From the NCBI RefSeq assembly GCF_900188335.1, contig NZ_FZOY01000008.1:186001-250000 (forward strand): a stretch of DNA of 64,000 bases. The letters are read 5' to 3'. This document shows, one piece after another, positions 1-64,000 of the stretch; the first letter of the stretch is position 1; every line of letters begins with the position of its first letter. The position numbers and the translations under genes were made by a program. The DNA is from Tropicimonas sediminicola. GTDB lineage: Bacteria > Pseudomonadota > Alphaproteobacteria > Rhodobacterales > Rhodobacteraceae. Below the pieces are notes generated by a model, which worked only from the letters and a program-made list of their open reading frames with translations, was not told the DNA's origin and made no database searches.

Positions 1-2
1 AG

Positions 3-533
3 GACGGGGCGGTGGGCGTGACCGCGCTCCTGCACAAGGGCCGGGTGGTGCTGGTCGCCGACACGCTGGTCCATGAATGGCCGGACGAGGAGGACTTGGG
101 CGACATCGCGATCGCGGCGGCGCGGGTCGCGCGCGGGCTCGGGCTGGAGCCGCGGGTGGCCTTCGCCAGCTTCTCGACCTTCGGCTACCCGATGTCGGAA
201 CGGGCGCACAAGATGCACGTCGCCTCGCAGGTGCTGGACCGGCGCGGCGTCGATTTCGAATACGACGGCGAGATGACCGTGGACGTGGCGCTCAACCGGG
301 AACAGATGGCGGCCTATCCTTTCTGCAGGCTGTCCGGACCCGCAAATATCCTCGTGGTGCCGGCGCGGCATTCGGCGTCGATTTCGGTGAAGCTGCTGCA
401 GGAGATGTCGGGGGCGACGATCATCGGACCGATCCTCGCCGGTGTCGGTGCGCAGATCCAGATCTGCCATACCGGGGCGACGGTGAACGACATCCTGCAC
501 ATGGCCGCGATTGCCGCCTGCAAGATCGGGTGA
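3..533 (+). CDS. maeB: NADP-dependent malic enzyme, C-terminal part (5' end outside window)
   Basis: The frame is open from base 3, so only the last 176 codons are present and the true start lies upstream; a GTG at 12 is internal. The fragment reads as the end of the phosphotransacetylase-like domain found at the C-terminus of large (about 750 residue) bacterial malic enzymes: it contains GVTALLHKGRV, the SFSTFGYP segment and the ending TGATVNDILHMAAIAA. In the full enzyme the N-terminal part oxidatively decarboxylates malate to pyruvate with NADP, and the C-terminal domain is catalytically inactive and regulatory, sensing acetyl-CoA. A free-standing phosphate acetyltransferase has a similar fold and cannot be fully excluded from this fragment, but the end matches MaeB better. 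The next gene follows after 4 bases, so the two are probably co-transcribed. Confidence 0.85.
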   Translation, partial: DGAVGVTALLHKGRVVLVADTLVHEWPDEEDLGDIAIAAARVARGLGLEPRVAFASFSTFGYPMSERAHKMHVASQVLDRRGVDFEYDGEMTVDVALNREQMAAYPFCRLSGPANILVVPARHSASISVKLLQEMSGATIIGPILAGVGAQIQICHTGATVNDILHMAAIAACKIG

Positions 534-537
534 CGCC

Positions 538-1431
538 ATGGCTGTCTACAATCTCGGCTCGATCCACGCGGACTGGTTCTACAAGGTGCCGCGGTTCCCG
601 GTGAACGGAGAGACCATTCCGGCGGCCAATTGCGTCAGCGGGCTCGGCGGCAAGGGCGCGAATCAGTCGGTGGCGCTGGCCCGCGCCGGGGCCGAGGTGC
701 ACCACATCGGTGCGATCGGCGGCGAGGGTGTCTGGGCGGCGGAACAGATGAAATCGGCCGGGGTGGACGTGACCCACGTGGCGATCCAGATCGCCGCTCC
801 GACCGGTCACGCGCTGATTTTCGTCACGCCCGATGGCGAGAACCGGATCGTCATCTGCCCCGGCACCAACCGGATGATCGAGGCCAGCGACATCAAGGCG
901 GCGCTGGCCCGGGCGCAGGCTGGCGACATGCTGGTGATGCAGAACGAGACCAACGGGCAGGTGGAGGCGGCGAAGCGGGCGCGGGCCCGGGGCATGCGGG
1001 TGATCTACTCCGCGGCGCCGTTCGACGTGACCGCGGTGCAGGCGGTGTTGCCGCATGTGGACCTTCTGGCCGTGAACGAGGTGGAGGCCGAGCAGGTCGC
1101 CGCGGCGCTCGATGTACCGATCACCGCGCTGCCCGTCCCGGAATTGCTGGTGACCCACGGGCCCCGCGGGGCATCGTGGCATGATCTGAAGACCGGCGAG
1201 ACCCTGACGGTCCCCGCGCCCAAGGTGGTGGCGGTGGACACGACGGGGGCGGGAGACACCTTCGTCGGCTATTTCTGCGCCGGACGCGATGCCGGACTGC
1301 CGGTGGCGGAATGCCTCGAACTCGCGGTGGCGGCGGCAGCACTCAAGGTGACCCGGGAGGGAACGGCCGACGCGATCCCCAGCCTCAAGGAGGTTCGCAG
1401 CTTCCTCGCGGAGACGCCCGGGGCCGAGTGA
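538..1431 (+). CDS. rbsK: PfkB-family sugar kinase, ribokinase-like
   Basis: The predicted 297-residue cytosolic enzyme belongs to the PfkB family, which phosphorylates sugars with ATP. Residues near 34-42 give GGKGANQSV, the ribokinase-type substrate-binding glycine motif, and the C-terminal signature DTTGAGDTF carries the catalytic aspartate and anion hole. The ATG at 538 begins MAVYNLGSIH, which places the first beta strand correctly; an in-frame start at 511 would run into the preceding stop region and is less likely. The gene lies 4 bases after maeB. There is no ribose transporter beside it, so the natural substrate (ribose or another pentose or nucleoside) is not settled by context. Family assignment is secure, specificity is not. 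Confidence 0.82.
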   Translation: MAVYNLGSIHADWFYKVPRFPVNGETIPAANCVSGLGGKGANQSVALARAGAEVHHIGAIGGEGVWAAEQMKSAGVDVTHVAIQIAAPTGHALIFVTPDGENRIVICPGTNRMIEASDIKAALARAQAGDMLVMQNETNGQVEAAKRARARGMRVIYSAAPFDVTAVQAVLPHVDLLAVNEVEAEQVAAALDVPITALPVPELLVTHGPRGASWHDLKTGETLTVPAPKVVAVDTTGAGDTFVGYFCAGRDAGLPVAECLELAVAAAALKVTREGTADAIPSLKEVRSFLAETPGAE

Positions 1432-1465
1432 TCCGCAAGGGTCGGGGGGCTCCCGCCGGTCGCGA

Positions 1466-1521
1466 CCGCATCGAAGATGCGGCCTCACCCGTTGGGCGTG
1501 GCCGCGCGCGGGGCGCGCGGC
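1466..1521. terminator. Two tandem GC-rich hairpins between convergent genes
   Basis: In the 119-base gap between two convergent genes are two perfect inverted repeats: CCGCATC-GAA-GATGCGG (1466-1482) and GCCGCGCGC-GGG-GCGCGCGGC (1501-1521). Neither is followed by a T-run, so they are not textbook intrinsic terminators. Their place between facing 3' ends suggests transcript-end structures that block read-through or protect mRNA in both directions. Confidence 0.45.
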
Positions 1522-1550
1522 GGGCGTTCCGACGCTCGGTTCTGTTGCGC

Positions 1551-2213
1551 TCAGCCGCCGACGAAAGGCGCGGCATTGCCCCAAAGCTCGCGCACCCGTT
1601 CGTCGCGCCCGCAGGCGGCGCGATAGAGCTTGTAGGCCTTTTCCTTGGAGCGCGGGCCGAAGCGGGTCAGGATCAGGTCCTGCTTCTTGTAGTAATCCTG
1701 ATGGTAGTCGTCGGCCGGGTAGAAGGCGCTGGCCGGCAGAACCGGGGTCACGATCTGCTGTCCGAGCTCGGCCTGCGCGGCGGCGATGGCGGCATTGGCG
1801 ACCCCGGCCTGGTCGGGCGCGGCGAAGATCGCGGTGCGGTAGCTTTCGCCCCGGTCGCAGAACTGGCCGCCGGCATCGGTCGGGTCGACGGATCGCAGGA
1901 ACAGGTCGACCAGCTCGGCATAGGTGACGCGCGAGGGGTCGTAGGTGATCTCGACGGCTTCGTAATGACCGGTGCCGCCGTTGACGACCTGCTTGTAGGT
2001 CGGATCCTCGACCATGCCTCCGGCAAAGCCGGAGACAACCTCGGTCACGCCGTCGACGCCCTCGAAATCGGCCTCGACGCACCAGAAGCACCCGCCGGCG
2101 AAAAGGGCCGTCTGCTGCTCGGCGGCTCCGGCCTGGGTGCAGTGGACGGACAGCCCGAGCGCGATCGCTGCGGCGAGAATGACGGGTTTCACCTGGTCCA
2201 GAACGGTCTGCAT
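1551..2213 (-). CDS. msrA: Peptide-methionine (S)-S-oxide reductase, probably exported
   Basis: MsrA repairs oxidised methionine by reducing methionine-S-sulfoxide. The catalytic motif GCFWC is at residues 41-45, with C42 as nucleophile; [12 protein letters not shown] and YHQDYY follow, all typical of the family. The chosen start (cat at 2211-2213) is preceded by AAGGAG at good spacing, whereas an upstream in-frame ATG has no such site. From this start the protein is 220 residues with a hydrophobic N-terminus (about residues 10-31, ending in an Ala-Gly-Ala-type cleavage site), so it probably acts in the periplasm rather than the cytosol. It is transcribed away from the sulfotransferase-like gene at 2440 across a gap containing a palindrome. 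Confidence 0.92.
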
Positions 2214-2327
2214 AACGGTCTCCTTTGACGCGTAGGCATATTGCTCCGGGCGTTTCATCACCCGCAACTCACCGGGCCGTGAATCACGCACAGGTGACGG
2301 AGGTTTCAAGCTTCCCTTTGGCGCACC

Positions 2328-2342
2328 CGACACCTAGTGTCG
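2328..2342. promoter_or_regulatory. Perfect 6-bp inverted repeat between divergent genes
   Basis: CGACAC-CTA-GTGTCG is a perfect inverted repeat with a 3-base centre, lying between msrA (start at 2213) and the divergent gene at 2440. Position and symmetry suit an operator for a dimeric regulator controlling one or both genes. The regulator is unknown, and a chance palindrome is possible. Confidence 0.35.
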
Positions 2343-2439
2343 CCGCAATAGACAGTTCAGATGCCCGGACTTCGACCCACTCTGCGGTCGCGCGCGACAT
2401 GGCGCACTCTCCGGCACCGATGGCGCAGGAGTGCGACGC

Positions 2440-3147
2440 TTGAGAATTGCAATGTGGTCCGGGCCGCGGAACCTTTCCACGGCCATGATGTATGCCTTCG
2501 CCCAGCGGTCCGATTGCGCCGCGATCGACGAGCCTCTCTATGCCGCCTACCTTGCGTCGACGGGTCTCGAGCATCCGATGCGGGAGGAGATCCTCGCCGC
2601 GCAACCGCAGGATCCGGAGAAGGTGATCGAACGGCTGATGGGACCGATCCCGGACGGCAAGCCGCATTTCTACCAGAAGCACATGACGCAGCACATGCTG
2701 CCCGAGGTCCCGCGGGACTGGATGGCGGATGTCGTGAACGTGTTCCTGATCCGGCACCCGGCGCGAGTGATCGCAAGTTACGGGGCCAAGCGGGAGAACC
2801 CGACGCTGGACGATATCGGCTTCTGGCAGCAGGCCGAGCTGTTCGCCCAGGTCGGCGGCGTGGTGATCGACAGCCACGATATCCGCGAGAACCCGGAAGC
2901 GATGTTGCGGGCGCTCTGCGCTGCGATCGACCTGCCGTTCGATCCGGCCATGCTGAGTTGGCCGACGGGTGGGCAGCCCTGCGATGGCGTCTGGGCGCCG
3001 CATTGGTACGAAGCCGTCTGGAAGAGCACCGGCTTTGCCGGGCGCGAAGGCCCCTTGCCCGACGTGCCGGAGCACCTGCGCGGGGTGATGACAGCGGCGA
3101 TGCCGCATTACGAGACCCTCGCCGAACAGGCGCTCAAGCCGGCCTGA
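2440..3147 (+). CDS. P-loop sulfotransferase-like protein
   Basis: The 235-residue product starts MRIAMWSGPRNLSTAMMYAF, a P-loop of the sulfotransferase superfamily (the SGPRNLST segment would hold the 5'-phosphosulfate of PAPS). IRHPARVIAS in the middle resembles the 3'-phosphate-binding region. The TTG at 2440 is preferred because AGGAG at 2427-2431 sits 8 bases ahead and because it puts the P-loop at the N-terminus as in relatives; the alternatives are GTG 2431, which overlaps that ribosome-binding site, and ATG 2452, which would cut into the first strand. Members of this group are often mis-named after plant fusions with aminotransferases. Substrate is unknown. It is unrelated in sequence to the larger sulfotransferase at 53188. 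Confidence 0.75.
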   Translation: MRIAMWSGPRNLSTAMMYAFAQRSDCAAIDEPLYAAYLASTGLEHPMREEILAAQPQDPEKVIERLMGPIPDGKPHFYQKHMTQHMLPEVPRDWMADVVNVFLIRHPARVIASYGAKRENPTLDDIGFWQQAELFAQVGGVVIDSHDIRENPEAMLRALCAAIDLPFDPAMLSWPTGGQPCDGVWAPHWYEAVWKSTGFAGREGPLPDVPEHLRGVMTAAMPHYETLAEQALKPA

Positions 3148-3156
3148 CCCGGGGGG

Positions 3157-3444
3157 TCAGCCCTTGAGCAGCTTGCCGAGGCGCATCGCGACGGCCGGGT
3201 CGCCGCCGACCCGGATCTTGCCCATCATCACCGCAGTCATCGGATTGAGCTTGCCCCGGACCAGCTTGTCGAGGTTTTCGGCGCTCATGGTCAGGGTGCA
3301 GGCGGCCGGGGAATCCTCCATGGAGACCTTGCCATCGGCCAGCGAGATCACGCCGTCCTCGCCACAATCGAATTTCAGACTGTCGGTGAAGTCGCTGCGG
3401 TCGAGGCCGGCTCGGATGATCTCGGCGATGGGTTCGAGGGCCAT
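3157..3444 (-). CDS. SCP2 sterol-binding domain protein
   Basis: This 95-residue protein is a single SCP2 domain: it has SLKFDCGEDGVI near the start, then TLTMSAENLDKLVRGKLNPMTAVMMGKIRVGGD, whose pattern of a charged helix followed by GKI(R/K)(V/I)xGD is diagnostic (about residues 50-82). The domain forms a lipid-binding tunnel; free-standing bacterial copies are thought to bind acyl or other hydrophobic ligands, but their role is not established. Start at 3444 is preceded by GGGAGGAAA. It lies convergent to the sulfotransferase-like gene with only 9 bases between stops and is transcribed in the same direction as argG, 114 bases downstream of it. Confidence 0.85.
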   Translation of the reverse strand: MALEPIAEIIRAGLDRSDFTDSLKFDCGEDGVISLADGKVSMEDSPAACTLTMSAENLDKLVRGKLNPMTAVMMGKIRVGGDPAVAMRLGKLLKG

Positions 3445-3558
3445 GTTTTTCCTCCCTGGGAATTCCAGAAGAGAGGTAGAGAGCCGGCCCGGACCGCGGC
3501 AAGTGTTATGCTGCGTTGCAGCGGCACCCGGGATGGCCGGATGCCGCTGCGAAGCCTA

Positions 3559-4782
3559 TCAGCCGTGCTTGCGCTTCCGGTCGGCCAGCAGGCGTAGGCG
3601 CAGGCCGTTCAGGGCGATGAAACCCTGCGCGTCGGTCTGGTCGTAGGCGCCCATGTCTTCTTCGAAGGTCACCTGCTTCTCGGAATAGAGCGAATACTCG
3701 GACCAGCGCGCCACGGTGCGGGCGAGACCCTTGTAGAGCTTCATCCGGACCGTGCCGGTGACGTATTCCTGGCTCTTGTCGATCAGGGCCTGGAGCATTT
3801 CCCGCTCGGGGCTGTACCAGAAGCCGTTGTAGATCAGTTCCGCATAGCGCGGCATCAGCTCGTCCTTCAGGTGGATCGCCATGCGGTCCATCGTAATCGA
3901 CTCGATGCCGCGGTGCGCGTCGAGCAGGATCGTACCGCCCGGCGTCTCGTAGATGCCGCGGGACTTCATGCCGACGAAACGCCCCTCGACCAGGTCGAGC
4001 CGGCCGATGCCATGCTTGCGGCCGTATTCGTTGAGCTGAGTCAGGATCGTGGCCGGGCTCAGCCGCTCGCCGTTGATGCCGACGGCATCGCCCTTCTCGA
4101 ACTCGATCTCGATGTACTCGGGTTCGTCGGGCGCATCCTCCGGATGGACCGTGCGCTGGTACACGTAATCAGGGGCTTCCTGCGCCGGATCCTCGAGCAC
4201 CTTGCCCTCGGAGGAGGTGTGCAGAAGGTTCGCGTCGACCGAGAAGGGGGCCTCGCCGCGCTTGTCCTTGGCGATCGGGATCTGGTGGGCCTCGGCGAAC
4301 TCGAGCAGCTTGGTCCGGCTGCCGATATCCCACTCGCGCCAGGGTGCGATCACCTTGATCTCGGGGTTCAGCGCATAGGCGCTCAGCTCGAACCGGACCT
4401 GGTCGTTGCCCTTGCCGGTCGCGCCGTGGGACACGGCGTCGGCCCCGGTTTCGGCGGCGATTTCGACCAGGCGCTTGGAAATCAGCGGACGCGCGATCGA
4501 GGTGCCGAGCAGGTACAGACCCTCGTACTGCGCGTTGGCGCGGAACATCGGGAAGACGAAGTCGCGCACGAATTCCTCGCGCAGATCTTCGATGAAGATG
4601 TTCTCGGGCTTGATCCCGAGCATCTCGGCTTTCTTCCGCGCCGGCTCGAGCTCTTCGCCCTGTCCGAGGTCGGCGGTGAAGGTGACAACTTCGCACCCAT
4701 ACTGGACCTGAAGCCACTTGAGGATGATCGAGGTGTCGAGCCCCCCGGAATAGGCAAGAACCACTTTCTTCGGCTGGGCCAT
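3559..4782 (-). CDS. argG: Argininosuccinate synthase
   Basis: ArgG joins citrulline and aspartate using ATP, the penultimate step of arginine synthesis in the cytosol. The 407-residue product begins [19 protein letters not shown], with the PP-loop AYSGGLDTS at residues 9-17; [14 protein letters not shown] and IAPWREWDI are further family blocks, and length matches type I enzymes. The start at 4782 is chosen because homologues begin here and upstream in-frame sequence has low family character. It is divergent from ilvA, with 109 bases between the two starts. ArgJ of the same pathway is encoded 30 kb away. Confidence 0.97.
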
Positions 4783-4891
4783 CTCTCGCTCCGTCTTTGG
4801 TCGCACGACGCTGCCGTTTAGACAGGAAATGGCCGCGCTACAAGGAGGATTCCCGTGGCGGAGGTGCTCCAAACTTGCTAACGCGCGCGAC

Positions 4892-6136
4892 ATGACCAGC
4901 TTTGCCGAAAAAGCCCGCGCCGCCACCGCAGAGCTGCGCGCGCTGTTCCCGCCGACCCCGCTTCAGCGCAACGACCACCTGTCGGCGCGCTTCGGAGCCG
5001 AGATCTATCTCAAGCGCGAGGATCTTGCGCCGGTGCGTTCCTACAAGCTGCGTGGCGCGTTCAACGCGATGCGCAAGGTGCTGGCGGAGCGGCCCGAGCA
5101 GGGGCTGTTCGTCTGTGCGAGCGCGGGCAACCATGCGCAGGGCGTGGCTTATGTCTGCCGCCACTTCGGCGTCCGGGGCGTCGTGTTCATGCCGGTGACC
5201 ACGCCGCAGCAGAAGATTCAGAAAACCCGCGTCTTCGGTGGAGACGCCATCGAGATCCGGCTGGTCGGCGACTATTTCGACGACACGCTCGCCGAGGCCC
5301 AACGCTGGTGCGCCGAGCAGGGTGGCCATTTCCTTGCGCCTTTCGATGATGCGGACGTGATCGAGGGGCAGGCCTCGGTGATGGTCGAGGTGCTTGACGA
5401 GATCGACCCGCCCGACATGGTGATCCTGCCCGTGGGCGGCGGCGGGCTGGCCGCGGGCGTGACGCGCTTTCTGAGCGAGACGGCGCCGATGGTCGGGCTG
5501 CGCTATGTCGAGCCCGAAGGCGGCGCCAGCCTGACCGCGGCCGTGTCTGCCGGCCAGCCGGTGACGCTGCCGCAAGTGAACAGTTTCGTCGATGGCGCGG
5601 CGGTGGCGCGGATCGGCAACCGCCCGTTCGAGGCCCTGACCCATGTCGCGCCGGCCGATGTGCTGCGGGCGCCGGAGGACCGGATCTGCACCACGATCCT
5701 CGAGATGCTGAACGTCGAGGGCATCGTTCTGGAGCCCGCCGGCGCGTTGTCGCTCGATGTGCTGCCCGACCTCGCCAACCAGATCCGCGGTCGCCGGATC
5801 GTCTGCGTGACCTCGGGCGGCAACTTCGATTTCGAGCGTCTGCCGGAGGTAAAGGAACGGGCGCAACGCTATTCTGGCGTCAAGAAATACATAATCCTGC
5901 GTCTGCCGCAGCGACCCGGAGCGCTGCGGGATTTCCTCGACCTGCTCGGCCCGGAGGACGACATTGCGCGGTTCGAATACATGAAGAAGTCCGCGCGCAA
6001 CTTCGGTTCCGTCCTCCTCGGGATCGAGACGACCGACGCCGCGAACTTCACCGCGCTGTTCTCCCGGCTCGACGCGCAGGGCTTTGTCTATACCGACATC
6101 ACCAGTGACGAGATCCTGGCGCAGTTCGTTATCTAG
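4892..6136 (+). CDS. ilvA: Threonine ammonia-lyase (threonine dehydratase)
   Basis: IlvA deaminates threonine to 2-oxobutanoate, the first committed step to isoleucine. The 414-residue protein has the PLP lysine in SYKLRGAF (K52), the serine/glycine phosphate-binding loop in ASAGNHAQG and [10 protein letters not shown], and a C-terminal ACT-like regulatory domain from about residue 325 ([17 protein letters not shown]), giving the single-ACT form of the enzyme seen in many alphaproteobacteria and Gram-positives. Start ATG 4892 fits homologues; an in-frame ATG at 4829 would add 21 residues of non-family sequence that overlap the argG upstream region. The divergent argG/ilvA spacer must contain both promoters. 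Confidence 0.95.
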
Positions 6137-6161
6137 CGAGGCCTGAGCGCACTCCGCGCCT

Positions 6162-6494
6162 TCACGCAGCCAGGCCGGCGGCGACCCCGTCGAAGAAGAC
6201 CACGCGCGAGGCATCGAAGCAGGAGAAGATCGGCTCGAGGTCGACCGTGTCGGCCTCGCCACGATGAGCCTTTGTCTCTCCTTGCAGGCACAGGCGGGCG
6301 AGGTCGGAGAAGCCCAGGTTGACGGCGCAGCCCTTCAGGAAATGGAGATCCTCCTCGAAGAGCTCCGGTTTCGGCTCGTCCTTCAGCCGCGCGAGCAGCG
6401 TCTCCACCTCGTCGAGGAACAGCTCCACGACTTCATCGAACTCTGCGGCGCCGATTTCGGACCTCAGGTCGCTGACCCGCTTCCAGTCGATCAT
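6162..6494 (-). CDS. Histidine phosphotransfer (Hpt) domain protein
   Basis: A 110-residue, all-helical stand-alone Hpt domain. The signature is LHFLKGCAVNLGF, a close variant of the (A)HxLKGxxxxLG motif, with phospho-acceptor H51. Such proteins shuttle phosphate between receiver domains in multi-step phosphorelays and have no catalytic activity of their own. It is divergent from, and 131 bases from, a gene for a receiver-PP2C phosphatase (6626-7954), so the simplest reading is that it phosphorylates or drains that receiver. No histidine kinase is encoded nearby. The convergent ilvA stop is 25 bases away. Confidence 0.88.
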   Translation of the reverse strand: MIDWKRVSDLRSEIGAAEFDEVVELFLDEVETLLARLKDEPKPELFEEDLHFLKGCAVNLGFSDLARLCLQGETKAHRGEADTVDLEPIFSCFDASRVVFFDGVAAGLAA

Positions 6495-6551
6495 CTTGAA
6501 TCCTTTCGCACCGTTCGAATCCGGGGATGCCCCGAGGTTACGGTCGGCGGA

Positions 6552-6566
6552 TTAAGAAAGGCTTGA
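6552..6566. promoter_or_regulatory. CtrA-like site between Hpt and REC-PP2C genes
   Basis: TTAA-N7-TTGA (TTAA at 6552-6555, TTGA at 6563-6566) lies in the divergent promoter region. It differs by one base from the full alphaproteobacterial CtrA consensus TTAA-N7-TTAA. In Rhodobacterales CtrA controls motility and gene-transfer-agent genes. A one-mismatch match in one region is weak evidence by itself. Confidence 0.35.
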
Positions 6567-6625
6567 AGCGAAAGATCCGGTCCGGCGGGCACGGACGTTC
6601 CCGGATTCATCGCTCATTAATCGCA

Positions 6626-7954
6626 ATGTGTCAGCCATGGGCCAAGCGAACCCTGAGATCGGGCCTGACCTTGCACCTAGCCGGACACACCTCGGACGCC
6701 ACGACCGTAACCCCGGTGGCGCAGCCACGCCGGGTGCTGATCGTCGATGACAGCCGGTTGCAGCGGCGAATCCTCTCGGCGTCGCTCGGGCGCTGGGGTT
6801 ACGTTGTGGAGGAGGCGGCATCGGGGCCGGAGGCGCTGGAGCGCTGCCGTTCGAACGCGCCGGACATCGTGATCAGCGACTGGGTGATGCCGGAGATGAA
6901 CGGCCCGGAATTCTGCCGGCAGTTCCGCGCCATGAACCGGGAAAGCTACGGCTACTTCATCCTTCTGACCTCGAAATCGGAGGCGGGGGAGGTGGCGCAC
7001 GGGCTTGACGCCGGCGCGGACGATTTCCTGACCAAGCCGGTCAGCGGCGACGAGCTCCGGGCGCGGCTCAATGCCGGCGAACGGGTCCTGCGGATGGAAG
7101 AGGAACTGGTGGACAAGAACCGGCTCCTGAGCAGCACGCTGGAGGAGCTGCGGACGCTCTACGACTCGCTCGACAGCGACCTGGTGGAGGCGCGGAAGCT
7201 CCAGCAATCCCTCGTGAAGGAGCGGTTCCGCGACTTTGGCGGCTCGCAGATCTCGCTCCTGTTGCGTCCGAGCGGGCATGTGGGCGGCGATCTCGTCGGC
7301 TTCTTTCCGATCAATGCTCACCGGATCGCGGCCTTTGCGATCGACGTGTCCGGCCACGGCGTCGCCTCGGCGCTGATGACCGCACGGCTCGCGGGATATC
7401 TCTCGGGCAGCTCTCCGGAGCAGAACATCGCGCTCTACGAGGGCGAGTTTGGCATCTACGACGCGCATCCGCCGGAAGAGGTCGCAGCGGAACTCAACCG
7501 GCTCACCCTGACCGAGATGGATACGGAGACCTACTTCACTCTCGTCTTCGCCGATATCGACCTGATCAGCGGCGATGTACGGCTGGTCCAGGCCGGACAC
7601 CCGCACCCGGCAATCCAGCGCGCGGACGGGCGGGTGGAGTTCATCGGGAGCGGTGGGCTCCCGGTGGGCCTGATCCCGGACGCGGATTACCTGCCGGTCA
7701 CGGCGCGGCTCGCGCCGGGGGACAGGTTGCTGATCTTTTCCGACGGGGTGACCGAATGCGAGGACCCGGGCGGCGGAATGCTCGACGATTCAGGTCTGGC
7801 GGAGCTTCTGACGGCTCATGGGGAGCGGCGCGGGCCCGATCTGATGGAAGCGATGACCTGGGAGCTGTCCCGGCATTCCGGCGACAGCGAGTTCACGGAC
7901 GACATCTCCGCGGTTCTCTTCGAGTTCGATCATCCGAAACGGAACGTCGACTAA
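6626..7954 (+). CDS. Response regulator with PP2C-type phosphatase output
   Basis: The 442-residue product has an N-terminal receiver domain (about 35-155: VLIVDD acid pair at D41-D42, phospho-acceptor D85 in ISDWVMPEMNG, TSK and K in LTKPVSG), a short coiled-coil linker with a long helix (about 160-205), and a C-terminal SpoIIE/RsbU-like PP2C phosphatase domain (VGGDLVGFF, VSGHGVASALMT, FSDGVTE, FTDDISAVLF give the metal-binding aspartates). Such proteins dephosphorylate anti-sigma-factor antagonists in partner-switching systems. In Rhodobacter capsulatus a protein of this architecture, RbaY, acts with RbaV/RbaW and affects gene transfer agent production; orthology here is inference. The start is uncertain: ATG 6626 is used, but a GTG at 6718 just before the receiver is possible. 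Confidence 0.88.
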   Translation: MCQPWAKRTLRSGLTLHLAGHTSDATTVTPVAQPRRVLIVDDSRLQRRILSASLGRWGYVVEEAASGPEALERCRSNAPDIVISDWVMPEMNGPEFCRQFRAMNRESYGYFILLTSKSEAGEVAHGLDAGADDFLTKPVSGDELRARLNAGERVLRMEEELVDKNRLLSSTLEELRTLYDSLDSDLVEARKLQQSLVKERFRDFGGSQISLLLRPSGHVGGDLVGFFPINAHRIAAFAIDVSGHGVASALMTARLAGYLSGSSPEQNIALYEGEFGIYDAHPPEEVAAELNRLTLTEMDTETYFTLVFADIDLISGDVRLVQAGHPHPAIQRADGRVEFIGSGGLPVGLIPDADYLPVTARLAPGDRLLIFSDGVTECEDPGGGMLDDSGLAELLTAHGERRGPDLMEAMTWELSRHSGDSEFTDDISAVLFEFDHPKRNVD

Positions 7955-7975
7955 AGGGAGGTCAGCGATCGTCGC

Positions 7976-8410
7976 TCAGAGAAGGCTGCGCAGGAAATGC
8001 CGGTCGCCGGCGTTCCCGAGCGCGTCAGCGGCCTCGTCGGCGGGAAGCCAGACCGGCAGATGCGCCGGTTCGGTCGGTGGGCCGATGCGGCGACCGGGAC
8101 GGCACAGGTAGACGGTGCAGAGTTTCTCCGCCCAGATGTCGTATTCCGGCATGTAGGTGAAGCGCCGAAACGCGCCGAGCCGCCGGGAAATCCGCATGGT
8201 CCAGCCGGTCTCCTCGTAGACCTCCCGGTGAAGTGCGGCGACCGGCTGCTCGCCCGGATCGATCCCGCCGCCGGGCAGCTGGAGCTCCGGGATCGGCGCG
8301 GATTGATGGGTCAGCAACACCAGCCCGCTTCGCTCCAGAATGGCATAGGCACCGGGCCGCAGAGTGTACTTCCGCTGGGTCTGAACCCGTTCCCCGACAC
8401 GCCGGATCAT
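7976..8410 (-). CDS. Nudix hydrolase
   Basis: A 144-residue Nudix protein. The Nudix box runs from GGGIDPGEQPVAALHREVYEETGW (positions about 48-71), keeping the GX5EX7REUXEEXGU pattern, so metal-dependent cleavage of a nucleoside diphosphate linked to some group is expected; the substrate cannot be read from sequence. The start at 8410 is preferred to an ATG eight codons upstream because AAAAGGGG lies ahead of it. It converges on the REC-PP2C gene with 21 bases between stops and is divergent from hslO. Confidence 0.83.
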   Translation of the reverse strand: MIRRVGERVQTQRKYTLRPGAYAILERSGLVLLTHQSAPIPELQLPGGGIDPGEQPVAALHREVYEETGWTMRISRRLGAFRRFTYMPEYDIWAEKLCTVYLCRPGRRIGPPTEPAHLPVWLPADEAADALGNAGDRHFLRSLL

Positions 8411-8487
8411 GCCACGCCCCTTTTCACCGCGCATTGCCGCGCCTACATGGCTGCGATATGCCAGTCCAAGGCGTGCAAGGAAACCCC

Positions 8488-9483
8488 ATGACTCTCGGAT
8501 CCAGAATCGCGTGGGACGACACCGTCCTGCCCTTCCAACTTGACCGCTCCGACATTCGTGGCCGGATCGCCCGCCTCGATGGCGTCCTCGACCGCGTTCT
8601 CGAGCAACACGATTATCCGCCGGCCATCGAGGCGCTGGTCGCCGAAATGGCGCTCCTGACGGCGCTGATCGGGCAGACCATCAAGCTGCGCTGGAAGCTG
8701 TCGCTCCAGGTACGTGGCGACGGCCCGGCCCGGCTGATCGCGACCGATTACTACGGCCCCACCGCCGAGGGCCGGCCGGCGCAGATCCGCGCCTATGCCA
8801 GCTATGACAAGGAGCGGCCGCTCGAAGGCCGTCCGTTCGACCTTATCGGCAAGGGCTACTTCGCCATCCTGATCGACCAGGGCAAGGGCACGACCCCCTA
8901 CCAGGGCATCACGCCGATTGCCGGGGGGAGCCTGTCGCAGTGCGCGGAGACCTATTTCGCGCAGTCCGAACAGCTGCCGACCCGGTTCGCGCTGGGCTTC
9001 GGCCATTCGACCTACGCCAACCATTCGGGTTGGCGTGGCGGCGGGGTGATGCTGCAGTCGATGCCCAAGGCGTCACCTTCGGCGGCCGCCCAGCCCGAGG
9101 CTGCGGAACAGCAACTCCTGAAGGCCGACGACCTTCTCGATGGCGAGGAGGGCGAGAACTGGGAGCGCGCGAACGTGCTGCTCGACACGGTCGAGGATCT
9201 CGAGCTTGTCGGCCCGCGAGTTCAGCCGACCGAGCTGCTGGTCCGGCTGTTCCACGAGGAAGGGCCGCGGGTGTTCGATGCACAGCCGGTGGAATTTGGC
9301 TGCACCTGCTCGCCGGACCGGGTGCGGCAGTCCCTGTCGATCTACTCGGCCAAGGACATCGCTCACATGACGACCGAGGAAGGGACCGTGACCGCGGACT
9401 GCCAGTTCTGCGGGGCGCATTACGTCTTCGATCCCAGGACGCTCGGCTTCGAAGCCGAGGAGGCGCCGGGTGACGACGCGTGA
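8488..9483 (+). CDS. hslO: Redox-regulated chaperone Hsp33
   Basis: Hsp33 is a cytosolic holdase switched on by oxidation. The 331-residue protein has the typical N-terminal domain (RGDGPARLIATDYYGP, GGSLSQCAETYFAQSEQLPT) and the C-terminal zinc-binding redox switch: a CxC pair at C272/C274 and a CxxC pair at C305/C308. The start at 8488 follows AAGGA at good spacing. It is the first gene of a forward run: its stop overlaps the start of the next gene by 14 bases, and cca then overlaps by 1 base, so hslO, the Nudix gene and cca are translated from one mRNA. I did not see a clear heat-shock promoter upstream. Confidence 0.95.
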   Translation: MTLGSRIAWDDTVLPFQLDRSDIRGRIARLDGVLDRVLEQHDYPPAIEALVAEMALLTALIGQTIKLRWKLSLQVRGDGPARLIATDYYGPTAEGRPAQIRAYASYDKERPLEGRPFDLIGKGYFAILIDQGKGTTPYQGITPIAGGSLSQCAETYFAQSEQLPTRFALGFGHSTYANHSGWRGGGVMLQSMPKASPSAAAQPEAAEQQLLKADDLLDGEEGENWERANVLLDTVEDLELVGPRVQPTELLVRLFHEEGPRVFDAQPVEFGCTCSPDRVRQSLSIYSAKDIAHMTTEEGTVTADCQFCGAHYVFDPRTLGFEAEEAPGDDA

Positions 9484-10075
9484 GGATCTCCGTTCCCGGC
9501 TGATCGAAGCGATCGGCGAAACCGGCCGGCCGTCGTCGGACTATGACCTGAACCCGGACGTTCACTTGCCGGAGGGGCGGAAGCTGCGGGAGGCCGCGGT
9601 GCTGGTGCCGGTGTCGCTGGAGCCGCGCGGGGCGCGGCTCTACCTGACCAAGCGGTCGTCGCGGCTCAAGCATCATCCGGGTCAGGTGGCCTTTCCCGGC
9701 GGCAAGGTCGACGCGGGCGATGCCGATGCCACGGCCGCGGCCCTTAGGGAGGCGCAGGAGGAAATCGGGCTCGGGCCGCAGAACGTCGAGGTCCTCGGCG
9801 CCTTGCCGCGCCACGAGACGGTGACGGGCTTCGACGTGACGCCGGTGATCGGCCTGCTGCATGACAGGTTCGAGCCGGTGGCCGAGCCGGGCGAAGTCCA
9901 GGAGGTATTCTCGGTGCCGCTGGAGCTTGTGACGACACCGGCCCGGTTCTCGGTGGAGCGACGCCGGTGGCGCGGTGAATGGCGTCATTTCTTCACCGTG
10001 CCGCACGGTCCCTATTACATCTGGGGCGCGACCGCGCGCATCCTGCGCGCGTTGGCCGACAGGATGCCGGGCTGA
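9470..10075 (+). CDS. CoA-type Nudix pyrophosphatase
   Basis: A 201-residue Nudix hydrolase of the NudL/CoAse type. It carries the CoA-pyrophosphatase signature just ahead of the Nudix box (LTKRSSRLKHHPGQVAFPGG) and the box GGKVDAGDADATAAALREAQEEIGL (about residues 76-100). Family members cleave CoA and its derivatives to 4'-phosphopantetheine and 3',5'-ADP. GTG at 9470 overlaps the end of hslO, giving coupled translation. It is a different Nudix subgroup from those at 7976 and 33890. Confidence 0.85.
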   Translation: MTTREDLRSRLIEAIGETGRPSSDYDLNPDVHLPEGRKLREAAVLVPVSLEPRGARLYLTKRSSRLKHHPGQVAFPGGKVDAGDADATAAALREAQEEIGLGPQNVEVLGALPRHETVTGFDVTPVIGLLHDRFEPVAEPGEVQEVFSVPLELVTTPARFSVERRRWRGEWRHFFTVPHGPYYIWGATARILRALADRMPG

Positions 10076-11223
10076 TGCGCATCTCGGCGCCCTGGCTCGA
10101 CCGTCCGGAGGTGCAGCATGTCTGCGCCCTGCTGGAGGCGGCGGGTCACAGGGCGCTCTATGTCGGAGGCTGCGTGCGCAACACGCTGCTGGATCATCCG
10201 GTCTCCGATCACGACCTCTCCACGGACGCCCGTCCCGAGCGGGTCGTGGCGGTGATGGAGGATGCCGGGCTCAAGGTCATCCCGACCGGGATCGAGCATG
10301 GAACGGTCACCGTTCTGGCCGATGGCGAGCCCTTCGAGATCACCACCTTCCGCCACGACATCGAAACCGACGGCCGACGCGCCGTGGTGCATTTCGCCGA
10401 CACCGTGATCGAGGACGCGCGCCGGCGCGACTTCACCATGAACGCGATCTATTGCGACCGCCATGGCGAGATCGTCGATCCTTTGGACGGGATGCCGGAC
10501 CTGCGGGCGCGGCGGTTGCGGTTTGTGGGGCGAGCCACGGAGCGGGTGAAGGAGGATTACCTCCGCATCCTGCGTTTCTTCCGCTTCTCGGCCTGGTATG
10601 CCGATCCCGAACAGGGGATCGACCCGGAATCGCTGGCGGCCTGCGCCGCCCATGTCGACGGGTTGGCGCGGATCTCGGCCGAGCGGATCGGGGCGGAGAT
10701 GACCAAGCTGCTGTCGGCGCCCGACCCGAGCCAGGCTGTCTCGGTGATGCAGACGACCGGTGTGCTCGGCGCGATCCTGCCAGGCAGCGACGTGACGGCC
10801 CTGCCGATCCTCGTGCATCTCGAGTTGCAGACCGGGCAGCGCCCCGATCCCGTGTTGCGGCTGGCGGCGCTCGGCGGCGAGGACGTGGCCAATCGCCTGC
10901 GCCTGAGCAAGGCGGATGCGCGGCGTCTGGAGGCAATCGGCGCCGCCGCACGGAGCGGACAGCGGGCCGGCGAACTCGGCTATCGGCTTGGAGCGCGGGA
11001 TGGGGCGGCGGCCGTGTTGCTGCACTCGGCCTTGCTGGGCGTGACGGTGCCAGAGATGGCTTTGGAGGACGCTGCAGCGGGCGCGGCGGCGGAATTCCCG
11101 ATCACGGCGCGCGACCTGATGCCCCGGTTCCACGGCCGCACTCTGGGCGACGAGATGAAGGCCCGGGAGCGGCGCTGGATCGACTCCGGCTTCCGTCTCG
11201 GACGAGAGGATCTGCTGGCCTGA
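10075..11223 (+). CDS. cca: CCA tRNA nucleotidyltransferase / poly(A) polymerase family
   Basis: This class II nucleotidyltransferase adds or repairs the CCA end of tRNA. The 382-residue protein shows motif A (GGCVRNTLLDHPVSDHDLSTDA, with the DxD metal pair), motif B (ARRRDFTMNAI), the DPLDGMPDLRARRLRFVG segment and RILRFFRFSAWY, in the expected order. The start ATG shares its A with the preceding TGA. It may be a full CCA-adding enzyme or a poly(A) polymerase relative; with no other copy in view, the tRNA role is preferred. Confidence 0.92.
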   Translation: MRISAPWLDRPEVQHVCALLEAAGHRALYVGGCVRNTLLDHPVSDHDLSTDARPERVVAVMEDAGLKVIPTGIEHGTVTVLADGEPFEITTFRHDIETDGRRAVVHFADTVIEDARRRDFTMNAIYCDRHGEIVDPLDGMPDLRARRLRFVGRATERVKEDYLRILRFFRFSAWYADPEQGIDPESLAACAAHVDGLARISAERIGAEMTKLLSAPDPSQAVSVMQTTGVLGAILPGSDVTALPILVHLELQTGQRPDPVLRLAALGGEDVANRLRLSKADARRLEAIGAAARSGQRAGELGYRLGARDGAAAVLLHSALLGVTVPEMALEDAAAGAAAEFPITARDLMPRFHGRTLGDEMKARERRWIDSGFRLGREDLLA

Positions 11224-11268
11224 CGGCCTCGGGCATGGCAGATACGGCCCACACGACGGAAAGACCCC

Positions 11269-11865
11269 ATGACACCAGAGAATTTCGGCGCATTGCTCGC
11301 CCTCGCCATAGTTGCCGCCTGGACGCCGGGCCCCAACAACGCCCTTGTCGCGAATTCTGGGGCCACCTTCGGGATGCGACGGACCTGGCCGCATGTGCTG
11401 GGCATCGGGCTCGGCTTTGCCTTCATGGTGTTTCTGGTGGGGTTCTTCCTCGGCGGTCTGTTCCAGACCTCGGCCTTGCTGCGGGAATCGCTGCGCTGGC
11501 TCGGGGCGGCGATCCTGCTCTGGCTGGCGTGGAAGATCGCCACCTCGGGCGGGATTTCCTCTCCCGGCAAGGAGCCGCGGCCCTTCACCTTTGTCGAGGC
11601 GGCGGCCTTCCAGTGGGTCAATCCCAAGGCCTGGGCCTTCGCGGTCGCCACCACCAGCCAGTTCGTCGACCCAACCGCCCCGCTGGTGACGGCGCTGATC
11701 GTCGGCGCGGTCTTTGTCGTGGTGGGGCTGGGCAGCGCCACTTCCTGGGCCGCGCTCGGCAAGGGGATCACCCGCTGGGTCAACACCGAGCACCGCCTGC
11801 GCCGGTTCAACATCGTGATGGCCGCGGTGATCGCGGGCTGCGTGGTGCTGCTGTTCCTCGACTGA
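11269..11865 (+). CDS. LysE/RhtB-family amino-acid exporter
   Basis: A 198-residue inner-membrane protein with about six hydrophobic segments and the family N-terminal signature AIVAAWTPGPNNALVANSG (near residues 13-31), plus FQWVNPKAWAFA in the middle. LysE/RhtB proteins export amino acids or related metabolites by proton exchange; the substrate is not predictable here. It lies 45 bases after cca in the same direction. The 204 bases after it, before the first ABC exporter gene, hold no gene, tRNA or clear terminator that I can recognise. Confidence 0.85.
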   Translation: MTPENFGALLALAIVAAWTPGPNNALVANSGATFGMRRTWPHVLGIGLGFAFMVFLVGFFLGGLFQTSALLRESLRWLGAAILLWLAWKIATSGGISSPGKEPRPFTFVEAAAFQWVNPKAWAFAVATTSQFVDPTAPLVTALIVGAVFVVVGLGSATSWAALGKGITRWVNTEHRLRRFNIVMAAVIAGCVVLLFLD

Positions 11866-12069
11866 CCCGCCGTTCGATCCGCGCCAGGGTCTCGTCCTTG
11901 CCGGGCGGTTCTCGCCGGGCCGCAATGTGATCCTGTTGACCACGCAGCATGCCTGGCGGCCGTTCAACACTTCGATGGCGGCGGCACTGGCGCTTTCGGC
12001 GGCCATGGTTTTCCTGTAACAGGAACGGGCTAACCCTACGCCCGCATTCCCAGGCAAGTCTGGCACCCC

Positions 12070-13923
12070 GTGTTCCGATACTTCGAAAACCTGGTCGATC
12101 CTTATACGCCGTATGAGGATACCGACACACCGCCGCAGCGGCTGTGGCCCTTTCTCTGGGCCTATTCGCAGCCGTTCAAGCGGTGGTTCGTGGTGGCCGC
12201 GGTGCTCTCCATCGTGGTGGCGACGGTCGAGGTCGGGCTGATCCATTACATGGGTCGCGTGGTCGACATCCTCTCGACCGGCGAGCCGGAACAGGTCTGG
12301 CAGGAGTACGGCTGGGAGCTGATCGGGATCGCGCTGTTCATCCTGGTGCTGCGCCCGCTGTTCCAGGCGCTCGACGTGCTGGTGCTCAACAACGGGCTGA
12401 TGCCGAACTTCGGCACGCTGATCCGCTGGCGGGCGCATCGGCACGTATTGCGGCAGTCCGTGAGCTGGTTCGAGGACGATTTCGCCGGGCGCATCGCCAA
12501 CCGGATCATGCAGACCCCGCCGGCCGCCAACGAGGCGATGTTCCAGATCTTCGACGCGATGACCTTTGCGCTGGCCTACCTGGTCGGGGCGGCGGTCTTG
12601 CTGGCGGAGGCCGATGCGCGGCTGGTGGTCCCGCTGCTGCTGTGGTTCGGGCTTTATGGCCTGCTGCTGCACTGGACGATCACCCGTGTCGGCCCGGCGT
12701 CCAAGGCCGCTTCCGACGCGCGCAGCGAAGTGACCGGGCGGGTGGTGGACAGCTATTCCAACATCCATTCGGTCAAGATGTTCGCCCATCACGACCGGGA
12801 GCTCGACTATGCCCGCGAGGCCATCGAGAACACGCGGATCACCTTTCGCAAGGAGATGCGGATCTACACGGTGATGGACATCTCGCTCAACGTGCTGAAC
12901 GGCTGGCTGATCGTCGGCGTGGTGGGCTGGTGTGTGGCGCTCTGGGTTCAGGGAACGGCCTCGGTCGGGGTGGTGGCGGCGGCGACGGCGCTGACCCTGC
13001 GCCTCAACGCGATGACCGGCTGGATCATGTGGGCCGTCTCCTCCTTCTTCCGCAACCTCGGGGTGGTGGCCGAAGGGATGGAGACCATCGCCCAGCCCAT
13101 CGGCCTGACCGACGTCCCCGGCGCGCCGGATCTGAATCTGACGGAGGGGCGGATCGCCTTCGAGGAGGTCAGCCATCATTACGGGCGCGGGGCAGGCGGG
13201 CTCGACAGGCTGTCGCTCTCCATCGAACCCGGCGAGAAGGTCGGCCTGATCGGGCGGTCGGGCGCGGGCAAGTCGACGCTGGTGAAGCTGCTCCTCCGGT
13301 TCTACGACCCGGAAAGCGGGTGCATCCTGATCGACGGGCAGGACGTGACCAGGGTCAGCCAGGAGAGCCTGCGCCGGCAGATCGGCATGGTCCAGCAGGA
13401 CACCGCGCTGCTGCACCGCTCGATTGCGGAAAACATCCTCTACGGCCGCCCCGAGGCGAGCGAGGCCGAGATGATCGCCGCGGCGGAGCGGGCGGCTGCG
13501 GATGGGTTCATCGCCGATCTGACCGACCAGGAGGGCAACAGCGGTTATGAAGCCCGGGTCGGCGAACGGGGCGTGAAGCTCTCCGGCGGGCAACGGCAGC
13601 GGATCGCGCTTGCCCGGGTGATCCTGAAGGACGCGCCGATCCTGGTGCTCGACGAGGCCACCTCGGCGCTCGATTCCGAGGTCGAGGCGGCGATTCAGGA
13701 TACGCTCTACGGCGTGATGGAAGGCAAGACGGTGATCGCCATCGCGCACCGGCTCTCCACCATCGCCCGGATGGACCGGATCCTCGTTCTGGACGAAGGC
13801 CATATCGTCGAGCAGGGCAGCCATTCCGATCTGCTCGCCAAGGGCGGGCTCTACGCCAGTTTCTGGAAACGGCAATCGGGCGGCTTCATCGGGCTTTCGC
13901 CGGAAGGGCAGGCAGCAGAATGA
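12070..13923 (+). CDS. ABC exporter half-transporter 1 (permease fused to ATPase)
   Basis: A 617-residue type IV ABC exporter subunit: membrane domain with six hydrophobic helices (about residues 35-330) followed by an ATPase domain with Walker A GRSGAGKST (near 395), Q-loop VQQDTALLH, signature LSGGQ (504-508), Walker B ILVLDEATSALD and H-loop IAHRLSTIAR. All catalytic motifs are intact. The start is GTG at 12070 with only a weak ribosome-binding site. Its stop overlaps the start of a paralogous gene by 4 bases, so the two probably form a heterodimer. Likely substrates are lipids, peptides or drugs; nothing nearby decides which. Confidence 0.9.
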   Translation: MFRYFENLVDPYTPYEDTDTPPQRLWPFLWAYSQPFKRWFVVAAVLSIVVATVEVGLIHYMGRVVDILSTGEPEQVWQEYGWELIGIALFILVLRPLFQALDVLVLNNGLMPNFGTLIRWRAHRHVLRQSVSWFEDDFAGRIANRIMQTPPAANEAMFQIFDAMTFALAYLVGAAVLLAEADARLVVPLLLWFGLYGLLLHWTITRVGPASKAASDARSEVTGRVVDSYSNIHSVKMFAHHDRELDYAREAIENTRITFRKEMRIYTVMDISLNVLNGWLIVGVVGWCVALWVQGTASVGVVAAATALTLRLNAMTGWIMWAVSSFFRNLGVVAEGMETIAQPIGLTDVPGAPDLNLTEGRIAFEEVSHHYGRGAGGLDRLSLSIEPGEKVGLIGRSGAGKSTLVKLLLRFYDPESGCILIDGQDVTRVSQESLRRQIGMVQQDTALLHRSIAENILYGRPEASEAEMIAAAERAAADGFIADLTDQEGNSGYEARVGERGVKLSGGQRQRIALARVILKDAPILVLDEATSALDSEVEAAIQDTLYGVMEGKTVIAIAHRLSTIARMDRILVLDEGHIVEQGSHSDLLAKGGLYASFWKRQSGGFIGLSPEGQAAE

Positions 13924-15767
13924 ACCCCATCGTCACCCGCGTCGCCGGCCTGATCGATGCCTACCGGCCCGCCGACGGGCCGCCGCCCAGCCAGCTGGTG
14001 CCCTTCACCCGCTGGGCACTCGAGGGCGCGGAACGGGCGATCGGGCTGGCGCTGGTGATCACCGTGCTCACGGGCATCTCGGAGATGGTCGCGGCCTGGT
14101 TCACCGGCGTGGTAATCGATGCCGCCGCCACCCACGGCCCGGGGGCGTTCTGGGGGCCGTATTCGGTCGTCATCGTGGGCGGGCTGCTGTTCTTTCTCGT
14201 GGTGCGGCCGCTGATCCTGCTGGCCGATGCCGGGGTGACCTCTATCCTGCTCGGCCCGCATCTCTTTCCGCTCGTGCTCAGCCGGCTCAATCGCCACGTG
14301 CTCGGCCATTCGATGCGCTATTTCGAAAACGACTTCGCCGGTCGGATCAGCCAGAAGGCGATGCAGACCGCACGGGCGCTGACGGATGTGGTGGTAGAGA
14401 TCACCGATGTCGTGATCTTCGGGCTGGCGATGTTCATCTCGGCGCTGTTCCTGATGGCCGGGGTGGACGCGCGGCTGCTGCTGGTCTTCGTGGTCTGGTC
14501 GGTCATCTACGCGCTGACGCTGCGCTGGTTCATCCCGCGCATTCGCGAGCGTGCCGCGGCGCGGGCCGGGGCGCGGACCGTGGTCACCGGACAGGTCGTG
14601 GACACGCTGACCAACATCGCGACGGTGAAGCTCTTCGGCCATCACGACCACGAAGATCGCGCGACGCTGGACGCGCTGGAAAAATTCCGGATTCGCTCGC
14701 TGGAGTTCGGCTCGATGACGGCGATGTTCCGGCTGGTGCTGACCACCAACGGCGGGCTCTTGCCGCTCTCGGCGATCCTCGGTTCGCTCTATCTTTACAC
14801 GATCGGCGAGGCGACGCCGGGCGACATCGCGATGACCGCGATGATCGCTGTGCGGCTGAGCCAGATCACCAACCGGCTCGGCATGGCGGCGGTCTCGATC
14901 TTTACCAATATCGGCGAGGTCGAGGACGGCGTCGGCACCCTTACGGCGGATCACGAGATCACCGACCGCCCGCGTGCGACGGCCGAAACCCAAGGCCGGG
15001 GCGCGATCCGTTTCGACGACGTGCGTTTCGCCTATGGCGGACCGGTGGCGGCGCTCGACGGGTTCGACCTCGATGTCGCCGCGGGCGAGAAGGTGGCGCT
15101 GGTCGGCGCCTCCGGGGCAGGCAAGTCGACCGTCACCGCGCTGCTGCTGCGGCTCTACGACGTGGAGGCGGGGCGGGTCCTGCTCGACGGCACGGATATC
15201 CGCGACCTGACACAGACCGCGCTGCGCCAGCAGATCGCCATGGTCCGGCAGGAGACGGCGATGTTCAACCGCTCGGCGCTGGACAACATCCGTTACGGCC
15301 GCCCCGACGCCACCGACGAGGAGGTGTTCGACGCCGCCCGCAGGGCCTCGGCGCACGAGTTCATCCTCACGTTGCGCGACCATCGCGGCCGCACCGGCTA
15401 TGCCGCCTATCTCGGCGAGCGGGGCGTGAAGCTCTCCGGCGGCCAGCGGCAGCGGATCGCGCTGGCTCGTGCGATCCTCAAGGATGCGCCGGTGCTGGTG
15501 CTGGACGAGGCGACCTCGGCGCTCGATTCCGAGGTCGAGGCCGAGATCCAGGCGGCGCTGGAACAGGTGATGGAGGGCAAGACGGTGATCGCCATCGCTC
15601 ACCGCCTGTCAACCATCGCGCGGATGGACCGGATCGTCGTGCTGGATCGCGGAAAGATCGCCGAGGAGGGCACCCATGCGGACCTGTTGGCGAGAGAGGG
15701 GCTCTATGCCCGCTACTGGGAGCGGCAATCGGGCGGGTTCCTGAACATCACGGAGGCGGCAGAGTGA
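13920..15767 (+). CDS. ABC exporter half-transporter 2 (permease fused to ATPase)
   Basis: A 615-residue partner of the preceding protein with the same layout: six membrane helices, then Walker A GASGAGKST (near 396), Q-loop VRQETAMFN, signature LSGGQRQRIALARAILKDAP, Walker B and H-loop. Unlike many heterodimeric ABC exporters, neither half shows a degenerate catalytic site. The two proteins are especially alike near the C-terminus, ending RQSGGF plus a short tail, which indicates a tandem duplication. The start ATG sits in an ATGA overlap with gene 1 and the 3' end overlaps the next gene by 4 bases, so all three are translationally coupled. Confidence 0.9.
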   Translation: MNPIVTRVAGLIDAYRPADGPPPSQLVPFTRWALEGAERAIGLALVITVLTGISEMVAAWFTGVVIDAAATHGPGAFWGPYSVVIVGGLLFFLVVRPLILLADAGVTSILLGPHLFPLVLSRLNRHVLGHSMRYFENDFAGRISQKAMQTARALTDVVVEITDVVIFGLAMFISALFLMAGVDARLLLVFVVWSVIYALTLRWFIPRIRERAAARAGARTVVTGQVVDTLTNIATVKLFGHHDHEDRATLDALEKFRIRSLEFGSMTAMFRLVLTTNGGLLPLSAILGSLYLYTIGEATPGDIAMTAMIAVRLSQITNRLGMAAVSIFTNIGEVEDGVGTLTADHEITDRPRATAETQGRGAIRFDDVRFAYGGPVAALDGFDLDVAAGEKVALVGASGAGKSTVTALLLRLYDVEAGRVLLDGTDIRDLTQTALRQQIAMVRQETAMFNRSALDNIRYGRPDATDEEVFDAARRASAHEFILTLRDHRGRTGYAAYLGERGVKLSGGQRQRIALARAILKDAPVLVLDEATSALDSEVEAEIQAALEQVMEGKTVIAIAHRLSTIARMDRIVVLDRGKIAEEGTHADLLAREGLYARYWERQSGGFLNITEAAE

Positions 15768-16993
15768 TTGAGGTGACCATCGAGCGGCTCGGGCACCGCG
15801 GGGACGGGATCGCGCCGGGCCCGCTCTATGCCGCGCGTTGCCTTCCCGGGGAGCTTGTGTCCGGCACGCCCGAGGGCGACCGGCTTGCGGAGACTCGGAT
15901 CGTCACACCTTCGCCGCACCGGGTCTCGCCGCCATGCCGCCATTACAAGGGCTGCGGCGGTTGCGCCGTGCAACATGCCGACGACGCCTTCGTGGCCGAG
16001 TGGAAACAGGGAATCGTCCGCGCCGCGCTTGCCGCGCAGGGGCTGGAAGCGCCGTTTCGCCCGATCCAGACGTCGCCCGCGCGCTCGCGGAGGCGGGCGG
16101 TGTTCTCGGGGCGCCGCACCAAGAAGGGCGTTCTGGTCGGCTTCCATGCCCGCGCCTCCGACACCGTGATCGACGTGCCCGACTGCCTGCTGGTAGATCC
16201 GGCGCTGCTCCGGGCGCGCCCTGCGCTCGAGGCGATCACTCGGGCCGGGGCCTCTCGCAAGGGCGAGTTGAGCCTGACCGTGACCGTCGCCCCCGAGGGC
16301 CCGGACGTGTCCGTGACCGGGGGCAAGCCGCTCGACATGGCCCTGCGGGTGGAGCTGGGTGCGCTGGTGGGCGAGCACGGCCTGTCGCGCCTGACGTGGG
16401 AGGATGAAACCGTCGCGCTGCACTCGCCGCCGACCGTCCGTTTTGACGGCATCGCCGTCACGCCGCCGCCCGGCGCCTTCCTGCAGGCCACCGAGGCCGG
16501 GGAGGCCGCGCTGCGGCGCGCCGTGACCGAGGCGGTGGGCGAGGCCGGCCGCATCGTGGATCTCTTTGCCGGCTGCGGCACCTTTTCCCTGCCGCTGGCG
16601 CGGGGGGCCGAGGTGCATGCGGTCGAAGGGCTCGGCGCGCTCACGGGTGCGCTGACCACCGGCGCGCGCCACGCGCAGGGGCTGCGCGAGGTCACGGCAG
16701 AGGTGCGGGACCTGTTCCGCCGACCGCTGCTGCCCGACGAGCTGGACCGGTACGACGCCGTCGTGATCGACCCGCCCCGCGCCGGCGCCGAAGCGCAGAC
16801 GACCCAGATCGCGGCCTCGCGGGTGCCGGTCGTCGCATCGGTGTCCTGCAACTCCGTCACCTTCGCCCGCGACGCCGCGCTGCTGGTGAAGGCCGGATTC
16901 CGCCTCGACTGGGTGCAGGTCGTGGACCAGTTCCGCTGGTCGCCGCATGTCGAGGTTGCAGCACGGCTGTCTCGCAGCCATATCGGCGTCTGA
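15764..16993 (+). CDS. RumA/RlmD-type 23S rRNA (uracil-5-)-methyltransferase family
   Basis: A 409-residue SAM-dependent RNA methyltransferase of the TrmA/RlmC/RlmD group, which makes 5-methyluridine in RNA. It has the iron-sulfur cluster cysteines C58, C64 and C67 (CRHYKGCGGC) plus a later one in VPDCLL, the SAM motif DLFAGCGTFSLPLA, VIDPPRAGAEAQ, and the catalytic cysteine block SVSCNSVTFARD. The N-terminal TRAM-like beta domain is short. Start GTG at 15764 overlaps the ABC exporter stop by 4 bases. Which uridine is modified cannot be told from sequence. Confidence 0.88.
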   Translation: MIEVTIERLGHRGDGIAPGPLYAARCLPGELVSGTPEGDRLAETRIVTPSPHRVSPPCRHYKGCGGCAVQHADDAFVAEWKQGIVRAALAAQGLEAPFRPIQTSPARSRRRAVFSGRRTKKGVLVGFHARASDTVIDVPDCLLVDPALLRARPALEAITRAGASRKGELSLTVTVAPEGPDVSVTGGKPLDMALRVELGALVGEHGLSRLTWEDETVALHSPPTVRFDGIAVTPPPGAFLQATEAGEAALRRAVTEAVGEAGRIVDLFAGCGTFSLPLARGAEVHAVEGLGALTGALTTGARHAQGLREVTAEVRDLFRRPLLPDELDRYDAVVIDPPRAGAEAQTTQIAASRVPVVASVSCNSVTFARDAALLVKAGFRLDWVQVVDQFRWSPHVEVAARLSRSHIGV

Positions 16994-17020
16994 CGCAGCG
17001 AGAGACCCCGAGGACCCACC

Positions 17021-17839
17021 ATGCGCGCTACCCTATCGGCCTGGCTCGAACGGCCCGGCATCCGGAACTTCGTGATCGGCGTGATCGTGTTCAACGCGAT
17101 CCTGCTCGGGCTGGAGACCTATCCGGCGGTGATGGACCGCGCCGGCGGGCTCATCCTGTTTCTCGATTACCTGTGCCTGTCGATCTTCGTGGCCGAGATC
17201 GGGGCCAAGATCATCGCCTACCGGATGAATTTCTTCCGCAGCGGCTGGAACATTTTCGACTTCCTCGTGGTCGGCGTGGCGCTGGTGCCCGGCGGGCATT
17301 CGCTTTCGGTGCTGCGGGCGCTGCGGGTTCTGCGGGTTCTGCGGGTGATCTCGGTCATGCCGCGTCTGCGCCGGGTGGTGGAGGGCTTCATCTCCGCGCT
17401 GCCGGGCATGGGCTCGGTCTTCCTGCTGATGGCGCTGGTGTTCTACATCGGCTCGGTGATGGCGACGAAGCTCTACGGCGCCGATTTCCCGGAGTGGTTC
17501 GGCTCGCTCGGCCGGTCGGCCTATTCGCTGTTCCAGATCATGACGCTGGAATCCTGGTCCATGGGCATCGTGCGCCCTGTGATGGAGGTGCATCCCCATG
17601 CCTGGATGTTCTTCGTCCCGTTCATCCTGATGACGACCTTCGCGGTGGTGAACCTGCTGGTCGGCCTGATCGTGAACTCGATGCAGGACGCCCACCACGA
17701 GGAGGACAATGCCCAGACCGGGGCCTACAGGGACGAGGTCCTGACCCGTCTCGAGGCGATCGACCGGCGGCTCGACGGGCTCGGCGCGCCTCCGGCCGCG
17801 AAGGCACCGCCGACAACGTCGAAATTCGACGCATCCTGA
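17021..17839 (+). CDS. Bacterial voltage-gated sodium channel (BacNav)
   Basis: A 272-residue single-domain channel subunit that should work as a tetramer in the inner membrane. Six helices can be traced; S4 has arginines at R99, R102, R105 and R108 with three-residue spacing (LRALRVLRVLRVISV), the voltage sensor. The pore loop has the selectivity filter TLESWSM at residues 175-181, the same as in the structurally known NavAb and NavMs channels, so sodium selectivity is expected. The C-terminus after S6 is polar, with a short coiled-coil-like helix (about 233-255) used for tetramer assembly. BacNav channels are common in marine Rhodobacterales; roles in motility or pH/ion homeostasis are proposed. 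Confidence 0.95.
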   Translation: MRATLSAWLERPGIRNFVIGVIVFNAILLGLETYPAVMDRAGGLILFLDYLCLSIFVAEIGAKIIAYRMNFFRSGWNIFDFLVVGVALVPGGHSLSVLRALRVLRVLRVISVMPRLRRVVEGFISALPGMGSVFLLMALVFYIGSVMATKLYGADFPEWFGSLGRSAYSLFQIMTLESWSMGIVRPVMEVHPHAWMFFVPFILMTTFAVVNLLVGLIVNSMQDAHHEEDNAQTGAYRDEVLTRLEAIDRRLDGLGAPPAAKAPPTTSKFDAS

Positions 17840-17921
17840 GCCTCCGGTGTCGTTGCACTCGCTTCCGTAGGGCGCGGAGATCGGCTATATTTCGCGCAAA
17901 ACGAAAACGAGGCATGCAGGT

Positions 17922-18419
17922 ATGAACGTTCCAAGAAGAACGATGCTGGTCGGGGGCGCGGCACTGGCGCTGTCGGCTTGCGGAAGCAAATTCAAAAGAT
18001 ACGAAGGTCCGGAAGTGACCCGACTCCAGGTGGTGAAGGAGCGGCGCAAGCTCTACGTCTTCCATCACCGCACCCTGCTCGAGGACTACGATGTCCATCT
18101 GGGCAACACGGCGGTCGGGCCCAAGCGGTTCCGCGGTGACGGCAAGACGCCGGAGGGGACCTACCTGATCGACAGGCGCAACCCGAACAGCTCCTTCCAC
18201 CTGTCGCTGGGCATTTCCTATCCGAACGAACAGGACGTCGCCTACGCGCGCTCGTTCGGGCGGGATCCGGGAGGCGACATCTTCATCCACGGCGACCGCC
18301 GCAAGACCGATCCGCGCGGCAAGGACTGGACGGCGGGTTGCATCGCGGTGAAGGACCGGGAGATGGAGAACATCTACGCGATGGTCCGCAACGGCACCCC
18401 GATCGACATCTTTGCCTGA
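17922..18419 (+). CDS. L,D-transpeptidase lipoprotein (YkuD domain)
   Basis: A 165-residue YkuD-domain protein with a lipoprotein signal peptide: positive N-terminus, hydrophobic core, lipobox LSAC with lipid-modified C20. The catalytic motif is HGD(x)n...AGCIAV, with H123 and nucleophile C140 followed by the usual small residues. These enzymes form 3-3 peptidoglycan cross-links or attach proteins to peptidoglycan; short lipoprotein forms can instead act as carboxypeptidases or link removers. It sits 82 bases after the BacNav gene behind a TATATT element (17886-17891) that may be a -10 box, and is followed by a convergent CAP-domain lipoprotein. Confidence 0.9.
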   Translation: MNVPRRTMLVGGAALALSACGSKFKRYEGPEVTRLQVVKERRKLYVFHHRTLLEDYDVHLGNTAVGPKRFRGDGKTPEGTYLIDRRNPNSSFHLSLGISYPNEQDVAYARSFGRDPGGDIFIHGDRRKTDPRGKDWTAGCIAVKDREMENIYAMVRNGTPIDIFA

Positions 18420-18470
18420 GATTTGAGGCGACGGGCGGCGGCGAGTGCCGGCGCCCGTATCAAGCCCGGA

Positions 18471-18965
18471 TCAGCCGCCTGTGACCAGCGTCCACCAGAT
18501 CTTGCCGTTGTTCTCCTGGTACCAGGAAAAGCCCAGGTCGCGTGCCTCGGGATCCATGATCACCGGACGGGAGCGGGGATCGTCCATCCAGGCGCCAAGC
18601 GTCTCGATCTCGCTCTCGTAGGTTTCCGCGATCACCTCGCCCAGGAACGTGCCGGGATAGCCGGTGCGGGCGACGCGGGTCATCGGCGAGGAGCCGTCCG
18701 AGCCGAAATCCCATGGCCGGTTCTGGAGCGACATGTCGCGCGAATGCGTCGCGGCGGCCGCGTTGAGCTGCGGGTTGAGCTGAACCGTCGTCAGGCCGGC
18801 GGCGGTGCGCAGGCTGTTGATCGAGTCGAGCGTCCGGTACTGGATGTCGGCCGCGTCCCGATCGGAGATCTTGTAGACCCGGGGGCCGTCGACCGACGAT
18901 GGCGACGGACCGCAGGCAGCAAGTGCGAAACCGACGAGCGCGAGCAGAGCAAGGGGACGGGTCAT
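18471..18965 (-). CDS. CAP-domain lipoprotein
   Basis: A 164-residue protein with a lipoprotein signal (lipobox LAAC, C18) and a CAP/SCP (YkwD-like) domain: INSLRTAAGLTTVQLNPQLNAAAATHSRDM gives the first helix with the conserved histidine, and LGAWMDDPRSRPVIMDPEARDLGF the later metal-site region. Bacterial CAP proteins are secreted or surface proteins of mostly unknown biochemical role. The start at 18965 (MTRPLALL) is preferred to a GTG five codons upstream because it gives a normal signal peptide. It lies between two L,D-transpeptidase genes, converging on one and diverging from the other, which suggests a cell-envelope role. Confidence 0.85.
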   Translation of the reverse strand: MTRPLALLALVGFALAACGPSPSSVDGPRVYKISDRDAADIQYRTLDSINSLRTAAGLTTVQLNPQLNAAAATHSRDMSLQNRPWDFGSDGSSPMTRVARTGYPGTFLGEVIAETYESEIETLGAWMDDPRSRPVIMDPEARDLGFSWYQENNGKIWWTLVTGG

Positions 18966-19125
18966 GGATCGGTGTACCAAGCTTGGATTTTCTCCCCTCT
19001 AACGGTAACGTTTGTCCAGTTCAAACAGTTCGCATCCGTTTCTCTCCCTCGCCGTGCAAAGCGTTGCGCGGAAGGAGCCTGCGCCGTACGGTTTGACATC
19101 TCTCGCCCTGACCGACGAGGAACAG

Positions 19126-19722
19126 ATGACAAGAACGACAGCAGACCGACTGAACCGCCGCCACTTCCTGCGCGGCAGCGTGGCCGCGACTCTCGGAGGG
19201 ATCGCCGCATCCAGCTTGCCGGCCTCCGCCCAGACGTCACGCGACCTCGACCCGACGGTGCGCCGCAATATCAACAGCTTCCGCGCCCGCAAGTGGCAGT
19301 CCCATTTCTCCTCCACTGCGGGTGGCGCGATCCTCGTGGATATCGACTCTCGGGCGTTGCACTTCTGGTCCGCAGACCAGTCGACCTACCTAGTCTATCC
19401 CACCAGCGTTCCGGCGTCCGAAGAGTTGACCCGCCGAGGTCGCACCAGCGTGATCCGCAAGGTGGAGGGGCCGTCCTGGGCGCCGACCCCCTCGATGAAG
19501 AAGCGCAACCCGGAATGGCCGGACTTTGTACCGCCAGGGCCGGATAATCCGCTTGGAACGCATGCATTGTATCTGTCTTGGAAATATTACCGGATCCACG
19601 GCACGCATGATACGCGAAAGATCGGGCGACCCTCTTCCAACGGTTGCATAGGGCTCTACAACGAACACATCGCCGAACTTTTCTCGCTCGTTCGACCCGG
19701 TGCGCAGGTGTTGCTTATTTGA
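19126..19722 (+). CDS. L,D-transpeptidase exported by Tat (YkuD domain)
   Basis: A 198-residue YkuD protein with a twin-arginine signal: RRHFLRG at residues 11-17, a hydrophobic stretch, and a likely cleavage after PASAQ near residue 36. Catalytic residues are H159 (RIHGT) and C174 in SSNGCIGL. ATG 19126 is chosen because GAGG lies 5-8 bases ahead and because it gives a complete Tat signal; an in-frame ATG at 19012 would bury the signal. It should cross-link or edit peptidoglycan in the periplasm after folding in the cytosol. It differs clearly from the lipoprotein transpeptidase 700 bases upstream, being longer and soluble once cleaved. Confidence 0.9.
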   Translation: MTRTTADRLNRRHFLRGSVAATLGGIAASSLPASAQTSRDLDPTVRRNINSFRARKWQSHFSSTAGGAILVDIDSRALHFWSADQSTYLVYPTSVPASEELTRRGRTSVIRKVEGPSWAPTPSMKKRNPEWPDFVPPGPDNPLGTHALYLSWKYYRIHGTHDTRKIGRPSSNGCIGLYNEHIAELFSLVRPGAQVLLI

Positions 19723-19863
19723 CGACAACGCCCTGAGCGAGGCAGCTATGCAACAGCCAGCAATTGCCAAATGCAGAACTGTCTGTAAGGAATTGATTAC
19801 GAGGTACTACTTGGGGCGCGGGCGTCCTCACTAATTGCGTCCGTGCGATAACTGGAGGTTAAC

Positions 19864-20049
19864 ATGAAGAAGCTTGCTCTCGCTGCTGCTCTCTCGCTGG
19901 CTGCGACCGCCACCTTTGCTGGCGGCTATGAAGAGCCGGTCATCGAGCCGGTCATCATCGAAGAAGACACCGGCACGTCCGGCGGTGGCCTGTGGCTCCC
20001 GCTGCTGGTCTTCATCGTGATCGGCGCCGCTGCTGCCAGCGCCAGCTAA
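19864..20049 (+). CDS. Small exported protein, function unknown
   Basis: A 61-residue protein. Residues 1-19 form a clean signal peptide (MKKLALAA... ending TFA-GG), followed by an acidic stretch (EEPVIEPVIIEEDTG), a Gly/Ser turn and a C-terminal hydrophobic segment (LWLPLLVFIVIGAAAASAS). The mature form would be a roughly 40-residue protein with an acidic periplasmic part and a membrane-associated tail. GGAGG directly upstream and a strong terminator directly downstream point to a single-gene, well-translated message. I recognise it only as a type of small conserved protein seen near hemH in related genomes and assign no function. Confidence 0.8.
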   Translation: MKKLALAAALSLAATATFAGGYEEPVIEPVIIEEDTGTSGGGLWLPLLVFIVIGAAAASAS

Positions 20050-20074
20050 TAGCGCGCGCAGCACGACACATGGG

Positions 20075-20102
20075 AAAAGGCGAATCTTTCGATTCGCCTT
20101 TT
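20075..20102. terminator. Strong bidirectional intrinsic terminator
   Basis: AAAAGGCGAATC (20075-20086), loop TTTC, GATTCGCCTTTT (20091-20102) then further T: a perfect 12-bp stem with a stable tetraloop and T-runs on both strands. It ends the small exported gene and can also serve hemH on the other strand. Confidence 0.93.
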
Positions 20103-20185
20103 TTCGTTTGTGTCGGAAGGCCCCGCCGAATTTCCGAGGTGCATCGGGCGCAACCCCCTGACGAGTGCTGCGCCGGCGCGCCGGG

Positions 20186-21220
20186 TCAGTCGATCCAGCC
20201 CTTGAGGTTGGTCTCGATCACGCCGCTGAGCGCCGCGATATGCGCCGCGTCGTCGTTGAGGCAGGGGATGTAGCTAAAGCTCTCGCCGCCCGCTTCCTCG
20301 AAGCTCTCCCGGATCTCCTCGTTAATCTCCTCCAGCGTCTCGATGCAGTCGGCCGAGAAGGCCGGTGCGATGACAGCGATTCGTTTCTTGCCCTCCCGGG
20401 CAAGGTCGGCGACGTGATCGACCGTGTAGGGGCGGAGCCAATCCTCCGGGCCGAACTGGCTCTGGAAGGTGGTGGTGATCGCCTCGTCGGCAAAGCCGAG
20501 CCGCTCCTTCAGCAGCCGCGTCGTCTTCTGGCACTGGCAGTGATAGGGGTCGCCCTCCATCAGGTAGCGTTTGGGCACACCGTGGTAGGAGCAGACGAGG
20601 ATGTCGGGTTTCTGCTCCATCGCCGCATAGGCCCGTTCCACCGACTGGGCGAGGGCGTCGATATAGGTCGGCTCCTCGAAATAGGGCGGCACGATCCGGG
20701 CGACCGGCTGCCATTTCTCTTCCATCAGCGCGCGGAAGAACTGGTCATTGGCCGTGGCCGAGGTCGCCCCGGCGTAGTGCGGGTAGAGCGGGAAGAACAG
20801 GATCTTCCGGCAACCTTGCTCGATCAGCGCCTGGACCTTGGACTTGGTCGAGGGGTTGCCGTAGCGCATGCAGTAATCGACCACCACCTTGTCGCCGTAG
20901 CGGGTCTCCATCGCCGCGGCGATCGCGGCGGTCTGGTCCTTGGTAATCGTCATCAGCGGGCTTTCGTTCTTCTCCTCGTTCCAGATCGAACGATAGGCGG
21001 CGCCGGAGCTGAACGGGCGCTTGCTGAGGATGATGAGCTGCAGCAGCGGCTGCCACTTCCACTTGGGATAGTCGATTACGCGCTGGTCGGAGAGGAACTC
21101 GTTCAGGTAGCGGCGCATCGACCAGTAATCGGTGCCGTCGGGCGTGCCGAGGTTTGCCAGGAGGACGCCGATCTTCTCGGGTTTCACCGGGGGATGGTCT
21201 GCGGGAAGGTGCTGGGTCAT
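20186..21220 (-). CDS. hemH: Ferrochelatase
   Basis: HemH inserts ferrous iron into protoporphyrin IX, the last step of protoheme synthesis, at the inner face of the membrane. The 344-residue protein has the opening GVLLANLGTPDGTD, the metal-site histidine region VCSYHGVPKRYLMEGDPYHCQCQKTT, and the late AFSADCIETLEEI segment with the conserved glutamates, all in order. The Cys-rich DPYHCQCQKT stretch is usual in alphaproteobacterial HemH. Its start at 21220 is 58 bases downstream of the stop of the NDUFAF5-like gene, with which it may be co-transcribed. Confidence 0.96.
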   Translation of the reverse strand: MTQHLPADHPPVKPEKIGVLLANLGTPDGTDYWSMRRYLNEFLSDQRVIDYPKWKWQPLLQLIILSKRPFSSGAAYRSIWNEEKNESPLMTITKDQTAAIAAAMETRYGDKVVVDYCMRYGNPSTKSKVQALIEQGCRKILFFPLYPHYAGATSATANDQFFRALMEEKWQPVARIVPPYFEEPTYIDALAQSVERAYAAMEQKPDILVCSYHGVPKRYLMEGDPYHCQCQKTTRLLKERLGFADEAITTTFQSQFGPEDWLRPYTVDHVADLAREGKKRIAVIAPAFSADCIETLEEINEEIRESFEEAGGESFSYIPCLNDDAAHIAALSGVIETNLKGWID

Positions 21221-21278
21221 GTCGGGTCCTGGCTTGGGTCGTCGTGTCGTGTGCGAGATAGGGGCGATGCGGGTGCGG

Positions 21279-22136
21279 TCAATCTGGGTCGTCTGATTCC
21301 GGGGAGGCCCGGTCGCCCAGCTTCTGTTCGCTGGTTCCCAGGGCGTCGGCGAGCCGGGCCGAGGCGGAGCCGGGGCGCAGCGGCTGCGGCTGGGACGCGT
21401 CGGGCGCCCATCCGGTGAGGAAGATCAGCTCGAAGGTGGCGCTGACCCGCCCGTCGTCTGCCGGGAACCGCGCCGCATAGGTCTCGGCCGCACGCAGGAA
21501 CAGCCGGCGCGGCACCGGGGCGCGGTGGCGATCGGCCAGGGCGTTGGTCTCTCCCATCGCGCGGAGGTCGCGCATCAGGTGCAGCGCGCTCTCGTAGGTC
21601 ACGGTGAGCGGGATGCTGTCGGCCACCGGAAGGGCGAACCCGGCCCGCTGCATCAGCGCGCCGACGTCGCGGATCTCACCCATCGGCGCGATCCTTGGCG
21701 ACAGCCCGCCCATCTCCGCGGCCTCGGCCTCGGCGAGGGCGGCGCGCAGTTCGGAGAGGGTCTCGCCGCCGAAGAGGCAGCCGAGGAACAGCCCGTCGGG
21801 GCGCAGCGCGTAGCGGGCCTGTGCAAGCTGCCCCACCGGATCGTCGGCCCAATGCAGCGCGAGCGCGTGGAGGATCAGATCGCAGGAGCCGGCCTCGAGA
21901 TCCAGTACCTCGGTATCGGCAACCTGCCGGGCCTGCGGCATCAGGCGCGCCCAGAGTTCGGGGAAACCGGAGATCACCACCGCGTCGGTAAAGCTCCTGT
22001 TAACCACTTCCAGTCTCTCCTGCACCTCGTCCGCAAGGGTTCGGTGCAGGAAATCCGCCATGCCGCCGGGCGCCTTGCTGGCGCGGATGCGGGCGCGGTC
22101 GAGCGCCGTGCGGTCTGTCAGGCGAGGTGGTTTCAT
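21279..22136 (-). CDS. NDUFAF5/BioC-like class I methyltransferase-fold protein
   Basis: A 285-residue protein whose second half closely follows the mitochondrial complex I assembly factor NDUFAF5: LALHWADDP, LRPDGLFLGCLFGGETLSELR and GGLSPRIAPM occur in the same order and spacing. NDUFAF5 hydroxylates an arginine of complex I subunit NDUFS7. Oddly, the usual SAM-binding motif (DxGxGxG) expected near residues 55-65 is absent; the sequence there is VVISGFPELW. The start at 22136 fits homologues; its ATG overlaps the start codon of the divergent comF gene. A cytosolic or membrane-peripheral role in complex I assembly is the best guess, but BioC-like methylation cannot be excluded. Confidence 0.78.
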   Translation of the reverse strand: MKPPRLTDRTALDRARIRASKAPGGMADFLHRTLADEVQERLEVVNRSFTDAVVISGFPELWARLMPQARQVADTEVLDLEAGSCDLILHALALHWADDPVGQLAQARYALRPDGLFLGCLFGGETLSELRAALAEAEAAEMGGLSPRIAPMGEIRDVGALMQRAGFALPVADSIPLTVTYESALHLMRDLRAMGETNALADRHRAPVPRRLFLRAAETYAARFPADDGRVSATFELIFLTGWAPDASQPQPLRPGSASARLADALGTSEQKLGDRASPESDDPD

Positions 22137-22902
22137 GGGCGATATCGTCAGCGGTCGGTCGGTCGGGTCGGCGATGCGGGGCGCGTTGCGCACAACGCTG
22201 CGCACCATCTACCCTCCGCACTGCCTGTCCTGCAACGAGGTCGTGGGCACCGAGCGCGGCCTGTGCGGCGCCTGCTGGGCCGGGGCGGCCTTCATCAAGG
22301 GGCTGGTTTGCGAGCTCTGCGGCGTTCCGCTGCCGGGCGAGGAGGGCGGCGGTCCGGCCTGTTGCGACGATTGCCTCGCCATCGCCCGGCCGTGGACAGC
22401 CGGCCGGGCGGCGCTGGTCTATGCCGGGACGGGGCGGCGCCTGGTTCTCGGCCTGAAACACGGCGACCGGACCGAGCTTGCGAAGGTCGCGGCCGGCTGG
22501 ATGGCGTATGCGGGGCGGGACATCCTGGAACCGGACCTCCTGGTTGCGCCGGTGCCGTTGCACTGGTGGCGCCTGTTCCGGCGCCGCTACAACCAATCCG
22601 CGCTGCTCTCCGTCGCGCTTGGCAGGCTCACCGGGCTGGAGTGCTGCCCGGACCTCCTGGTCCGAACCCGCGCCACCCCGACGCAGGAGGGGCGCGACCG
22701 GCACCAGCGGTTTCGCAACGTGTCGGGCGCGATCGCGGCCCATCCCCGCCGAGTGGACAGGATCGCCGGACGCCGGGTCCTGCTGGTGGACGATGTGCTG
22801 ACATCGGGGGCGACGCTCGCCGCCTGTGCGGAAGTCGCCCTTGCGGCCGGTGCATGCGAAGTGCGGGTTCTGGCACTGGCGCGGGTCAGCAAGGATCGGT
22901 AG
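22135..22902 (+). CDS. comF: ComF-family phosphoribosyltransferase-like protein
   Basis: A 255-residue ComF protein: N-terminal zinc-finger-like cysteines (CLSC, CGAC, CELCG, CCDDC at about residues 31-84) and a C-terminal phosphoribosyltransferase domain with the PRPP loop VLLVDDVLTSGATLAACA (about 220-237). ComF proteins are needed for DNA uptake in competent bacteria and are widespread elsewhere, with no proven enzymatic activity. In Rhodobacterales ComF has been tied to uptake of gene-transfer-agent DNA; that link is family knowledge, not visible here. GAGGTGG upstream is a good ribosome-binding site for ATG 22135. GrxC follows 28 bases later. Confidence 0.88.
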   Translation: MGDIVSGRSVGSAMRGALRTTLRTIYPPHCLSCNEVVGTERGLCGACWAGAAFIKGLVCELCGVPLPGEEGGGPACCDDCLAIARPWTAGRAALVYAGTGRRLVLGLKHGDRTELAKVAAGWMAYAGRDILEPDLLVAPVPLHWWRLFRRRYNQSALLSVALGRLTGLECCPDLLVRTRATPTQEGRDRHQRFRNVSGAIAAHPRRVDRIAGRRVLLVDDVLTSGATLAACAEVALAAGACEVRVLALARVSKDR

Positions 22903-22930
22903 TCTCGCCGGCGTGCTTCCGGAGAGAGTA

Positions 22931-23191
22931 ATGCAACCTGTCGAGATCTACACCACGCCAACCTGCGGATTCTGTCACGCGGCCAAACGGTTGCTCCAGT
23001 CCAAGGGCGTCAGCTATTCCGAGATCGACGTCGCGCGCGAACCGCGGCGGCGCGAGGAGATGATGACCCGCGCGCAGGGCGGCTACACCGTCCCGCAGAT
23101 CTTCGTCGGCCCGACCCACGTCGGCGGCTGCAACGAGCTCTACGCCCTGGAGCGCGCCGGCAAGCTCGACCGGCTCCTGCAGGGAGGCTGA
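22931..23191 (+). CDS. grxC: Glutaredoxin 3
   Basis: An 86-residue cytosolic dithiol glutaredoxin. The active site is CGFC (C12-C15) rather than the commoner CPYC, as often seen in alphaproteobacterial GrxC. VPQIFV gives the cis-proline of the glutathione site and GGCNEL the second glutathione-binding segment. It reduces disulfides using glutathione. Start ATG 22931 follows GGAGAG. The next gene starts 12 bases after its stop, so comF, grxC, the amidase gene and the marR gene look like one transcription unit. Confidence 0.94.
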   Translation: MQPVEIYTTPTCGFCHAAKRLLQSKGVSYSEIDVAREPRRREEMMTRAQGGYTVPQIFVGPTHVGGCNELYALERAGKLDRLLQGG

Positions 23192-23203
23192 GGGAACACC
23201 ACG

Positions 23204-24037
23204 ATGCGCACGGCCCTGTTGCAGCTCAACGTGACCGACGATCCGGAGCAGAACCTGCCCCGGACGCTTGAGATGGTGACGGAGGCGAAGGCGCAGGGTG
23301 CGGAATTCGTGCTGACCCCGGAGGTGACCAACTGCCTCTCGGCGAGCCGGACCCGGCAGCGCGAGGTGTTGCAACCCGAGGCCGAGGATATCACGCTTGA
23401 GGGCCTGCGCGAGGCGGCCGCGCGGCATTCGGTCTGGCTGCTGATCGGATCGCTGGCGCTGGCGGAGGAGGGGCCGGAGGGCCGCTTTTCCAACCGCTCC
23501 TTCCTGATCGGGCCGTCCGGCGGCATCGTGGCGCGCTACGACAAGATCCACATGTTCGACGTGGATGTCTCCGAGACCGAGACATACCGCGAATCGGCCG
23601 GCTATCGCCCCGGAGAGACGGCGGTGCTCGCGCATCCGCCCTTCGCCGTGATCGGCATGACGGTCTGCTATGACCTGCGGTTCCCGCATCTCTATCGTCG
23701 GCTGGCCCAGGGCGGGGCACAGATCCTGACCGTGCCTTCGGCTTTCTCTCCGGTCACCGGCGCGGCGCATTGGGAGCCGCTTTTGCGTACGCGGGCCATC
23801 GAATGCGGGGCCTGGGTTCTGGCTCCGGCGCAGTGCGGCGTGCACCGGGCGCAGCGCGGCAAGGAGCGCCGCACCTATGGACACAGCCTGGTGGTGAGCC
23901 CGTGGGGCGAGGTTCTGGCCGATGGCGGAGAGGCGCCGGGCATCACCTGCGTGGATCTGGACATGGCCGCGGTCGAGGACGCCCGCCGTCGCATACCTTC
24001 GCTCCGCCACGACCGGGAATTCGAGGGTCCGAGATGA
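23204..24037 (+). CDS. Nitrilase-superfamily carbon-nitrogen hydrolase (Nit1/YbeM-like)
   Basis: A 277-residue amidase of the nitrilase superfamily with the catalytic triad E40 (LTPE), K114 (YDKIHMFDV) and C155 (GMTVCYDLRFP). The closely spaced HMFDV and CYDLRFP motifs place it in the Nit1 branch, whose best-known activity is deaminated-glutathione amidase, a metabolite-repair reaction; location next to glutaredoxin fits glutathione metabolism. Specificity is inferred. Its stop overlaps the start of the marR gene by 4 bases. Confidence 0.85.
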   Translation: MRTALLQLNVTDDPEQNLPRTLEMVTEAKAQGAEFVLTPEVTNCLSASRTRQREVLQPEAEDITLEGLREAAARHSVWLLIGSLALAEEGPEGRFSNRSFLIGPSGGIVARYDKIHMFDVDVSETETYRESAGYRPGETAVLAHPPFAVIGMTVCYDLRFPHLYRRLAQGGAQILTVPSAFSPVTGAAHWEPLLRTRAIECGAWVLAPAQCGVHRAQRGKERRTYGHSLVVSPWGEVLADGGEAPGITCVDLDMAAVEDARRRIPSLRHDREFEGPR

Positions 24038-24474
24038 GCCAGCAGACGGACAGCCTCGCCGTTGCGCTATTCAGCGAGATCTTCACGATCGACCAGCTGG
24101 CCCGCAACCGCCTGACCAAGGCGCTGCCGAAGGGGATGGAGCTGAGCCAGTTCTCGGTGCTCAATCACCTCGCCCGGCTCAACGAGGAGCGCACGCCGGC
24201 GCAGCTGGCGCAATCCTTCCACCTGACCCGCGGCGCGATGACCAACACGCTCAACAAGCTGGAATGGGCGGGGCATGTGCATATCCGCCCGGACTGGGAC
24301 GATGCGCGGCGCAAGTTCGTCTCGATCAGCCCGTCGGGGCGGGCGGCGCGGGATGCGGCCATCGCCGCGCTGGCGCCGATCATCGGCGAGGTGATCCGCG
24401 AGATCGGCCCGGAGCGGGTGCGCCAGGCGCTGCCGGTGCTGAGGGAGCTGCGCGAACGGCTCGGCGCGATCTGA
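24034..24474 (+). CDS. MarR-family transcriptional regulator
   Basis: A 146-residue winged-helix dimer. The helix-turn-helix is around residues 50-75 (TPAQLAQSFHLTRGAMTNTLNKLE), followed by the wing (HVHIRPDWDDARRKFVSISPSGRAARD), where the DxR motif is characteristic. No cysteine lies in the expected redox-sensing positions, so control is more likely by a small ligand. ATGA overlap with the amidase gene suggests joint expression, and it may regulate its own operon. Its target genes cannot be deduced. Confidence 0.88.
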   Translation: MSQQTDSLAVALFSEIFTIDQLARNRLTKALPKGMELSQFSVLNHLARLNEERTPAQLAQSFHLTRGAMTNTLNKLEWAGHVHIRPDWDDARRKFVSISPSGRAARDAAIAALAPIIGEVIREIGPERVRQALPVLRELRERLGAI

Positions 24475-24514
24475 CGGGCTTGCAATCGGCGGGCAGACGG
24501 CAAAGCCTGCGCCC

Positions 24515-25057
24515 ATGAGATGCTTCGTCGCCATTCCCCTGCCAGAGACGGTGCGCGACGCGTTGGCCGTGCTGCAGGAAGGCCTGCCCGTCGGTCGCGC
24601 GACGCCCTACGACAACCTGCACCTGACGTTGGCCTTTCTGGGGGAGGTTCCGGAGACGGAGCTTCTTGCCGTGCACGAGGCGCTGTCAGCGGTGCGCGGG
24701 GCGCGATTCACCGCTACGTTCGAGGGGATGGACCTGTTTGGCGGCCGCCAGCCCAAGATCCTGTTTGCCGCCGTCCGGCGCGACGAGGCGCTCATGGCGC
24801 TCCATGTCAGCGTTCGTACGGGGCTTGCCGGCGTGGGGCTGGTGCTGCCGCGGGAACGGTATCGCCCGCATGTGACGCTCGCCCGTTTCAACCGCGCGCC
24901 CGGAAGAGACGAGGCGGCGCGGCTGGGACGCTACCTTGAGGCGAGCGCCCTTGCGCCGGTGCCGGGATTCGACGCGGAGAGCTTCGCGCTTTTCCGATCC
25001 GATCTCGGGAACGGGCCGGCGCTCCACACGGAACTCGCCGTCTATCCGCTCCGCTGA
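24515..25057 (+). CDS. thpR: RNA 2',3'-cyclic phosphodiesterase (2H family)
   Basis: A 180-residue 2H phosphoesterase with two HxTx motifs, HLTL at H36 and HVTL at H119, spaced as in ThpR/LigT proteins. These open 2',3'-cyclic phosphates in RNA to 2'-phosphates and can ligate certain tRNA halves in vitro; the biological role is not settled. It starts 40 bases after the marR gene and converges on ubiG with 4 bases between stops. Confidence 0.88.
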   Translation: MRCFVAIPLPETVRDALAVLQEGLPVGRATPYDNLHLTLAFLGEVPETELLAVHEALSAVRGARFTATFEGMDLFGGRQPKILFAAVRRDEALMALHVSVRTGLAGVGLVLPRERYRPHVTLARFNRAPGRDEAARLGRYLEASALAPVPGFDAESFALFRSDLGNGPALHTELAVYPLR

Positions 25058-25061
25058 CCGG

Positions 25062-25802
25062 TCATGCGGGCTTGGTGGAGGCGGTGACGTAGTTGACCGA
25101 CAGGTCGGACTTGGAGAGCGACCACGACCAGGCGATCGGGTTGAAGACAAAGCCCGTCGCGTCCTCCGGCGTCAGCCCGGCGTTGCGGAGCAGCTCCTTG
25201 AGCTCATCGGGGGTGATGAACTTGTTCCATTCGTGGGTGCCCTTGGGCAGCCAGCGCATCACCCATTCCGCCCCGACAATCGCCATGGCGAAGCTCTTGG
25301 TGTTGCGGTTGATGGTGGAGCAGATCATAAGCCCGCCCGGCTTCAGCAATTGCTGGCAGGCGGTCAGGTAGGCCAGCGGATCCGCCACGTGTTCCACCAC
25401 CTCCATGTTCAGCACGACGTCGAACTGCTCGCCGTCCGCGGCCATCTCCTCGGCGGTGATGCAGCGGTAGTCGATGTCGAGCCCGGATTGCTCGGCATGG
25501 ATCTGCGCCACGGGAATGTTGCGCGCGGCCGCGTCGGCGCCCACCACGGTTGCACCCAGCCGCGCCATCGGCTCGCTCAGCAGCCCGCCCCCGCAGCCGA
25601 TATCCAGCAGGCGCAGGCCGGCGAAGGGCCTTTCGGCGGTCAGGTCGCGGTCGAACTCCGCCGCAATCTGGCTCGTGATGTAGTCGAGCCGCGTCGGGTT
25701 GAGCATGTGCAGCGGCTTGAACTTGCCGGTCGGATCCCACCATTCCGCCGCCATCGCCTCGAACTTGGCGACTTCGCCTGGATCGACAGTGGTCTGGGTC
25801 AT
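25062..25802 (-). CDS. ubiG: Bifunctional ubiquinone O-methyltransferase
   Basis: UbiG performs both O-methylations of ubiquinone synthesis at the membrane surface. The 246-residue protein has the opening ...[35 protein letters not shown] motif [20 protein letters not shown], the [14 protein letters not shown] block and [10 protein letters not shown], all diagnostic of UbiG. The start at 25802 is chosen to match the family length; an in-frame ATG at 25874 would overlap the divergent aminopeptidase start. The two genes share a 70-base promoter gap. Confidence 0.96.
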
Positions 25803-25872
25803 GGGCGGCTCCTTGGTCGGGTGCGGTTCATATGGCGTGGCATCGGCATTCGGTCCGCTATATAGCTCTGAC

Positions 25873-26862
25873 ATGGACAGGGTCGCAGATCACAAAAGCG
25901 CACAGGACTTCCTCTACCCTTCGCTGGCTCCGTTTGACCAGCGGATGATGGACGTTGGTGACGGTCACAAGATCTATGTCGAACAATGCGGCGATCCAGA
26001 GGGCGTTCCGGTGGTGGTGCTGCATGGCGGGCCCGGCGGCGGATGCAGCCCGGCGATGCGGCGCTTCTTCGACCCGGAAGGATACCGGATCATCCTGTTC
26101 GACCAGCGCGGCTGCGGCCGGTCGCGGCCCCACGCCAGCATCGAGGCCAACACGACATGGCATCTCGTCGCCGATATCGAACGGATTCGCGAGGCGCTCG
26201 GGATCGAGCGCTGGGTGGTCTTTGGCGGAAGCTGGGGCGCGACGCTCGGGCTGGTCTATGCGCAGGCGCATCCGGACCGGGTGGCCTATCTCGTGCTGCG
26301 CGGGGTCTTCCTGATGATGCAGGAGGAGCTCGACTGGTTCTACGGCGGCGGCGCGGGAAAGTTCTTTCCCGAGAACTGGCGCCGTTTCACCGGGCTCCTG
26401 CCCGAGGACGAGCGCGACGATGTGATCGAGGCCTACGGGCGGCGGCTGTTCGGGCCGGACCGCGCGGTGCAGACCCGGTTCGCCCGCGCCTGGGCGTCCT
26501 GGGAGAACGCGCTGGCGGCGATGAGCCATGACGGGCCCGGGCATGACAGCCCGCCGGATTACGCGCGCGCCTTTTCCCGGCTGGAGAACCACTACTTCCG
26601 GCATCTCGGCTGGCTGGAACGGGACGGGCGGATCCTGGAGGACATGCCGTTGATCTCGCACATCCCCGGCACCGTCGTTCAGGGCCGCTACGACATGATC
26701 TGCCCGCCGGCTTCCGCCTGGAAACTGACCGAGCGCTGGTCGCGTGGGGAATTGCGCATGGTGAGCATGGCCGGGCATGCGTTGACCGAGCCGGGCATCA
26801 CCTCGGAGCTCGTGCGGGTGACGGATTCGGTGCTCCGGACCGCCGGACGGCTCGGATTTTAG
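25873..26862 (+). CDS. pip: Prolyl aminopeptidase (proline iminopeptidase)
   Basis: A 329-residue alpha/beta hydrolase of peptidase family S33, removing N-terminal proline from peptides in the cytosol. It has the oxyanion motif HGGPGGG (51-57), the DQRGCGRS block, and the nucleophile elbow GGSWG with S120; GRYDMICPP supplies the acid and SMAGHA the histidine. This motif set is specific to proline iminopeptidases. The start at 25873 is preferred because an upstream ATG would place 58 extra residues antisense to ubiG. Confidence 0.94.
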
Positions 26863-26986
26863 GCGGCAGGTCGCCGGCCAGCCCGTCAGGGGTAGCGCGG
26901 CGTTCCGGTTGAGGGGTACAAACAGGCGACGGAAACCGCCGCAGGTTGCGTTTCAGTCGATGATCTGACCGAAACCGACCCTGACG

Positions 26987-27352
26987 ATGCGCTCCGCCCT
27001 GCAATACTTCCTGGCTCGACAACCCATCGCCTTCGGCATCTTCGCCGCTTCCCTTCTGGTGATGCTGTTCTTTGCGGTGCAGTTCCTGCTGCACCTGGGG
27101 CATGTGCGCGACGACGTTCCGGAGAATCAGGCGCTCGAGGAATGGATGCGGCCGCGCTACGTGGCGATGTCCTACCGGCTGCCGCCGCGCGTGCTGTCCG
27201 ACATCCTCGGGATCGGCCCGCCGCCGCGGGAGCGGGAACGCGAGCCGCTGACCATGGCCGATATCGCCGAGCAGCAGGGTGTCGACCTGCCGACCCTGAC
27301 CGAGCGCGTCCGCGCCGGTGCCGCGGCCTTCCACGAGGAGCGCGGCAAATGA
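26987..27352 (+). CDS. Single-pass membrane protein of unknown function
   Basis: A 121-residue protein with one strong transmembrane helix at about residues 14-37 (FGIFAASLLVMLFFAVQFLLHLG), then a polar part containing a proline-rich turn (IGPPPRERERE) and a C-terminal segment, LTMADIAEQQGVDLPTLTERV, that looks like a helix-turn-helix-like or small helical element. I recognise no family. Its stop overlaps the start of a DedA-family gene by 4 bases, so the two are translationally coupled and may act together in the membrane. Confidence 0.72.
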   Translation: MRSALQYFLARQPIAFGIFAASLLVMLFFAVQFLLHLGHVRDDVPENQALEEWMRPRYVAMSYRLPPRVLSDILGIGPPPREREREPLTMADIAEQQGVDLPTLTERVRAGAAAFHEERGK

Positions 27353-27984
27353 TCGACACTTTGCTCGCCCTCGTTCCGTTCTACGGGCTTTTCCTTGTCG
27401 GGGGCGTGGTTGCGGTCTCCTGCCTTGCGGTCCCGCTGCCCTCGTCGATGCTGGTGATGGCCTCGGGCGGCTTCGCAGCGGCCGGGGACCTGGTGCTGTG
27501 GCAGGTGATCACGGTGGCCTTCGCGGGCTACGTGATCGGCGACCAGGTGGCGTTTCACATGGCCCGTTGGGGCGGGGCGCCGCTGCTCGGCCGGATGAAG
27601 ACCCGGCCCGCCCGCGCGAAGCTCCTGGAGCGGGCCGAGGCGCTGGTGGCGCGATGGGGCGCGGCCGCGGTCCTGGCAAGCCGCACCATCGTCAGCCCGC
27701 TCGGCCCCTGGACGAGCTATGTCAGCGGAGCCGCCGGTCTCGGCTGGCGGACCTTCACGCTGGCGGCGATTCCGGGCGCGGCGCTCTGGGCCACGGCCTA
27801 TGCTATGCTCGGCTTTCTCTTCGCCGACCAGATCGCCGATATCGCCACGGTGATCGTGGATGGGGCGGGGCTGATTCTCGCCGCGGCGGTGGCCATCGGC
27901 TCGGGCTGGTGGCTTTGGCGGGGCTGGCGCAGCTACCGGTTGGCGGCGCAGGTGGCAAGTGAACCCTTGCGCAATCCGCGCTGA
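27349..27984 (+). CDS. DedA-family membrane protein
   Basis: A 211-residue inner-membrane protein with the DedA signature: membrane re-entrant segments around VPLPSSMLVMASGG and the GDQVAFHMARWGG stretch (the G-D-x(2)-x(3)-R-x-G type motif), then ASRTIVSPLGPWTSYVSGAAGL, where the arginine is functionally important in the family. DedA/VTT proteins are lipid scramblases or flippases; some recycle undecaprenyl phosphate. ATG 27349 overlaps the upstream membrane protein stop. A promoter-like element for the downstream rimP operon lies across its 3' end. Confidence 0.85.
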   Translation: MIDTLLALVPFYGLFLVGGVVAVSCLAVPLPSSMLVMASGGFAAAGDLVLWQVITVAFAGYVIGDQVAFHMARWGGAPLLGRMKTRPARAKLLERAEALVARWGAAAVLASRTIVSPLGPWTSYVSGAAGLGWRTFTLAAIPGAALWATAYAMLGFLFADQIADIATVIVDGAGLILAAAVAIGSGWWLWRGWRSYRLAAQVASEPLRNPR

Positions 27985-27995
27985 GTCCGTATATG
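27967..27995 (+). promoter_or_regulatory. Putative sigma-70 promoter of the rimP-nusA-infB operon
   Basis: TTGCGC (27967-27972), a 17-base spacer and TATATG (27990-27995) make a good vegetative promoter that straddles the dedA stop. Transcription would start near 28002, giving a leader of about 90 bases ahead of rimP. Confidence 0.55.
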
Positions 27996-28001
27996 GCCTC
28001 T

Positions 28002-28073
28002 CAACAGCGGCGCTGCCGGGGTCACCCGAAAGCTCCACCGGGAAAGATCGACGGGCCGCGCGCCCGTTTTTTT
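28002..28073 (+). ncRNA. rimP leader candidate ending in an intrinsic terminator
   Basis: Between the putative promoter and rimP the sequence has a GC-rich fold (CCGG...CCGG arms around a GAAA-containing segment, about 28015-28042) and then ACGGGC-CGCGC-GCCCGT (28051-28067) followed by seven T. That last hairpin is a textbook terminator placed 20 bases before the rimP start. It could simply end dedA transcription, but a promoter ahead of it would make it an attenuator. Terminator-containing rimP leaders are a described RNA class in bacteria; assignment here is inference. Confidence 0.55.
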
Positions 28074-28092
28074 GTGTTTGGAACCGACGAAC

Positions 28093-28692
28093 GTGACCGA
28101 CCTGATTGCAAAGACCAACATGGACCGCCGGCTGGCCGAGATCCTGACCCCCGTGATCGAGGGGATGGGGTACGAGCTGGTGCGTATCCGGTTGATGTCG
28201 GGCAAGACCAAGACGCTGCAGATCATGGCCGAGAAGCCGGAGGGCGGCATCGAGGTCGACGATTGCGCCGATATCTCCACCGCGGTCAGCGCGGTGATGG
28301 ATGTCGAGGATCCGATCGAGGACAACTACACGCTGGAGGTATCGAGCCCCGGCATCGACCGTCCGCTGACCCGGCTCAAGGATTTCGAGACCTGGGAAGG
28401 CTACGAGGCCAAGATCGAGACCCACGAAATGATCGACGGCCGCCGCCGCTTCAAGGGCGTGCTGCAGGGCGTCGAGGACGGTGAGGTGCTGATCGAGATC
28501 GACCAGGAGGGCGGCGCGGTGGTGATCGGGCTGCAATTCGACTGGCTCTCGGATGCGAAGCTCGTTCTGACCGACGAACTGATCCGGGAAATGCTCAACC
28601 AGCGCAAGCATTCGGGCGAGATCGACGAAGCCCAGTACGACGAAGTCGAGACATTCATGGCGTCCGAGGACGACGCCGCCGAGAACTCGTAA
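28093..28692 (+). CDS. rimP: Ribosome maturation factor RimP
   Basis: RimP assists 30S subunit assembly. The 199-residue product shows [52 protein letters not shown] (the family core) and a C-terminal SH3-like beta domain, then an acidic tail (EDDAAENS). GTG 28093 is chosen; the GTG at 28072 would lie inside the T-run of a terminator and has no ribosome-binding site. It heads the universal rimP-nusA-ylxR-infB order, 17 bases before nusA. Confidence 0.95.
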
Positions 28693-28709
28693 AAGAGGAA
28701 CCACAAGAG

Positions 28710-30332
28710 ATGGCCATCACATCCGCCAACCAGCTGGAACTGCTGCAGACCGCCGAGGCGGTGGCGCGCGAGAAGATGATCGACCCGGAGCTGGTGATCG
28801 AGGCGATGGAAGAAAGCCTCGCCCGGGCTGCCAAGTCCCGCTACGGGACCGAGATGGATATCCGCGTGTCGATCGACCGCAAGACCGGCCGCGCGACCTT
28901 CACCCGCATCCGCACCGTTGTCGCGGACGAGGAGCTGGAGAACTACCAGGCGGAGCTGACGGTCGAGCAGGCCAAGCAGTACCTCTCCGATCCCAAGATC
29001 GGCGACGAGATCCGTGACGAGGTTCCGCCGGTGGAAATGGGCCGGATCGCCGCCCAGTCGGCCAAGCAGGTGATCCTGCAGAAGGTCCGCGAAGCCGAAC
29101 GCGATCGCCAGTACGAGGAATTCAAGGACCGCGCGGGCACCATCATCAACGGTGTCGTCAAGCGCGAGGAATACGGCAACGTCATCGTCGACATCGGCCG
29201 TGGCGAGGGCATCCTGCGCCGCAACGAGAAGATCGGCCGCGAGAGCTATCGCAACGGCGATCGCATCCGCTGCTACATCAAGGACGTGCGCCGCGAGGCC
29301 CGCGGCCCGCAGATCTTCCTCAGCCGGACCGCGCCGGAATTCATGGCCGAGCTATTCAAGATGGAAGTGCCGGAGATCTACGACGGCATCATCGAGATCA
29401 AGGCCGTGGCCCGCGACCCGGGCAGCCGTGCCAAGATCGCCGTTGTCTCCTATGACGGCTCGATCGACCCGGTCGGCGCCTGCGTCGGTATGCGCGGCAG
29501 CCGGGTTCAGGCGGTGGTGAACGAACTCCAGGGCGAGAAGATCGACATCATCCCGTGGAACGAGGATGTCCCGACTTTCCTCGTGAACGCGCTCCAGCCG
29601 GCCGAAGTTTCCAAGGTCGTGCTCGACGAGGAAGCCGAGCGTATCGAGGTCGTGGTGCCGGACGAGCAGCTGTCGCTCGCCATCGGCCGCCGTGGTCAGA
29701 ACGTGCGTCTGGCCAGCCAGCTCACCGGCCTCGACATCGACATCATGACCGAGGAAGAGGAATCGGCGCGCCGCCAGAAGGAGTTCGAGGAGCGCACGCA
29801 GCTCTTCATGGACACGCTGGACCTGGACGAGTTCTTCGCCCAGCTCCTCGTGGCTGAGGGCTTCACCAACCTCGAGGAAGTCGCCTATGTCGAGGTGGAC
29901 GAGCTTCTGGTGATCGACGGCGTCGACGAGGATACCGCGGCCGAGCTCCAGGCGCGGGCGCGCGATCACATCGACGAGATGAACCGCAAGGCGCTCGAGC
30001 GGGCAAAAGAACTGGGTGTGGAGCAGAGCCTCATTGATTTCGAGGGCCTGACACCCCAAATGATCGAAGCACTGGCCGAAGACGGCGTGAAGACGCTGGA
30101 AGATTTCGCCACCTGCGCCGACTGGGAACTTGCGGGCGGCTGGACCACGGTCAACGGCGAGCGCGTGAAGGACGACGGGGTTCTGGAAAAGTTCGACGTG
30201 TCGCTGGGCGAGGCCCAGGACATGGTGATGACGGCGCGCATCCAGCTTGGCTGGGTCGATCCGGCAGAACTGGAATCCGACGAGGAAGCCGAAGACGAAG
30301 ACGCCGTCGACACCGAGGAGGCTGGCGCCTGA
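28710..30332 (+). CDS. nusA: Transcription termination/antitermination factor NusA
   Basis: NusA binds RNA polymerase and modulates pausing, termination and antitermination. The 540-residue protein has the N-terminal polymerase-binding domain, an S1 domain (about 135-205, [21 protein letters not shown]), two KH domains ([22 protein letters not shown] and [18 protein letters not shown]), two helix-hairpin repeats (about 365-425 and 440-510) and an acidic tail. The long C-terminus is normal for alphaproteobacteria. In other bacteria NusA represses its own operon through the leader, which makes the hairpin upstream of rimP of interest. Confidence 0.97.
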
Positions 30333-30350
30333 TCTCAGGCGCCGGTTTGG

Positions 30351-30992
30351 GTGCGGGCCTTGGGGCGCGGCGGGCAGACATCAACTCGGGAGGTGGCGGA
30401 GCGACGCTGCATCGCCACCGGCGAGGTCGGCCCGAAAGCGGGGTTGATCCGCTTCGTGGTCGGTCCCGGGGACGAGATCGTCCCTGACCTGGCCGGCAAG
30501 CTGCCCGGGCGCGGGATCTGGGTTTCGGCCGACCGCGCCGCTCTGGAACTGGCCGTGAAGAAACGGCTGTTCAGCCGGAGCGCGAAGCGGCAGGTCCAGG
30601 TGCCCGAGGGGCTGGTCGACCTGGTGGAAACGGGCCTTGCCCGGCGCGTGACCGACATCCTGTCGTTGGCGCGCAAGGCCGGGCTGGCCATCGCGGGCTA
30701 CGAGAAGGTCCGCGGCATGATCCAGGCGGGAGAAGCCGTGGTGCTGGTACAGGCATCCGACGGTTCCGCCCGCGGAAAGAGCAAACTGCGCCTTCCACCG
30801 GAGGAAGGCACCACTTTCGACTGTCTGACGGCCGATGAAATCGGTTTGTCCTTTGGTCGAGACCATGTAATACACGCGGCGCTGTGTAACGGGGGGTTGA
30901 CGACTCGTTTCGTCGAGGAAACCACACGGCTATCCGGCCTGCGCGGCAAGATCGGGGCAACCGGCCCCGGAAAGGACGATGGTATCGCATGA
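30351..30992 (+). CDS. YlxR-L7Ae fusion RNA-binding protein
   Basis: A 213-residue protein with an N-terminal YlxR (DUF448) domain, [19 protein letters not shown] and [21 protein letters not shown] (about 18-85), and a C-terminal L7Ae-like domain (about 93-190, with [22 protein letters not shown]). In Gram-positives the two domains are separate genes (ylxR, ylxQ) between nusA and infB; the fusion is common in alphaproteobacteria. YlxR is nucleic-acid binding and has been linked to RNase P and transcription control. GTG 30351 is used; the stop overlaps infB by 4 bases. Confidence 0.88.
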
Positions 30993-33505
30993 GCGACAAT
31001 GACGGCAAAAAGACCCTGGGCCTGAAGGGCGGATCGCGCTCTGGCTCCGTAAAGCAGAGTTTCAGCCACGGCCGGACGAAGAACGTCGTGGTCGAGACGA
31101 AGCGCAAGCGCGTGGTCGTGCCGAAACCTGGTGCAGCCAAGGGCGCCGGTGGCGCCGCGGCCGGCGGTGATCCGTCGCGTCGCCCTGCCGGCATTTCCGA
31201 TGCCGAGATGGAGCGCCGCCTGAAGGCGCTTCAGGCCGCCAAGGCACGCGAGGCCGACGAGGCCCGGGAGCGCGAAGAAGAAGAGAAGCGTCGCGAGGAA
31301 GAGCGCGAGCGCCGCCGTGCCGAGGCCGAGGCCAAGGAACGCGAAGAGCGCGAGCGCGAAGAAGCCCTCAAGGCGAAGGCGGAAGAGGACGAGCGCAAGA
31401 AGCGCGAGGCCGAGGAAGCCGCCAAGCGCGAGAGCGAGACCCGCAAGGCCGAGGCCGACAAGCCGGCCGCCGCGCGCACTGCCGCCAAGGAAGAGGACAG
31501 CTCTGCCACCCAGCGGAGCTTCACCAAGCCCGACGCGACGCCCCGCAAGACCGAGCGCGAGGATCGCCAGCGCGAGAACCGCGGCAAGGGCCGTGATGAC
31601 AACCGCCGGTCCGGCAAGCTGACGCTGAACCAGGCCCTGTCCGGCGGCGAAGGCGGCCGGCAGCGGTCGATGGCGGCGATGAAGCGCAAGCAGGAGCGCG
31701 CCCGCCAGAAGGCGATGGGCGGCGGCGACGTGCGCGAGAAGGTCGTGCGCGACGTTCAGGTGCCCGAGACCATCGTGGTCAGCGAACTCGCCAACCGTAT
31801 GGCCGAGCGCGTGGCCGACGTGGTCAAGGCGCTCATGCAGAACGGCATGATGGTCACCCAGAACCAGTCGATCGACGCCGATACGGCGGAACTGATCGTC
31901 GAGGAGTTCGGCCACAAGATCGTGCGCGTCTCGGATTCGGACGTCGAACAGGTGATCGACACCGTCGAGGACAAGGACGAGGACCTGCAGCCGCGTCCGC
32001 CGGTCGTGACCGTCATGGGCCACGTCGACCACGGCAAGACCTCGCTGCTCGACGCGATCCGCAATGCCAAGGTTGTCTCCGGCGAGGCCGGCGGGATCAC
32101 CCAGCATATCGGTGCCTACCAGGTGCGGGCCGACAGCGGCCAGCTCCTGACCTTCCTCGATACGCCGGGCCACGCCGCCTTCACCTCGATGCGCGCCCGC
32201 GGTGCGCAGGTGACGGATATCGTGATCCTCGTGGTCGCGGCGGACGACGCCGTGATGCCGCAGACGGTCGAGGCGATCAATCACGCCAAGGCCGCCGGGG
32301 TGCCGATGATCGTGGCGATCAACAAGGTCGACAAGCCGGACGCCGATCCGCAGAAGGTTCGCACCGCGCTTCTGCAGCACGAGGTGATCGTGGAGCAGAT
32401 GTCAGGTGAGGTACAGGACGTCGAGGTTTCGGCCAAGACCGGCCTCGGTCTCGACTCGCTGCTCGAAGCCATCGCGTTGCAGGCAGAGATCCTCGAGCTC
32501 AAGGCCAACCCCGAACGCGCCGCCGCTGGTGCGGTGATCGAGGCCCAGCTCGACGTGGGCCGCGGTCCGGTCGCCACCGTGCTCGTGCAGAACGGCACGC
32601 TGAAACAGGGCGACATCTTCGTCGTCGGCGAGCAGTGGGGCAAGGTCCGTGCGCTGGTCAACGACAAGGGCGAACGCGTCAAGGAAGCCGGTCCGTCGGT
32701 TCCGGTCGAGGTGCTCGGCCTGAACGGTACGCCGGAAGCCGGTGACGTGCTCAACGTCGTCGAAACCGAGGCGCAGGCCCGTGAGATCGCGGAATACCGC
32801 GAGCAGGCCGCCAAGGAGAAGCGCGCCGCCGCCGGCGCCGCGACCTCTCTGGAGCAGCTTCTGGCCAAGGCCAAGGAAGACGAGAACGTCAAGGAGCTGC
32901 CGATCCTGGTCAAGGCGGACGTGCAGGGTTCCGCCGAAGCCATCGCCCAGGCGATGGAGAAGATCGGCAACGAGGAAGTGCGGGTGCGCCTTCTGCACTC
33001 CGCCGTGGGCGCCATCACGGAAAGCGACATCGGCCTGGCCGAAGCCTCCGGCGCTCCGGTCATCGGCTTCAACGTTCGTGCCAACGCCCCGGCCCGCGCC
33101 GCGGCGAACCAGAAGGGCGTGGAGATCCGCTACTACTCGGTGATCTACGACCTCGTGGACGACGTGAAGGCGGCCGCCTCCGGCCTGCTCTCGGCCGAGG
33201 TGCGCGAGACCTTTATCGGCTATGCCACGATCAAGGAGGTCTTCAAGGTCTCCCACGTCGGCAAGGTCGCTGGCTGTCTCGTCACCGAAGGTGTGGCTCG
33301 CCGCTCTGCCGGTGTTCGCCTGCTTCGCGACGACGTGGTGATCCACGAAGGCACGTTGAAGACGCTCAAGCGCTTCAAGGACGAAGTGGCCGAGGTCCAG
33401 TCGGGCCAGGAATGCGGCATGGCCTTCGAGAACTACGACGACATTCGCCAGGGCGATGTCATCGAGATCTTCGAGCGCGAGGAGGTGGAACGGTCCCTGG
33501 ACTGA
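30989..33505 (+). CDS. infB: Translation initiation factor IF-2
   Basis: IF-2 brings initiator tRNA to the ribosome with GTP. The 838-residue protein has a long charged N-terminal region (about 75-240) rich in Glu/Arg/Ala repeats predicted as a single helix, the IF2_N helix bundle, then the G domain with G1 GHVDHGKTS (from residue 344), DTPGHAAF and NKVDKPDAD, followed by domains II, III and the C2 fMet-tRNA-binding barrel (ending [17 protein letters not shown]). It ends the operon; rbfA, truB and rpsO, which often follow, are not here. Confidence 0.98.
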
Positions 33506-33535
33506 TCCACTTACACCCAGAGTTCAGACACGAAA

Positions 33536-33563
33536 AAGGGCGGCCCGGGATCTGGCCGCCCTT
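33536..33563 (+). terminator. Hairpin after infB
   Basis: AAGGGCGGCC (33536-33545), loop CGGGATCT, GGCCGCCCTT (33554-33563): a perfect 10-bp stem 30 bases after the infB stop. The following T-content is modest (ACTGTTCC), so termination may be partial or aided by Rho. It also faces the 3' end of the small gene on the other strand. Confidence 0.75.
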
Positions 33564-33615
33564 ACTGTTCCGTCGCCCCCGGGGTGGTCTTTGACGGATA
33601 TGTCATCTTCCTTCG

Positions 33616-33756
33616 TCAGGCAGCCTTGGCCTCGCGGATGGGGGTGCCTTTGAAGTTTTCTTCTCCAACCCGAACGACAATGCGACCGTCCTGGGTATCA
33701 CGGACATAGATGCCCTGGACGGAAACGTGGGTGCCAACTGTGATTGTTCGCAGCAT
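33616..33756 (-). CDS. Very small basic/beta-rich protein, function unknown
   Basis: A 46-residue protein (MLRTITVGTHVSVQGIYVRD... ending FKGTPIREAKAA) with alternating hydrophobic residues that predict four or five beta strands, as in a small barrel. AGGAG lies 9 bases ahead of its ATG, and an unusually AT-rich upstream region supports expression. Its size recalls CsrA-type RNA-binding proteins, but the CsrA sequence signature (LTRRxGE, GxxVRIG) is not present, so I do not name it so. I recognise it only as a likely conserved small protein of this group. Confidence 0.68.
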   Translation of the reverse strand: MLRTITVGTHVSVQGIYVRDTQDGRIVVRVGEENFKGTPIREAKAA

Positions 33757-33799
33757 CGAAATAATCTCCTTCCTGACTCGCGACACGTTGAAGATATGC

Positions 33800-33880
33800 A
33801 TTCGCTGTTCACAAATCACTATTAATTTTGTCACATAATGGAAACATTAGGTGATTTTTTGTGCAACTCGTGGAAATTTG
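33800..33880 (-). promoter_or_regulatory. AT-rich control region with imperfect inverted repeat
   Basis: This stretch upstream of the 46-codon gene is far richer in A+T than anything else in the window. CACAAATCAC (33810-33819) and GTGATTTTTTGTG (33851-33863) form an inverted repeat with a three-base insertion, around a core with several GTGA/TCAC half-sites. It probably contains the promoter and operator of the small gene, and separates it from mutT. Confidence 0.45.
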
Positions 33881-33889
33881 CCGAGGTTG

Positions 33890-34288
33890 CTATAGCCAAT
33901 CCCGGAGATGGGGGATCAACGGGAGGTCGGCCGCCGGCATCGGGTAGTCACGGAGCTGTGCAGGGCGGACCCATTTGAGGGCCTGATTCTCCCGCGACAC
34001 CGGAGTCCCATTCCATTTTCGGCATACAAACAATGGCATAAGCAGGTGGAAGCTGTCGTAGCTGTGGCTGGCGAACGTCAGCGGTGCGAGGCAGGAGGCC
34101 CAGGTGTCGATCCCCAGTTCCTCCTCCAGTTCGCGAATCAGTGCGGCTTCCGGGGTCTCCCCGGGCTCGACCTTGCCGCCGGGAAACTCCCAGAGACCAG
34201 CCATCGACTTGCCCTCGGGCCGTTGCGCCAGCAGAACCCGGCCGTCCCTGTCGACCAGCGCGACGGCCGAGACCAGGATCGTCTTCAC
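33890..34288 (-). CDS. mutT: 8-oxo-dGTP diphosphatase MutT
   Basis: A 132-residue Nudix enzyme that removes mutagenic 8-oxo-dGTP. It contains VALVDRDGRVLLAQRPEGKSMAGLWEFPGGKVEPGETPEAALIRELEEELGI, where AQRPEGKxMxGLWEFPGGK and the Nudix box are those of true MutT rather than other Nudix groups, and ends with the short ALKWVRPAQLRDYPMPAADLPLI segment. It overlaps the argJ stop by 4 bases, so argJ and mutT are co-translated; this pairing is common in Rhodobacterales. Confidence 0.94.
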   Translation of the reverse strand: MKTILVSAVALVDRDGRVLLAQRPEGKSMAGLWEFPGGKVEPGETPEAALIRELEEELGIDTWASCLAPLTFASHSYDSFHLLMPLFVCRKWNGTPVSRENQALKWVRPAQLRDYPMPAADLPLIPHLRDWL

Positions 34289-35532
34289 GACCGGTAGTCC
34301 GCGTTGATCGAAATGTAGCCGTGGGTCAGGTCGCAGGTCCAGGCGGTGAAGCTGCCCGAGCCCAGCCCGAGGTCCACGCCGATCACCAGTTCGGACTGCT
34401 TCATGTAGGTAGCACCAGCTGCCTCGTTGTAGGAACCGGCGACCCAGCCGTTCTCCGCCACGAGGATATCGCCGAAACGGATGCTAAGCCGATCCCGGTC
34501 GGCCTCGGCGCCCGACTTGCCCACCGCCATGACGACGCGGCCCCAGTTCGGGTCCTCGCCGGCGATGGCGGTCTTGATCAGCGGGGAGTTGGCGATTGCC
34601 ATGGCGACCTTCTTCGCGTCGCCATCGTTGACCGCGCCGGTCACCTGAACCTCCACGAACTTCGACGCTCCCTCACCGTCGCGAACCACCTGTTTCGCGA
34701 GGTCCAGCATCACGCCATGCAGCGCCTCGGAGAAGGCGCGGCCATCGGCGCTGTCGGCCTCGGTGATCGCGGCGCCGCTCTGGCCGGTGGCGGCCAGTAG
34801 CAGGGTGTCCGAGGTCGATGTGTCGCTGTCCACGGTGATCGCGTTGAAGGTCACGTCGGTCAGGCTGGAAAGCATGGATTGCAGCACCGGCTGGGGCACT
34901 GCCGCGTCGGTGAAAATGTAGACCAGCATCGTCGCCATGTCGGGGGCGATCATGCCCGAGCCCTTGGCGATGCCCGCGATCCGAACCGGACCGGCAGAGG
35001 TCTCGACCGTCGCTTCCGCCCCCTTGGGGAAGGTGTCCGTGGTCATGATGGCGCGGGCGGCCTTCTCGATCCCGTCGGCGGCGAGGGCGGACACCAGCTC
35101 TCCGACCTTGGCGGTGATCCGGTCATGCGGAAGCCGCTCGCCGATCACGCCGGTGGAGGAGGTGAAGACCCGCTCCTGCGGCACTCCCGCGGCGGCGGAG
35201 ACCGCCTCGCAGATCGCCTGCACGGAACCCTCGCCGGCCGAGCCGGTGAAGGCGTTCGAATTGCCGGAGTTCACCAGGATCGCAGCGCCGGTTGTGCCGG
35301 CACTCTCGACCGCCAGTTTGGCCTGGCAGTCGAGCACCGGGGCGGAGCGCGTCGCCGAACGGGTGAAGACCCCGGCCACCGTGCTGCCTGGCGCCAGACG
35401 TGCGAGCATCACGTCGGTTCGGCCGGGATAGCGCACCCCGGCCGCAACGGCTGAAAACTCGACCCCGGCAATGACCGGAAGGTCCGGAAAGCGCGCGGGC
35501 GCCAGCGGAGAGACGGGAAGCGAACCAGCCAT
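34285..35532 (-). CDS. argJ: Bifunctional ornithine acetyltransferase / N-acetylglutamate synthase
   Basis: ArgJ transfers the acetyl group from N-acetylornithine to glutamate and, in the bifunctional form, also uses acetyl-CoA, closing the acetyl cycle of arginine synthesis. The 415-residue precursor cuts itself into two chains at the AT-ML-type site within KGSGMIAPDMATML, the threonine after the cut being the nucleophile. Other blocks: NSGNSNAFTG, SSTGVIGERLP, VDSDTSTSDT and GEDPNWGRVVMAVGKSG. It lies between ppiC and mutT, 32 bases after ppiC. Confidence 0.97.
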   Translation of the reverse strand: MAGSLPVSPLAPARFPDLPVIAGVEFSAVAAGVRYPGRTDVMLARLAPGSTVAGVFTRSATRSAPVLDCQAKLAVESAGTTGAAILVNSGNSNAFTGSAGEGSVQAICEAVSAAAGVPQERVFTSSTGVIGERLPHDRITAKVGELVSALAADGIEKAARAIMTTDTFPKGAEATVETSAGPVRIAGIAKGSGMIAPDMATMLVYIFTDAAVPQPVLQSMLSSLTDVTFNAITVDSDTSTSDTLLLAATGQSGAAITEADSADGRAFSEALHGVMLDLAKQVVRDGEGASKFVEVQVTGAVNDGDAKKVAMAIANSPLIKTAIAGEDPNWGRVVMAVGKSGAEADRDRLSIRFGDILVAENGWVAGSYNEAAGATYMKQSELVIGVDLGLGSGSFTAWTCDLTHGYISINADYRS

Positions 35533-35564
35533 GATGGATTCCGATCCTGATGGATGTGGAAGGG

Positions 35565-36413
35565 TTACTCGGCGACCAGGTCGAGGTTGTTGATCGCCGA
35601 GGGGTCGATCTCGACCTCGGGACGCACGACCTCGGTGGCTTCCATGACCTCGGTCACCACCGCATCGATGGTCGCGCCCTCGATCTCGGCGGCGAGTTCC
35701 TGGCGCACCTCATCCAGCGCGGGCGCTTCGGCGAGGCGGGTTTCCTCGAGCTTCACGACGTGCCAGCCGAACTGGGTCTGCACCGGCTCGGAGACCTGAC
35801 CCGGCTCGAGGGCGATCACGGCGGCTTCGAACTCGGGCACCATCATGCCCTTGCCGAACCAGCCAAGGTCGCCGCCGTTGGGGCCGGAGGGGCCGGTGGA
35901 CTTGTCGCGGGCCAGCGCGGCGAAGTCGGCCCCGCCGTCGAGTTCTTCCTTGAGCGCCTTGGCCTCATCCTCGGTCTCGACGAGAATGTGCGCGGCGCGG
36001 AACTCCGTCTCCGGCTCGGCATCGGCAAAGCGGGCGTCATAGGCGGCCTGAAGGGCTTCCTCGGTCACGGCGGACTGGATCGCCTTTCCGAGCGCCTCGC
36101 CGGCCAGCAGGCCCGAGGTCTGGTTGTCGATCGAGAGCTTCGTGGCGGTGGTGACATCGTCGCCGAGCGACTGGGCGAGGGCGGTCTGCTGCACCAGCTG
36201 GTCGAGCACGCCCTGGAAGAGCACTTCGGCCTCGAGCTGCTGATATTGTGCCGGCAGCGCGTTGCGGGCGACGATCATGTGACCGAGCGTGATGTCCTTG
36301 CCACCGACCGTCGCGACCACGGTATCCGCCGTCACGTCCTGCGCCATGGCGGGCACCGTCGACAATGCGAGGGAAATCAGCCCGGCGGCCCAGGTTTTGT
36401 TGGTCATGCGCAT
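35565..36413 (-). CDS. Periplasmic parvulin-type peptidyl-prolyl isomerase
   Basis: A 282-residue PpiC/SurA-type isomerase. Residues 1-25 are a Sec signal (ending VPAMA-QD); an alpha-helical chaperone-like part follows, then one parvulin domain (about 138-232: FRAAHILVETEDEAKALKEEL, GPNGGDLGWFGKGMMVPEFEAAV, VQTQFGWHVVKLEE). It probably helps outer-membrane proteins fold. The start at 36413 follows AGGAG at 9 bases. It is divergent from secA, so secretion and post-export folding genes share a promoter region, and is co-directional with argJ. Confidence 0.9.
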   Translation of the reverse strand: MRMTNKTWAAGLISLALSTVPAMAQDVTADTVVATVGGKDITLGHMIVARNALPAQYQQLEAEVLFQGVLDQLVQQTALAQSLGDDVTTATKLSIDNQTSGLLAGEALGKAIQSAVTEEALQAAYDARFADAEPETEFRAAHILVETEDEAKALKEELDGGADFAALARDKSTGPSGPNGGDLGWFGKGMMVPEFEAAVIALEPGQVSEPVQTQFGWHVVKLEETRLAEAPALDEVRQELAAEIEGATIDAVVTEVMEATEVVRPEVEIDPSAINNLDLVAE

Positions 36414-36451
36414 CGTGAAAGGCTCCTGTTCGGCCGCGCGGGACGGCGGCG

Positions 36452-36480
36452 TTGACACTCCCAGAACGCACCCTTACATC
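36452..36480 (+). promoter_or_regulatory. Putative secA promoter
   Basis: A consensus -35 TTGACA at 36452-36457 is followed after 16 or 17 bases by TTACAT or TACATC (36474-36480). Transcription would begin near 36487, leaving a leader of about 100 bases before secA. The -35 is perfect, the -10 poor. Confidence 0.5.
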
Positions 36481-36588
36481 CCGGATGGTCCGAGAGTGCC
36501 GGGCGGCTCTTCTTTGAATGCTTGGTAACGCCGTGCGGAAGGGCCGGCAAGGCGTGCTCTCACACGAAAGCGTCAAAGCGGAGCAGAT

Positions 36589-39303
<2,715 letters not shown>

Positions 39304-39313
39304 TCGCACCGAT

Positions 39314-39332
39314 CCCGGCCTTTCGGGCCGGG
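39314..39332 (+). terminator. GC-rich hairpin after secA
   Basis: CCCGGCC-TTTCG-GGCCGGG starts 10 bases after the secA stop. It lacks a T-run, so it is at best a weak or Rho-assisted terminator or an mRNA-stabilising end. Confidence 0.45.
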
Positions 39333-39461
39333 AGACCGGTGGGAGTGTTGTGGATCGGTCGCAGGCGCTGACCTTTGTGGCGGGAATCGGGCCCACGCCC
39401 GCCACGGCTTTGCCGCTTTCCAACCGTAGGATTTCCTGAGGTTTGGGAAGTGGAGGCGAGA

Positions 39462-40469
39462 ATGCAAACGAGTCGTCGCGCGGTCATGGCGGGGTCGGTA
39501 TTCCTGGTGGCGCTTGCCACGGGCTATGTGATGCAGAACGGTGATGCCGTGGCCTACCGCTTCGCTGGCGGCCAGGAACTGTCCGAGGCGCCGCAGTCGA
39601 TGCAGGAGCTTCAGGCCCTGCAACTGACCGCCGCGCGGGCCCGCACCGATCTCGGCATCCCCGAAGAGCCACGCCTTGTTTCCCTTGCGACGCCTGCGCC
39701 CGAAGCTTTCGCCCGCGCTCCGCTGCCTGATGCGGGCCTGTCGGAGCTGCAGGTCGAGCCCGGCATGGGGCTCAGCGCCTTCGGTATGCCCTGCGATGTC
39801 ACGCTGACAGCGAGCCCTGCGCCCGCCGCCATGGTGCGGCTCTCGCTGCGCGCTGCCTGTAACGCTGGCGAGCCGGTCACGCTGCGCCACGGGGCGCTGA
39901 CCTTCACCGAGATCACCGGAACCGACGGTCACCTCGACCTCGACGTTCCGGCCCTGTCTGCCCGCGCGGAATTCGAGGCGCGGCTGCTCGACGGGACGAT
40001 AGTGGAGGCCCGCGCAGAGGTTCCTGACGCCGGCGGCTACGAGCGGGTTGCGCTGCAATGGCAGGGCAGCACCGGGCTCGGACTGCACGCTTTCGAATTC
40101 GGTGCCGGGTATGGCGAACCGGGTCATGTCCACCTTGGCGCGGCCCACGGGCCGGACCGCGCGCGCGTCCGCGGCGCGGGCTACCTGACGCAGCTTGGCA
40201 ACGATGCAGCGCCCGGTGGATGGGTGAGCGAGGTCTATTCCTTCCCCGCCGCCGATGCCCGGTCCAGCGGCGCGGTGCAGATCACGGTGGAGGCCGAGGT
40301 AACCAGGGCCACCTGCGGTCGCGAGCTTGCGGCGCAAACTCTGCAGCCTACCGCAGCCGGTACTCAAGACGTTGTCGAGCTGTCGCTCGCGGTGCCTGCC
40401 TGTGACGCGGTGGGCGAGTTCCTGGTTCTCGACAATCTGGTTCCCGACGTGCAGGTCGCGGCCAACTGA
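39462..40469 (+). CDS. Membrane-anchored or exported protein next to secA, function unknown
   Basis: A 335-residue protein with one hydrophobic N-terminal segment (about residues 9-25, AGSVFLVALATGYVMQ) and a large, probably periplasmic, beta-rich remainder. Four cysteines occur as two possible pairs (GMPCDV/RAACNAGEP and RATCGREL/VPACDAVG), consistent with disulfides outside the cytosol. I recognise no catalytic motif. ATG 39462 follows GGAGG at good spacing. Relatives beside secA in this group are sometimes labelled translocase only because of position; that label is not supported by sequence. Confidence 0.75.
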   Translation: MQTSRRAVMAGSVFLVALATGYVMQNGDAVAYRFAGGQELSEAPQSMQELQALQLTAARARTDLGIPEEPRLVSLATPAPEAFARAPLPDAGLSELQVEPGMGLSAFGMPCDVTLTASPAPAAMVRLSLRAACNAGEPVTLRHGALTFTEITGTDGHLDLDVPALSARAEFEARLLDGTIVEARAEVPDAGGYERVALQWQGSTGLGLHAFEFGAGYGEPGHVHLGAAHGPDRARVRGAGYLTQLGNDAAPGGWVSEVYSFPAADARSSGAVQITVEAEVTRATCGRELAAQTLQPTAAGTQDVVELSLAVPACDAVGEFLVLDNLVPDVQVAAN

Positions 40470-40491
40470 CGGCCGACTGCAGCGGACACAA

Positions 40492-40519
40492 AAAAGCGCG
40501 GCTCGGGGGCCGCGCTTTT
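40492..40519. terminator. Bidirectional intrinsic terminator
   Basis: AAAAGCGCGGC (40492-40502) and GCCGCGCTTTT (40509-40519) form a perfect 11-bp stem with a six-base loop and A/T runs on both sides. It separates the convergent secA-linked gene and dnaJ and can stop transcription from both. Confidence 0.92.
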
Positions 40520-40541
40520 CGGTTCCGGAGGCTGACGTTCG

Positions 40542-41693
40542 TCAGCTCTTCATCTCGTCCCAGAAGCTCTTCACCTTCGAGAAGAAGGTGGTGGAGTGCG
40601 GATTGTTCTCGGCGCTCAACTCGTCGAACTCGCGCAGGAGCTCCTTCTGGCGCGAGGTGAGGTTCACGGGCGTCTCGACCAGCAGCTCGATGAACATGTC
40701 GCCGGTGGCGCCGCCACGCAGCGCCGGCATCCCCTTGCCGCGCAGGCGCATCTGCTTGCCGGTCTGCGATCCGGCCGGGACCTTCACGCGGCTGCGACCG
40801 CCGTCGATCGTCGGCACCTCGATCTCGCCGCCGAGCGCCGCGCTCGCGACGCTGACGGGGACCTGGCAGAACAGGTGATGCGCGTCGCGCTTGAACAGGT
40901 CGTGCTCGGTCACCTCGATGAAGATGTAGAGATCGCCCGAGGGGCCGCCGCGCGTGCCCGCGTCGCCTTCGCCGGCAAGCCGGATCCGGGTGCCCGTCTC
41001 GACGCCGGCCGGGATGTTGACCGACAACGAGCGTTCCTTCTCGGTGCGGCCGCTGCCCTGGCAGGTCTGGCAGGGGTTCTTGATGATCTGGCCGAGGCCG
41101 CTGCAGGTCGGGCAGGTGCGCTCGACGGTGAAGAAGCCCTGCTGGGCCCGCACCTTGCCCATGCCGGAACAGGTCGGGCAGGAAACCGGCTCGGCGCCGC
41201 CCTCGGCACCTGTGCCGGAACAGGCGCTGCAGCCGACCGAGGTCGGCACGTTGATCGTTTTCTGGACGCCGGAATAGGCCTCTTCCAGGGTCACGCGCAG
41301 GTTGTAGCGCAGGTCGGAGCCGCGCGCCGCGCGCTGCCGGCCGCCACCGCCGCGCTGGCCACCCATGAAGTCGCCGAAGAGGTCGTCGAACACGTCCGAG
41401 AAGGCGGAGGCGAAATCGCCCTGCTGGTGGAAACCGCCGCGCGGACCGCCGCCGCCACCCATGCCGCCTTCGAAAGCGGCGTGGCCGAAGCGGTCGTAGG
41501 CGGCCTTCTTGTCGGGATCTTTCAGGACGTCATAGGCCTCGTTCACTTCCTTGAACTGGGCTTCGGCGTCCGGCTTGTGGGAGTTGCTGTCCGGGTGGAG
41601 CTCGCGGGCTTTCCGGCGGTAGGCCTTCTTGATGTCCGCATCCGAGGCACCCCGCGCAACACCCAGAACGTCGTAATAATCACGTTTTGCCAT
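40542..41693 (-). CDS. dnaJ: Chaperone DnaJ
   Basis: The 383-residue co-chaperone has a J domain with the HPD triad ([12 protein letters not shown]), a Gly/Phe-rich linker (about 75-105), four CxxCxGxG zinc repeats ([32 protein letters not shown]; about 145-210) and the two C-terminal substrate-binding domains. It delivers clients to DnaK and stimulates its ATPase. It follows dnaK after 74 bases in the same direction and should share its heat-shock promoter. Confidence 0.97.
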
Positions 41694-41767
41694 CGATCAT
41701 CCTCTTGCCCCCGACATACGAGGCCGGCCCGGTTTCCCGGACCGGCCCCCGGAGGTATCGGTCGCGC

Positions 41768-43681
41768 TTAGCGCTTGTCGTCGCCGAGATCCTCGAAGTC
41801 GGCATCCACGATGTCCTCGTCGACACCGTGCGGCTCGTCATCGCCCTCGGGCGCTGCTTCGCCGGCCTTCTCCTGCTCGGCCTTGTAGATGGCCTCGCCA
41901 AGCTTCATCGCGGCTTCGGTCAGGTTCTGGATGCCGGACTTGATCTTGCCGAGATCGGTCCCTTCCAGCGCCTCTTCGAGCGGGCCCATGGCCAGTTCGA
42001 TCGCCTCGACGGTCGAGGGGTCGACCTTGTCGGAGTGCTCGGAGAGCGACTTCTTGGTCGAGTGGAGCAGGCTCTCGCCCTGGTTCTTGGCCTCGACCAG
42101 CTCCTTCTTCTCCTTGTCGGCCTCGGCGTTTGCCTCGGCGTCCTTGACCATCTGGTCGATCTCGTCGTCCGACAGACCGCCCGACGCCTGGATCGTGATG
42201 TTCTGCTCCTTGCCGGTGCCCTTGTCCTTGGCGGAGACCGACACGATGCCGTTGGCATCGATGTCGAAGGTCACCTCGATCTGCGGCATGCCGCGCGGTG
42301 CCGGCGGGATGTCCTCGAGGTTGAACTGGCCGAGCAGCTTGTTGTCGGCCGCCATCTCGCGCTCGCCCTGGAACACCCGGATCGTCACGGCGTTCTGGTT
42401 GTCCTCGGCGGTGGAGAAGACCTGGCCCTTCTTGGTCGGGATCGTGGTGTTGCGGTCGATCAGGCGGGTGAAGACGCCACCGAGCGTCTCGATGCCGAGC
42501 GACAGCGGGGTCACGTCGAGCAGGACCACGTCCTTCACGTCACCCTGAAGCACGCCGGCCTGGATGGCGGCGCCAGCGGCGACCACCTCGTCGGGGTTCA
42601 CACCCTTGTGCGGCTCCTTGCCGAAGAACTTGGTCACTTCCTCGACGACCTTGGGCATGCGGGTCATGCCGCCCACGAGCACCACCTCGTCGATCTCGTT
42701 CACCGAGATACCGGCATCCTTGAGCGCGGCCTGGCAGGGCTTGATCGACTTCTTGATCAGGTCGCCAACAAGGCTTTCCAGCTTGGCGCGGGTCAGCTTC
42801 ATGACCATGTGAAGCGGCGTGCCGCCGTTCGGGTCCATCGAGATGAACGGCTGGTTGATCTCGGTCTGCTGGCTGGAGGAAAGCTCGATCTTGGCCTTCT
42901 CGGCCGCTTCCTTCAGACGCTGCAGCGCCATCTTGTCCTTGGTCAGGTCGACGCCGTGCTCTTTCTTGAACTCGTCGGCCAGGTACTGGACGATCCGCAT
43001 GTCGAAATCTTCACCGCCGAGGAAGGTGTCGCCGTTGGTGGACTTCACCTCGAACAGGCCTTCGTCGATCTCGAGGATCGTGACGTCGAACGTGCCGCCG
43101 CCGAGGTCGTAGACGGCGATCGTCTTGGTCTCTTCCTTGTCGAGGCCATAGGCGAGGGCGGCCGCGGTCGGCTCGTTGATGATCCGCAGCACCTCGAGAC
43201 CGGCGATCTTGCCGGCGTCCTTGGTGGCCTGACGCTGGGCGTCGTTGAAATACGCCGGGACGGTGATGACCGCCTGCTCGACCTTCTCGCCGAGGTAGGA
43301 CTCGGCGGTTTCCTTCATCTTCTGCAGGATGAAGGCGGAAATCTGCGAAGGCGAATACTTCTCGCCGCGGGCCTCGACCCAGGCGTCGCCGTTGCCGCCG
43401 TCCACGATCTTGTAGGGGACGATCTTGCGGTCCTTGGCGACCGCGGGGTCATCCTCGCGGCGGCCGATCAGGCGCTTCACGGCGAAGATGGTGTTCTCGG
43501 GGTTGGTGACGGCCTGCCGCTTGGCGGGCTGACCGACGAGACGTTCACTCTCGGTGAAGGCGACAACCGACGGGGTCGTCCGTGCACCTTCGGCGTTCTC
43601 GATCACGCGGGGCTGCGACCCGTCCATGATGGCGACGCAGCTGTTCGTCGTACCGAGGTCGATACCGATGACTTTGGCCAT
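41768..43681 (-). CDS. dnaK: Chaperone DnaK (Hsp70)
   Basis: The 637-residue Hsp70 opens [21 protein letters not shown], with the ATPase domain to about residue 385 ([36 protein letters not shown]), the linker [13 protein letters not shown]-type block, the substrate-binding beta domain and lid, and the acidic tail ending [10 protein letters not shown]. It folds and protects cytosolic proteins with DnaJ and GrpE; grpE is not in the window. A near-perfect heat-shock promoter lies 105-136 bases upstream. Confidence 0.98.
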
Positions 43682-43785
43682 ATGCTTTCTACCTCTCTTG
43701 GCGATGTTGCGGGGCTCGGGCCCTCTGAGGCTCCCGTGCCCCTATCCCAGTTTTTCCGGGTGGCTGCCCGGACCTTGCATCCCGG

Positions 43786-43817
43786 CGTATATAGGAGTGG
43801 AGTTTTGGCCCTGCAAG
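43786..43817 (-). promoter_or_regulatory. Heat-shock (sigma-32 type) promoter of dnaK
   Basis: On the minus strand CTTG (43814-43817) is followed by an 18-base spacer and CCTATATACG (43795-43786). This fits the alphaproteobacterial RpoH consensus CTTG-N17/18-CYTATNTNNG at every fixed position. Transcription would start near 43780, leaving about 100 bases of leader before dnaK. Confidence 0.85.
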
Positions 43818-43848
43818 CGGGGATGGGCCATCGATAGGGGTGCAAACC

Positions 43849-44481
43849 ATGAGCAAAGTGACACCCGGGGCACAGATTTCGCCAACGCTGAACATTCGCG
43901 GCGTGGCTCTGTTTCAGGGCCTTCTCGACCGAGCCGCGCAGGAGGCGATGGTGCGGGAGTTGCGCGAGGTGGTGGCCGCCGCGCCGCTGTTCCGGCCCGA
44001 GACGCGGCGCGGACAGAAGATGTCGGTGCGGATGACGTCGGCCGGGTCGGTGGGATGGGTCAGCGATCGGCGCGGCTACCGGTACCAGGAGGCGCACCCC
44101 GAGGGCATGGCCTGGCCGCCGATCCCGCCCTCGGTGCGGGCGGTCTGGGAGACAGTGGCGGGGGCGAGCCGGCCGCCGGATTGCTGCCTCGTCAATTTCT
44201 ACGACGAGGGCGCGCGGATGGGCCTTCACCAAGACAGGGACGAGGCGGATTTCGACCAGCCGGTCGTCTCGATCTCGCTCGGCGACGACGCGCTGTTCCG
44301 GATCGGCAACCTGACCCGCGGCGGCAGGACGGAGTCGGTCTGGCTGAAATCGGGGGACGTCGTGGTGATGGGCGGACCGGCGCGGCTGGTGTTCCACGGG
44401 ATCGACCGGCTCCGGCCCGGCAGTTCCAATCTCCTCGCCGGCGGCGGGCGGCTCAACCTCACCCTGCGGGTTGCACACTAA
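43849..44481 (+). CDS. alkB: AlkB-type DNA/RNA repair dioxygenase
   Basis: AlkB uses Fe(II) and 2-oxoglutarate to remove methyl groups from bases such as 1-methyladenine and 3-methylcytosine. The 210-residue protein has the iron ligands H127 and D129 (GLHQDRDE) and H183 (FHGIDR), the 2-oxoglutarate-binding arginines in GRLNLTLR (R201, R207), and NFYDEGARMGLH typical of AlkB proper. ATG 43849 is chosen; GTG 43840 is possible. It is divergent from dnaK, whose heat-shock promoter overlaps the upstream region. It converges on the ABC-2 permease gene, 8 bases apart. Confidence 0.93.
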   Translation: MSKVTPGAQISPTLNIRGVALFQGLLDRAAQEAMVRELREVVAAAPLFRPETRRGQKMSVRMTSAGSVGWVSDRRGYRYQEAHPEGMAWPPIPPSVRAVWETVAGASRPPDCCLVNFYDEGARMGLHQDRDEADFDQPVVSISLGDDALFRIGNLTRGGRTESVWLKSGDVVVMGGPARLVFHGIDRLRPGSSNLLAGGGRLNLTLRVAH

Positions 44482-44489
44482 GGCGCGGC

Positions 44490-45311
44490 TCACCGCTTGG
44501 CGTGCCAGCTCAGCGAGGCGTTCTTGCGGGTGTAGGATTCGCCCATCAGCCCCAGAAACAGCAACCCGACGCTCAGCCAGAACGGATAGGCGATGTTGGA
44601 GTAATGCGGGTTGTAGTTGATGAACACGAAGCCGCGGCACTGGTCGATGGTATGGAACAGCGGGTTCCAGGTGAAGAAGGCCAGCATGTAGCTCGGTAGC
44701 TGGTTGGCCACGAACATCTTGCCCGAGGCGATCATGTTGGCCCGGGAATAGACGTTGGTGATGACACTGACGAAGCCCGGGAACCAGGGTTTGATCGACA
44801 GGAAGATCATCCCGATCGACACGCCCGAGAACCACGACAGCAGCACCATGCCCATGGCGCCGGCCGGCTGGTGGATGTGCACCGGGTTGAAGCCCACGTG
44901 ATAGACGGTGAGCACCACAAGCATCGACAGGATCTGGATGTAGAGCGAGCCGAGCGCCGCCGCCGAGATCGCGACGATGGTGTTCATCGGCGCGTGCTTC
45001 ATCATCGCCGAGGCCGGGCCTTCGGACATGACCACCGCGCTCAACGCCTTGGTGTGGGTCATGAACAGGAAGACCCCGGACATGATGTAGAGCATGAAGT
45101 CGCCCCGGATCGAGGCGCCGCGCCAGCCGAGCAGGGTGAACATCAGGTAGAAGGCCATCACGAAGATGACCGTCTGCATCATGTTCATAATCAGGCCGAT
45201 CAGCGCGTTGCCGTGGTCCTTGCGCAGGTGCCGGACGGTCGCATGGTAGATCAGCCCGGCGAGCCGAAGCGCCGAGGCGGTCTGCGATCGTGGTTCGGTG
45301 GCCTGGAACAT
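44490..45311 (-). CDS. ABC-2 type permease, polysaccharide-export like
   Basis: A 273-residue inner-membrane protein with six hydrophobic segments and no ATP-binding motif, resembling KpsM/Wzm/TagG permeases that export capsule, O-antigen or teichoic-acid chains. A cytosolic N-terminal tail (about 30 residues) precedes the first helix and FLFMTHTKALSAVV and NPLFHTIDQCRGFVF resemble segments of that family. Such permeases need a separate ATPase (KpsT/Wzt); none is encoded beside it. It is divergent from cysQ and the sugar-nucleotide genes, which fits a role in glycan export. Confidence 0.82.
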   Translation of the reverse strand: MFQATEPRSQTASALRLAGLIYHATVRHLRKDHGNALIGLIMNMMQTVIFVMAFYLMFTLLGWRGASIRGDFMLYIMSGVFLFMTHTKALSAVVMSEGPASAMMKHAPMNTIVAISAAALGSLYIQILSMLVVLTVYHVGFNPVHIHQPAGAMGMVLLSWFSGVSIGMIFLSIKPWFPGFVSVITNVYSRANMIASGKMFVANQLPSYMLAFFTWNPLFHTIDQCRGFVFINYNPHYSNIAYPFWLSVGLLFLGLMGESYTRKNASLSWHAKR

Positions 45312-45457
45312 TCGGGTGGGCGCGCCGCTCTTGTGACGTTCTGCATGACTTTCTGGCGGGGAAATCTTGCTGTTCCCTTGATGGGTGACGATAAGGGGCG
45401 CGACACGTCATTGCAAAGCCTACGCCCGTCGCACGGCGCATTCCGAGGAGAGAGAGC

Positions 45458-46258
45458 ATGGATTATGATCGCCTGACCACAGTCATCCGGCGCCTGGCGC
45501 TGGAGGCCGGCGACAAGATCATGGAGATCTACAACGCCGACGATTTCGAGGTCCGTGCGAAATCGGACGACAGCCCGGTGACCGCCGCCGACGAGGCCGC
45601 CGACGCGCTGATCGCCGCCGGCCTTGCCGAGGCCTTCCCCGACGTCCTGGTCGTGACCGAGGAGCAATCCGCCTCCCACGCCGAGAGCGCCGACAGCTTC
45701 CTGATCGTCGACCCGCTCGACGGCACCAAGGAGTTCGTCCAGCGCCGCGGCGATTTCACCGTGAACATCGCCTACGTGGAAAAGGGCGTTCCGGTGCGCG
45801 GCGTGGTCTATGCCCCGGCCAAGGGGCGGCTCTTCTACACCGACGCCAGCGGCGCCTCCGTCGAGGAGACCGGCGATTTCGCCAAGGACCAGGTCGGACC
45901 GGTCAAGCCGATCAAGGTGACCGCGCCCGACAACGCCGCGCTGATGGTCGTGGCCTCCAAGTCGCATCGCGACCAGGCGACGGACGATTACATCGCGCGC
46001 TACGCCGTGAAGGACATGACCTCGGCCGGATCCTCGCTGAAGTTCTGCCTGGTCGCGGCCGGCGAGGCCGATCTCTATCCCCGCCTCGGACGGACGATGG
46101 AATGGGACACCGCCGCCGCCGACGCGGTGCTGCGCGGGGCCGGTGGCAAGATGGTCCGCTTCGATGACCATTCGGAGTTCACCTATGGCAAGCCGGGCTA
46201 CGAGAACCCGTTCTTCATCGCCTACGCGCCGGGCGTGGAGCTGAAGCCAGCAGCATGA
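45458..46258 (+). CDS. cysQ: 3'(2'),5'-bisphosphate nucleotidase CysQ
   Basis: CysQ hydrolyses 3'-phosphoadenosine 5'-phosphate (PAP), the by-product of PAPS-using sulfotransferases and PAPS reductase, to AMP and phosphate. The 266-residue protein belongs to the inositol monophosphatase fold: VTEEQS (metal glutamates at about 68-69), DPLDGTKEF (D85, D88) and the late EWDTAAADAVLRGAG motif are all present. Its 3' end overlaps the kdsB-like gene by 4 bases. Neighbouring sulfotransferase genes make PAP disposal its likely job here, since no sulfate-assimilation gene is next to it. Confidence 0.93.
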   Translation: MDYDRLTTVIRRLALEAGDKIMEIYNADDFEVRAKSDDSPVTAADEAADALIAAGLAEAFPDVLVVTEEQSASHAESADSFLIVDPLDGTKEFVQRRGDFTVNIAYVEKGVPVRGVVYAPAKGRLFYTDASGASVEETGDFAKDQVGPVKPIKVTAPDNAALMVVASKSHRDQATDDYIARYAVKDMTSAGSSLKFCLVAAGEADLYPRLGRTMEWDTAAADAVLRGAGGKMVRFDDHSEFTYGKPGYENPFFIAYAPGVELKPAA

Positions 46259-47055
46259 GCGTCCTGATCTCCATCCCCGCCCGCTACGCCTCGCACCGCT
46301 ATCCGGGCAAGCCGCTCGTGCCGCTCAAGGGCGCCAGCGGCCAGTCCCGCACCCTGATCCGGCGCAGCTGGGAAGCCGCGATGGCGGTCGAGGGCGTGGA
46401 CCGGGTGGTGGTTGCGACCGACGACAGTCGCATCCGGGACGAGGCCGAAAGCTTCGGCGCGGAGGTCGTGATGACCTCCTCGGCCTGCTCCAACGGCACC
46501 GAGCGCTGCGCCGAGGCCCATGCCGCGATCGGCGGCGGCTACGAGATCGTGGTGAACCTGCAGGGCGACGCCCCGCTCACCCCCGCCTGGTTCGTCAGCG
46601 ATCTCGTCGAGGGCCTGCGCGCCGCGCCGGACGCCGAGATCGCGACGCCGGTTCTGCGCTGCGACGGACGGGCGCTGGCGACGCTCAAGGCCGACCGCGC
46701 CGAGGGGCGCGTCGGCGGCACGACCGCCGTTTTCGACCGGAACAACCGGGCGCTCTATTTCTCCAAGGAGGTCGTGCCCTACACGGCCACGATCTACGCC
46801 CCCGAGGCGGAGACCCCGGTATTTCACCACGTCGGCGTCTATGCCTACCGCGCCGATGCCCTCGCGAGCTACGCCGAGTGGCCGCACGGTCCGCTAGAAC
46901 GGCTCGAAGGCCTGGAGCAGCTCAGGTTCCTCGAGAACGGCCGGCACGTTCTGTGCGTCGAGGTAGAATCGCGTGGCCGACTTTTTTGGGAACTAAACAA
47001 CCCGCAAGACGTTATTCGGCTGGAAGAGATGATGGCCGAGATGGGTGTTGAGTGA
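46255..47055 (+). CDS. KdsB-type CMP-sugar synthetase
   Basis: A 266-residue nucleotidyltransferase of the KdsB family, which activates Kdo or a related acidic sugar with CTP. It has the nucleotide-binding start ISIPARYASHRYPGKPL, then NGTERCAEA and NLQGDAPLTP. In canonical KdsB the last is QGDEP, so the change to QGDAP and a rather different C-terminal half suggest a paralogue for capsule or a modified Kdo rather than the lipid A-core enzyme; that is inference. ATGA overlap with cysQ couples the two genes. Confidence 0.82.
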   Translation: MSVLISIPARYASHRYPGKPLVPLKGASGQSRTLIRRSWEAAMAVEGVDRVVVATDDSRIRDEAESFGAEVVMTSSACSNGTERCAEAHAAIGGGYEIVVNLQGDAPLTPAWFVSDLVEGLRAAPDAEIATPVLRCDGRALATLKADRAEGRVGGTTAVFDRNNRALYFSKEVVPYTATIYAPEAETPVFHHVGVYAYRADALASYAEWPHGPLERLEGLEQLRFLENGRHVLCVEVESRGRLFWELNNPQDVIRLEEMMAEMGVE

Positions 47056-47111
47056 TCGGCTTGCCCGACGAGCAACACTCCGCTGGCGCATTGTCTACGG
47101 ATTTGGCAGAC

Positions 47112-47145
47112 TGTTGCCGCAATGGAGCGAATGTTGCCGCAATGG
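47112..47145. promoter_or_regulatory. Tandem operator candidates upstream of galU
   Basis: The 14-base sequence TGTTGCCGCAATGG occurs twice, at 47112-47125 and 47132-47145, exactly 20 bases apart. Each copy contains the perfect dyad TTGC-C-GCAA. Two identical palindromes on the same face of the helix, in the 255-base gap before galU, are typical of a dimeric regulator bound in tandem. The regulator is not known to me; TTGC/GCAA dyads resemble sites reported for PhaR-type regulators. Confidence 0.5.
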
Positions 47146-47310
47146 TGTGTTATCAACGCAAGCAACACGAATGTGCCTTGGATTTGGACACGACATGCCG
47201 GGGGCCCTTCGGTAAACTTCACGACAGTTTCACGGTGCACGATTATGACGATGTCTTACCGAGTACGGCAGGTCGTGTTCTGATGCCGACAAACGAAAGG
47301 ATTTAGGTTT

Positions 47311-48204
47311 ATGCAACGCAAGGTCATCAAGGCAGTGTTCCCCGTCGCAGGTCTGGGAACGCGGTTTCTGCCGGCAACCAAATCGGTTCCGAAGGAGATC
47401 ATGACCCTGGTTGACCGTCCGCTGATCCAATACGCGATCGACGAAGCGCGGGCGGCTGGTATCAAGGAATTCATTTTTGTCACGTCGCGCGGCAAGAGCG
47501 CGCTCGAGGATTATTTCGACACGGCCCCCGAACTCGAAGCCTCCCTTCGCAAGAAGGGCAAGGACGACCTGCTCGAGGTTCTCAAGCAGACCAACATGGA
47601 AAGCGGCGCGATCGCCTACATCCGTCAGCACCGCGCGCTCGGCCTCGGCCACGCCGTCTGGTGTGCGCGCCGCCTGATCGCCAACGAGCCCTTCGCGGTC
47701 ATCCTGCCCGATGACGTGATCGCGGGCGAGAAGGGCTGTCTTCAGCAGATGGTCGAGGCCTACGAGGAGACCGGCGGCTGCATGGTTGCGGCGATGGAAG
47801 TGCCGCATGACAAGGCGAAGGCCTATGGCATTCTCGATGTCGAGAAAGAGATGGGCCAGCAGGTCAAGGTGAAGGGCATGGTCGAGAAGCCCGCGCCGGG
47901 CACCGAGCCGTCCAACCTCGCCGTGATCGGACGCTACATCCTGACGCCGCAGATCATGCGCAACCTGAACCGCATGCGCTCCGGCACCGGCGGGGAGATC
48001 CAGCTCACCGACGCCATCGCCGACGAGATCTCGGCCGGCCGCGACGTTTATGGCTACCGCTTCCGCGGTCAGCGCTTCGACTGCGGTTCCAAGGCGGGCT
48101 TCCTTCAGGCGACGGTGGCCTTCGGCCTCGCGCGCGACGATCTGCGCGACGAATTCTCCGACTACCTGAGCGAACTGGTGGCAATGCGCAACGCTGCCCA
48201 GTAA
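47311..48204 (+). CDS. galU: UTP-glucose-1-phosphate uridylyltransferase
   Basis: GalU makes UDP-glucose. The 297-residue enzyme opens with KAVFPVAGLGTRFLPATKSVPKEIM (nucleotide-binding loop and catalytic lysine) and has LGLGHAVWCARRLI, ILPDDVIAGEKG, GMVEKPAPG and FDCGSKAGFLQATVAFGL, all diagnostic of bacterial GalU. It starts 36 bases upstream of galE, giving UDP-glucose then UDP-galactose for the transferases that follow. The tandem palindromes about 170 bases upstream may control it. Confidence 0.97.
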   Translation: MQRKVIKAVFPVAGLGTRFLPATKSVPKEIMTLVDRPLIQYAIDEARAAGIKEFIFVTSRGKSALEDYFDTAPELEASLRKKGKDDLLEVLKQTNMESGAIAYIRQHRALGLGHAVWCARRLIANEPFAVILPDDVIAGEKGCLQQMVEAYEETGGCMVAAMEVPHDKAKAYGILDVEKEMGQQVKVKGMVEKPAPGTEPSNLAVIGRYILTPQIMRNLNRMRSGTGGEIQLTDAIADEISAGRDVYGYRFRGQRFDCGSKAGFLQATVAFGLARDDLRDEFSDYLSELVAMRNAAQ

Positions 48205-48240
48205 AAGGGCGGCGTAAGACACAGCAGACTGGATCACCAG

Positions 48241-49224
48241 ATGACCAAGATCCTTGTCACGGGGGGTGCGGGCTATATCGGCTCGCACGCCTGCAAGGTG
48301 CTTGCCCGCGAGGGCTACACGCCAATCACGTTCGACAACATCTCCACCGGCTGGGAAGAAGCGGTGAAGTTCGGGCCGCTCGAGAAGGGCGATCTGCTCG
48401 ACCGGGCGCGGCTCGACGAGGTGTTCGCCAAGCACAAGCCCGACGCGATCATGCATTTCGCCGCCCTGAGCCAGGTCGGCGAGTCGATGCAGGTGCCGGG
48501 CTGGTACTGGCGCTCCAACGTGGTCGGGGCCGCCAACCTCTGCGAAGCGGCGGTCGAGGCGGGCTGCAAGAAGTTCATCTTCTCCTCGACCTGCGCGACC
48601 TATGGCGACCAGGACGGCGTGGTTCTCGACGAGCATTCGCTCCAGAAACCGATCAACGCTTATGGGGCCTCCAAGCGCGCGATCGAGGACATCCTCGCCA
48701 ATTTCGACGACAGCTTCGGCCTGAAGAACGTGATCTTCCGCTACTTCAACGTGGCTGGCGGCGACGAGGAGGCCGAGGTCGGTGAGTTCCACCGGCCAGA
48801 GACGCACCTGATCCCGCTGGTGCTCGACGCCATCGACGGCAAGCGCGACAAGCTGACGATCTACGGCACCGATTACAAGACGCCCGACGGCACCTGCATC
48901 CGCGATTACGTGCACGTGATGGACCTCGTGGAAGCGCATGTGCTGGGCCTGAAATGGCTGGAGAAGGGCAAGGACAGCCGCGCCTTCAACCTGGGCACGG
49001 GCAGTGGATTTTCCGTGCGCGAGGTGATGAACGCGGCCGGGCAGGTAACCAACCGTCCGGTGCCCTACGACGAGGGTCCGCGGCGCGCCGGGGATGCCAC
49101 CCGTCTCGTCTCGGGGTCGAGCCGCGCCATCGATGAGCTTGGCTGGAAGCCGCGCCGCTCGACCATGCCGCGGATGATCGAGGATGCCTGGCGCTGGCAT
49201 CAGACCGGCCACTACGAGAAGTGA
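48241..49224 (+). CDS. galE: UDP-glucose 4-epimerase
   Basis: GalE interconverts UDP-glucose and UDP-galactose with bound NAD. The 327-residue short-chain dehydrogenase-type protein has the NAD loop TGGAGYIGSHACKVL, the SSTCATYG motif, the catalytic YGASK and FRYFNVAGG, and the UDP-binding RDYVHVMDLVEAH block. Its stop overlaps the start of the first glycosyltransferase, coupling UDP-galactose supply to glycan assembly. Confidence 0.96.
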   Translation: MTKILVTGGAGYIGSHACKVLAREGYTPITFDNISTGWEEAVKFGPLEKGDLLDRARLDEVFAKHKPDAIMHFAALSQVGESMQVPGWYWRSNVVGAANLCEAAVEAGCKKFIFSSTCATYGDQDGVVLDEHSLQKPINAYGASKRAIEDILANFDDSFGLKNVIFRYFNVAGGDEEAEVGEFHRPETHLIPLVLDAIDGKRDKLTIYGTDYKTPDGTCIRDYVHVMDLVEAHVLGLKWLEKGKDSRAFNLGTGSGFSVREVMNAAGQVTNRPVPYDEGPRRAGDATRLVSGSSRAIDELGWKPRRSTMPRMIEDAWRWHQTGHYEK

Positions 49225-50261
49225 GCCGCATGACGGAGGCGCCGGTCGCGCCTCCGCTCTCTCCCTGGATGGCGACGCGGATGCGCTGGAAGCGGCGCAG
49301 GCTGCTCTGGCGGGCGTTTCTCAGCCGCCATGTGCTGCGCCCGGTCGTGGACCGGACGTCGGAGATTGCCGCAGGGGACGTGCTCGCCTTCACCACCCTG
49401 CGAAACGAGATCGCGCGGCTTCCCTATTTTCTCGACCACCACCGCCGCCTTGGGGTGGCGCATTTCCTGATCGTCGACAACGGAAGCACCGACACTGGCC
49501 CCGTATTCCTCGCGGATCAGCCTGACGTGTCGCTCTGGCAGACCTCCGCCAGCTATCGAGAGGCCCGCTTCGGAATGGACTGGCTCGGCTGGCTGCTGAT
49601 GCGCCACGGCGCCGGCCATTGGTGCCTGACCGTGGATGCCGACGAGTTGCTGATCTATCCGCAGTGGCAGACCCGGCCGCTCCCCGCGCTGTGCGCGCGT
49701 CTGGAGCAGACCGGTGCACCGGCGCTCGGGGCGCTGATGCTCGATCTTTATCCTCGAGAGCCGCTGGGGACGGGCCTCGCGCCCGCCGATCCGCTGGAGG
49801 TGCTGCGCGGGTTCGATCCCGGCCCCTATCGCGCCCGCCGCCGCGCCCGGGACGGGGCGCTGATCGTGCAGGGGGGCACGCGCGAGCGGGTGTTTTTTGC
49901 CGACACGCCGGAGCGCGGACCAACGCTCAACAAGCTGCCACTGGTCAAGTGGCGACGCGGCCACGCCTATGCCAATGCCTCCCATTCGATGCTGCCGCCC
50001 GCGTTGAACCGCGCCTGGGACGGGCCCGGGGACACGCGGCTTTCGGGTGTGCTGCTGCACACGAAATTCCTGCCCGGGATCGTCGAACGGTCGGTCGAGG
50101 AACGAACGCGCGGCCAGCATTTCGGTGAGCCTGCCGCCTTCGACGCCTATTACGGCGCGATCGCTGCACGGCCGACGATCTGGTCGGAGGAAACGCTGAC
50201 GCTCGACGGCTGGGAGCAGCTCTGCGCCCTCGGGCTGATGGCGGACGGCGGCTGGCGCTGA
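49221..50261 (+). CDS. Glycosyltransferase A (GT2/GT92-like)
   Basis: A 346-residue soluble transferase of the GT-A fold. FTTLRNEIARLPYFLDHHRRLGVAHFLIVDNGSTD (about 57-91) is the donor-binding half and VDADEL (138-143) the DxD-type metal motif. Both match the Glyco_tranf_2_4 group often called glycosyltransferase family 2. GTG 49221 overlaps galE; ATG 49230 is an alternative. The next protein (50477) is a close paralogue. The sugar and acceptor are unknown; UDP-galactose is suggested by galE. Confidence 0.82.
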   Translation: MSRMTEAPVAPPLSPWMATRMRWKRRRLLWRAFLSRHVLRPVVDRTSEIAAGDVLAFTTLRNEIARLPYFLDHHRRLGVAHFLIVDNGSTDTGPVFLADQPDVSLWQTSASYREARFGMDWLGWLLMRHGAGHWCLTVDADELLIYPQWQTRPLPALCARLEQTGAPALGALMLDLYPREPLGTGLAPADPLEVLRGFDPGPYRARRRARDGALIVQGGTRERVFFADTPERGPTLNKLPLVKWRRGHAYANASHSMLPPALNRAWDGPGDTRLSGVLLHTKFLPGIVERSVEERTRGQHFGEPAAFDAYYGAIAARPTIWSEETLTLDGWEQLCALGLMADGGWR

Positions 50262-50476
50262 AAAGCGCCTCCGAGGGGGCCGGGCGAATCACTTGCAGTT
50301 TACCCCGGACGCGCCATTGCCTAACGTGAACCAAAGAAGCAGTCAGGGCACAGCAGGCAGACCTTGTTTCCGACACGATCCAGGCAGATGACACCCCGCG
50401 CCGATGGCCCGAGGAAAGGCCGCGTTAACCTCGCGGGTGCATGGTCGCGCCGCAACCTTCGAAAAGGGGCGGGGCG

Positions 50477-51487
50477 GTGAGCGTGATCGAGTCCTATCGG
50501 CTGCGGCTGCGGCGCAAGCGGTACCGGATCCGGGCCTTCCGGAAGCGGCGGGAGCTGACCGTGGTCGCCGACCGGACCCGCGCGATCGGCGAGGAGGATG
50601 TGCTCGCCTTCACCACGCTGCGCAACGAGCGGGTGCGGCTGCCATATTTCCTCGATTATTACCGTCGGCAAGGGGTCGGCCATTTCCTGATGGTCGACAA
50701 CGGCTCGACCGATGGCTCCAGCCAGTTCCTCGCCGATCAGGCGGATGTTTCCCTCTGGACCACGCAGGCCAGCTACAAGCGTGCCCGCTACGGGGTGGAC
50801 TGGCTGAACTGGCTGCAATGGCAGCACGGGCACGGGCACTGGACGCTGGTTGTCGATCCGGACGAGTTCTTCATCTATCCGTTCTGCGACACCCGGCCGA
50901 TCCAGGCGCTGACCGGCTGGCTGGATACCTGCGGGCTGCGCAGTTTCTCGGCGATGCTGGTGGACATGTATCCCAAGGGTCCGATCGACGCCGAGGCCTA
51001 CCGCGAAGGGCAGGATCCGTTCGAGATCGCCTCGTGGTTCGACAGCGGCAACTACTTCATCTCGCGCAACCCGCTCTACCACAACCTGTGGATCCAGGGC
51101 GGGCCGCGCGCGCGGGTGTTCTTTGCCGACCAGCCCTCCGCCGCGCCCTCGCTCAACAAGATCCCGCTGGTGAAATGGCGGCGCGAGTACGTCTACGCGC
51201 AATCGACGCATATGCTGCTGCCGCGCGGGCTGAACCGGGTCTATGACGACCACGGCGGGGAAAAGACGTCGGGCGCGCTGCTTCATGCCAAGTTCCTCAA
51301 CACGCTGGCGGGCAAGGCAGAAGAGGAGCTCGCGCGCGGCGAGCATTACGCGGGCGGCCGGGAATACCGGGCCTATCGCGACGGGATGGCCAACCGGACG
51401 GATCTCTGGACCAAGTGGTCGGAGCGCTACATCAACTGGCGCCAGCTCGAGATCCTCGGCCTGATGTCCAAGGGGAACTGGGCATGA
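50477..51487 (+). CDS. Glycosyltransferase B (paralogue of A)
   Basis: A 336-residue protein sharing the whole layout of the preceding one: FTTLRNERVRLPYFLDYYRRQGVGHFLMVDNGSTDGSS, then VVDPDEFFIYP with the metal-binding acid pair (127-132), and RVFFADQPSAAPSLNKIPLVKWRR near the end, which aligns with RVFFADTPERGPTLNKLPLVKWRR of A. The pair arose by duplication and probably adds two sugars in sequence. GTG 50477 is used; upstream is a 215-base gap, so a separate promoter is possible. Its stop overlaps the next gene by 4 bases. Confidence 0.82.
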   Translation: MSVIESYRLRLRRKRYRIRAFRKRRELTVVADRTRAIGEEDVLAFTTLRNERVRLPYFLDYYRRQGVGHFLMVDNGSTDGSSQFLADQADVSLWTTQASYKRARYGVDWLNWLQWQHGHGHWTLVVDPDEFFIYPFCDTRPIQALTGWLDTCGLRSFSAMLVDMYPKGPIDAEAYREGQDPFEIASWFDSGNYFISRNPLYHNLWIQGGPRARVFFADQPSAAPSLNKIPLVKWRREYVYAQSTHMLLPRGLNRVYDDHGGEKTSGALLHAKFLNTLAGKAEEELARGEHYAGGREYRAYRDGMANRTDLWTKWSERYINWRQLEILGLMSKGNWA

Positions 51488-53184
51488 GCGTGGGCTTCAT
51501 CCTGCTGGTGCACACCGCGCTCGACCGGGCGGCGCAGGTCGCGCGGCACTGGGCCGGCAGCGGCTGCCCGGTGGTGATCCACGCCGACCGCAACGTGCCG
51601 GAGGAGCGGTTCGACGCCTTCCGCGCCGCGCTGGCGGGGAACCCGAACATCCGTTTCGTGGAGCCGCGGCGGCGCTGCGAATGGGGCACCTGGGGCATCG
51701 TCGGCGCGACGATCGACGCCAGCGCGCTGATGCTCAAGAGCTTCCCGCAGGTCGACCATGTCTATCTGGCCTCCGGCTCCTGCCTGCCGTTGCGCCCGGT
51801 GCCGGAGTTGCGGGCCTATCTCGCCGAGCGCCCGCGCACGGATTTCATCGAGTCGGCGACCATCGACGATGTCGACTGGTCCAAGGGCGGGTTCGACCAC
51901 GAGCGTTTCACCCTGCGCTTTCCCTTCGCGTTCAAGACGCAGCGCGGGTTGTTCGACCGGTTCGTCACCCTCCAGCGCGGTCTCGGGATGAAACGGAGCC
52001 TGCCGGCCGGGCTGGTTCCGCACCTGGGCTCGCAATGGTGGTGCCTGACGCGGCCCACGCTGGAGGCGATCCTCGGCGATCCTCGGCGCGGCGAATACGA
52101 ACGGTTCTTCCGGAGCGTCTGGATCCCCGACGAAAGCTATTTCCAAAGCCTCGTGCGGCTGCACGCGAACCGTGTGGAAAGCCGGTCTCTGACGCTCTCC
52201 AAGTTCGACTTCCAGGGCAAGCCGCACACGTTCTACGACGATCACCTCCAACTGCTGCGCCGATCCGACTGTTTCGTCGCGCGCAAGATCTGGCCGCAGG
52301 CAGATCGGCTCTACTCGAGCCTGCTCTCGAACGACCCGCAGATCACCAAGAACGCGGAGCCCAACCCGGGCAAGATCGACCGGCTTTTCACCCATGCGGT
52401 GGAACGGCGGCTGCGCGGCCGCCCGGGACTCTACATGCAGAGCCGGTTCCCCCTGAGCGACCGCGACAACGGCAAATCCTGCGGGCCCTATTCGGTCTTC
52501 GAGGGCTTCTCGGACCTTTTCGAGCAGTTCGAAAGCTGGCTCAGCAAGACCACCGGCTGCCGGGTGCATGGCCATCTCTATGCGCCCGACCGGGCCCATT
52601 TCGCCGGCGGCGAGAAGGTTTACAACGGCTGCCTGCCCGACAGCGCGGCGCTGCGGGACTACAACCCCTGCGCCTTCCTGACCAACCTGACCTGGTCGAC
52701 TCGGGGCGAGCGGCAGTGCTTCATGTTCGGGCCGGCGGACAACCAGTATCCCACCGATTTCATGACCGGCGATCCCCATGCGCAGATCTCGGTGATCACC
52801 GGCGCCTGGGCGATCCGGCTGTTCCGGCGCAAGGCGACCTCGGAGGAGGTGCGCAAGGAAGCTGCCCGGCTCCAGCGGATCGAGCAGGCCCATGTGGAGC
52901 GGTTGCGCGCCCATTGGGCGAAAGCGCGGATCCGGATCTGGACGCTGGCGGAATTCATCGAGGCGCCGATGGACCATCTGCAGGAGATCCTCGACGAGGT
53001 CTCGCCGCGTGGCGCGCGACGGCTGACCGAGGCGCCGCGCCTCACTGACCTGACCGGGTTCGGCCGGTTCCTGCAGGAGCTGAAGAACGAGGGGATGAAC
53101 CTGCATGTCGCCGGCGATTTCCCCGCCGGATTCGATCCGGCGCCCCTGCAGCCGGACACCCAGCGGCGTTACGTGGTGAAATAG
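51484..53184 (+). CDS. GT14-type beta-1,6-N-acetylglucosaminyltransferase-like protein with extra C-terminal domain
   Basis: A 566-residue protein. The N-terminal part (1 to about 255) resembles the core-2/I-branching (GT14) fold: FILLVHTALDRAAQVARHW, YLASGSCLPLRP, HLGSQWWCLTRPTLEAIL and IPDESYFQSLV are recognisable. The other 300 residues form a second domain of the kind listed only as domains of unknown function in related proteobacteria, with VYNGCLPDSAAL and a helical end. No signal or membrane segment is visible, so it acts in the cytosol. It is coupled to glycosyltransferase B by ATGA and ends 3 bases before the sulfotransferase gene. Confidence 0.8.
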   Translation: MSVGFILLVHTALDRAAQVARHWAGSGCPVVIHADRNVPEERFDAFRAALAGNPNIRFVEPRRRCEWGTWGIVGATIDASALMLKSFPQVDHVYLASGSCLPLRPVPELRAYLAERPRTDFIESATIDDVDWSKGGFDHERFTLRFPFAFKTQRGLFDRFVTLQRGLGMKRSLPAGLVPHLGSQWWCLTRPTLEAILGDPRRGEYERFFRSVWIPDESYFQSLVRLHANRVESRSLTLSKFDFQGKPHTFYDDHLQLLRRSDCFVARKIWPQADRLYSSLLSNDPQITKNAEPNPGKIDRLFTHAVERRLRGRPGLYMQSRFPLSDRDNGKSCGPYSVFEGFSDLFEQFESWLSKTTGCRVHGHLYAPDRAHFAGGEKVYNGCLPDSAALRDYNPCAFLTNLTWSTRGERQCFMFGPADNQYPTDFMTGDPHAQISVITGAWAIRLFRRKATSEEVRKEAARLQRIEQAHVERLRAHWAKARIRIWTLAEFIEAPMDHLQEILDEVSPRGARRLTEAPRLTDLTGFGRFLQELKNEGMNLHVAGDFPAGFDPAPLQPDTQRRYVVK

Positions 53185-53187
53185 GCG

Positions 53188-54621
53188 ATGGCGCGGTTCG
53201 ACGGTTTCGTCCTGTTTGCCGAGATGCGCACGGGATCGAACTTCCTGGAGGAGTCGCTCAATCTCTTTCCCGGGCTGACCTGCCACGGCGAGGCGTTCAA
53301 CCCGGGCTTCGTCGGTCAGCACAACTGGCCGGAGCTGTTCGGGATGGACCTCGAGGCCCGCAAGGCCGACCCGCTGGAGTTGCTGAGGCGGATCCGGGAG
53401 GGCACCGAAGAGTTGGGTGGCTTCCGCTTCTTCCACGACCACGATCCGCGCGTGCTCGACGCGGTGTTGCCCGATCCGCGCATCGCCAAGGTCCTGCTCT
53501 CGCGCAATCCGCTCGAAGCCTACGTCTCGCGCAAGATCGCCTCCGAGACCGGTCAGTGGCGGCTGACCAACGATGCGCATCGCAAGGTTGCGAGGATCCG
53601 GTTCGACGCGGCCGAATTCGAGGCGGTGCTGGCACGCCAGACCGCCTTTCGAGACCGTGTCCGGCGGGCGCTACAGGTGTCCGGGCAGACCGCGTTCGAA
53701 TTGAGCTACGAGGAGACCGGGCAGCTCGACGTGGTCAACGGGCTCGCAGCTTTCCTCGGGGTGACGCACCGGCTGAACGGGCTTTCGAACCGACTCAAGC
53801 GGCAGAACCCCGCGCCGCTCTCCGACAAGGTGGAGAACTTCGCGGAGATGCAGGCGGCCCTGTCGGGCATGGAGCTTCTGGCGATGGCGCGGGGCGGCGA
53901 GGGCGAGCCGAAGCAGGGCGCTTCGGTGCCGACGTGGCGCGCCTGCGTTCAGGCACCGCTGCTTTTCCAGCCGGTCAAGGGCGGCCCGACCGAGGCGGTC
54001 CTGGCGTGGATGGCGCGGCTCGACGGCGTGGAGGGGCCGGAGGCGCTGGCCTCGGGGTTCAACCAGAAGACGCTTCGTCAGTGGAAGAACCAGCACAAGA
54101 ACGCCCGCGGCTTCGCCATCGTCAGCCATCCTGTCGCACGGGCGCATGGCGTCTTCGAACGCTACATCCTCGCGACCGGACCAGGCAGCTTTGCCGCGAT
54201 CCGCAATCACCTGAGGGAGAACGACGGGCTGCCGATCCCCGAGGCAGCGCCGGACGAAAGCTACGATCCGGCCGATCACCGCGCGGCCTTTCTCGGGTTT
54301 CTGAAGTTCCTGCGACGCAACCTTGCCGGCCAGACCCGCCTGCGCACCGATCCGGCGTTCTCGACCCAGGCGAGCCTGGTGCAGTCGATGGCCGAGATCC
54401 TGCCGCCGGACATGGTGATCCGGGACGACCAGCTCAAGCTCGGCCTCGGCCAGCTCTGCCAGCAGATCGGGTTGGAGCGGATGCCGCCGCCACCCTCGCT
54501 CGCCGGGTTCGGCGGCGCGCGGCTGGCGCAGATTCATGACGACGAGATCGAGGCCGCCGCGCGCGCTGCCTACAATCGCGACTACATGAGCTTCGGATTC
54601 CGGGGGTGGTCGCAGGGCTGA
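53188..54621 (+). CDS. Two-domain sulfotransferase
   Basis: A 477-residue protein. The N-terminal domain opens LFAEMRTGSNFLEESLN (about 9-25), the 5'-phosphosulfate loop of NodH/Stf0-type sulfotransferases, and LSRNPLEAYVSRKIA (about 111-125) is the 3'-phosphate motif. The C-terminal half (about 235-477), with VSHPVARAHGVFERYI and DPAFSTQASLVQSMAEILPPDMVIRDDQL, resembles a second, different carbohydrate sulfotransferase. It would transfer sulfate from PAPS to a glycan in the cytosol. It begins 3 bases after the GT14 gene, ending the glycan operon. Confidence 0.8.
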   Translation: MARFDGFVLFAEMRTGSNFLEESLNLFPGLTCHGEAFNPGFVGQHNWPELFGMDLEARKADPLELLRRIREGTEELGGFRFFHDHDPRVLDAVLPDPRIAKVLLSRNPLEAYVSRKIASETGQWRLTNDAHRKVARIRFDAAEFEAVLARQTAFRDRVRRALQVSGQTAFELSYEETGQLDVVNGLAAFLGVTHRLNGLSNRLKRQNPAPLSDKVENFAEMQAALSGMELLAMARGGEGEPKQGASVPTWRACVQAPLLFQPVKGGPTEAVLAWMARLDGVEGPEALASGFNQKTLRQWKNQHKNARGFAIVSHPVARAHGVFERYILATGPGSFAAIRNHLRENDGLPIPEAAPDESYDPADHRAAFLGFLKFLRRNLAGQTRLRTDPAFSTQASLVQSMAEILPPDMVIRDDQLKLGLGQLCQQIGLERMPPPPSLAGFGGARLAQIHDDEIEAAARAAYNRDYMSFGFRGWSQG

Positions 54622-54636
54622 AGTGCCCGCGGCCCG

Positions 54637-55101
54637 TCAGGCGGCCTGCGAGGGACGGCCTTCGGTCAGTACCGTGTGGAGCGTCGCCGGGTTGTCATTG
54701 GCGCGGAGCTTCTCGCAGACCGCGGCGTCGCGCATGGTCCGGGAAATCAGCGCCAGTGCCTTGAGGTGGTCCACGCCCGAGCTCTCGGGTGCGAACAGCG
54801 CGAAGACGAGGTCGACCGGCTGGCGGTCGACCGCGCCGAATTCGAGCGGCCGTTCGAGGCGGAAGAACACGCCCCGGACGGCCTTGGCATCCGTGACCCG
54901 GGCGTGGGGCAGCGCGATACCGCTGCCCACACCGGTCGGACCGAGGCTTTCCCGGTCGAGCAGGGCCTCAAGCGCCGCATCGCCGTCAAGACCGTAGGAG
55001 GCTTCCGCCGCCTCCGCGAGGCGTTGGAACAGCCGCTTCTTGCTGCTCGCCTCGGAAATCACCTTGACGGCGTCGGGCTTCAGAATGCTCGACAGGTTCA
55101 T
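54637..55101 (-). CDS. ptsN: Nitrogen-PTS enzyme IIA (PtsN)
   Basis: The 154-residue PtsN is the last phosphate acceptor of the regulatory nitrogen PTS. Its phospho-histidine is H66 in the motif GIALPHARV, preceded by RESLGPTGVGSG. Through its phosphorylation state PtsN modulates potassium transport and carbon/nitrogen balance in other proteobacteria. It follows hpf after 37 bases, in the usual lptB-hpf-ptsN order but without rpoN. Its stop faces the sulfotransferase stop 15 bases away. Confidence 0.95.
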   Translation of the reverse strand: MNLSSILKPDAVKVISEASSKKRLFQRLAEAAEASYGLDGDAALEALLDRESLGPTGVGSGIALPHARVTDAKAVRGVFFRLERPLEFGAVDRQPVDLVFALFAPESSGVDHLKALALISRTMRDAAVCEKLRANDNPATLHTVLTEGRPSQAA

Positions 55102-55138
55102 ACTTCCTCCAGTCGCCCCGGGTTTCAGTCAGGCCGGT

Positions 55139-55717
55139 TCAGGCCTTGTCCGAGGGATCGATCCATCCGATGTTGCCATCGTCGCGGCGGTACACCACGT
55201 TCAGGCTTGTTTTTCCTTCCGGATGGAAGATCAGAACCGGCGCTCCGGCCAGCTCCATCTGCATCACCGCCTCGCCAACGGACAGGCTCGGGATGCGGGT
55301 TTCCATCTCCGCGATGATCATGGGCTGGAGCGTATCAGGTTCCTGCTCATCTGCCCCGTCATCCGATGCGGCGAGGATATACGAGGCCGCGCCGAAGACT
55401 TCAACCGGCTCCTTGCGATCCCGATAGTGATCCTTCAGGCGGCGCTTGTAGCGACGGAGTTGCTTCTCCATCTTCTCGCATGTGTCGTCGAAGGCTGCGT
55501 AGATCTCGGGCGCACGGCCGCTGGCGGAAGCGTTGAGACCGGTCGACAGGTGGACCGTCGCCTCGCAGATGAATTCGTGGCCGCGCTTCGAAAAGATCAC
55601 CTGGGCGTCGGTCGGACGCTCCGCATACTTGGCAATCGCTTCGCCAAGCTCGGTTTTGACATGGTTGGTGAGGGATTCCCCAATGTCGATCTGGTGACCG
55701 CTGATCTGGTAGCGCAT
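55139..55717 (-). CDS. hpf: Long-form ribosome hibernation-promoting factor
   Basis: The 192-residue protein has the N-terminal ribosome-binding domain (RYQISGHQIDIGESLTNHVKTEL to about residue 105) and the C-terminal dimerisation domain of long HPF (about 135-190, SLSVGEAVMQMELAGAPVLIFHPEGKTSLNVVYRRDDGNIGWI), which joins two 70S ribosomes into inactive 100S particles in stationary phase. The start at 55717 follows AGGGAGG. It probably shares a transcript with ptsN. Confidence 0.95.
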   Translation of the reverse strand: MRYQISGHQIDIGESLTNHVKTELGEAIAKYAERPTDAQVIFSKRGHEFICEATVHLSTGLNASASGRAPEIYAAFDDTCEKMEKQLRRYKRRLKDHYRDRKEPVEVFGAASYILAASDDGADEQEPDTLQPMIIAEMETRIPSLSVGEAVMQMELAGAPVLIFHPEGKTSLNVVYRRDDGNIGWIDPSDKA

Positions 55718-56057
55718 TTCGCCTCCCTGAGTTGAAGTTGAGGGTTCGCCCACCTAGCGGAGTGCGGACCCGGTTGAAAAGGGCAAAACGTTTGTCGGAA
55801 AGGCGATGCCAACACCACGCCGTTGTCTCGGGGCGGTCGAGACGGCGTCGATGTTGTGATCAGGGCTACTAGCTCCGGCATTTCCCGTATTTGGCGATGG
55901 TTCGACATGCGATGTCAACGCCCGCGTCCTTGTGTGCCCGCACCGGCAGGCCCTGGAATTGCAGCGCGCGGGGGGCGGTTTCGTCAATGATCCGTATCAA
56001 ATTCAACGCGGTGACCCCGGGTAGGTTCCCAATCCGGTGCCGCCTGTTGCAGGCAGG
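55718..56057. other. 340-base gene-free spacer between lptB and hpf
   Basis: No gene with family character is present on either strand. It should contain the hpf-ptsN promoter. A hairpin GTCTCG-GGGCGGT-CGAGAC (55825-55843) is visible, extendable by G-U pairs if transcribed left to right, but without a T-run. No rpoN remnant is recognisable. Confidence 0.6.
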
Positions 56058-56822
56058 TCAGCCGATGCGGAAGTTCTGCCCGAGATAGACCCGGCGGACG
56101 TTTTCGTCCCGGACGACATCCTCGGCAGTGCCGCTCATCAGCACCTGGCCGTCGTGCAGAATGTAGGCGCGGTCGACGATCTCCAGCGTCTCGCGGACGT
56201 TGTGATCGGTGATCAGCACGCCGATGCCGCGGTTCTTGAGATCCATCACGAGGTGGCGGATGTCGCCGACGGAGATCGGGTCCACGCCGGCGAAAGGCTC
56301 GTCGAGCAGCAGGTATTTCGGCTCGGCCGCGAGGCAGCGCGCGATCTCGACCCGCCGCCGTTCGCCGCCGGAGAGAGACAGCGCCGAAGCCCGGCGGAGA
56401 TGCTCGATGGCGAACTCGGAGAGCAGGTCTTCGAGCCTCTCGCGGCGCTTGTGCCGGTCCTTCACGGCGATTTCGAGGATCGCCATGATGTTGTCCTCCA
56501 CCGACATGCCGCGGAAGATCGAGACCTCCTGAGGCAGGTAGCCGATGCCGAACTTGGCGCGGCGATACATCGGCAGGGTGGTCACGTCGCGGCCGTCGAT
56601 CTGCACCAGGCCGGATTCGGGCGTGACCAGCCCGGCGATGGAATAGAAGCACGTGGTCTTGCCGGAACCGTTGGGGCCGAGCAGGGCCACGACCTCGCCG
56701 CGCTGCAACTCCAGCGTGACGTCATGGATCACTGGACGGCGGCGATAGCTCTTGCGCAGCTGCACGACCTGCAGACCGCGCTCGCCGGGCGTCACCGTCA
56801 ATCCGCGCTGTGGGCGGTTCAT
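56058..56822 (-). CDS. lptB: LPS export ATP-binding protein LptB
   Basis: LptB powers extraction of LPS from the inner membrane with LptFG. The 254-residue ATPase has Walker [11 protein letters not shown]-loop [18 protein letters not shown] (typical of LptB), signature [16 protein letters not shown], Walker [16 protein letters not shown] and H-loop [10 protein letters not shown], ending [10 protein letters not shown]. Its start overlaps the lptA stop by 4 bases, so lptC, lptA and lptB form one operon. LptF and LptG are not in this window. Confidence 0.97.
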
Positions 56823-57346
56823 TGGCCGTCGCCCTGCGCGCCCTGGGCGTCCTGCGACTGGAACACCACCCGCACGCGGCCCTCCATGACGCCCGTGCCG
56901 GTGTCGAGGTTGACCGTCAGCTTCTCGCCGGCCATCGCATTCTCGCCCTGGGTCAGGACGACATCGCCGGTCATCACCACCTCGCCGGTCTCGAGCGTGT
57001 AGACGGCTTCCTGCCCTTCGGCGGCCTCGGCCCCGTTGAACAGGGTCACCCCGCCGGAGGCATGGAGGCGCTTGACCTCGGTCTCGCCGGTGGCGCTCTC
57101 GCCGTATTCGACATCGACCACGGCGCCGGTCAGACGCATCTCGCCCTGTCCGACGACGACATTGCCGGTGAACTTGGCACGTCCGTCGGCCTGGCTCACG
57201 TCGAGCTGGTCGGCGGTGATCTCGACCGGCAGGGAGCTGTCGTGCTCGGCGCCGCCAAAGCCGATGTTGGCACCCTGCGCGAGGGCGACGGCGGGAAAGA
57301 GGAACGCTGCGGCAAGCAGCAGGGACCGGAGCGACACTGGTAGCAT
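56819..57346 (-). CDS. lptA: Periplasmic LPS-transport protein LptA
   Basis: A 175-residue OstA-domain protein with a Sec signal (residues 1-22, ending VALA-QG), then repeated short beta strands ([35 protein letters not shown]) forming the beta-jellyroll bridge that carries LPS across the periplasm, and a Gln/Gly-rich end. The start at 57346 lies one base after the lptC stop. Confidence 0.93.
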
Positions 57347-57347
57347 C

Positions 57348-57959
57348 CTATTGGTTTCCGGGAACGTATAGCAGCCTGACACCGTCCTTGAAAACCACGG
57401 TCACGCTATCGCGATCCTCGCCGGACTGGGTCACGACCATCCGGCCAGCGTCGATGCTGCCGATGGGTCCGGTGCCGGAGACCGGTCCGGTGGTTTCCAT
57501 GTCGGTCCGGTCGAGCGCGGCGGAGAGCTCGTCGGTGTCGACCTGGTACCCGGTGGAGGTGCTGATGTGGACATTCCCGCGCAACACGGTGCGGGATTCC
57601 GTGGCGTGTACGGTTCCGGCGTCCGATGTCAGGCGGATCGAGCTGTTGTCGCCCGTCTCCATCGTGCCGCTGACCTCGACCGCATCGACGACGCTGGCCT
57701 TGGCGTCGCGTGGCGTTGCGCTGCGGGCATTGAGCGTGATGGCCTTGCCGTCTTCGGTGACGCCGGAGAACTCGGGCCCGTCCACCCGCTGTTCGCTCGC
57801 CATCTGCTCCAGGTCCTGTTCCGAGAACGGCAGAGAGTCGCTGTTGTCCCCGGTGCGTGCGACGAGGAACAGCGACGAGAGCAGGGCGAGCGCCATCAGC
57901 GGCAACAAGACCTTGAGCCATGCCACCACGCGGGAATGGAGGTTGTCGAACGCGGCCAT
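57348..57959 (-). CDS. lptC: LPS export protein LptC
   Basis: A 203-residue bitopic protein: one transmembrane helix (about 13-35, WLKVLLPLMALALLSSLFLVA) and a periplasmic beta-jellyroll (GVTEDGKAITLNARSATPRDA, VHATESRTVLRGNVHISTSTGYQVDTDEL). LptC passes LPS from LptB2FG to LptA. It starts 4 bases from the kdsD stop, so kdsD, lptC, lptA and lptB are likely one unit linking Kdo supply to LPS export. Confidence 0.9.
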   Translation of the reverse strand: MAAFDNLHSRVVAWLKVLLPLMALALLSSLFLVARTGDNSDSLPFSEQDLEQMASEQRVDGPEFSGVTEDGKAITLNARSATPRDAKASVVDAVEVSGTMETGDNSSIRLTSDAGTVHATESRTVLRGNVHISTSTGYQVDTDELSAALDRTDMETTGPVSGTGPIGSIDAGRMVVTQSGEDRDSVTVVFKDGVRLLYVPGNQ

Positions 57960-57963
57960 CGGC

Positions 57964-58953
57964 CTATACGATGCCCGCCCGCAGGCAGTCGTGGATATGC
58001 AGGATACCGCGCGCGCCGTCGTCCGCCTCGGGGTCGACGACGAAGAGGCAGGTGATCTTGCGGTCGTTCATCTCGGCCAGCGCCTCCTCGGCCAGCGCGT
58101 CGGGGCCGATGGTGCGCGGGGCAGGGGTCATCACCGCTTCGGCGGTCAGGTCCAGCAGCCCGGCCATGTGGCGGCGCAGGTCGCCGTCGGTGACGATGCC
58201 GGCGAGGCGACCGCGGGCGTCGGTCACCCCGACCACGCCGAAGCCCTTCTGGGTCATCACGATCAGCGCCTCGCGCATCGGAGTGCCCGCGGCAACCAGA
58301 GGCAGCGCGTCGCCGCTGTGCATCAGGTCGCTCACCCGCGCCAGCCGGGCGCCGAGGCTGCCGCCGGGATGGAACTCGCGGAACTTGTCGGGGGTGAAGC
58401 GGCGGTGCTCCATCAGCGCGATGGCAAGCGCGTCGCCGAGTGCGAGGGTCATCGTGGTCGAGGTCGTCGGCACGATCCCGGTCTCGCAGGCTTCGGGCGC
58501 GGCCGGCAGAAGAAGCGCCACGTCGGAGCGGCTGAGCAGGGTGCTTCCGGGGCGGCCGGCGACGCCGATCAGCGGGATGTGGAACCGCCGGGTATAGGCG
58601 ATCATGTCGGCAAGTTCCGGCGTCTCGCCCGAGTTCGACAGCAGCAGCGCGACATCGCCGGTGGCCATCATCCCCAGATCGCCGTGGCTGGCCTCGGCGG
58701 GGTGGACGAAATGCGCCGGCGTGCCGGTGGAGGCGAGGGTCGCCGCGAGCTTGCGCGCGATGTGGCCCGACTTGCCCATGCCCGATACGATCACCCGGCC
58801 GCGCGCCTCGAGGATCAGCGCCACCGCATCGGCGAACGCCTCGTCCAGCGCCTCGGCCAGCAAGGACAGCGCCTCGCCTTCACGGCGGATCACGCGGCGG
58901 GCGGTTGCGAGAAAGGTCTGGGTCCGGTCGGGGGCCGCGGAGGCGTCGGGCAT
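57964..58953 (-). CDS. kdsD: Arabinose-5-phosphate isomerase (KdsD/KpsF)
   Basis: This enzyme makes D-arabinose 5-phosphate, the precursor of Kdo. The 329-residue protein has a SIS sugar-isomerase domain (about 45-185: RVIVSGMGKSGHIARKLAATLASTGTPA, HPAEASHGDLGM, LSNSGETPEL) and two CBS domains (about 210-329). Domain order and length are those of KdsD. It starts 7 bases after the RNase D gene, suggesting that gene is co-transcribed. Confidence 0.96.
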   Translation of the reverse strand: MPDASAAPDRTQTFLATARRVIRREGEALSLLAEALDEAFADAVALILEARGRVIVSGMGKSGHIARKLAATLASTGTPAHFVHPAEASHGDLGMMATGDVALLLSNSGETPELADMIAYTRRFHIPLIGVAGRPGSTLLSRSDVALLLPAAPEACETGIVPTTSTTMTLALGDALAIALMEHRRFTPDKFREFHPGGSLGARLARVSDLMHSGDALPLVAAGTPMREALIVMTQKGFGVVGVTDARGRLAGIVTDGDLRRHMAGLLDLTAEAVMTPAPRTIGPDALAEEALAEMNDRKITCLFVVDPEADDGARGILHIHDCLRAGIV

Positions 58954-58960
58954 GGCGATG

Positions 58961-59572
58961 TCAGTGCTCGAAGATGTCGATCTCGGGCCAGCCGGCCAGA
59001 TCGAGCTTGGCCCTGGTGGGCAGGAAGTCGAAACAGGCGCGGGCGATCTCGGTGCGCCCCTCGCGTTCCAGCCGCTTGTCGAACTCCCTGCGCAGGCGGT
59101 GCAGGTAGAGCACGTCGGAGGCGGCGTATTCCTGCTGCGCGACGGTCAGCGTCTCGGCGCCCCAGTCGCTGGACTGCTGCTGCTTGGAAATGTCGATGTC
59201 CAGCAGTTCCTGGCAGAGGTTCCGCAGGCCGTGGCGGTCGGTGTAGGTGCGCACCAGCTTGGACGCGATCTTGGTGCAATAGACCGGCGCGGCCAGCGCA
59301 CCGAAGGCGTTGTACATCGCCGCGATGTCGAACCGGCCGAAGTGGAACAGCTTCAGAACCTCCGGATCGGTCAGCAGGCGCGCGAGGTTCGGCGCCTCGG
59401 TCTGGCCCTTCTCGATCTGCACGAGGTGCGCATCGCCATCGCCGCCGGAGAGCTGCACGAGGCACAGGCGGTCGCGATGCGGATTGAGCCCCATCGTCTC
59501 GCAGTCGATGGCGACCACCGGGCCGAGATCGAGCGTATCGGGGAGATCTTTGGCGTGGAGGTGGATCGCCAT
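58961..59572 (-). CDS. RNase D-type 3'-5' exonuclease
   Basis: A 203-residue DEDDy exonuclease: AIDCETMGL supplies D23 and E25, FHFGRFDIAAMYNAFG the third aspartate, and YAASDVLYLHRL the final tyrosine and aspartate. It is a single catalytic domain without the HRDC domains of full-length RNase D, a short form common in alphaproteobacteria; it may trim tRNA or other RNA 3' ends. The start at 59572 is used because residues encoded upstream show no family character. Confidence 0.9.
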   Translation of the reverse strand: MAIHLHAKDLPDTLDLGPVVAIDCETMGLNPHRDRLCLVQLSGGDGDAHLVQIEKGQTEAPNLARLLTDPEVLKLFHFGRFDIAAMYNAFGALAAPVYCTKIASKLVRTYTDRHGLRNLCQELLDIDISKQQQSSDWGAETLTVAQQEYAASDVLYLHRLRREFDKRLEREGRTEIARACFDFLPTRAKLDLAGWPEIDIFEH

Positions 59573-59825
59573 GTCGGGGCCTTCTTTTTCGGGGTTTCCG
59601 CCCAGATACGGCGGCGGGGCCGGGATTTCAATGCTGGCGCTTCCGCGGGCCCTTGCGGTGATGCGCAATTTGCAGGCGCTTGCGGCGGAATGCGCCACAT
59701 TAAGCGGCGCGAATTGCTTTGACAGCGCGCGCCCGGGCCTACACCTTGTAGCAGGGTCTGAAATATTTGACCTTTCGGACAATATCGCGGCAAGCGCCTA
59801 ATAACACAGCAACAGGGTCTGTCTC

Positions 59826-60848
59826 ATGCATGAATCCAAAGTTACCGGTGCGATTTCGCGCCGCGCCTTCCTTGGCTCGACGGTGGCCGTCGGTGCGCTT
59901 GCGAGCCTTCTTCCGCTCAAGGCCCATGCCCAGGAGCCGCTGAAAGTCGCCGGCATTTACACCGTGCCGGTGGAGCAGCAGTGGGTGAGCCGGATCCACA
60001 TCGCGGCCCTTGCTGCCCAGGAACGCGGCGACATCGAATACACCTATTCCGAGAACACTGCGAACACCGACTATCCGCGCGTGATGCGGGAATATGCCGA
60101 GGGCGGCTACGACCTGATCGTCGGCGAGATCTTCGGCGTGGAGGCGGAGGCCCGCGAAGTGGCCGCCGAGTACCCGGAGGTTGCGTTCCTGATGGGCTCG
60201 TCCTTCAAGGAAGACCCGGCCATCGCCAACCTCGCGGTTTTCGACAACTACATCCAGGACGCCTCGTACCTGTCTGGCATCATCGCCGGGGCGCTGTCGG
60301 AGAGCGGCAACATCGGCATGGTTGGCGGCTTCCCGATCCCGGAAGTGAACCGCCTGATGCATGCCTTCATGGCCGGTGCGCGCGAGATGAACCCCGACGT
60401 GACCTTCCAGGTGTCCTTCATCGGCTCCTGGTTCGATCCGCCCAAGGCCAAGGAAACCGCCTATGCAATGATCGAGAACGGCGCCGACCTGCTTTATGCC
60501 GAGCGCTTCGGCGTCTCGGATGCGGCCAAGGAAAAGGGCATCCTCGCCATCGGCAACGTGATCGACACCCAGGCCGACTATCCCGACACCGTGGCCGCTT
60601 CGGCTCTGTGGCATTTCGAGCCGACGCTGGACAAGGCGATCGCCGAGGTCATGGCCGGGACCTTCACGGCCGCGGATTACGGGATCTATTCCTTCATGAA
60701 GGAAGGCGGCTGTTCGCTGGCACCGCTCGGCACCTTCGAGGGCAAGATCCCGCAGGCGGCGCTGGACCTGGTGGCCGAACGGGAAGCGGCGATTAAGGAT
60801 GGCTCCTTCACCGTCGAGATCAACGACGAAGAGCCGAAATCCTCGTAA
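59826..60848 (+). CDS. BMP-family ABC transporter substrate-binding protein
   Basis: A 340-residue periplasmic binding protein of the BMP/PnrA type with a Tat-like signal (SRRAFLGST at about 11-19, hydrophobic core, cleavage near KAHA-QE). KVAGIYTVPVEQQWVSRIH and NYIQDASYLSGIIAGALSESGNIGMVGG are family blocks. BMP proteins bind nucleosides or purine-like compounds. ATP-binding and permease genes follow directly, so it delivers substrate to that importer. The 253-base upstream spacer shows TTGACA (59719-59724) without a convincing -10 box. Confidence 0.92.
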   Translation: MHESKVTGAISRRAFLGSTVAVGALASLLPLKAHAQEPLKVAGIYTVPVEQQWVSRIHIAALAAQERGDIEYTYSENTANTDYPRVMREYAEGGYDLIVGEIFGVEAEAREVAAEYPEVAFLMGSSFKEDPAIANLAVFDNYIQDASYLSGIIAGALSESGNIGMVGGFPIPEVNRLMHAFMAGAREMNPDVTFQVSFIGSWFDPPKAKETAYAMIENGADLLYAERFGVSDAAKEKGILAIGNVIDTQADYPDTVAASALWHFEPTLDKAIAEVMAGTFTAADYGIYSFMKEGGCSLAPLGTFEGKIPQAALDLVAEREAAIKDGSFTVEINDEEPKSS

Positions 60849-60851
60849 GTC

Positions 60852-62393
60852 ATGACAGGCGCGGAGCCGGTGCAGACCGTTCTGCGCCTTTCCAACATCA
60901 CCAAGCGCTTCGGATCGCTCACCGCAAACGATGCGGTGAGCTTTCATCTGGACCGGGGCGAGGTTGTCGCCCTGCTCGGCGAGAACGGCGCCGGCAAGAC
61001 GACGCTGATGAACATTCTCTTCGGCCAGTACACGGCCGACGAGGGCGAGGTGGAGCTTTTTGGCCAGACGCTCCCGCCAGGCAATCCGCGCGCCGCGCTC
61101 GATGCCGGGGTCGGCATGGTGCACCAGCACTTCACGCTCGCCGGTAACCTGACCGTCTGGGAAAACATCGTGCTGGGCGCTCAGCCGCTGGCCGCGATGT
61201 CGCTGCGCCCCGGCGAGGTGAAGGCCCGGATCCGCGATCTGTCGGCCCGCTTTCATCTCAAGGTCGATCCCGATGCCCGGGTCGGACGGCTGACGGTTGG
61301 CGAGCGGCAGCGGGTGGAGATCCTCAAGGCACTCTACCGCGATGCCCGCATCCTTATTCTCGACGAGCCCACGGCGGTGCTGACCCCGCAGGAGACGGAC
61401 GCGCTGTTCTCGACCCTGCGGGAGGCGATCGGCATGGGGCTGTCGATCATCTTCATCTCGCACAAGCTGCACGAGGTCATGGCGATCTCCGACCGCGTGC
61501 TGGTGCTGCGGCATGGCAAGCTGGTGGCCGAGCGCCCGACGGCCGAGACCAACCGCGAGGAACTGGCCGCGCTGATGGTCGGGGCCGAGGTGACGATGCC
61601 GGAGATCACGCCGTCGACCCCCGGCGCGCCGCGCCTGTCGCTCCGCGCCGTGTCGACGGAAGGCGAGGGCGACAAGCCTGGGCTCGACGCGGTGACGATG
61701 GACCTGTGCGCGGGCCAGATCACCGGCTTGGCGGGCGTTTCCGGAAACGGGCAGGCCGCGCTGTCGGACCTGCTGTCGGGGCTGCGCGCGCCGATTTCGG
61801 GCGACATGACGGTGGCGGGCGAGCCGATCAGCGGCTGGACGCCGCGCACCGCCATCGGCCACGGCATCGCCCGCATTCCGGAAGACCGGCACCACACCGG
61901 CACCATCGCGGATTTCACCCTGGCGGAGAACGCGATCCTCGAGACCTACGGCAGCGATTTCTCGCGCCGCGGCTGGATGGACTGGGCCCGCGTGCGGAGT
62001 CACGCCGAGGAGTTGATCGCGACCTACGACATCCGCTGCCCCGGACCGGACGTGCGGATCCGGCTGCTGTCGGGCGGCAACATGCAGAAGCTGATCCTCG
62101 GGCGGGTTCTGGAATGGGGGCCGGAGATCATCCTCGCCAACCAGCCGGTGCGCGGGCTCGACATCGGCGCGGTGAACTACGTGCACGGCCGGCTCGCCGA
62201 GGCCCGTGATGCCGGCGCGGCGGTCCTGCTGATCTCGGAGGATCTCGACGAGATCATGCGCCTGTCGGACGTGATCCACGTGATCTCCGAAGGTCGGCTC
62301 AGCCCGCCCTTCGCCCGCGGCACCATGAAGCCGGAGGACCTGGGCGCCTGGATGGCCGGCCACGGATTCGAGGAGGCGGCCCATGCGTCTTGA
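60852..62393 (+). CDS. ABC importer ATPase with two ABC domains (nucleoside type)
   Basis: A 513-residue double ATPase as in RbsA/YufO-type importers. Domain 1 has Walker A GENGAGKTT, signature LTVGERQRVEI and Walker B LILDEPTAVLTP; domain 2 has the degenerate Walker A GVSGNGQAAL expected for the family, signature LSGGNMQKLILGR and LANQPVRGLDIGAV. The start lies 3 bases after the binding-protein stop, and its end overlaps the first permease by 11 bases. Confidence 0.94.
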   Translation: MTGAEPVQTVLRLSNITKRFGSLTANDAVSFHLDRGEVVALLGENGAGKTTLMNILFGQYTADEGEVELFGQTLPPGNPRAALDAGVGMVHQHFTLAGNLTVWENIVLGAQPLAAMSLRPGEVKARIRDLSARFHLKVDPDARVGRLTVGERQRVEILKALYRDARILILDEPTAVLTPQETDALFSTLREAIGMGLSIIFISHKLHEVMAISDRVLVLRHGKLVAERPTAETNREELAALMVGAEVTMPEITPSTPGAPRLSLRAVSTEGEGDKPGLDAVTMDLCAGQITGLAGVSGNGQAALSDLLSGLRAPISGDMTVAGEPISGWTPRTAIGHGIARIPEDRHHTGTIADFTLAENAILETYGSDFSRRGWMDWARVRSHAEELIATYDIRCPGPDVRIRLLSGGNMQKLILGRVLEWGPEIILANQPVRGLDIGAVNYVHGRLAEARDAGAAVLLISEDLDEIMRLSDVIHVISEGRLSPPFARGTMKPEDLGAWMAGHGFEEAAHAS

Positions 62394-63432
62394 ACCGATC
62401 GCCAACCCGACGTTGGCGCGGCGGACCCTGCCGCCGGTGCTGGCGCTGGCTATGACATTCGCGGTTGCGGCGCTGCTGGCCATGATCGCCGGGGGCAACC
62501 CGGCCGCCGTTTTCGGCGAGATCTTGAAAGGTGCCTTCGGATCCAAATTTGCCGTGCTGGAGACGCTGAACCGCGCCACGCCGCTGATCTTCACCGGCCT
62601 CGCCGTTGCCGTCGCGTTTCGTGCCAAGCTCTGGAACATCGGGGCCGAGGCGCAGCTCTATGCCGGGGCGGTCGTCACCGCGGTGCTCGGCACGGGCGCT
62701 CTCGGATGGCCGTCTCCGGTGCTGCTGCCGGTGATCGCGGTCGCCGCGATGCTGGCGGGCGCGTTCGTTCTGTTCGTGCCGGCGGTGCTGAAGACCCGGT
62801 TCGGCGTGGACGAGGTGGTGACCACGCTGCTCTTCAACTTCATCTTCCTGCTCTTCGTCTCCTACCTGCTCGAAGGTCCTTTGAAGGACCCGATGGGTAT
62901 GGGCTGGCCCAAGTCGGCGCGGCTGATCCCCGAGGCGCGCCTGCCGCGGATCGTCGAGGGGCTGCGCCTGCACTGGGGCTTTGCGCTGGCCCTGATCTCG
63001 GCCGTGGCGATCTGGATCGTGGACGCGCGGACGACGCTGGGTTTCGAGATGCGCGCCGTGGGCCAGAATGCGGAGGCCGCGCGGTTCGCCGGCATCCCGG
63101 TGACCCGCGTGATCCTCAAGACCGCGCTGCTCTCGGGCGGGCTCGCGGCGCTCGCAGGCTATTCCGAGGTCGCGGGTCTCAAGGGATCGCTCACGCTCGA
63201 TCTGTCGCCGGGCTATGGCTACACCGGCATCGTCGTGGCGATGCTGGCGCTGCTGCATCCGCTCGGCGTGGTCGTGGCGGCGCTGTTCGTCGCCGCGATC
63301 TTCGTCGGCGCCGACAGCATGAGCCGCGCCGTCGGCGTGCCGACCTACCTCGCCGACATCATGCTCGCGACCGCGCTGCTGCTGATGGTGCTGGCGATCC
63401 TGCTGACCAAGTTCCGCGTGCGGAGGGATTGA
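62383..63432 (+). CDS. ABC importer permease 1 (BMP/nucleoside type)
   Basis: A 349-residue membrane protein with about ten hydrophobic segments in the BPD_transp_2 family. FRAKLWNIGAEAQLYAGAVV and VRFAGIPVTRVILKTALLSGGLAALAG-like segments are typical of YufP-type permeases, which pair with a second permease to form the channel. It overlaps the ATPase gene and ends 1 base before permease 2. Confidence 0.93.
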   Translation: MRLEPIANPTLARRTLPPVLALAMTFAVAALLAMIAGGNPAAVFGEILKGAFGSKFAVLETLNRATPLIFTGLAVAVAFRAKLWNIGAEAQLYAGAVVTAVLGTGALGWPSPVLLPVIAVAAMLAGAFVLFVPAVLKTRFGVDEVVTTLLFNFIFLLFVSYLLEGPLKDPMGMGWPKSARLIPEARLPRIVEGLRLHWGFALALISAVAIWIVDARTTLGFEMRAVGQNAEAARFAGIPVTRVILKTALLSGGLAALAGYSEVAGLKGSLTLDLSPGYGYTGIVVAMLALLHPLGVVVAALFVAAIFVGADSMSRAVGVPTYLADIMLATALLLMVLAILLTKFRVRRD

Positions 63433-63433
63433 G

Positions 63434-64000
63434 ATGGAACTGCTCGAGATCCTGCTCTCCGCCTCGTTCTGGGCCGCCGCGATCCGCATCGCATCGCCGC
63501 TGATCTTCGCCACGATGGGCGAGCTGATCTGCGAACGGGCAGGGGTGCTGAACCTCGGGATCGAGGGCATCATGGTCGCCGGCGCCTTTGCAGGCTGGAT
63601 CGCCGTCTGGGCCGGGCTGCCGCTCTGGGGCGGGGTGGCGGTGGCGCTGCTGACCGGCATGGCCTTCGGGCTGGTCCACTCGATTCTCTCGGTGCCCTTT
63701 GGCCTGTCGCAGCACGTCGTGGGTGTGGGCATCACCCTGCTGGCGACCTCGCTGACCTTCTACACGTACCGCGTGGTGCTGCCCGAGGTCTCCTCGCCGC
63801 CCAAGATCGAGGCCTTCCAGGCATTCGAGATCCCGATCCTGTCCCAGATCCCGATCGTCGGCCCCGCGTTCTTCGCGCAGACGCCGCTGACCTACGCGGC
63901 CTTCGTGGTGGTGATCGTGACGGCGCTCGTGCTCTACCGTACGCCGCTTGGTCTCGCCGTGCGGGCTGCGGGCGAGAACCCGTCGGCGGTCGCGGCGCAG
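63434..64000 (+). CDS. ABC importer permease 2, 3' end outside window
   Basis: The reading frame from ATG 63434 stays open to the last base (189 codons), so the gene is cut by the window end. MGELICERAGVLNLGIEGIMVAGAF and TPLGLAVRAAGENPSAVAAQ are typical of YufQ-type permeases, the usual partner of permease 1. GAG plus GGA upstream supports the start. The full protein would be about 300-330 residues. Confidence 0.92.
   Translation, partial: MELLEILLSASFWAAAIRIASPLIFATMGELICERAGVLNLGIEGIMVAGAFAGWIAVWAGLPLWGGVAVALLTGMAFGLVHSILSVPFGLSQHVVGVGITLLATSLTFYTYRVVLPEVSSPPKIEAFQAFEIPILSQIPIVGPAFFAQTPLTYAAFVVVIVTALVLYRTPLGLAVRAAGENPSAVAAQ

Follow-up and report, generated by a model that had tools for sequence, protein, structure and literature searches.

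In the Kps group 2 system of Escherichia coli, as presented in extracts of two papers, the proteins KpsM, KpsT, KpsE, KpsD, KpsC and KpsS, together with Kdo-supply genes, characterize an export pathway encoded in one locus (PMC11041684, PMC12220298). The presence of all components in one locus is also the general search rule of capsule models, with exceptions (PMC5542703). A sulfated ABC-transporter-dependent capsule has been described in Vibrio sp. KMM 8419, and its structure has been solved; according to extracts of that paper the kps export and sulfotransferase genes lie in one 80-gene cluster that includes cysNDC, from which kpsC is absent and which was judged to be horizontally transferred (PMC11641403). 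We also considered a link to the RcGTA receptor capsule cluster of Rhodobacter capsulatus, rcc01081-01086, taken as belonging to the same family. In the excerpted source this cluster is absent from strain 37b4 and is listed with export by wza-wzb-wzc, and the link was dropped for these reasons (PMC10218006). No paper on the locus described here was found among the matches listed in the open-access literature, and DUF5927, one of its domains, was not mentioned in the open-access papers searched.

The window, that is, the whole 64,000-nucleotide stretch of Tropicimonas sediminicola DNA analysed here, in our reading holds, besides the permease, the enzymes that build and decorate the chain of a Kps-type ABC-transporter-dependent capsule whose genes are split over three places in the genome, a reading to which we assign a probability of about 0.76. 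An ORF check and profile searches found open frames for all of the genes that the earlier note had named in 44490-54621. A kpsM-like ABC-2 permease gene (44490-45311, - strand) is divergent from the others; the protein scores under every curated cut-off, its best named matches being VexB (E 1.8e-10) and then KpsM (E 1.3e-8). On the + strand follow cysQ (45458-46258; TIGR01331), a housekeeping neighbour, kdsB for CMP-Kdo synthetase (46255-47055; NF003950), galU for UDP-glucose supply (47311-48204; TIGR01099) and galE for UDP-galactose supply (48241-49224; TIGR01179), all four above the profile cut-offs. Next on this strand are two GT2 genes of the Glyco_tranf_2_4 type (PF13704), one in a variable slot (49221-50261) and one in a constant slot (50441-51487), a fusion of GT14 (Branch, PF02485) with DUF5927 (PF19349) that is the candidate chain-building enzyme (51484-53184), and a two-domain sulfotransferase with a Stf0/NodH-like N half and a diverged Sulfotransfer_2-like C half (53188-54621). 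We count as the dedicated module the permease, the sulfotransferase and the glycosyltransferases, GT14-DUF5927 among them. The convergent genes ptsN, hpf, lptB, lptA, lptC and kdsD (54637-58953, - strand) form a conserved setting outside it. A promoter and terminator scan gave no signal exceeding that of shuffled sequences.

Most of 80 loci show this gene order, and the arrangement therefore exceeds chance. These loci were taken as Rhodobacteraceae from their labels, the exceptions being a Cytophagaceae MAG (L070) and an alphaproteobacterial MAG (L027). GT2, GT14 and sulfotransferase genes occur together in 78/80 loci, the remaining two being cut by contig ends, and the constant-slot GT2 is found in 78/80. 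The permease gene is divergent from and directly adjoins cysQ in 59/80 loci, and ptsN, hpf and lptBAC are present in 69 of the 74 loci whose flank is long enough to show them, and kdsD in 35/74. The conserved order that the earlier note had made its check is thus largely found, and its picture of a conserved glycan locus that includes a permease for export and a protein of sulfotransferase fold is borne out, but kdsB and galE are at the locus in only 40/80 and 56/80 cases. In plasmid records no place covered 80% of either query.

The same note had found no ATPase and no outer-membrane exporter. This holds inside the window but not for the genome as a whole, in which KpsT-, KpsE-, KpsD-, KpsC- and KpsS-like genes were found. 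On contig C14 of the source genome kpsT, kpsE and kdsA lie at 424998-428137 with no KpsM-like permease beside them, and kpsS, kpsD and kpsC lie at 305857-310516, about 114 kb away; the window itself is on contig C11. A second Kps set, on contig C10, possesses its own permease. The components are therefore not in a single locus, and in a relative whose genome is one contig (G244) the three sites are at 357, 946 and 1151 kb. The single-locus rule is a search convention and not a feature of the Kps mechanism. Both the PCP-3 and the OPX component are present: KpsE matches TIGR01010 over positions 6-360 of 362 (E 1.3e-60, below cut-off), and the KpsD-like protein has Poly_export above cut-off and VexA below it (E 2.1e-36). 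PF05159 is above cut-off in the KpsC- and KpsS-like frames, with three stretches in the former, which points to a putative pair of beta-Kdo transferases; KpsS itself is matched at E 1.4e-56, below the NCBIfam cut-off, and the KpsC-like protein had no hit in NCBIfam. The C14 KpsT has a general ABC_tran match only; it shares 38% identity with the ATPase of the C10 set, for which TagH (1.1e-33) and VexC (7e-21) are matches, both below cut-offs. Since the permease, KpsE, KpsS and the VexA-like KpsD are far under NCBIfam cut-offs, KpsC has no hit and KpsT matches ABC_tran only, these proteins are remote relatives of their namesakes. We infer the pairing of the window permease with the distant KpsT. 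In stretches hand-picked among the matches listed, kpsT and kpsE are adjacent in 12/12 and kpsS, kpsD and kpsC in 8/8.

Presence and loss across the family connect these places. In a search of 292 genomes of the family, with strong and weak E-values separated by eye from the tables, the permease and the C14-type KpsE give strong matches in one and the same set of 282, a pattern with a Fisher p of 9e-19 if the genomes are independent. In the ten genomes without them the sulfotransferase is missing as well, and no intact DUF5927 is present; DUF5927 was looked for in 15 genomes of the 292, and elsewhere its distribution is taken from the sampled loci, where it adjoins the sulfotransferase. The sulfotransferase is present in 278/282 genomes with the module and in 0/10 without it. 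KpsC/S are strong in 282/282; among the ten module-less genomes, seven have them weakly or not at all and three have another type. The three weak matches among those seven are still above the Pfam cut-off, and the module-less genomes G110, G141 and G227 yet have strong KpsC/S matches that are 30-34% identical to the source KpsS. Three losses are in genera (g24, g37 and g52) whose other sampled members retain the module. Judged from these searches, the module looks to be common to nearly all sampled members of the family and occasionally lost as a unit. The presence pattern largely shared by the permease, KpsE, the sulfotransferase, DUF5927 and KpsC/S suggests that they probably belong to one ABC-transporter-dependent capsule pathway over three loci. 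It also makes it highly improbable that the neighbourhood is an old conserved order near dnaK and the lpt genes with no common pathway: cysQ, kdsB, galU and galE do behave like genes of wider duty, but across the 292 genomes the permease, the GT14 module and the unlinked KpsE are present or absent together, and KpsC/S come close to this.

The GT14 gene most likely starts at the ATG at 51484, which would give 566 aa and an overlap of 4 bases with the preceding gene. Its 77 homologues have a median length of 565 aa and show the identical overlap in 50/77, their starts having been chosen closest to the trimmed query and so being biased towards 51484. In a predicted model of the fusion (mean pLDDT 77) residues 1-287 have a GT14 fold, matching C2GnT (Z 23.1) and xylosyltransferase 1 (Z 20.6). 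P215 D216 E217, which we take to be the catalytic Glu motif of GT14, is present in 46/46 aligned sequences. Match lists from structure searches with this model were taken up by the GT14 half, and none of the known polymerase domains was identified. We rejected the idea that DUF5927 hides a sulfotransferase domain: in local profile comparisons, run without a control, DUF5927 gave E 0.011 (probability 3.8%) against the sulfotransferase N half and E 0.15 (0.4%) against the C half, and the two halves gave E 0.0016 (16%) against each other, none of these being significant. With a global setting, an all-against-all comparison matched no pair. The two GT2 proteins of the window are 49% identical across 316 residues. 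They can be called duplicated here, as had been noticed, but duplication is no general trait, the variable slot holding a GT2 relative in 26/73 loci, or 27/72 in a second count. The first count takes the longest frame as the slot gene and miscounts at least one locus (L078), which has a GT2 match in the locus scan despite being counted as non-GT2. Of the 47 loci with a non-GT2 slot 40 are among those listed; the slot of L059 has a transposase-like frame.

The two-domain description of the sulfotransferase stands for the N half and, for the C half, through homologues only. Among solved structures the N half is closest to 9vki, named LPS sulfotransferase NodH (E 6.5e-11), and the predicted model of this half (residues 2-240, mean pLDDT 86.4) has a sulfotransferase fold, matching Stf0 1tex (Z 12.6) and 3-OST (Z about 12). 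R14 T15 G16 S17, E35, R106 and S114 are present in 46/46 aligned sequences; from the roles and spacing in SULT and Stf0 we take R14-T-G-S17 to be the 5'-PSB loop, R106 and S114 the 3'-PB and E35 the catalytic Glu. In the C half of the window protein the usual 3'-phosphate arginine is missing, and the structure search was overshadowed there by matches of the other half. The window protein had no sulfotransferase match in Pfam, its sole hit being HtaA (E 0.03, below cut-off). Among the 46 aligned members, which include it, Sulfotransfer_2 is matched in 35, Sulfotransfer_3 in 25 and Sulfotransfer_1 in 23 at E <=0.1; of eight members scanned one by one, the C half gave Sulfotransfer_2 in four (in two of them above cut-off), and three were without any match. 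Only genomes with the module have the sulfotransferase, which makes the capsule its likeliest predicted substrate. It is unlikely that the locus makes a Kps capsule that stays unsulfated because the sulfotransferase is inactive or acts elsewhere. Four of the 282 module-bearing genomes lack the gene while GT2, GT14, galU, kdsB, cysQ and the permease are all in place, its activity is predicted, and the source genome has 8 further Sulfotransfer_1 matches. Against this, the gene directly follows GT14 in 76/77 loci, the two being -4 to 9 bases apart, it is missing from all ten module-less genomes, and its cofactor and catalytic residues are invariant in the alignment.

The earlier note had also called cysQ beside a sulfotransferase operon functionally coherent. 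We rejected cysQ as a marker of sulfation: it is kept in the stretches around it in all ten module-less genomes and is therefore weak evidence for sulfation. These stretches keep kdsB in 8/10, galU in 7/10 and galE in 3/10. The source genome has a sole strong kdsB match (126 bits; the second has 28.5 bits), and with their retention outside the module this makes cysQ and kdsB shared housekeeping genes. By inference, kdsB would serve LPS and also the Kdo linker of the capsule. An APS kinase is present in the source genome, its only match being on another contig than the window, so that PAPS can be made. APS kinase was found in 289/292 genomes, the three without a match, in which 12 of 60-66 candidates were scored, carrying the sulfotransferase; it does not track the sulfotransferase, and the co-occurrence is uninformative. 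LPS sulfotransferases act on LPS in rhizobia, and the module here adjoins kdsB, kdsD and lptCAB and encodes a NodH relative, which would fit a module that builds and sulfates part of LPS (core or O-antigen) with no separate capsule. We consider this improbable, if a little less so than an unsulfated capsule. Besides kdsB, lptC is retained in 4/10 module-less stretches (the others do not show it), while the unlinked KpsE is gone in all ten of these genomes and KpsC/S are weak or absent in seven; moreover, the permease is closest to the capsule exporters VexB and KpsM.

For the Kps-type capsule that we favour, the following steps can be proposed. KdsA, KdsD and KdsB would produce CMP-Kdo, from which KpsS and KpsC may assemble a lipid-borne beta-Kdo linker. 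Chain synthesis from UDP-Glc, UDP-Gal and possibly further sugars would then fall to the GT2 enzymes and GT14-DUF5927, and the two-domain sulfotransferase would sulfate the chain from PAPS. The window permease, as KpsM, with KpsT, KpsE and KpsD would export the polymer to the surface, and CysQ would remove PAP, as for other pathways. The idea of a sulfated glycan is thus partly supported, its sulfation being predicted from the enzyme. We are evenly divided on a broader reading, a Rhodobacteraceae-wide ancestral and mostly vertical sulfated capsule with a three-locus Kps machine, a GT14-DUF5927 chain builder and a variable GT slot beside a constant GT14-sulfotransferase core. Rhodobacteraceae are among the commonest families of marine bacteria. 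If this reading is true, a whole marine-dominated family would have a sulfated K-antigen overlooked by capsule searches that are confined to one locus, and the shared, probably sulfated polymer could be relevant to the binding of phages and gene-transfer agents, to biofilms and algal association, and to sulfated-carbon cycling. Relatives without the sulfotransferase alone and relatives without the whole module provide natural controls. Capsule surveys that demand one locus could undercount such systems.

Compared with the described systems, so far as the extracts cover them, the locus shares with Escherichia coli the Kps-like proteins and Kdo-supply genes (PMC11041684, PMC12220298), but its parts are in three places, it has GT14-DUF5927 and a two-domain sulfotransferase, and it is found in 282/292 sampled genomes of the family. 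With Vibrio sp. KMM 8419 it shares kps export and sulfotransferase genes (PMC11641403), but in place of one cluster there are three sites, a KpsC-like gene is present and the APS kinase match is on a separate contig. The sulfotransferase resembles the Stf0/NodH enzymes in its N half and differs from them in a second, diverged sulfotransferase-like C half, which is seen in some homologues.

The frames and gene families that the earlier note had listed at this possible sulfated-glycan locus were confirmed, as open frames and by profile matches. A kpsM-like permease gene (44490-45311, minus strand) is followed by the plus-strand genes cysQ (45458-46258), kdsB (46255-47055), galU (47311-48204) and galE (48241-49224), a GT2 gene in a variable slot (49221-50261, plus strand), a constant GT2 gene (50441-51487, plus strand), a GT14-DUF5927 gene and the two-domain sulfotransferase gene (53188-54621, plus strand). 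For the GT14 gene the most likely start is 51484, which gives a 4-base overlap with the preceding gene; the same overlap is seen in 50 of 77 homologous loci, where the choice of start leaned on the query. Downstream of the sulfotransferase, and convergent with it, lie ptsN, hpf, lptB, lptA, lptC, kdsD and an RNase D-like gene, and upstream of the locus are alkB and dnaK-dnaJ. A large frame antisense to dnaK (41687-43837, plus strand) scores as NAD-GH (PF10712), which we take to be probably a spurious family mirroring dnaK.

A scan with the sulfotransferase as query gave 284 relatives among 315 pattern-matched stretches. Our locus counts use the best 80 of the 284, some of which end early, affecting the gene counts. 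The GT2, GT14 and sulfotransferase genes occur together in 78/80 loci, the remaining two being cut by contig ends, and the permease gene is divergent from and directly adjoins cysQ in 59/80. Presence at the 80 loci was 60 for cysQ, 67 for galU, 56 for galE and 40 for kdsB. With enough flank (74 loci), ptsN, hpf and lptBAC come next in 69, and kdsD is present in only 35. A GT2 relative occupies the slot before the constant GT2 gene in 26 of 73 loci, and the other 47 have a different gene there, with at least one locus miscounted; three of the 47 were scanned and all are GT4-type. The kdsB-galU interval could fit an additional gene in 19 of the 39 loci having both genes, and the two interval genes scanned are GT2-type. 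Because the contents of slot and interval differ between loci, the chain-building gene set is variable, surrounding a constant core. GT14 relatives in Paracoccus plasmid records (hits H9 and H10) are annotated as DUF5928 proteins, and plasmids may therefore carry GT14 fused to this other uncharacterised domain.

Presence and loss were followed in 292 genomes, all marked as one family and each at least 95% complete. The sulfotransferase was matched in 279, but the match in G198 is weak (8.5e-13) and the gene is missing from its locus, leaving 278. Among the 13 genomes without a match, DUF5927 is absent from nine, a fragment in one and intact in three. These three and G198 have no sulfotransferase between GT14 and ptsN, and keep a GT2, GT14, galU, kdsB, cysQ and the permease. 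From the remaining 10 genomes the module (permease, GT2, GT14-DUF5927 and sulfotransferase) is gone. The sulfotransferase is thus found in 0/10 genomes without the module versus 278/282 with it; the dependence is one-way, the sulfotransferase needing the module and the module not needing the sulfotransferase. Three of the 10 belong to genera whose other sampled members retain the module, so its losses were not one event.

In the 10 module-less genomes, the stretches around cysQ keep cysQ (10/10), kdsB (8/10), galU (7/10) and galE (3/10), which are therefore neighbours with wider duties; the kdsB at the window locus is the only strong copy in its genome. Permease, GT2, GT14 and sulfotransferase were not found in these stretches, except as fragments in G075. 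Absence of sulfotransferase, DUF5927 and permease comes from whole-genome searches, and that of kdsB, galU, galE and GT2 applies to the cysQ stretch only, so that these may lie elsewhere in the genome. The G075 locus (L101) has short, decaying GT2 and GT14 remains beside intact galE, galU, kdsB and cysQ, with local rearrangement. In another module-less genome (G085:C32:7997-9300) cysQ adjoins an APS kinase match.

Further Kps genes lie unlinked on contig C14 of the window's genome, as kpsS-kpsD-kpsC-like genes (305857-310516) and as kpsT-kpsE-kdsA (424998-428137). Neither stretch contains a KpsM-like permease, as judged by match to the window's permease and by hydropathy. Elsewhere, in stretches hand-picked among the matches listed, kpsT and kpsE are adjacent in 12/12, with kdsA next in 9/12, and kpsS-kpsD-kpsC are adjacent in 8/8. 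Among the 292 genomes, 282 have a strong match to the window's permease (E 5e-67 or better), four have a weak one and six have none. The C14 KpsE likewise has strong matches (2.4e-115 or better) in 282 genomes, with weak matches in five more and none in the last five. The ten genomes without a strong permease are the same ten that lack a strong KpsE and an intact DUF5927. Each of the 282 genomes having both also has a strong KpsC/S match (2.4e-42 or better); of the module-less ten, four have no KpsC/S match, three have a weak one and three a strong one. The KpsS-like proteins of the last three are 30-34% identical to KpsS of the window's genome, and in one of them (G141) lie in a compact cluster with a different permease. 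The Fisher value for co-occurrence (p 9e-19) is too strong, since the genomes are not independent. The window's genome also has a second Kps set (C10:282000-301000), with KpsE, a KpsT-like ATPase, an epimerase and a permease of its own that shares 22% identity with the window's.

The simplest account is that the genes for a Kps-type capsule are divided among three places. The window would supply the permease together with the enzymes that build and sulfate the chain, and the permease would work with the distant C14 ATPase, a predicted pairing. Given the one-way dependence, the predicted capsule is the likeliest substrate of the sulfotransferase. The N half of this protein matches the NodH structure 9vki (E 6.5e-11) and in structure comparison resembles Stf0 and heparan 3-O-sulfotransferases (Z about 12). 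R14-T-G-S17, E35, R106 and S114, presumably its cofactor-binding and catalytic residues, are present in 46/46 aligned sequences. When eight homologues were scanned singly, the C half matched Sulfotransfer_2 in four, and two of these matches passed the cut-off. The C half may be non-catalytic, because arginine 313 is found in only 32/46 sequences and is a serine in the window's own protein. The window's genome encodes an APS kinase, so PAPS can be supplied. An APS kinase match occurs in 289/292 genomes and the three without it do have the sulfotransferase; its presence does not discriminate sulfotransferase-bearing genomes. Elsewhere on C14 (504000-523900), a Poly_export protein and another sulfotransferase match are separated by about 5 kb and may mark an additional locus for a sulfated polysaccharide.

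As far as our searches of the open-access literature show, the three-place layout, its near-universality in the family and the core of GT14-DUF5927 with a two-domain sulfotransferase are new. Kps machines have already been described (PMC11041684; PMC12220298), and so have sulfated ABC-transporter-dependent capsules, as in Vibrio sp. KMM 8419 (PMC11641403). A capsule survey generally required components in one locus (PMC5542703), and might miss a three-place system such as this.
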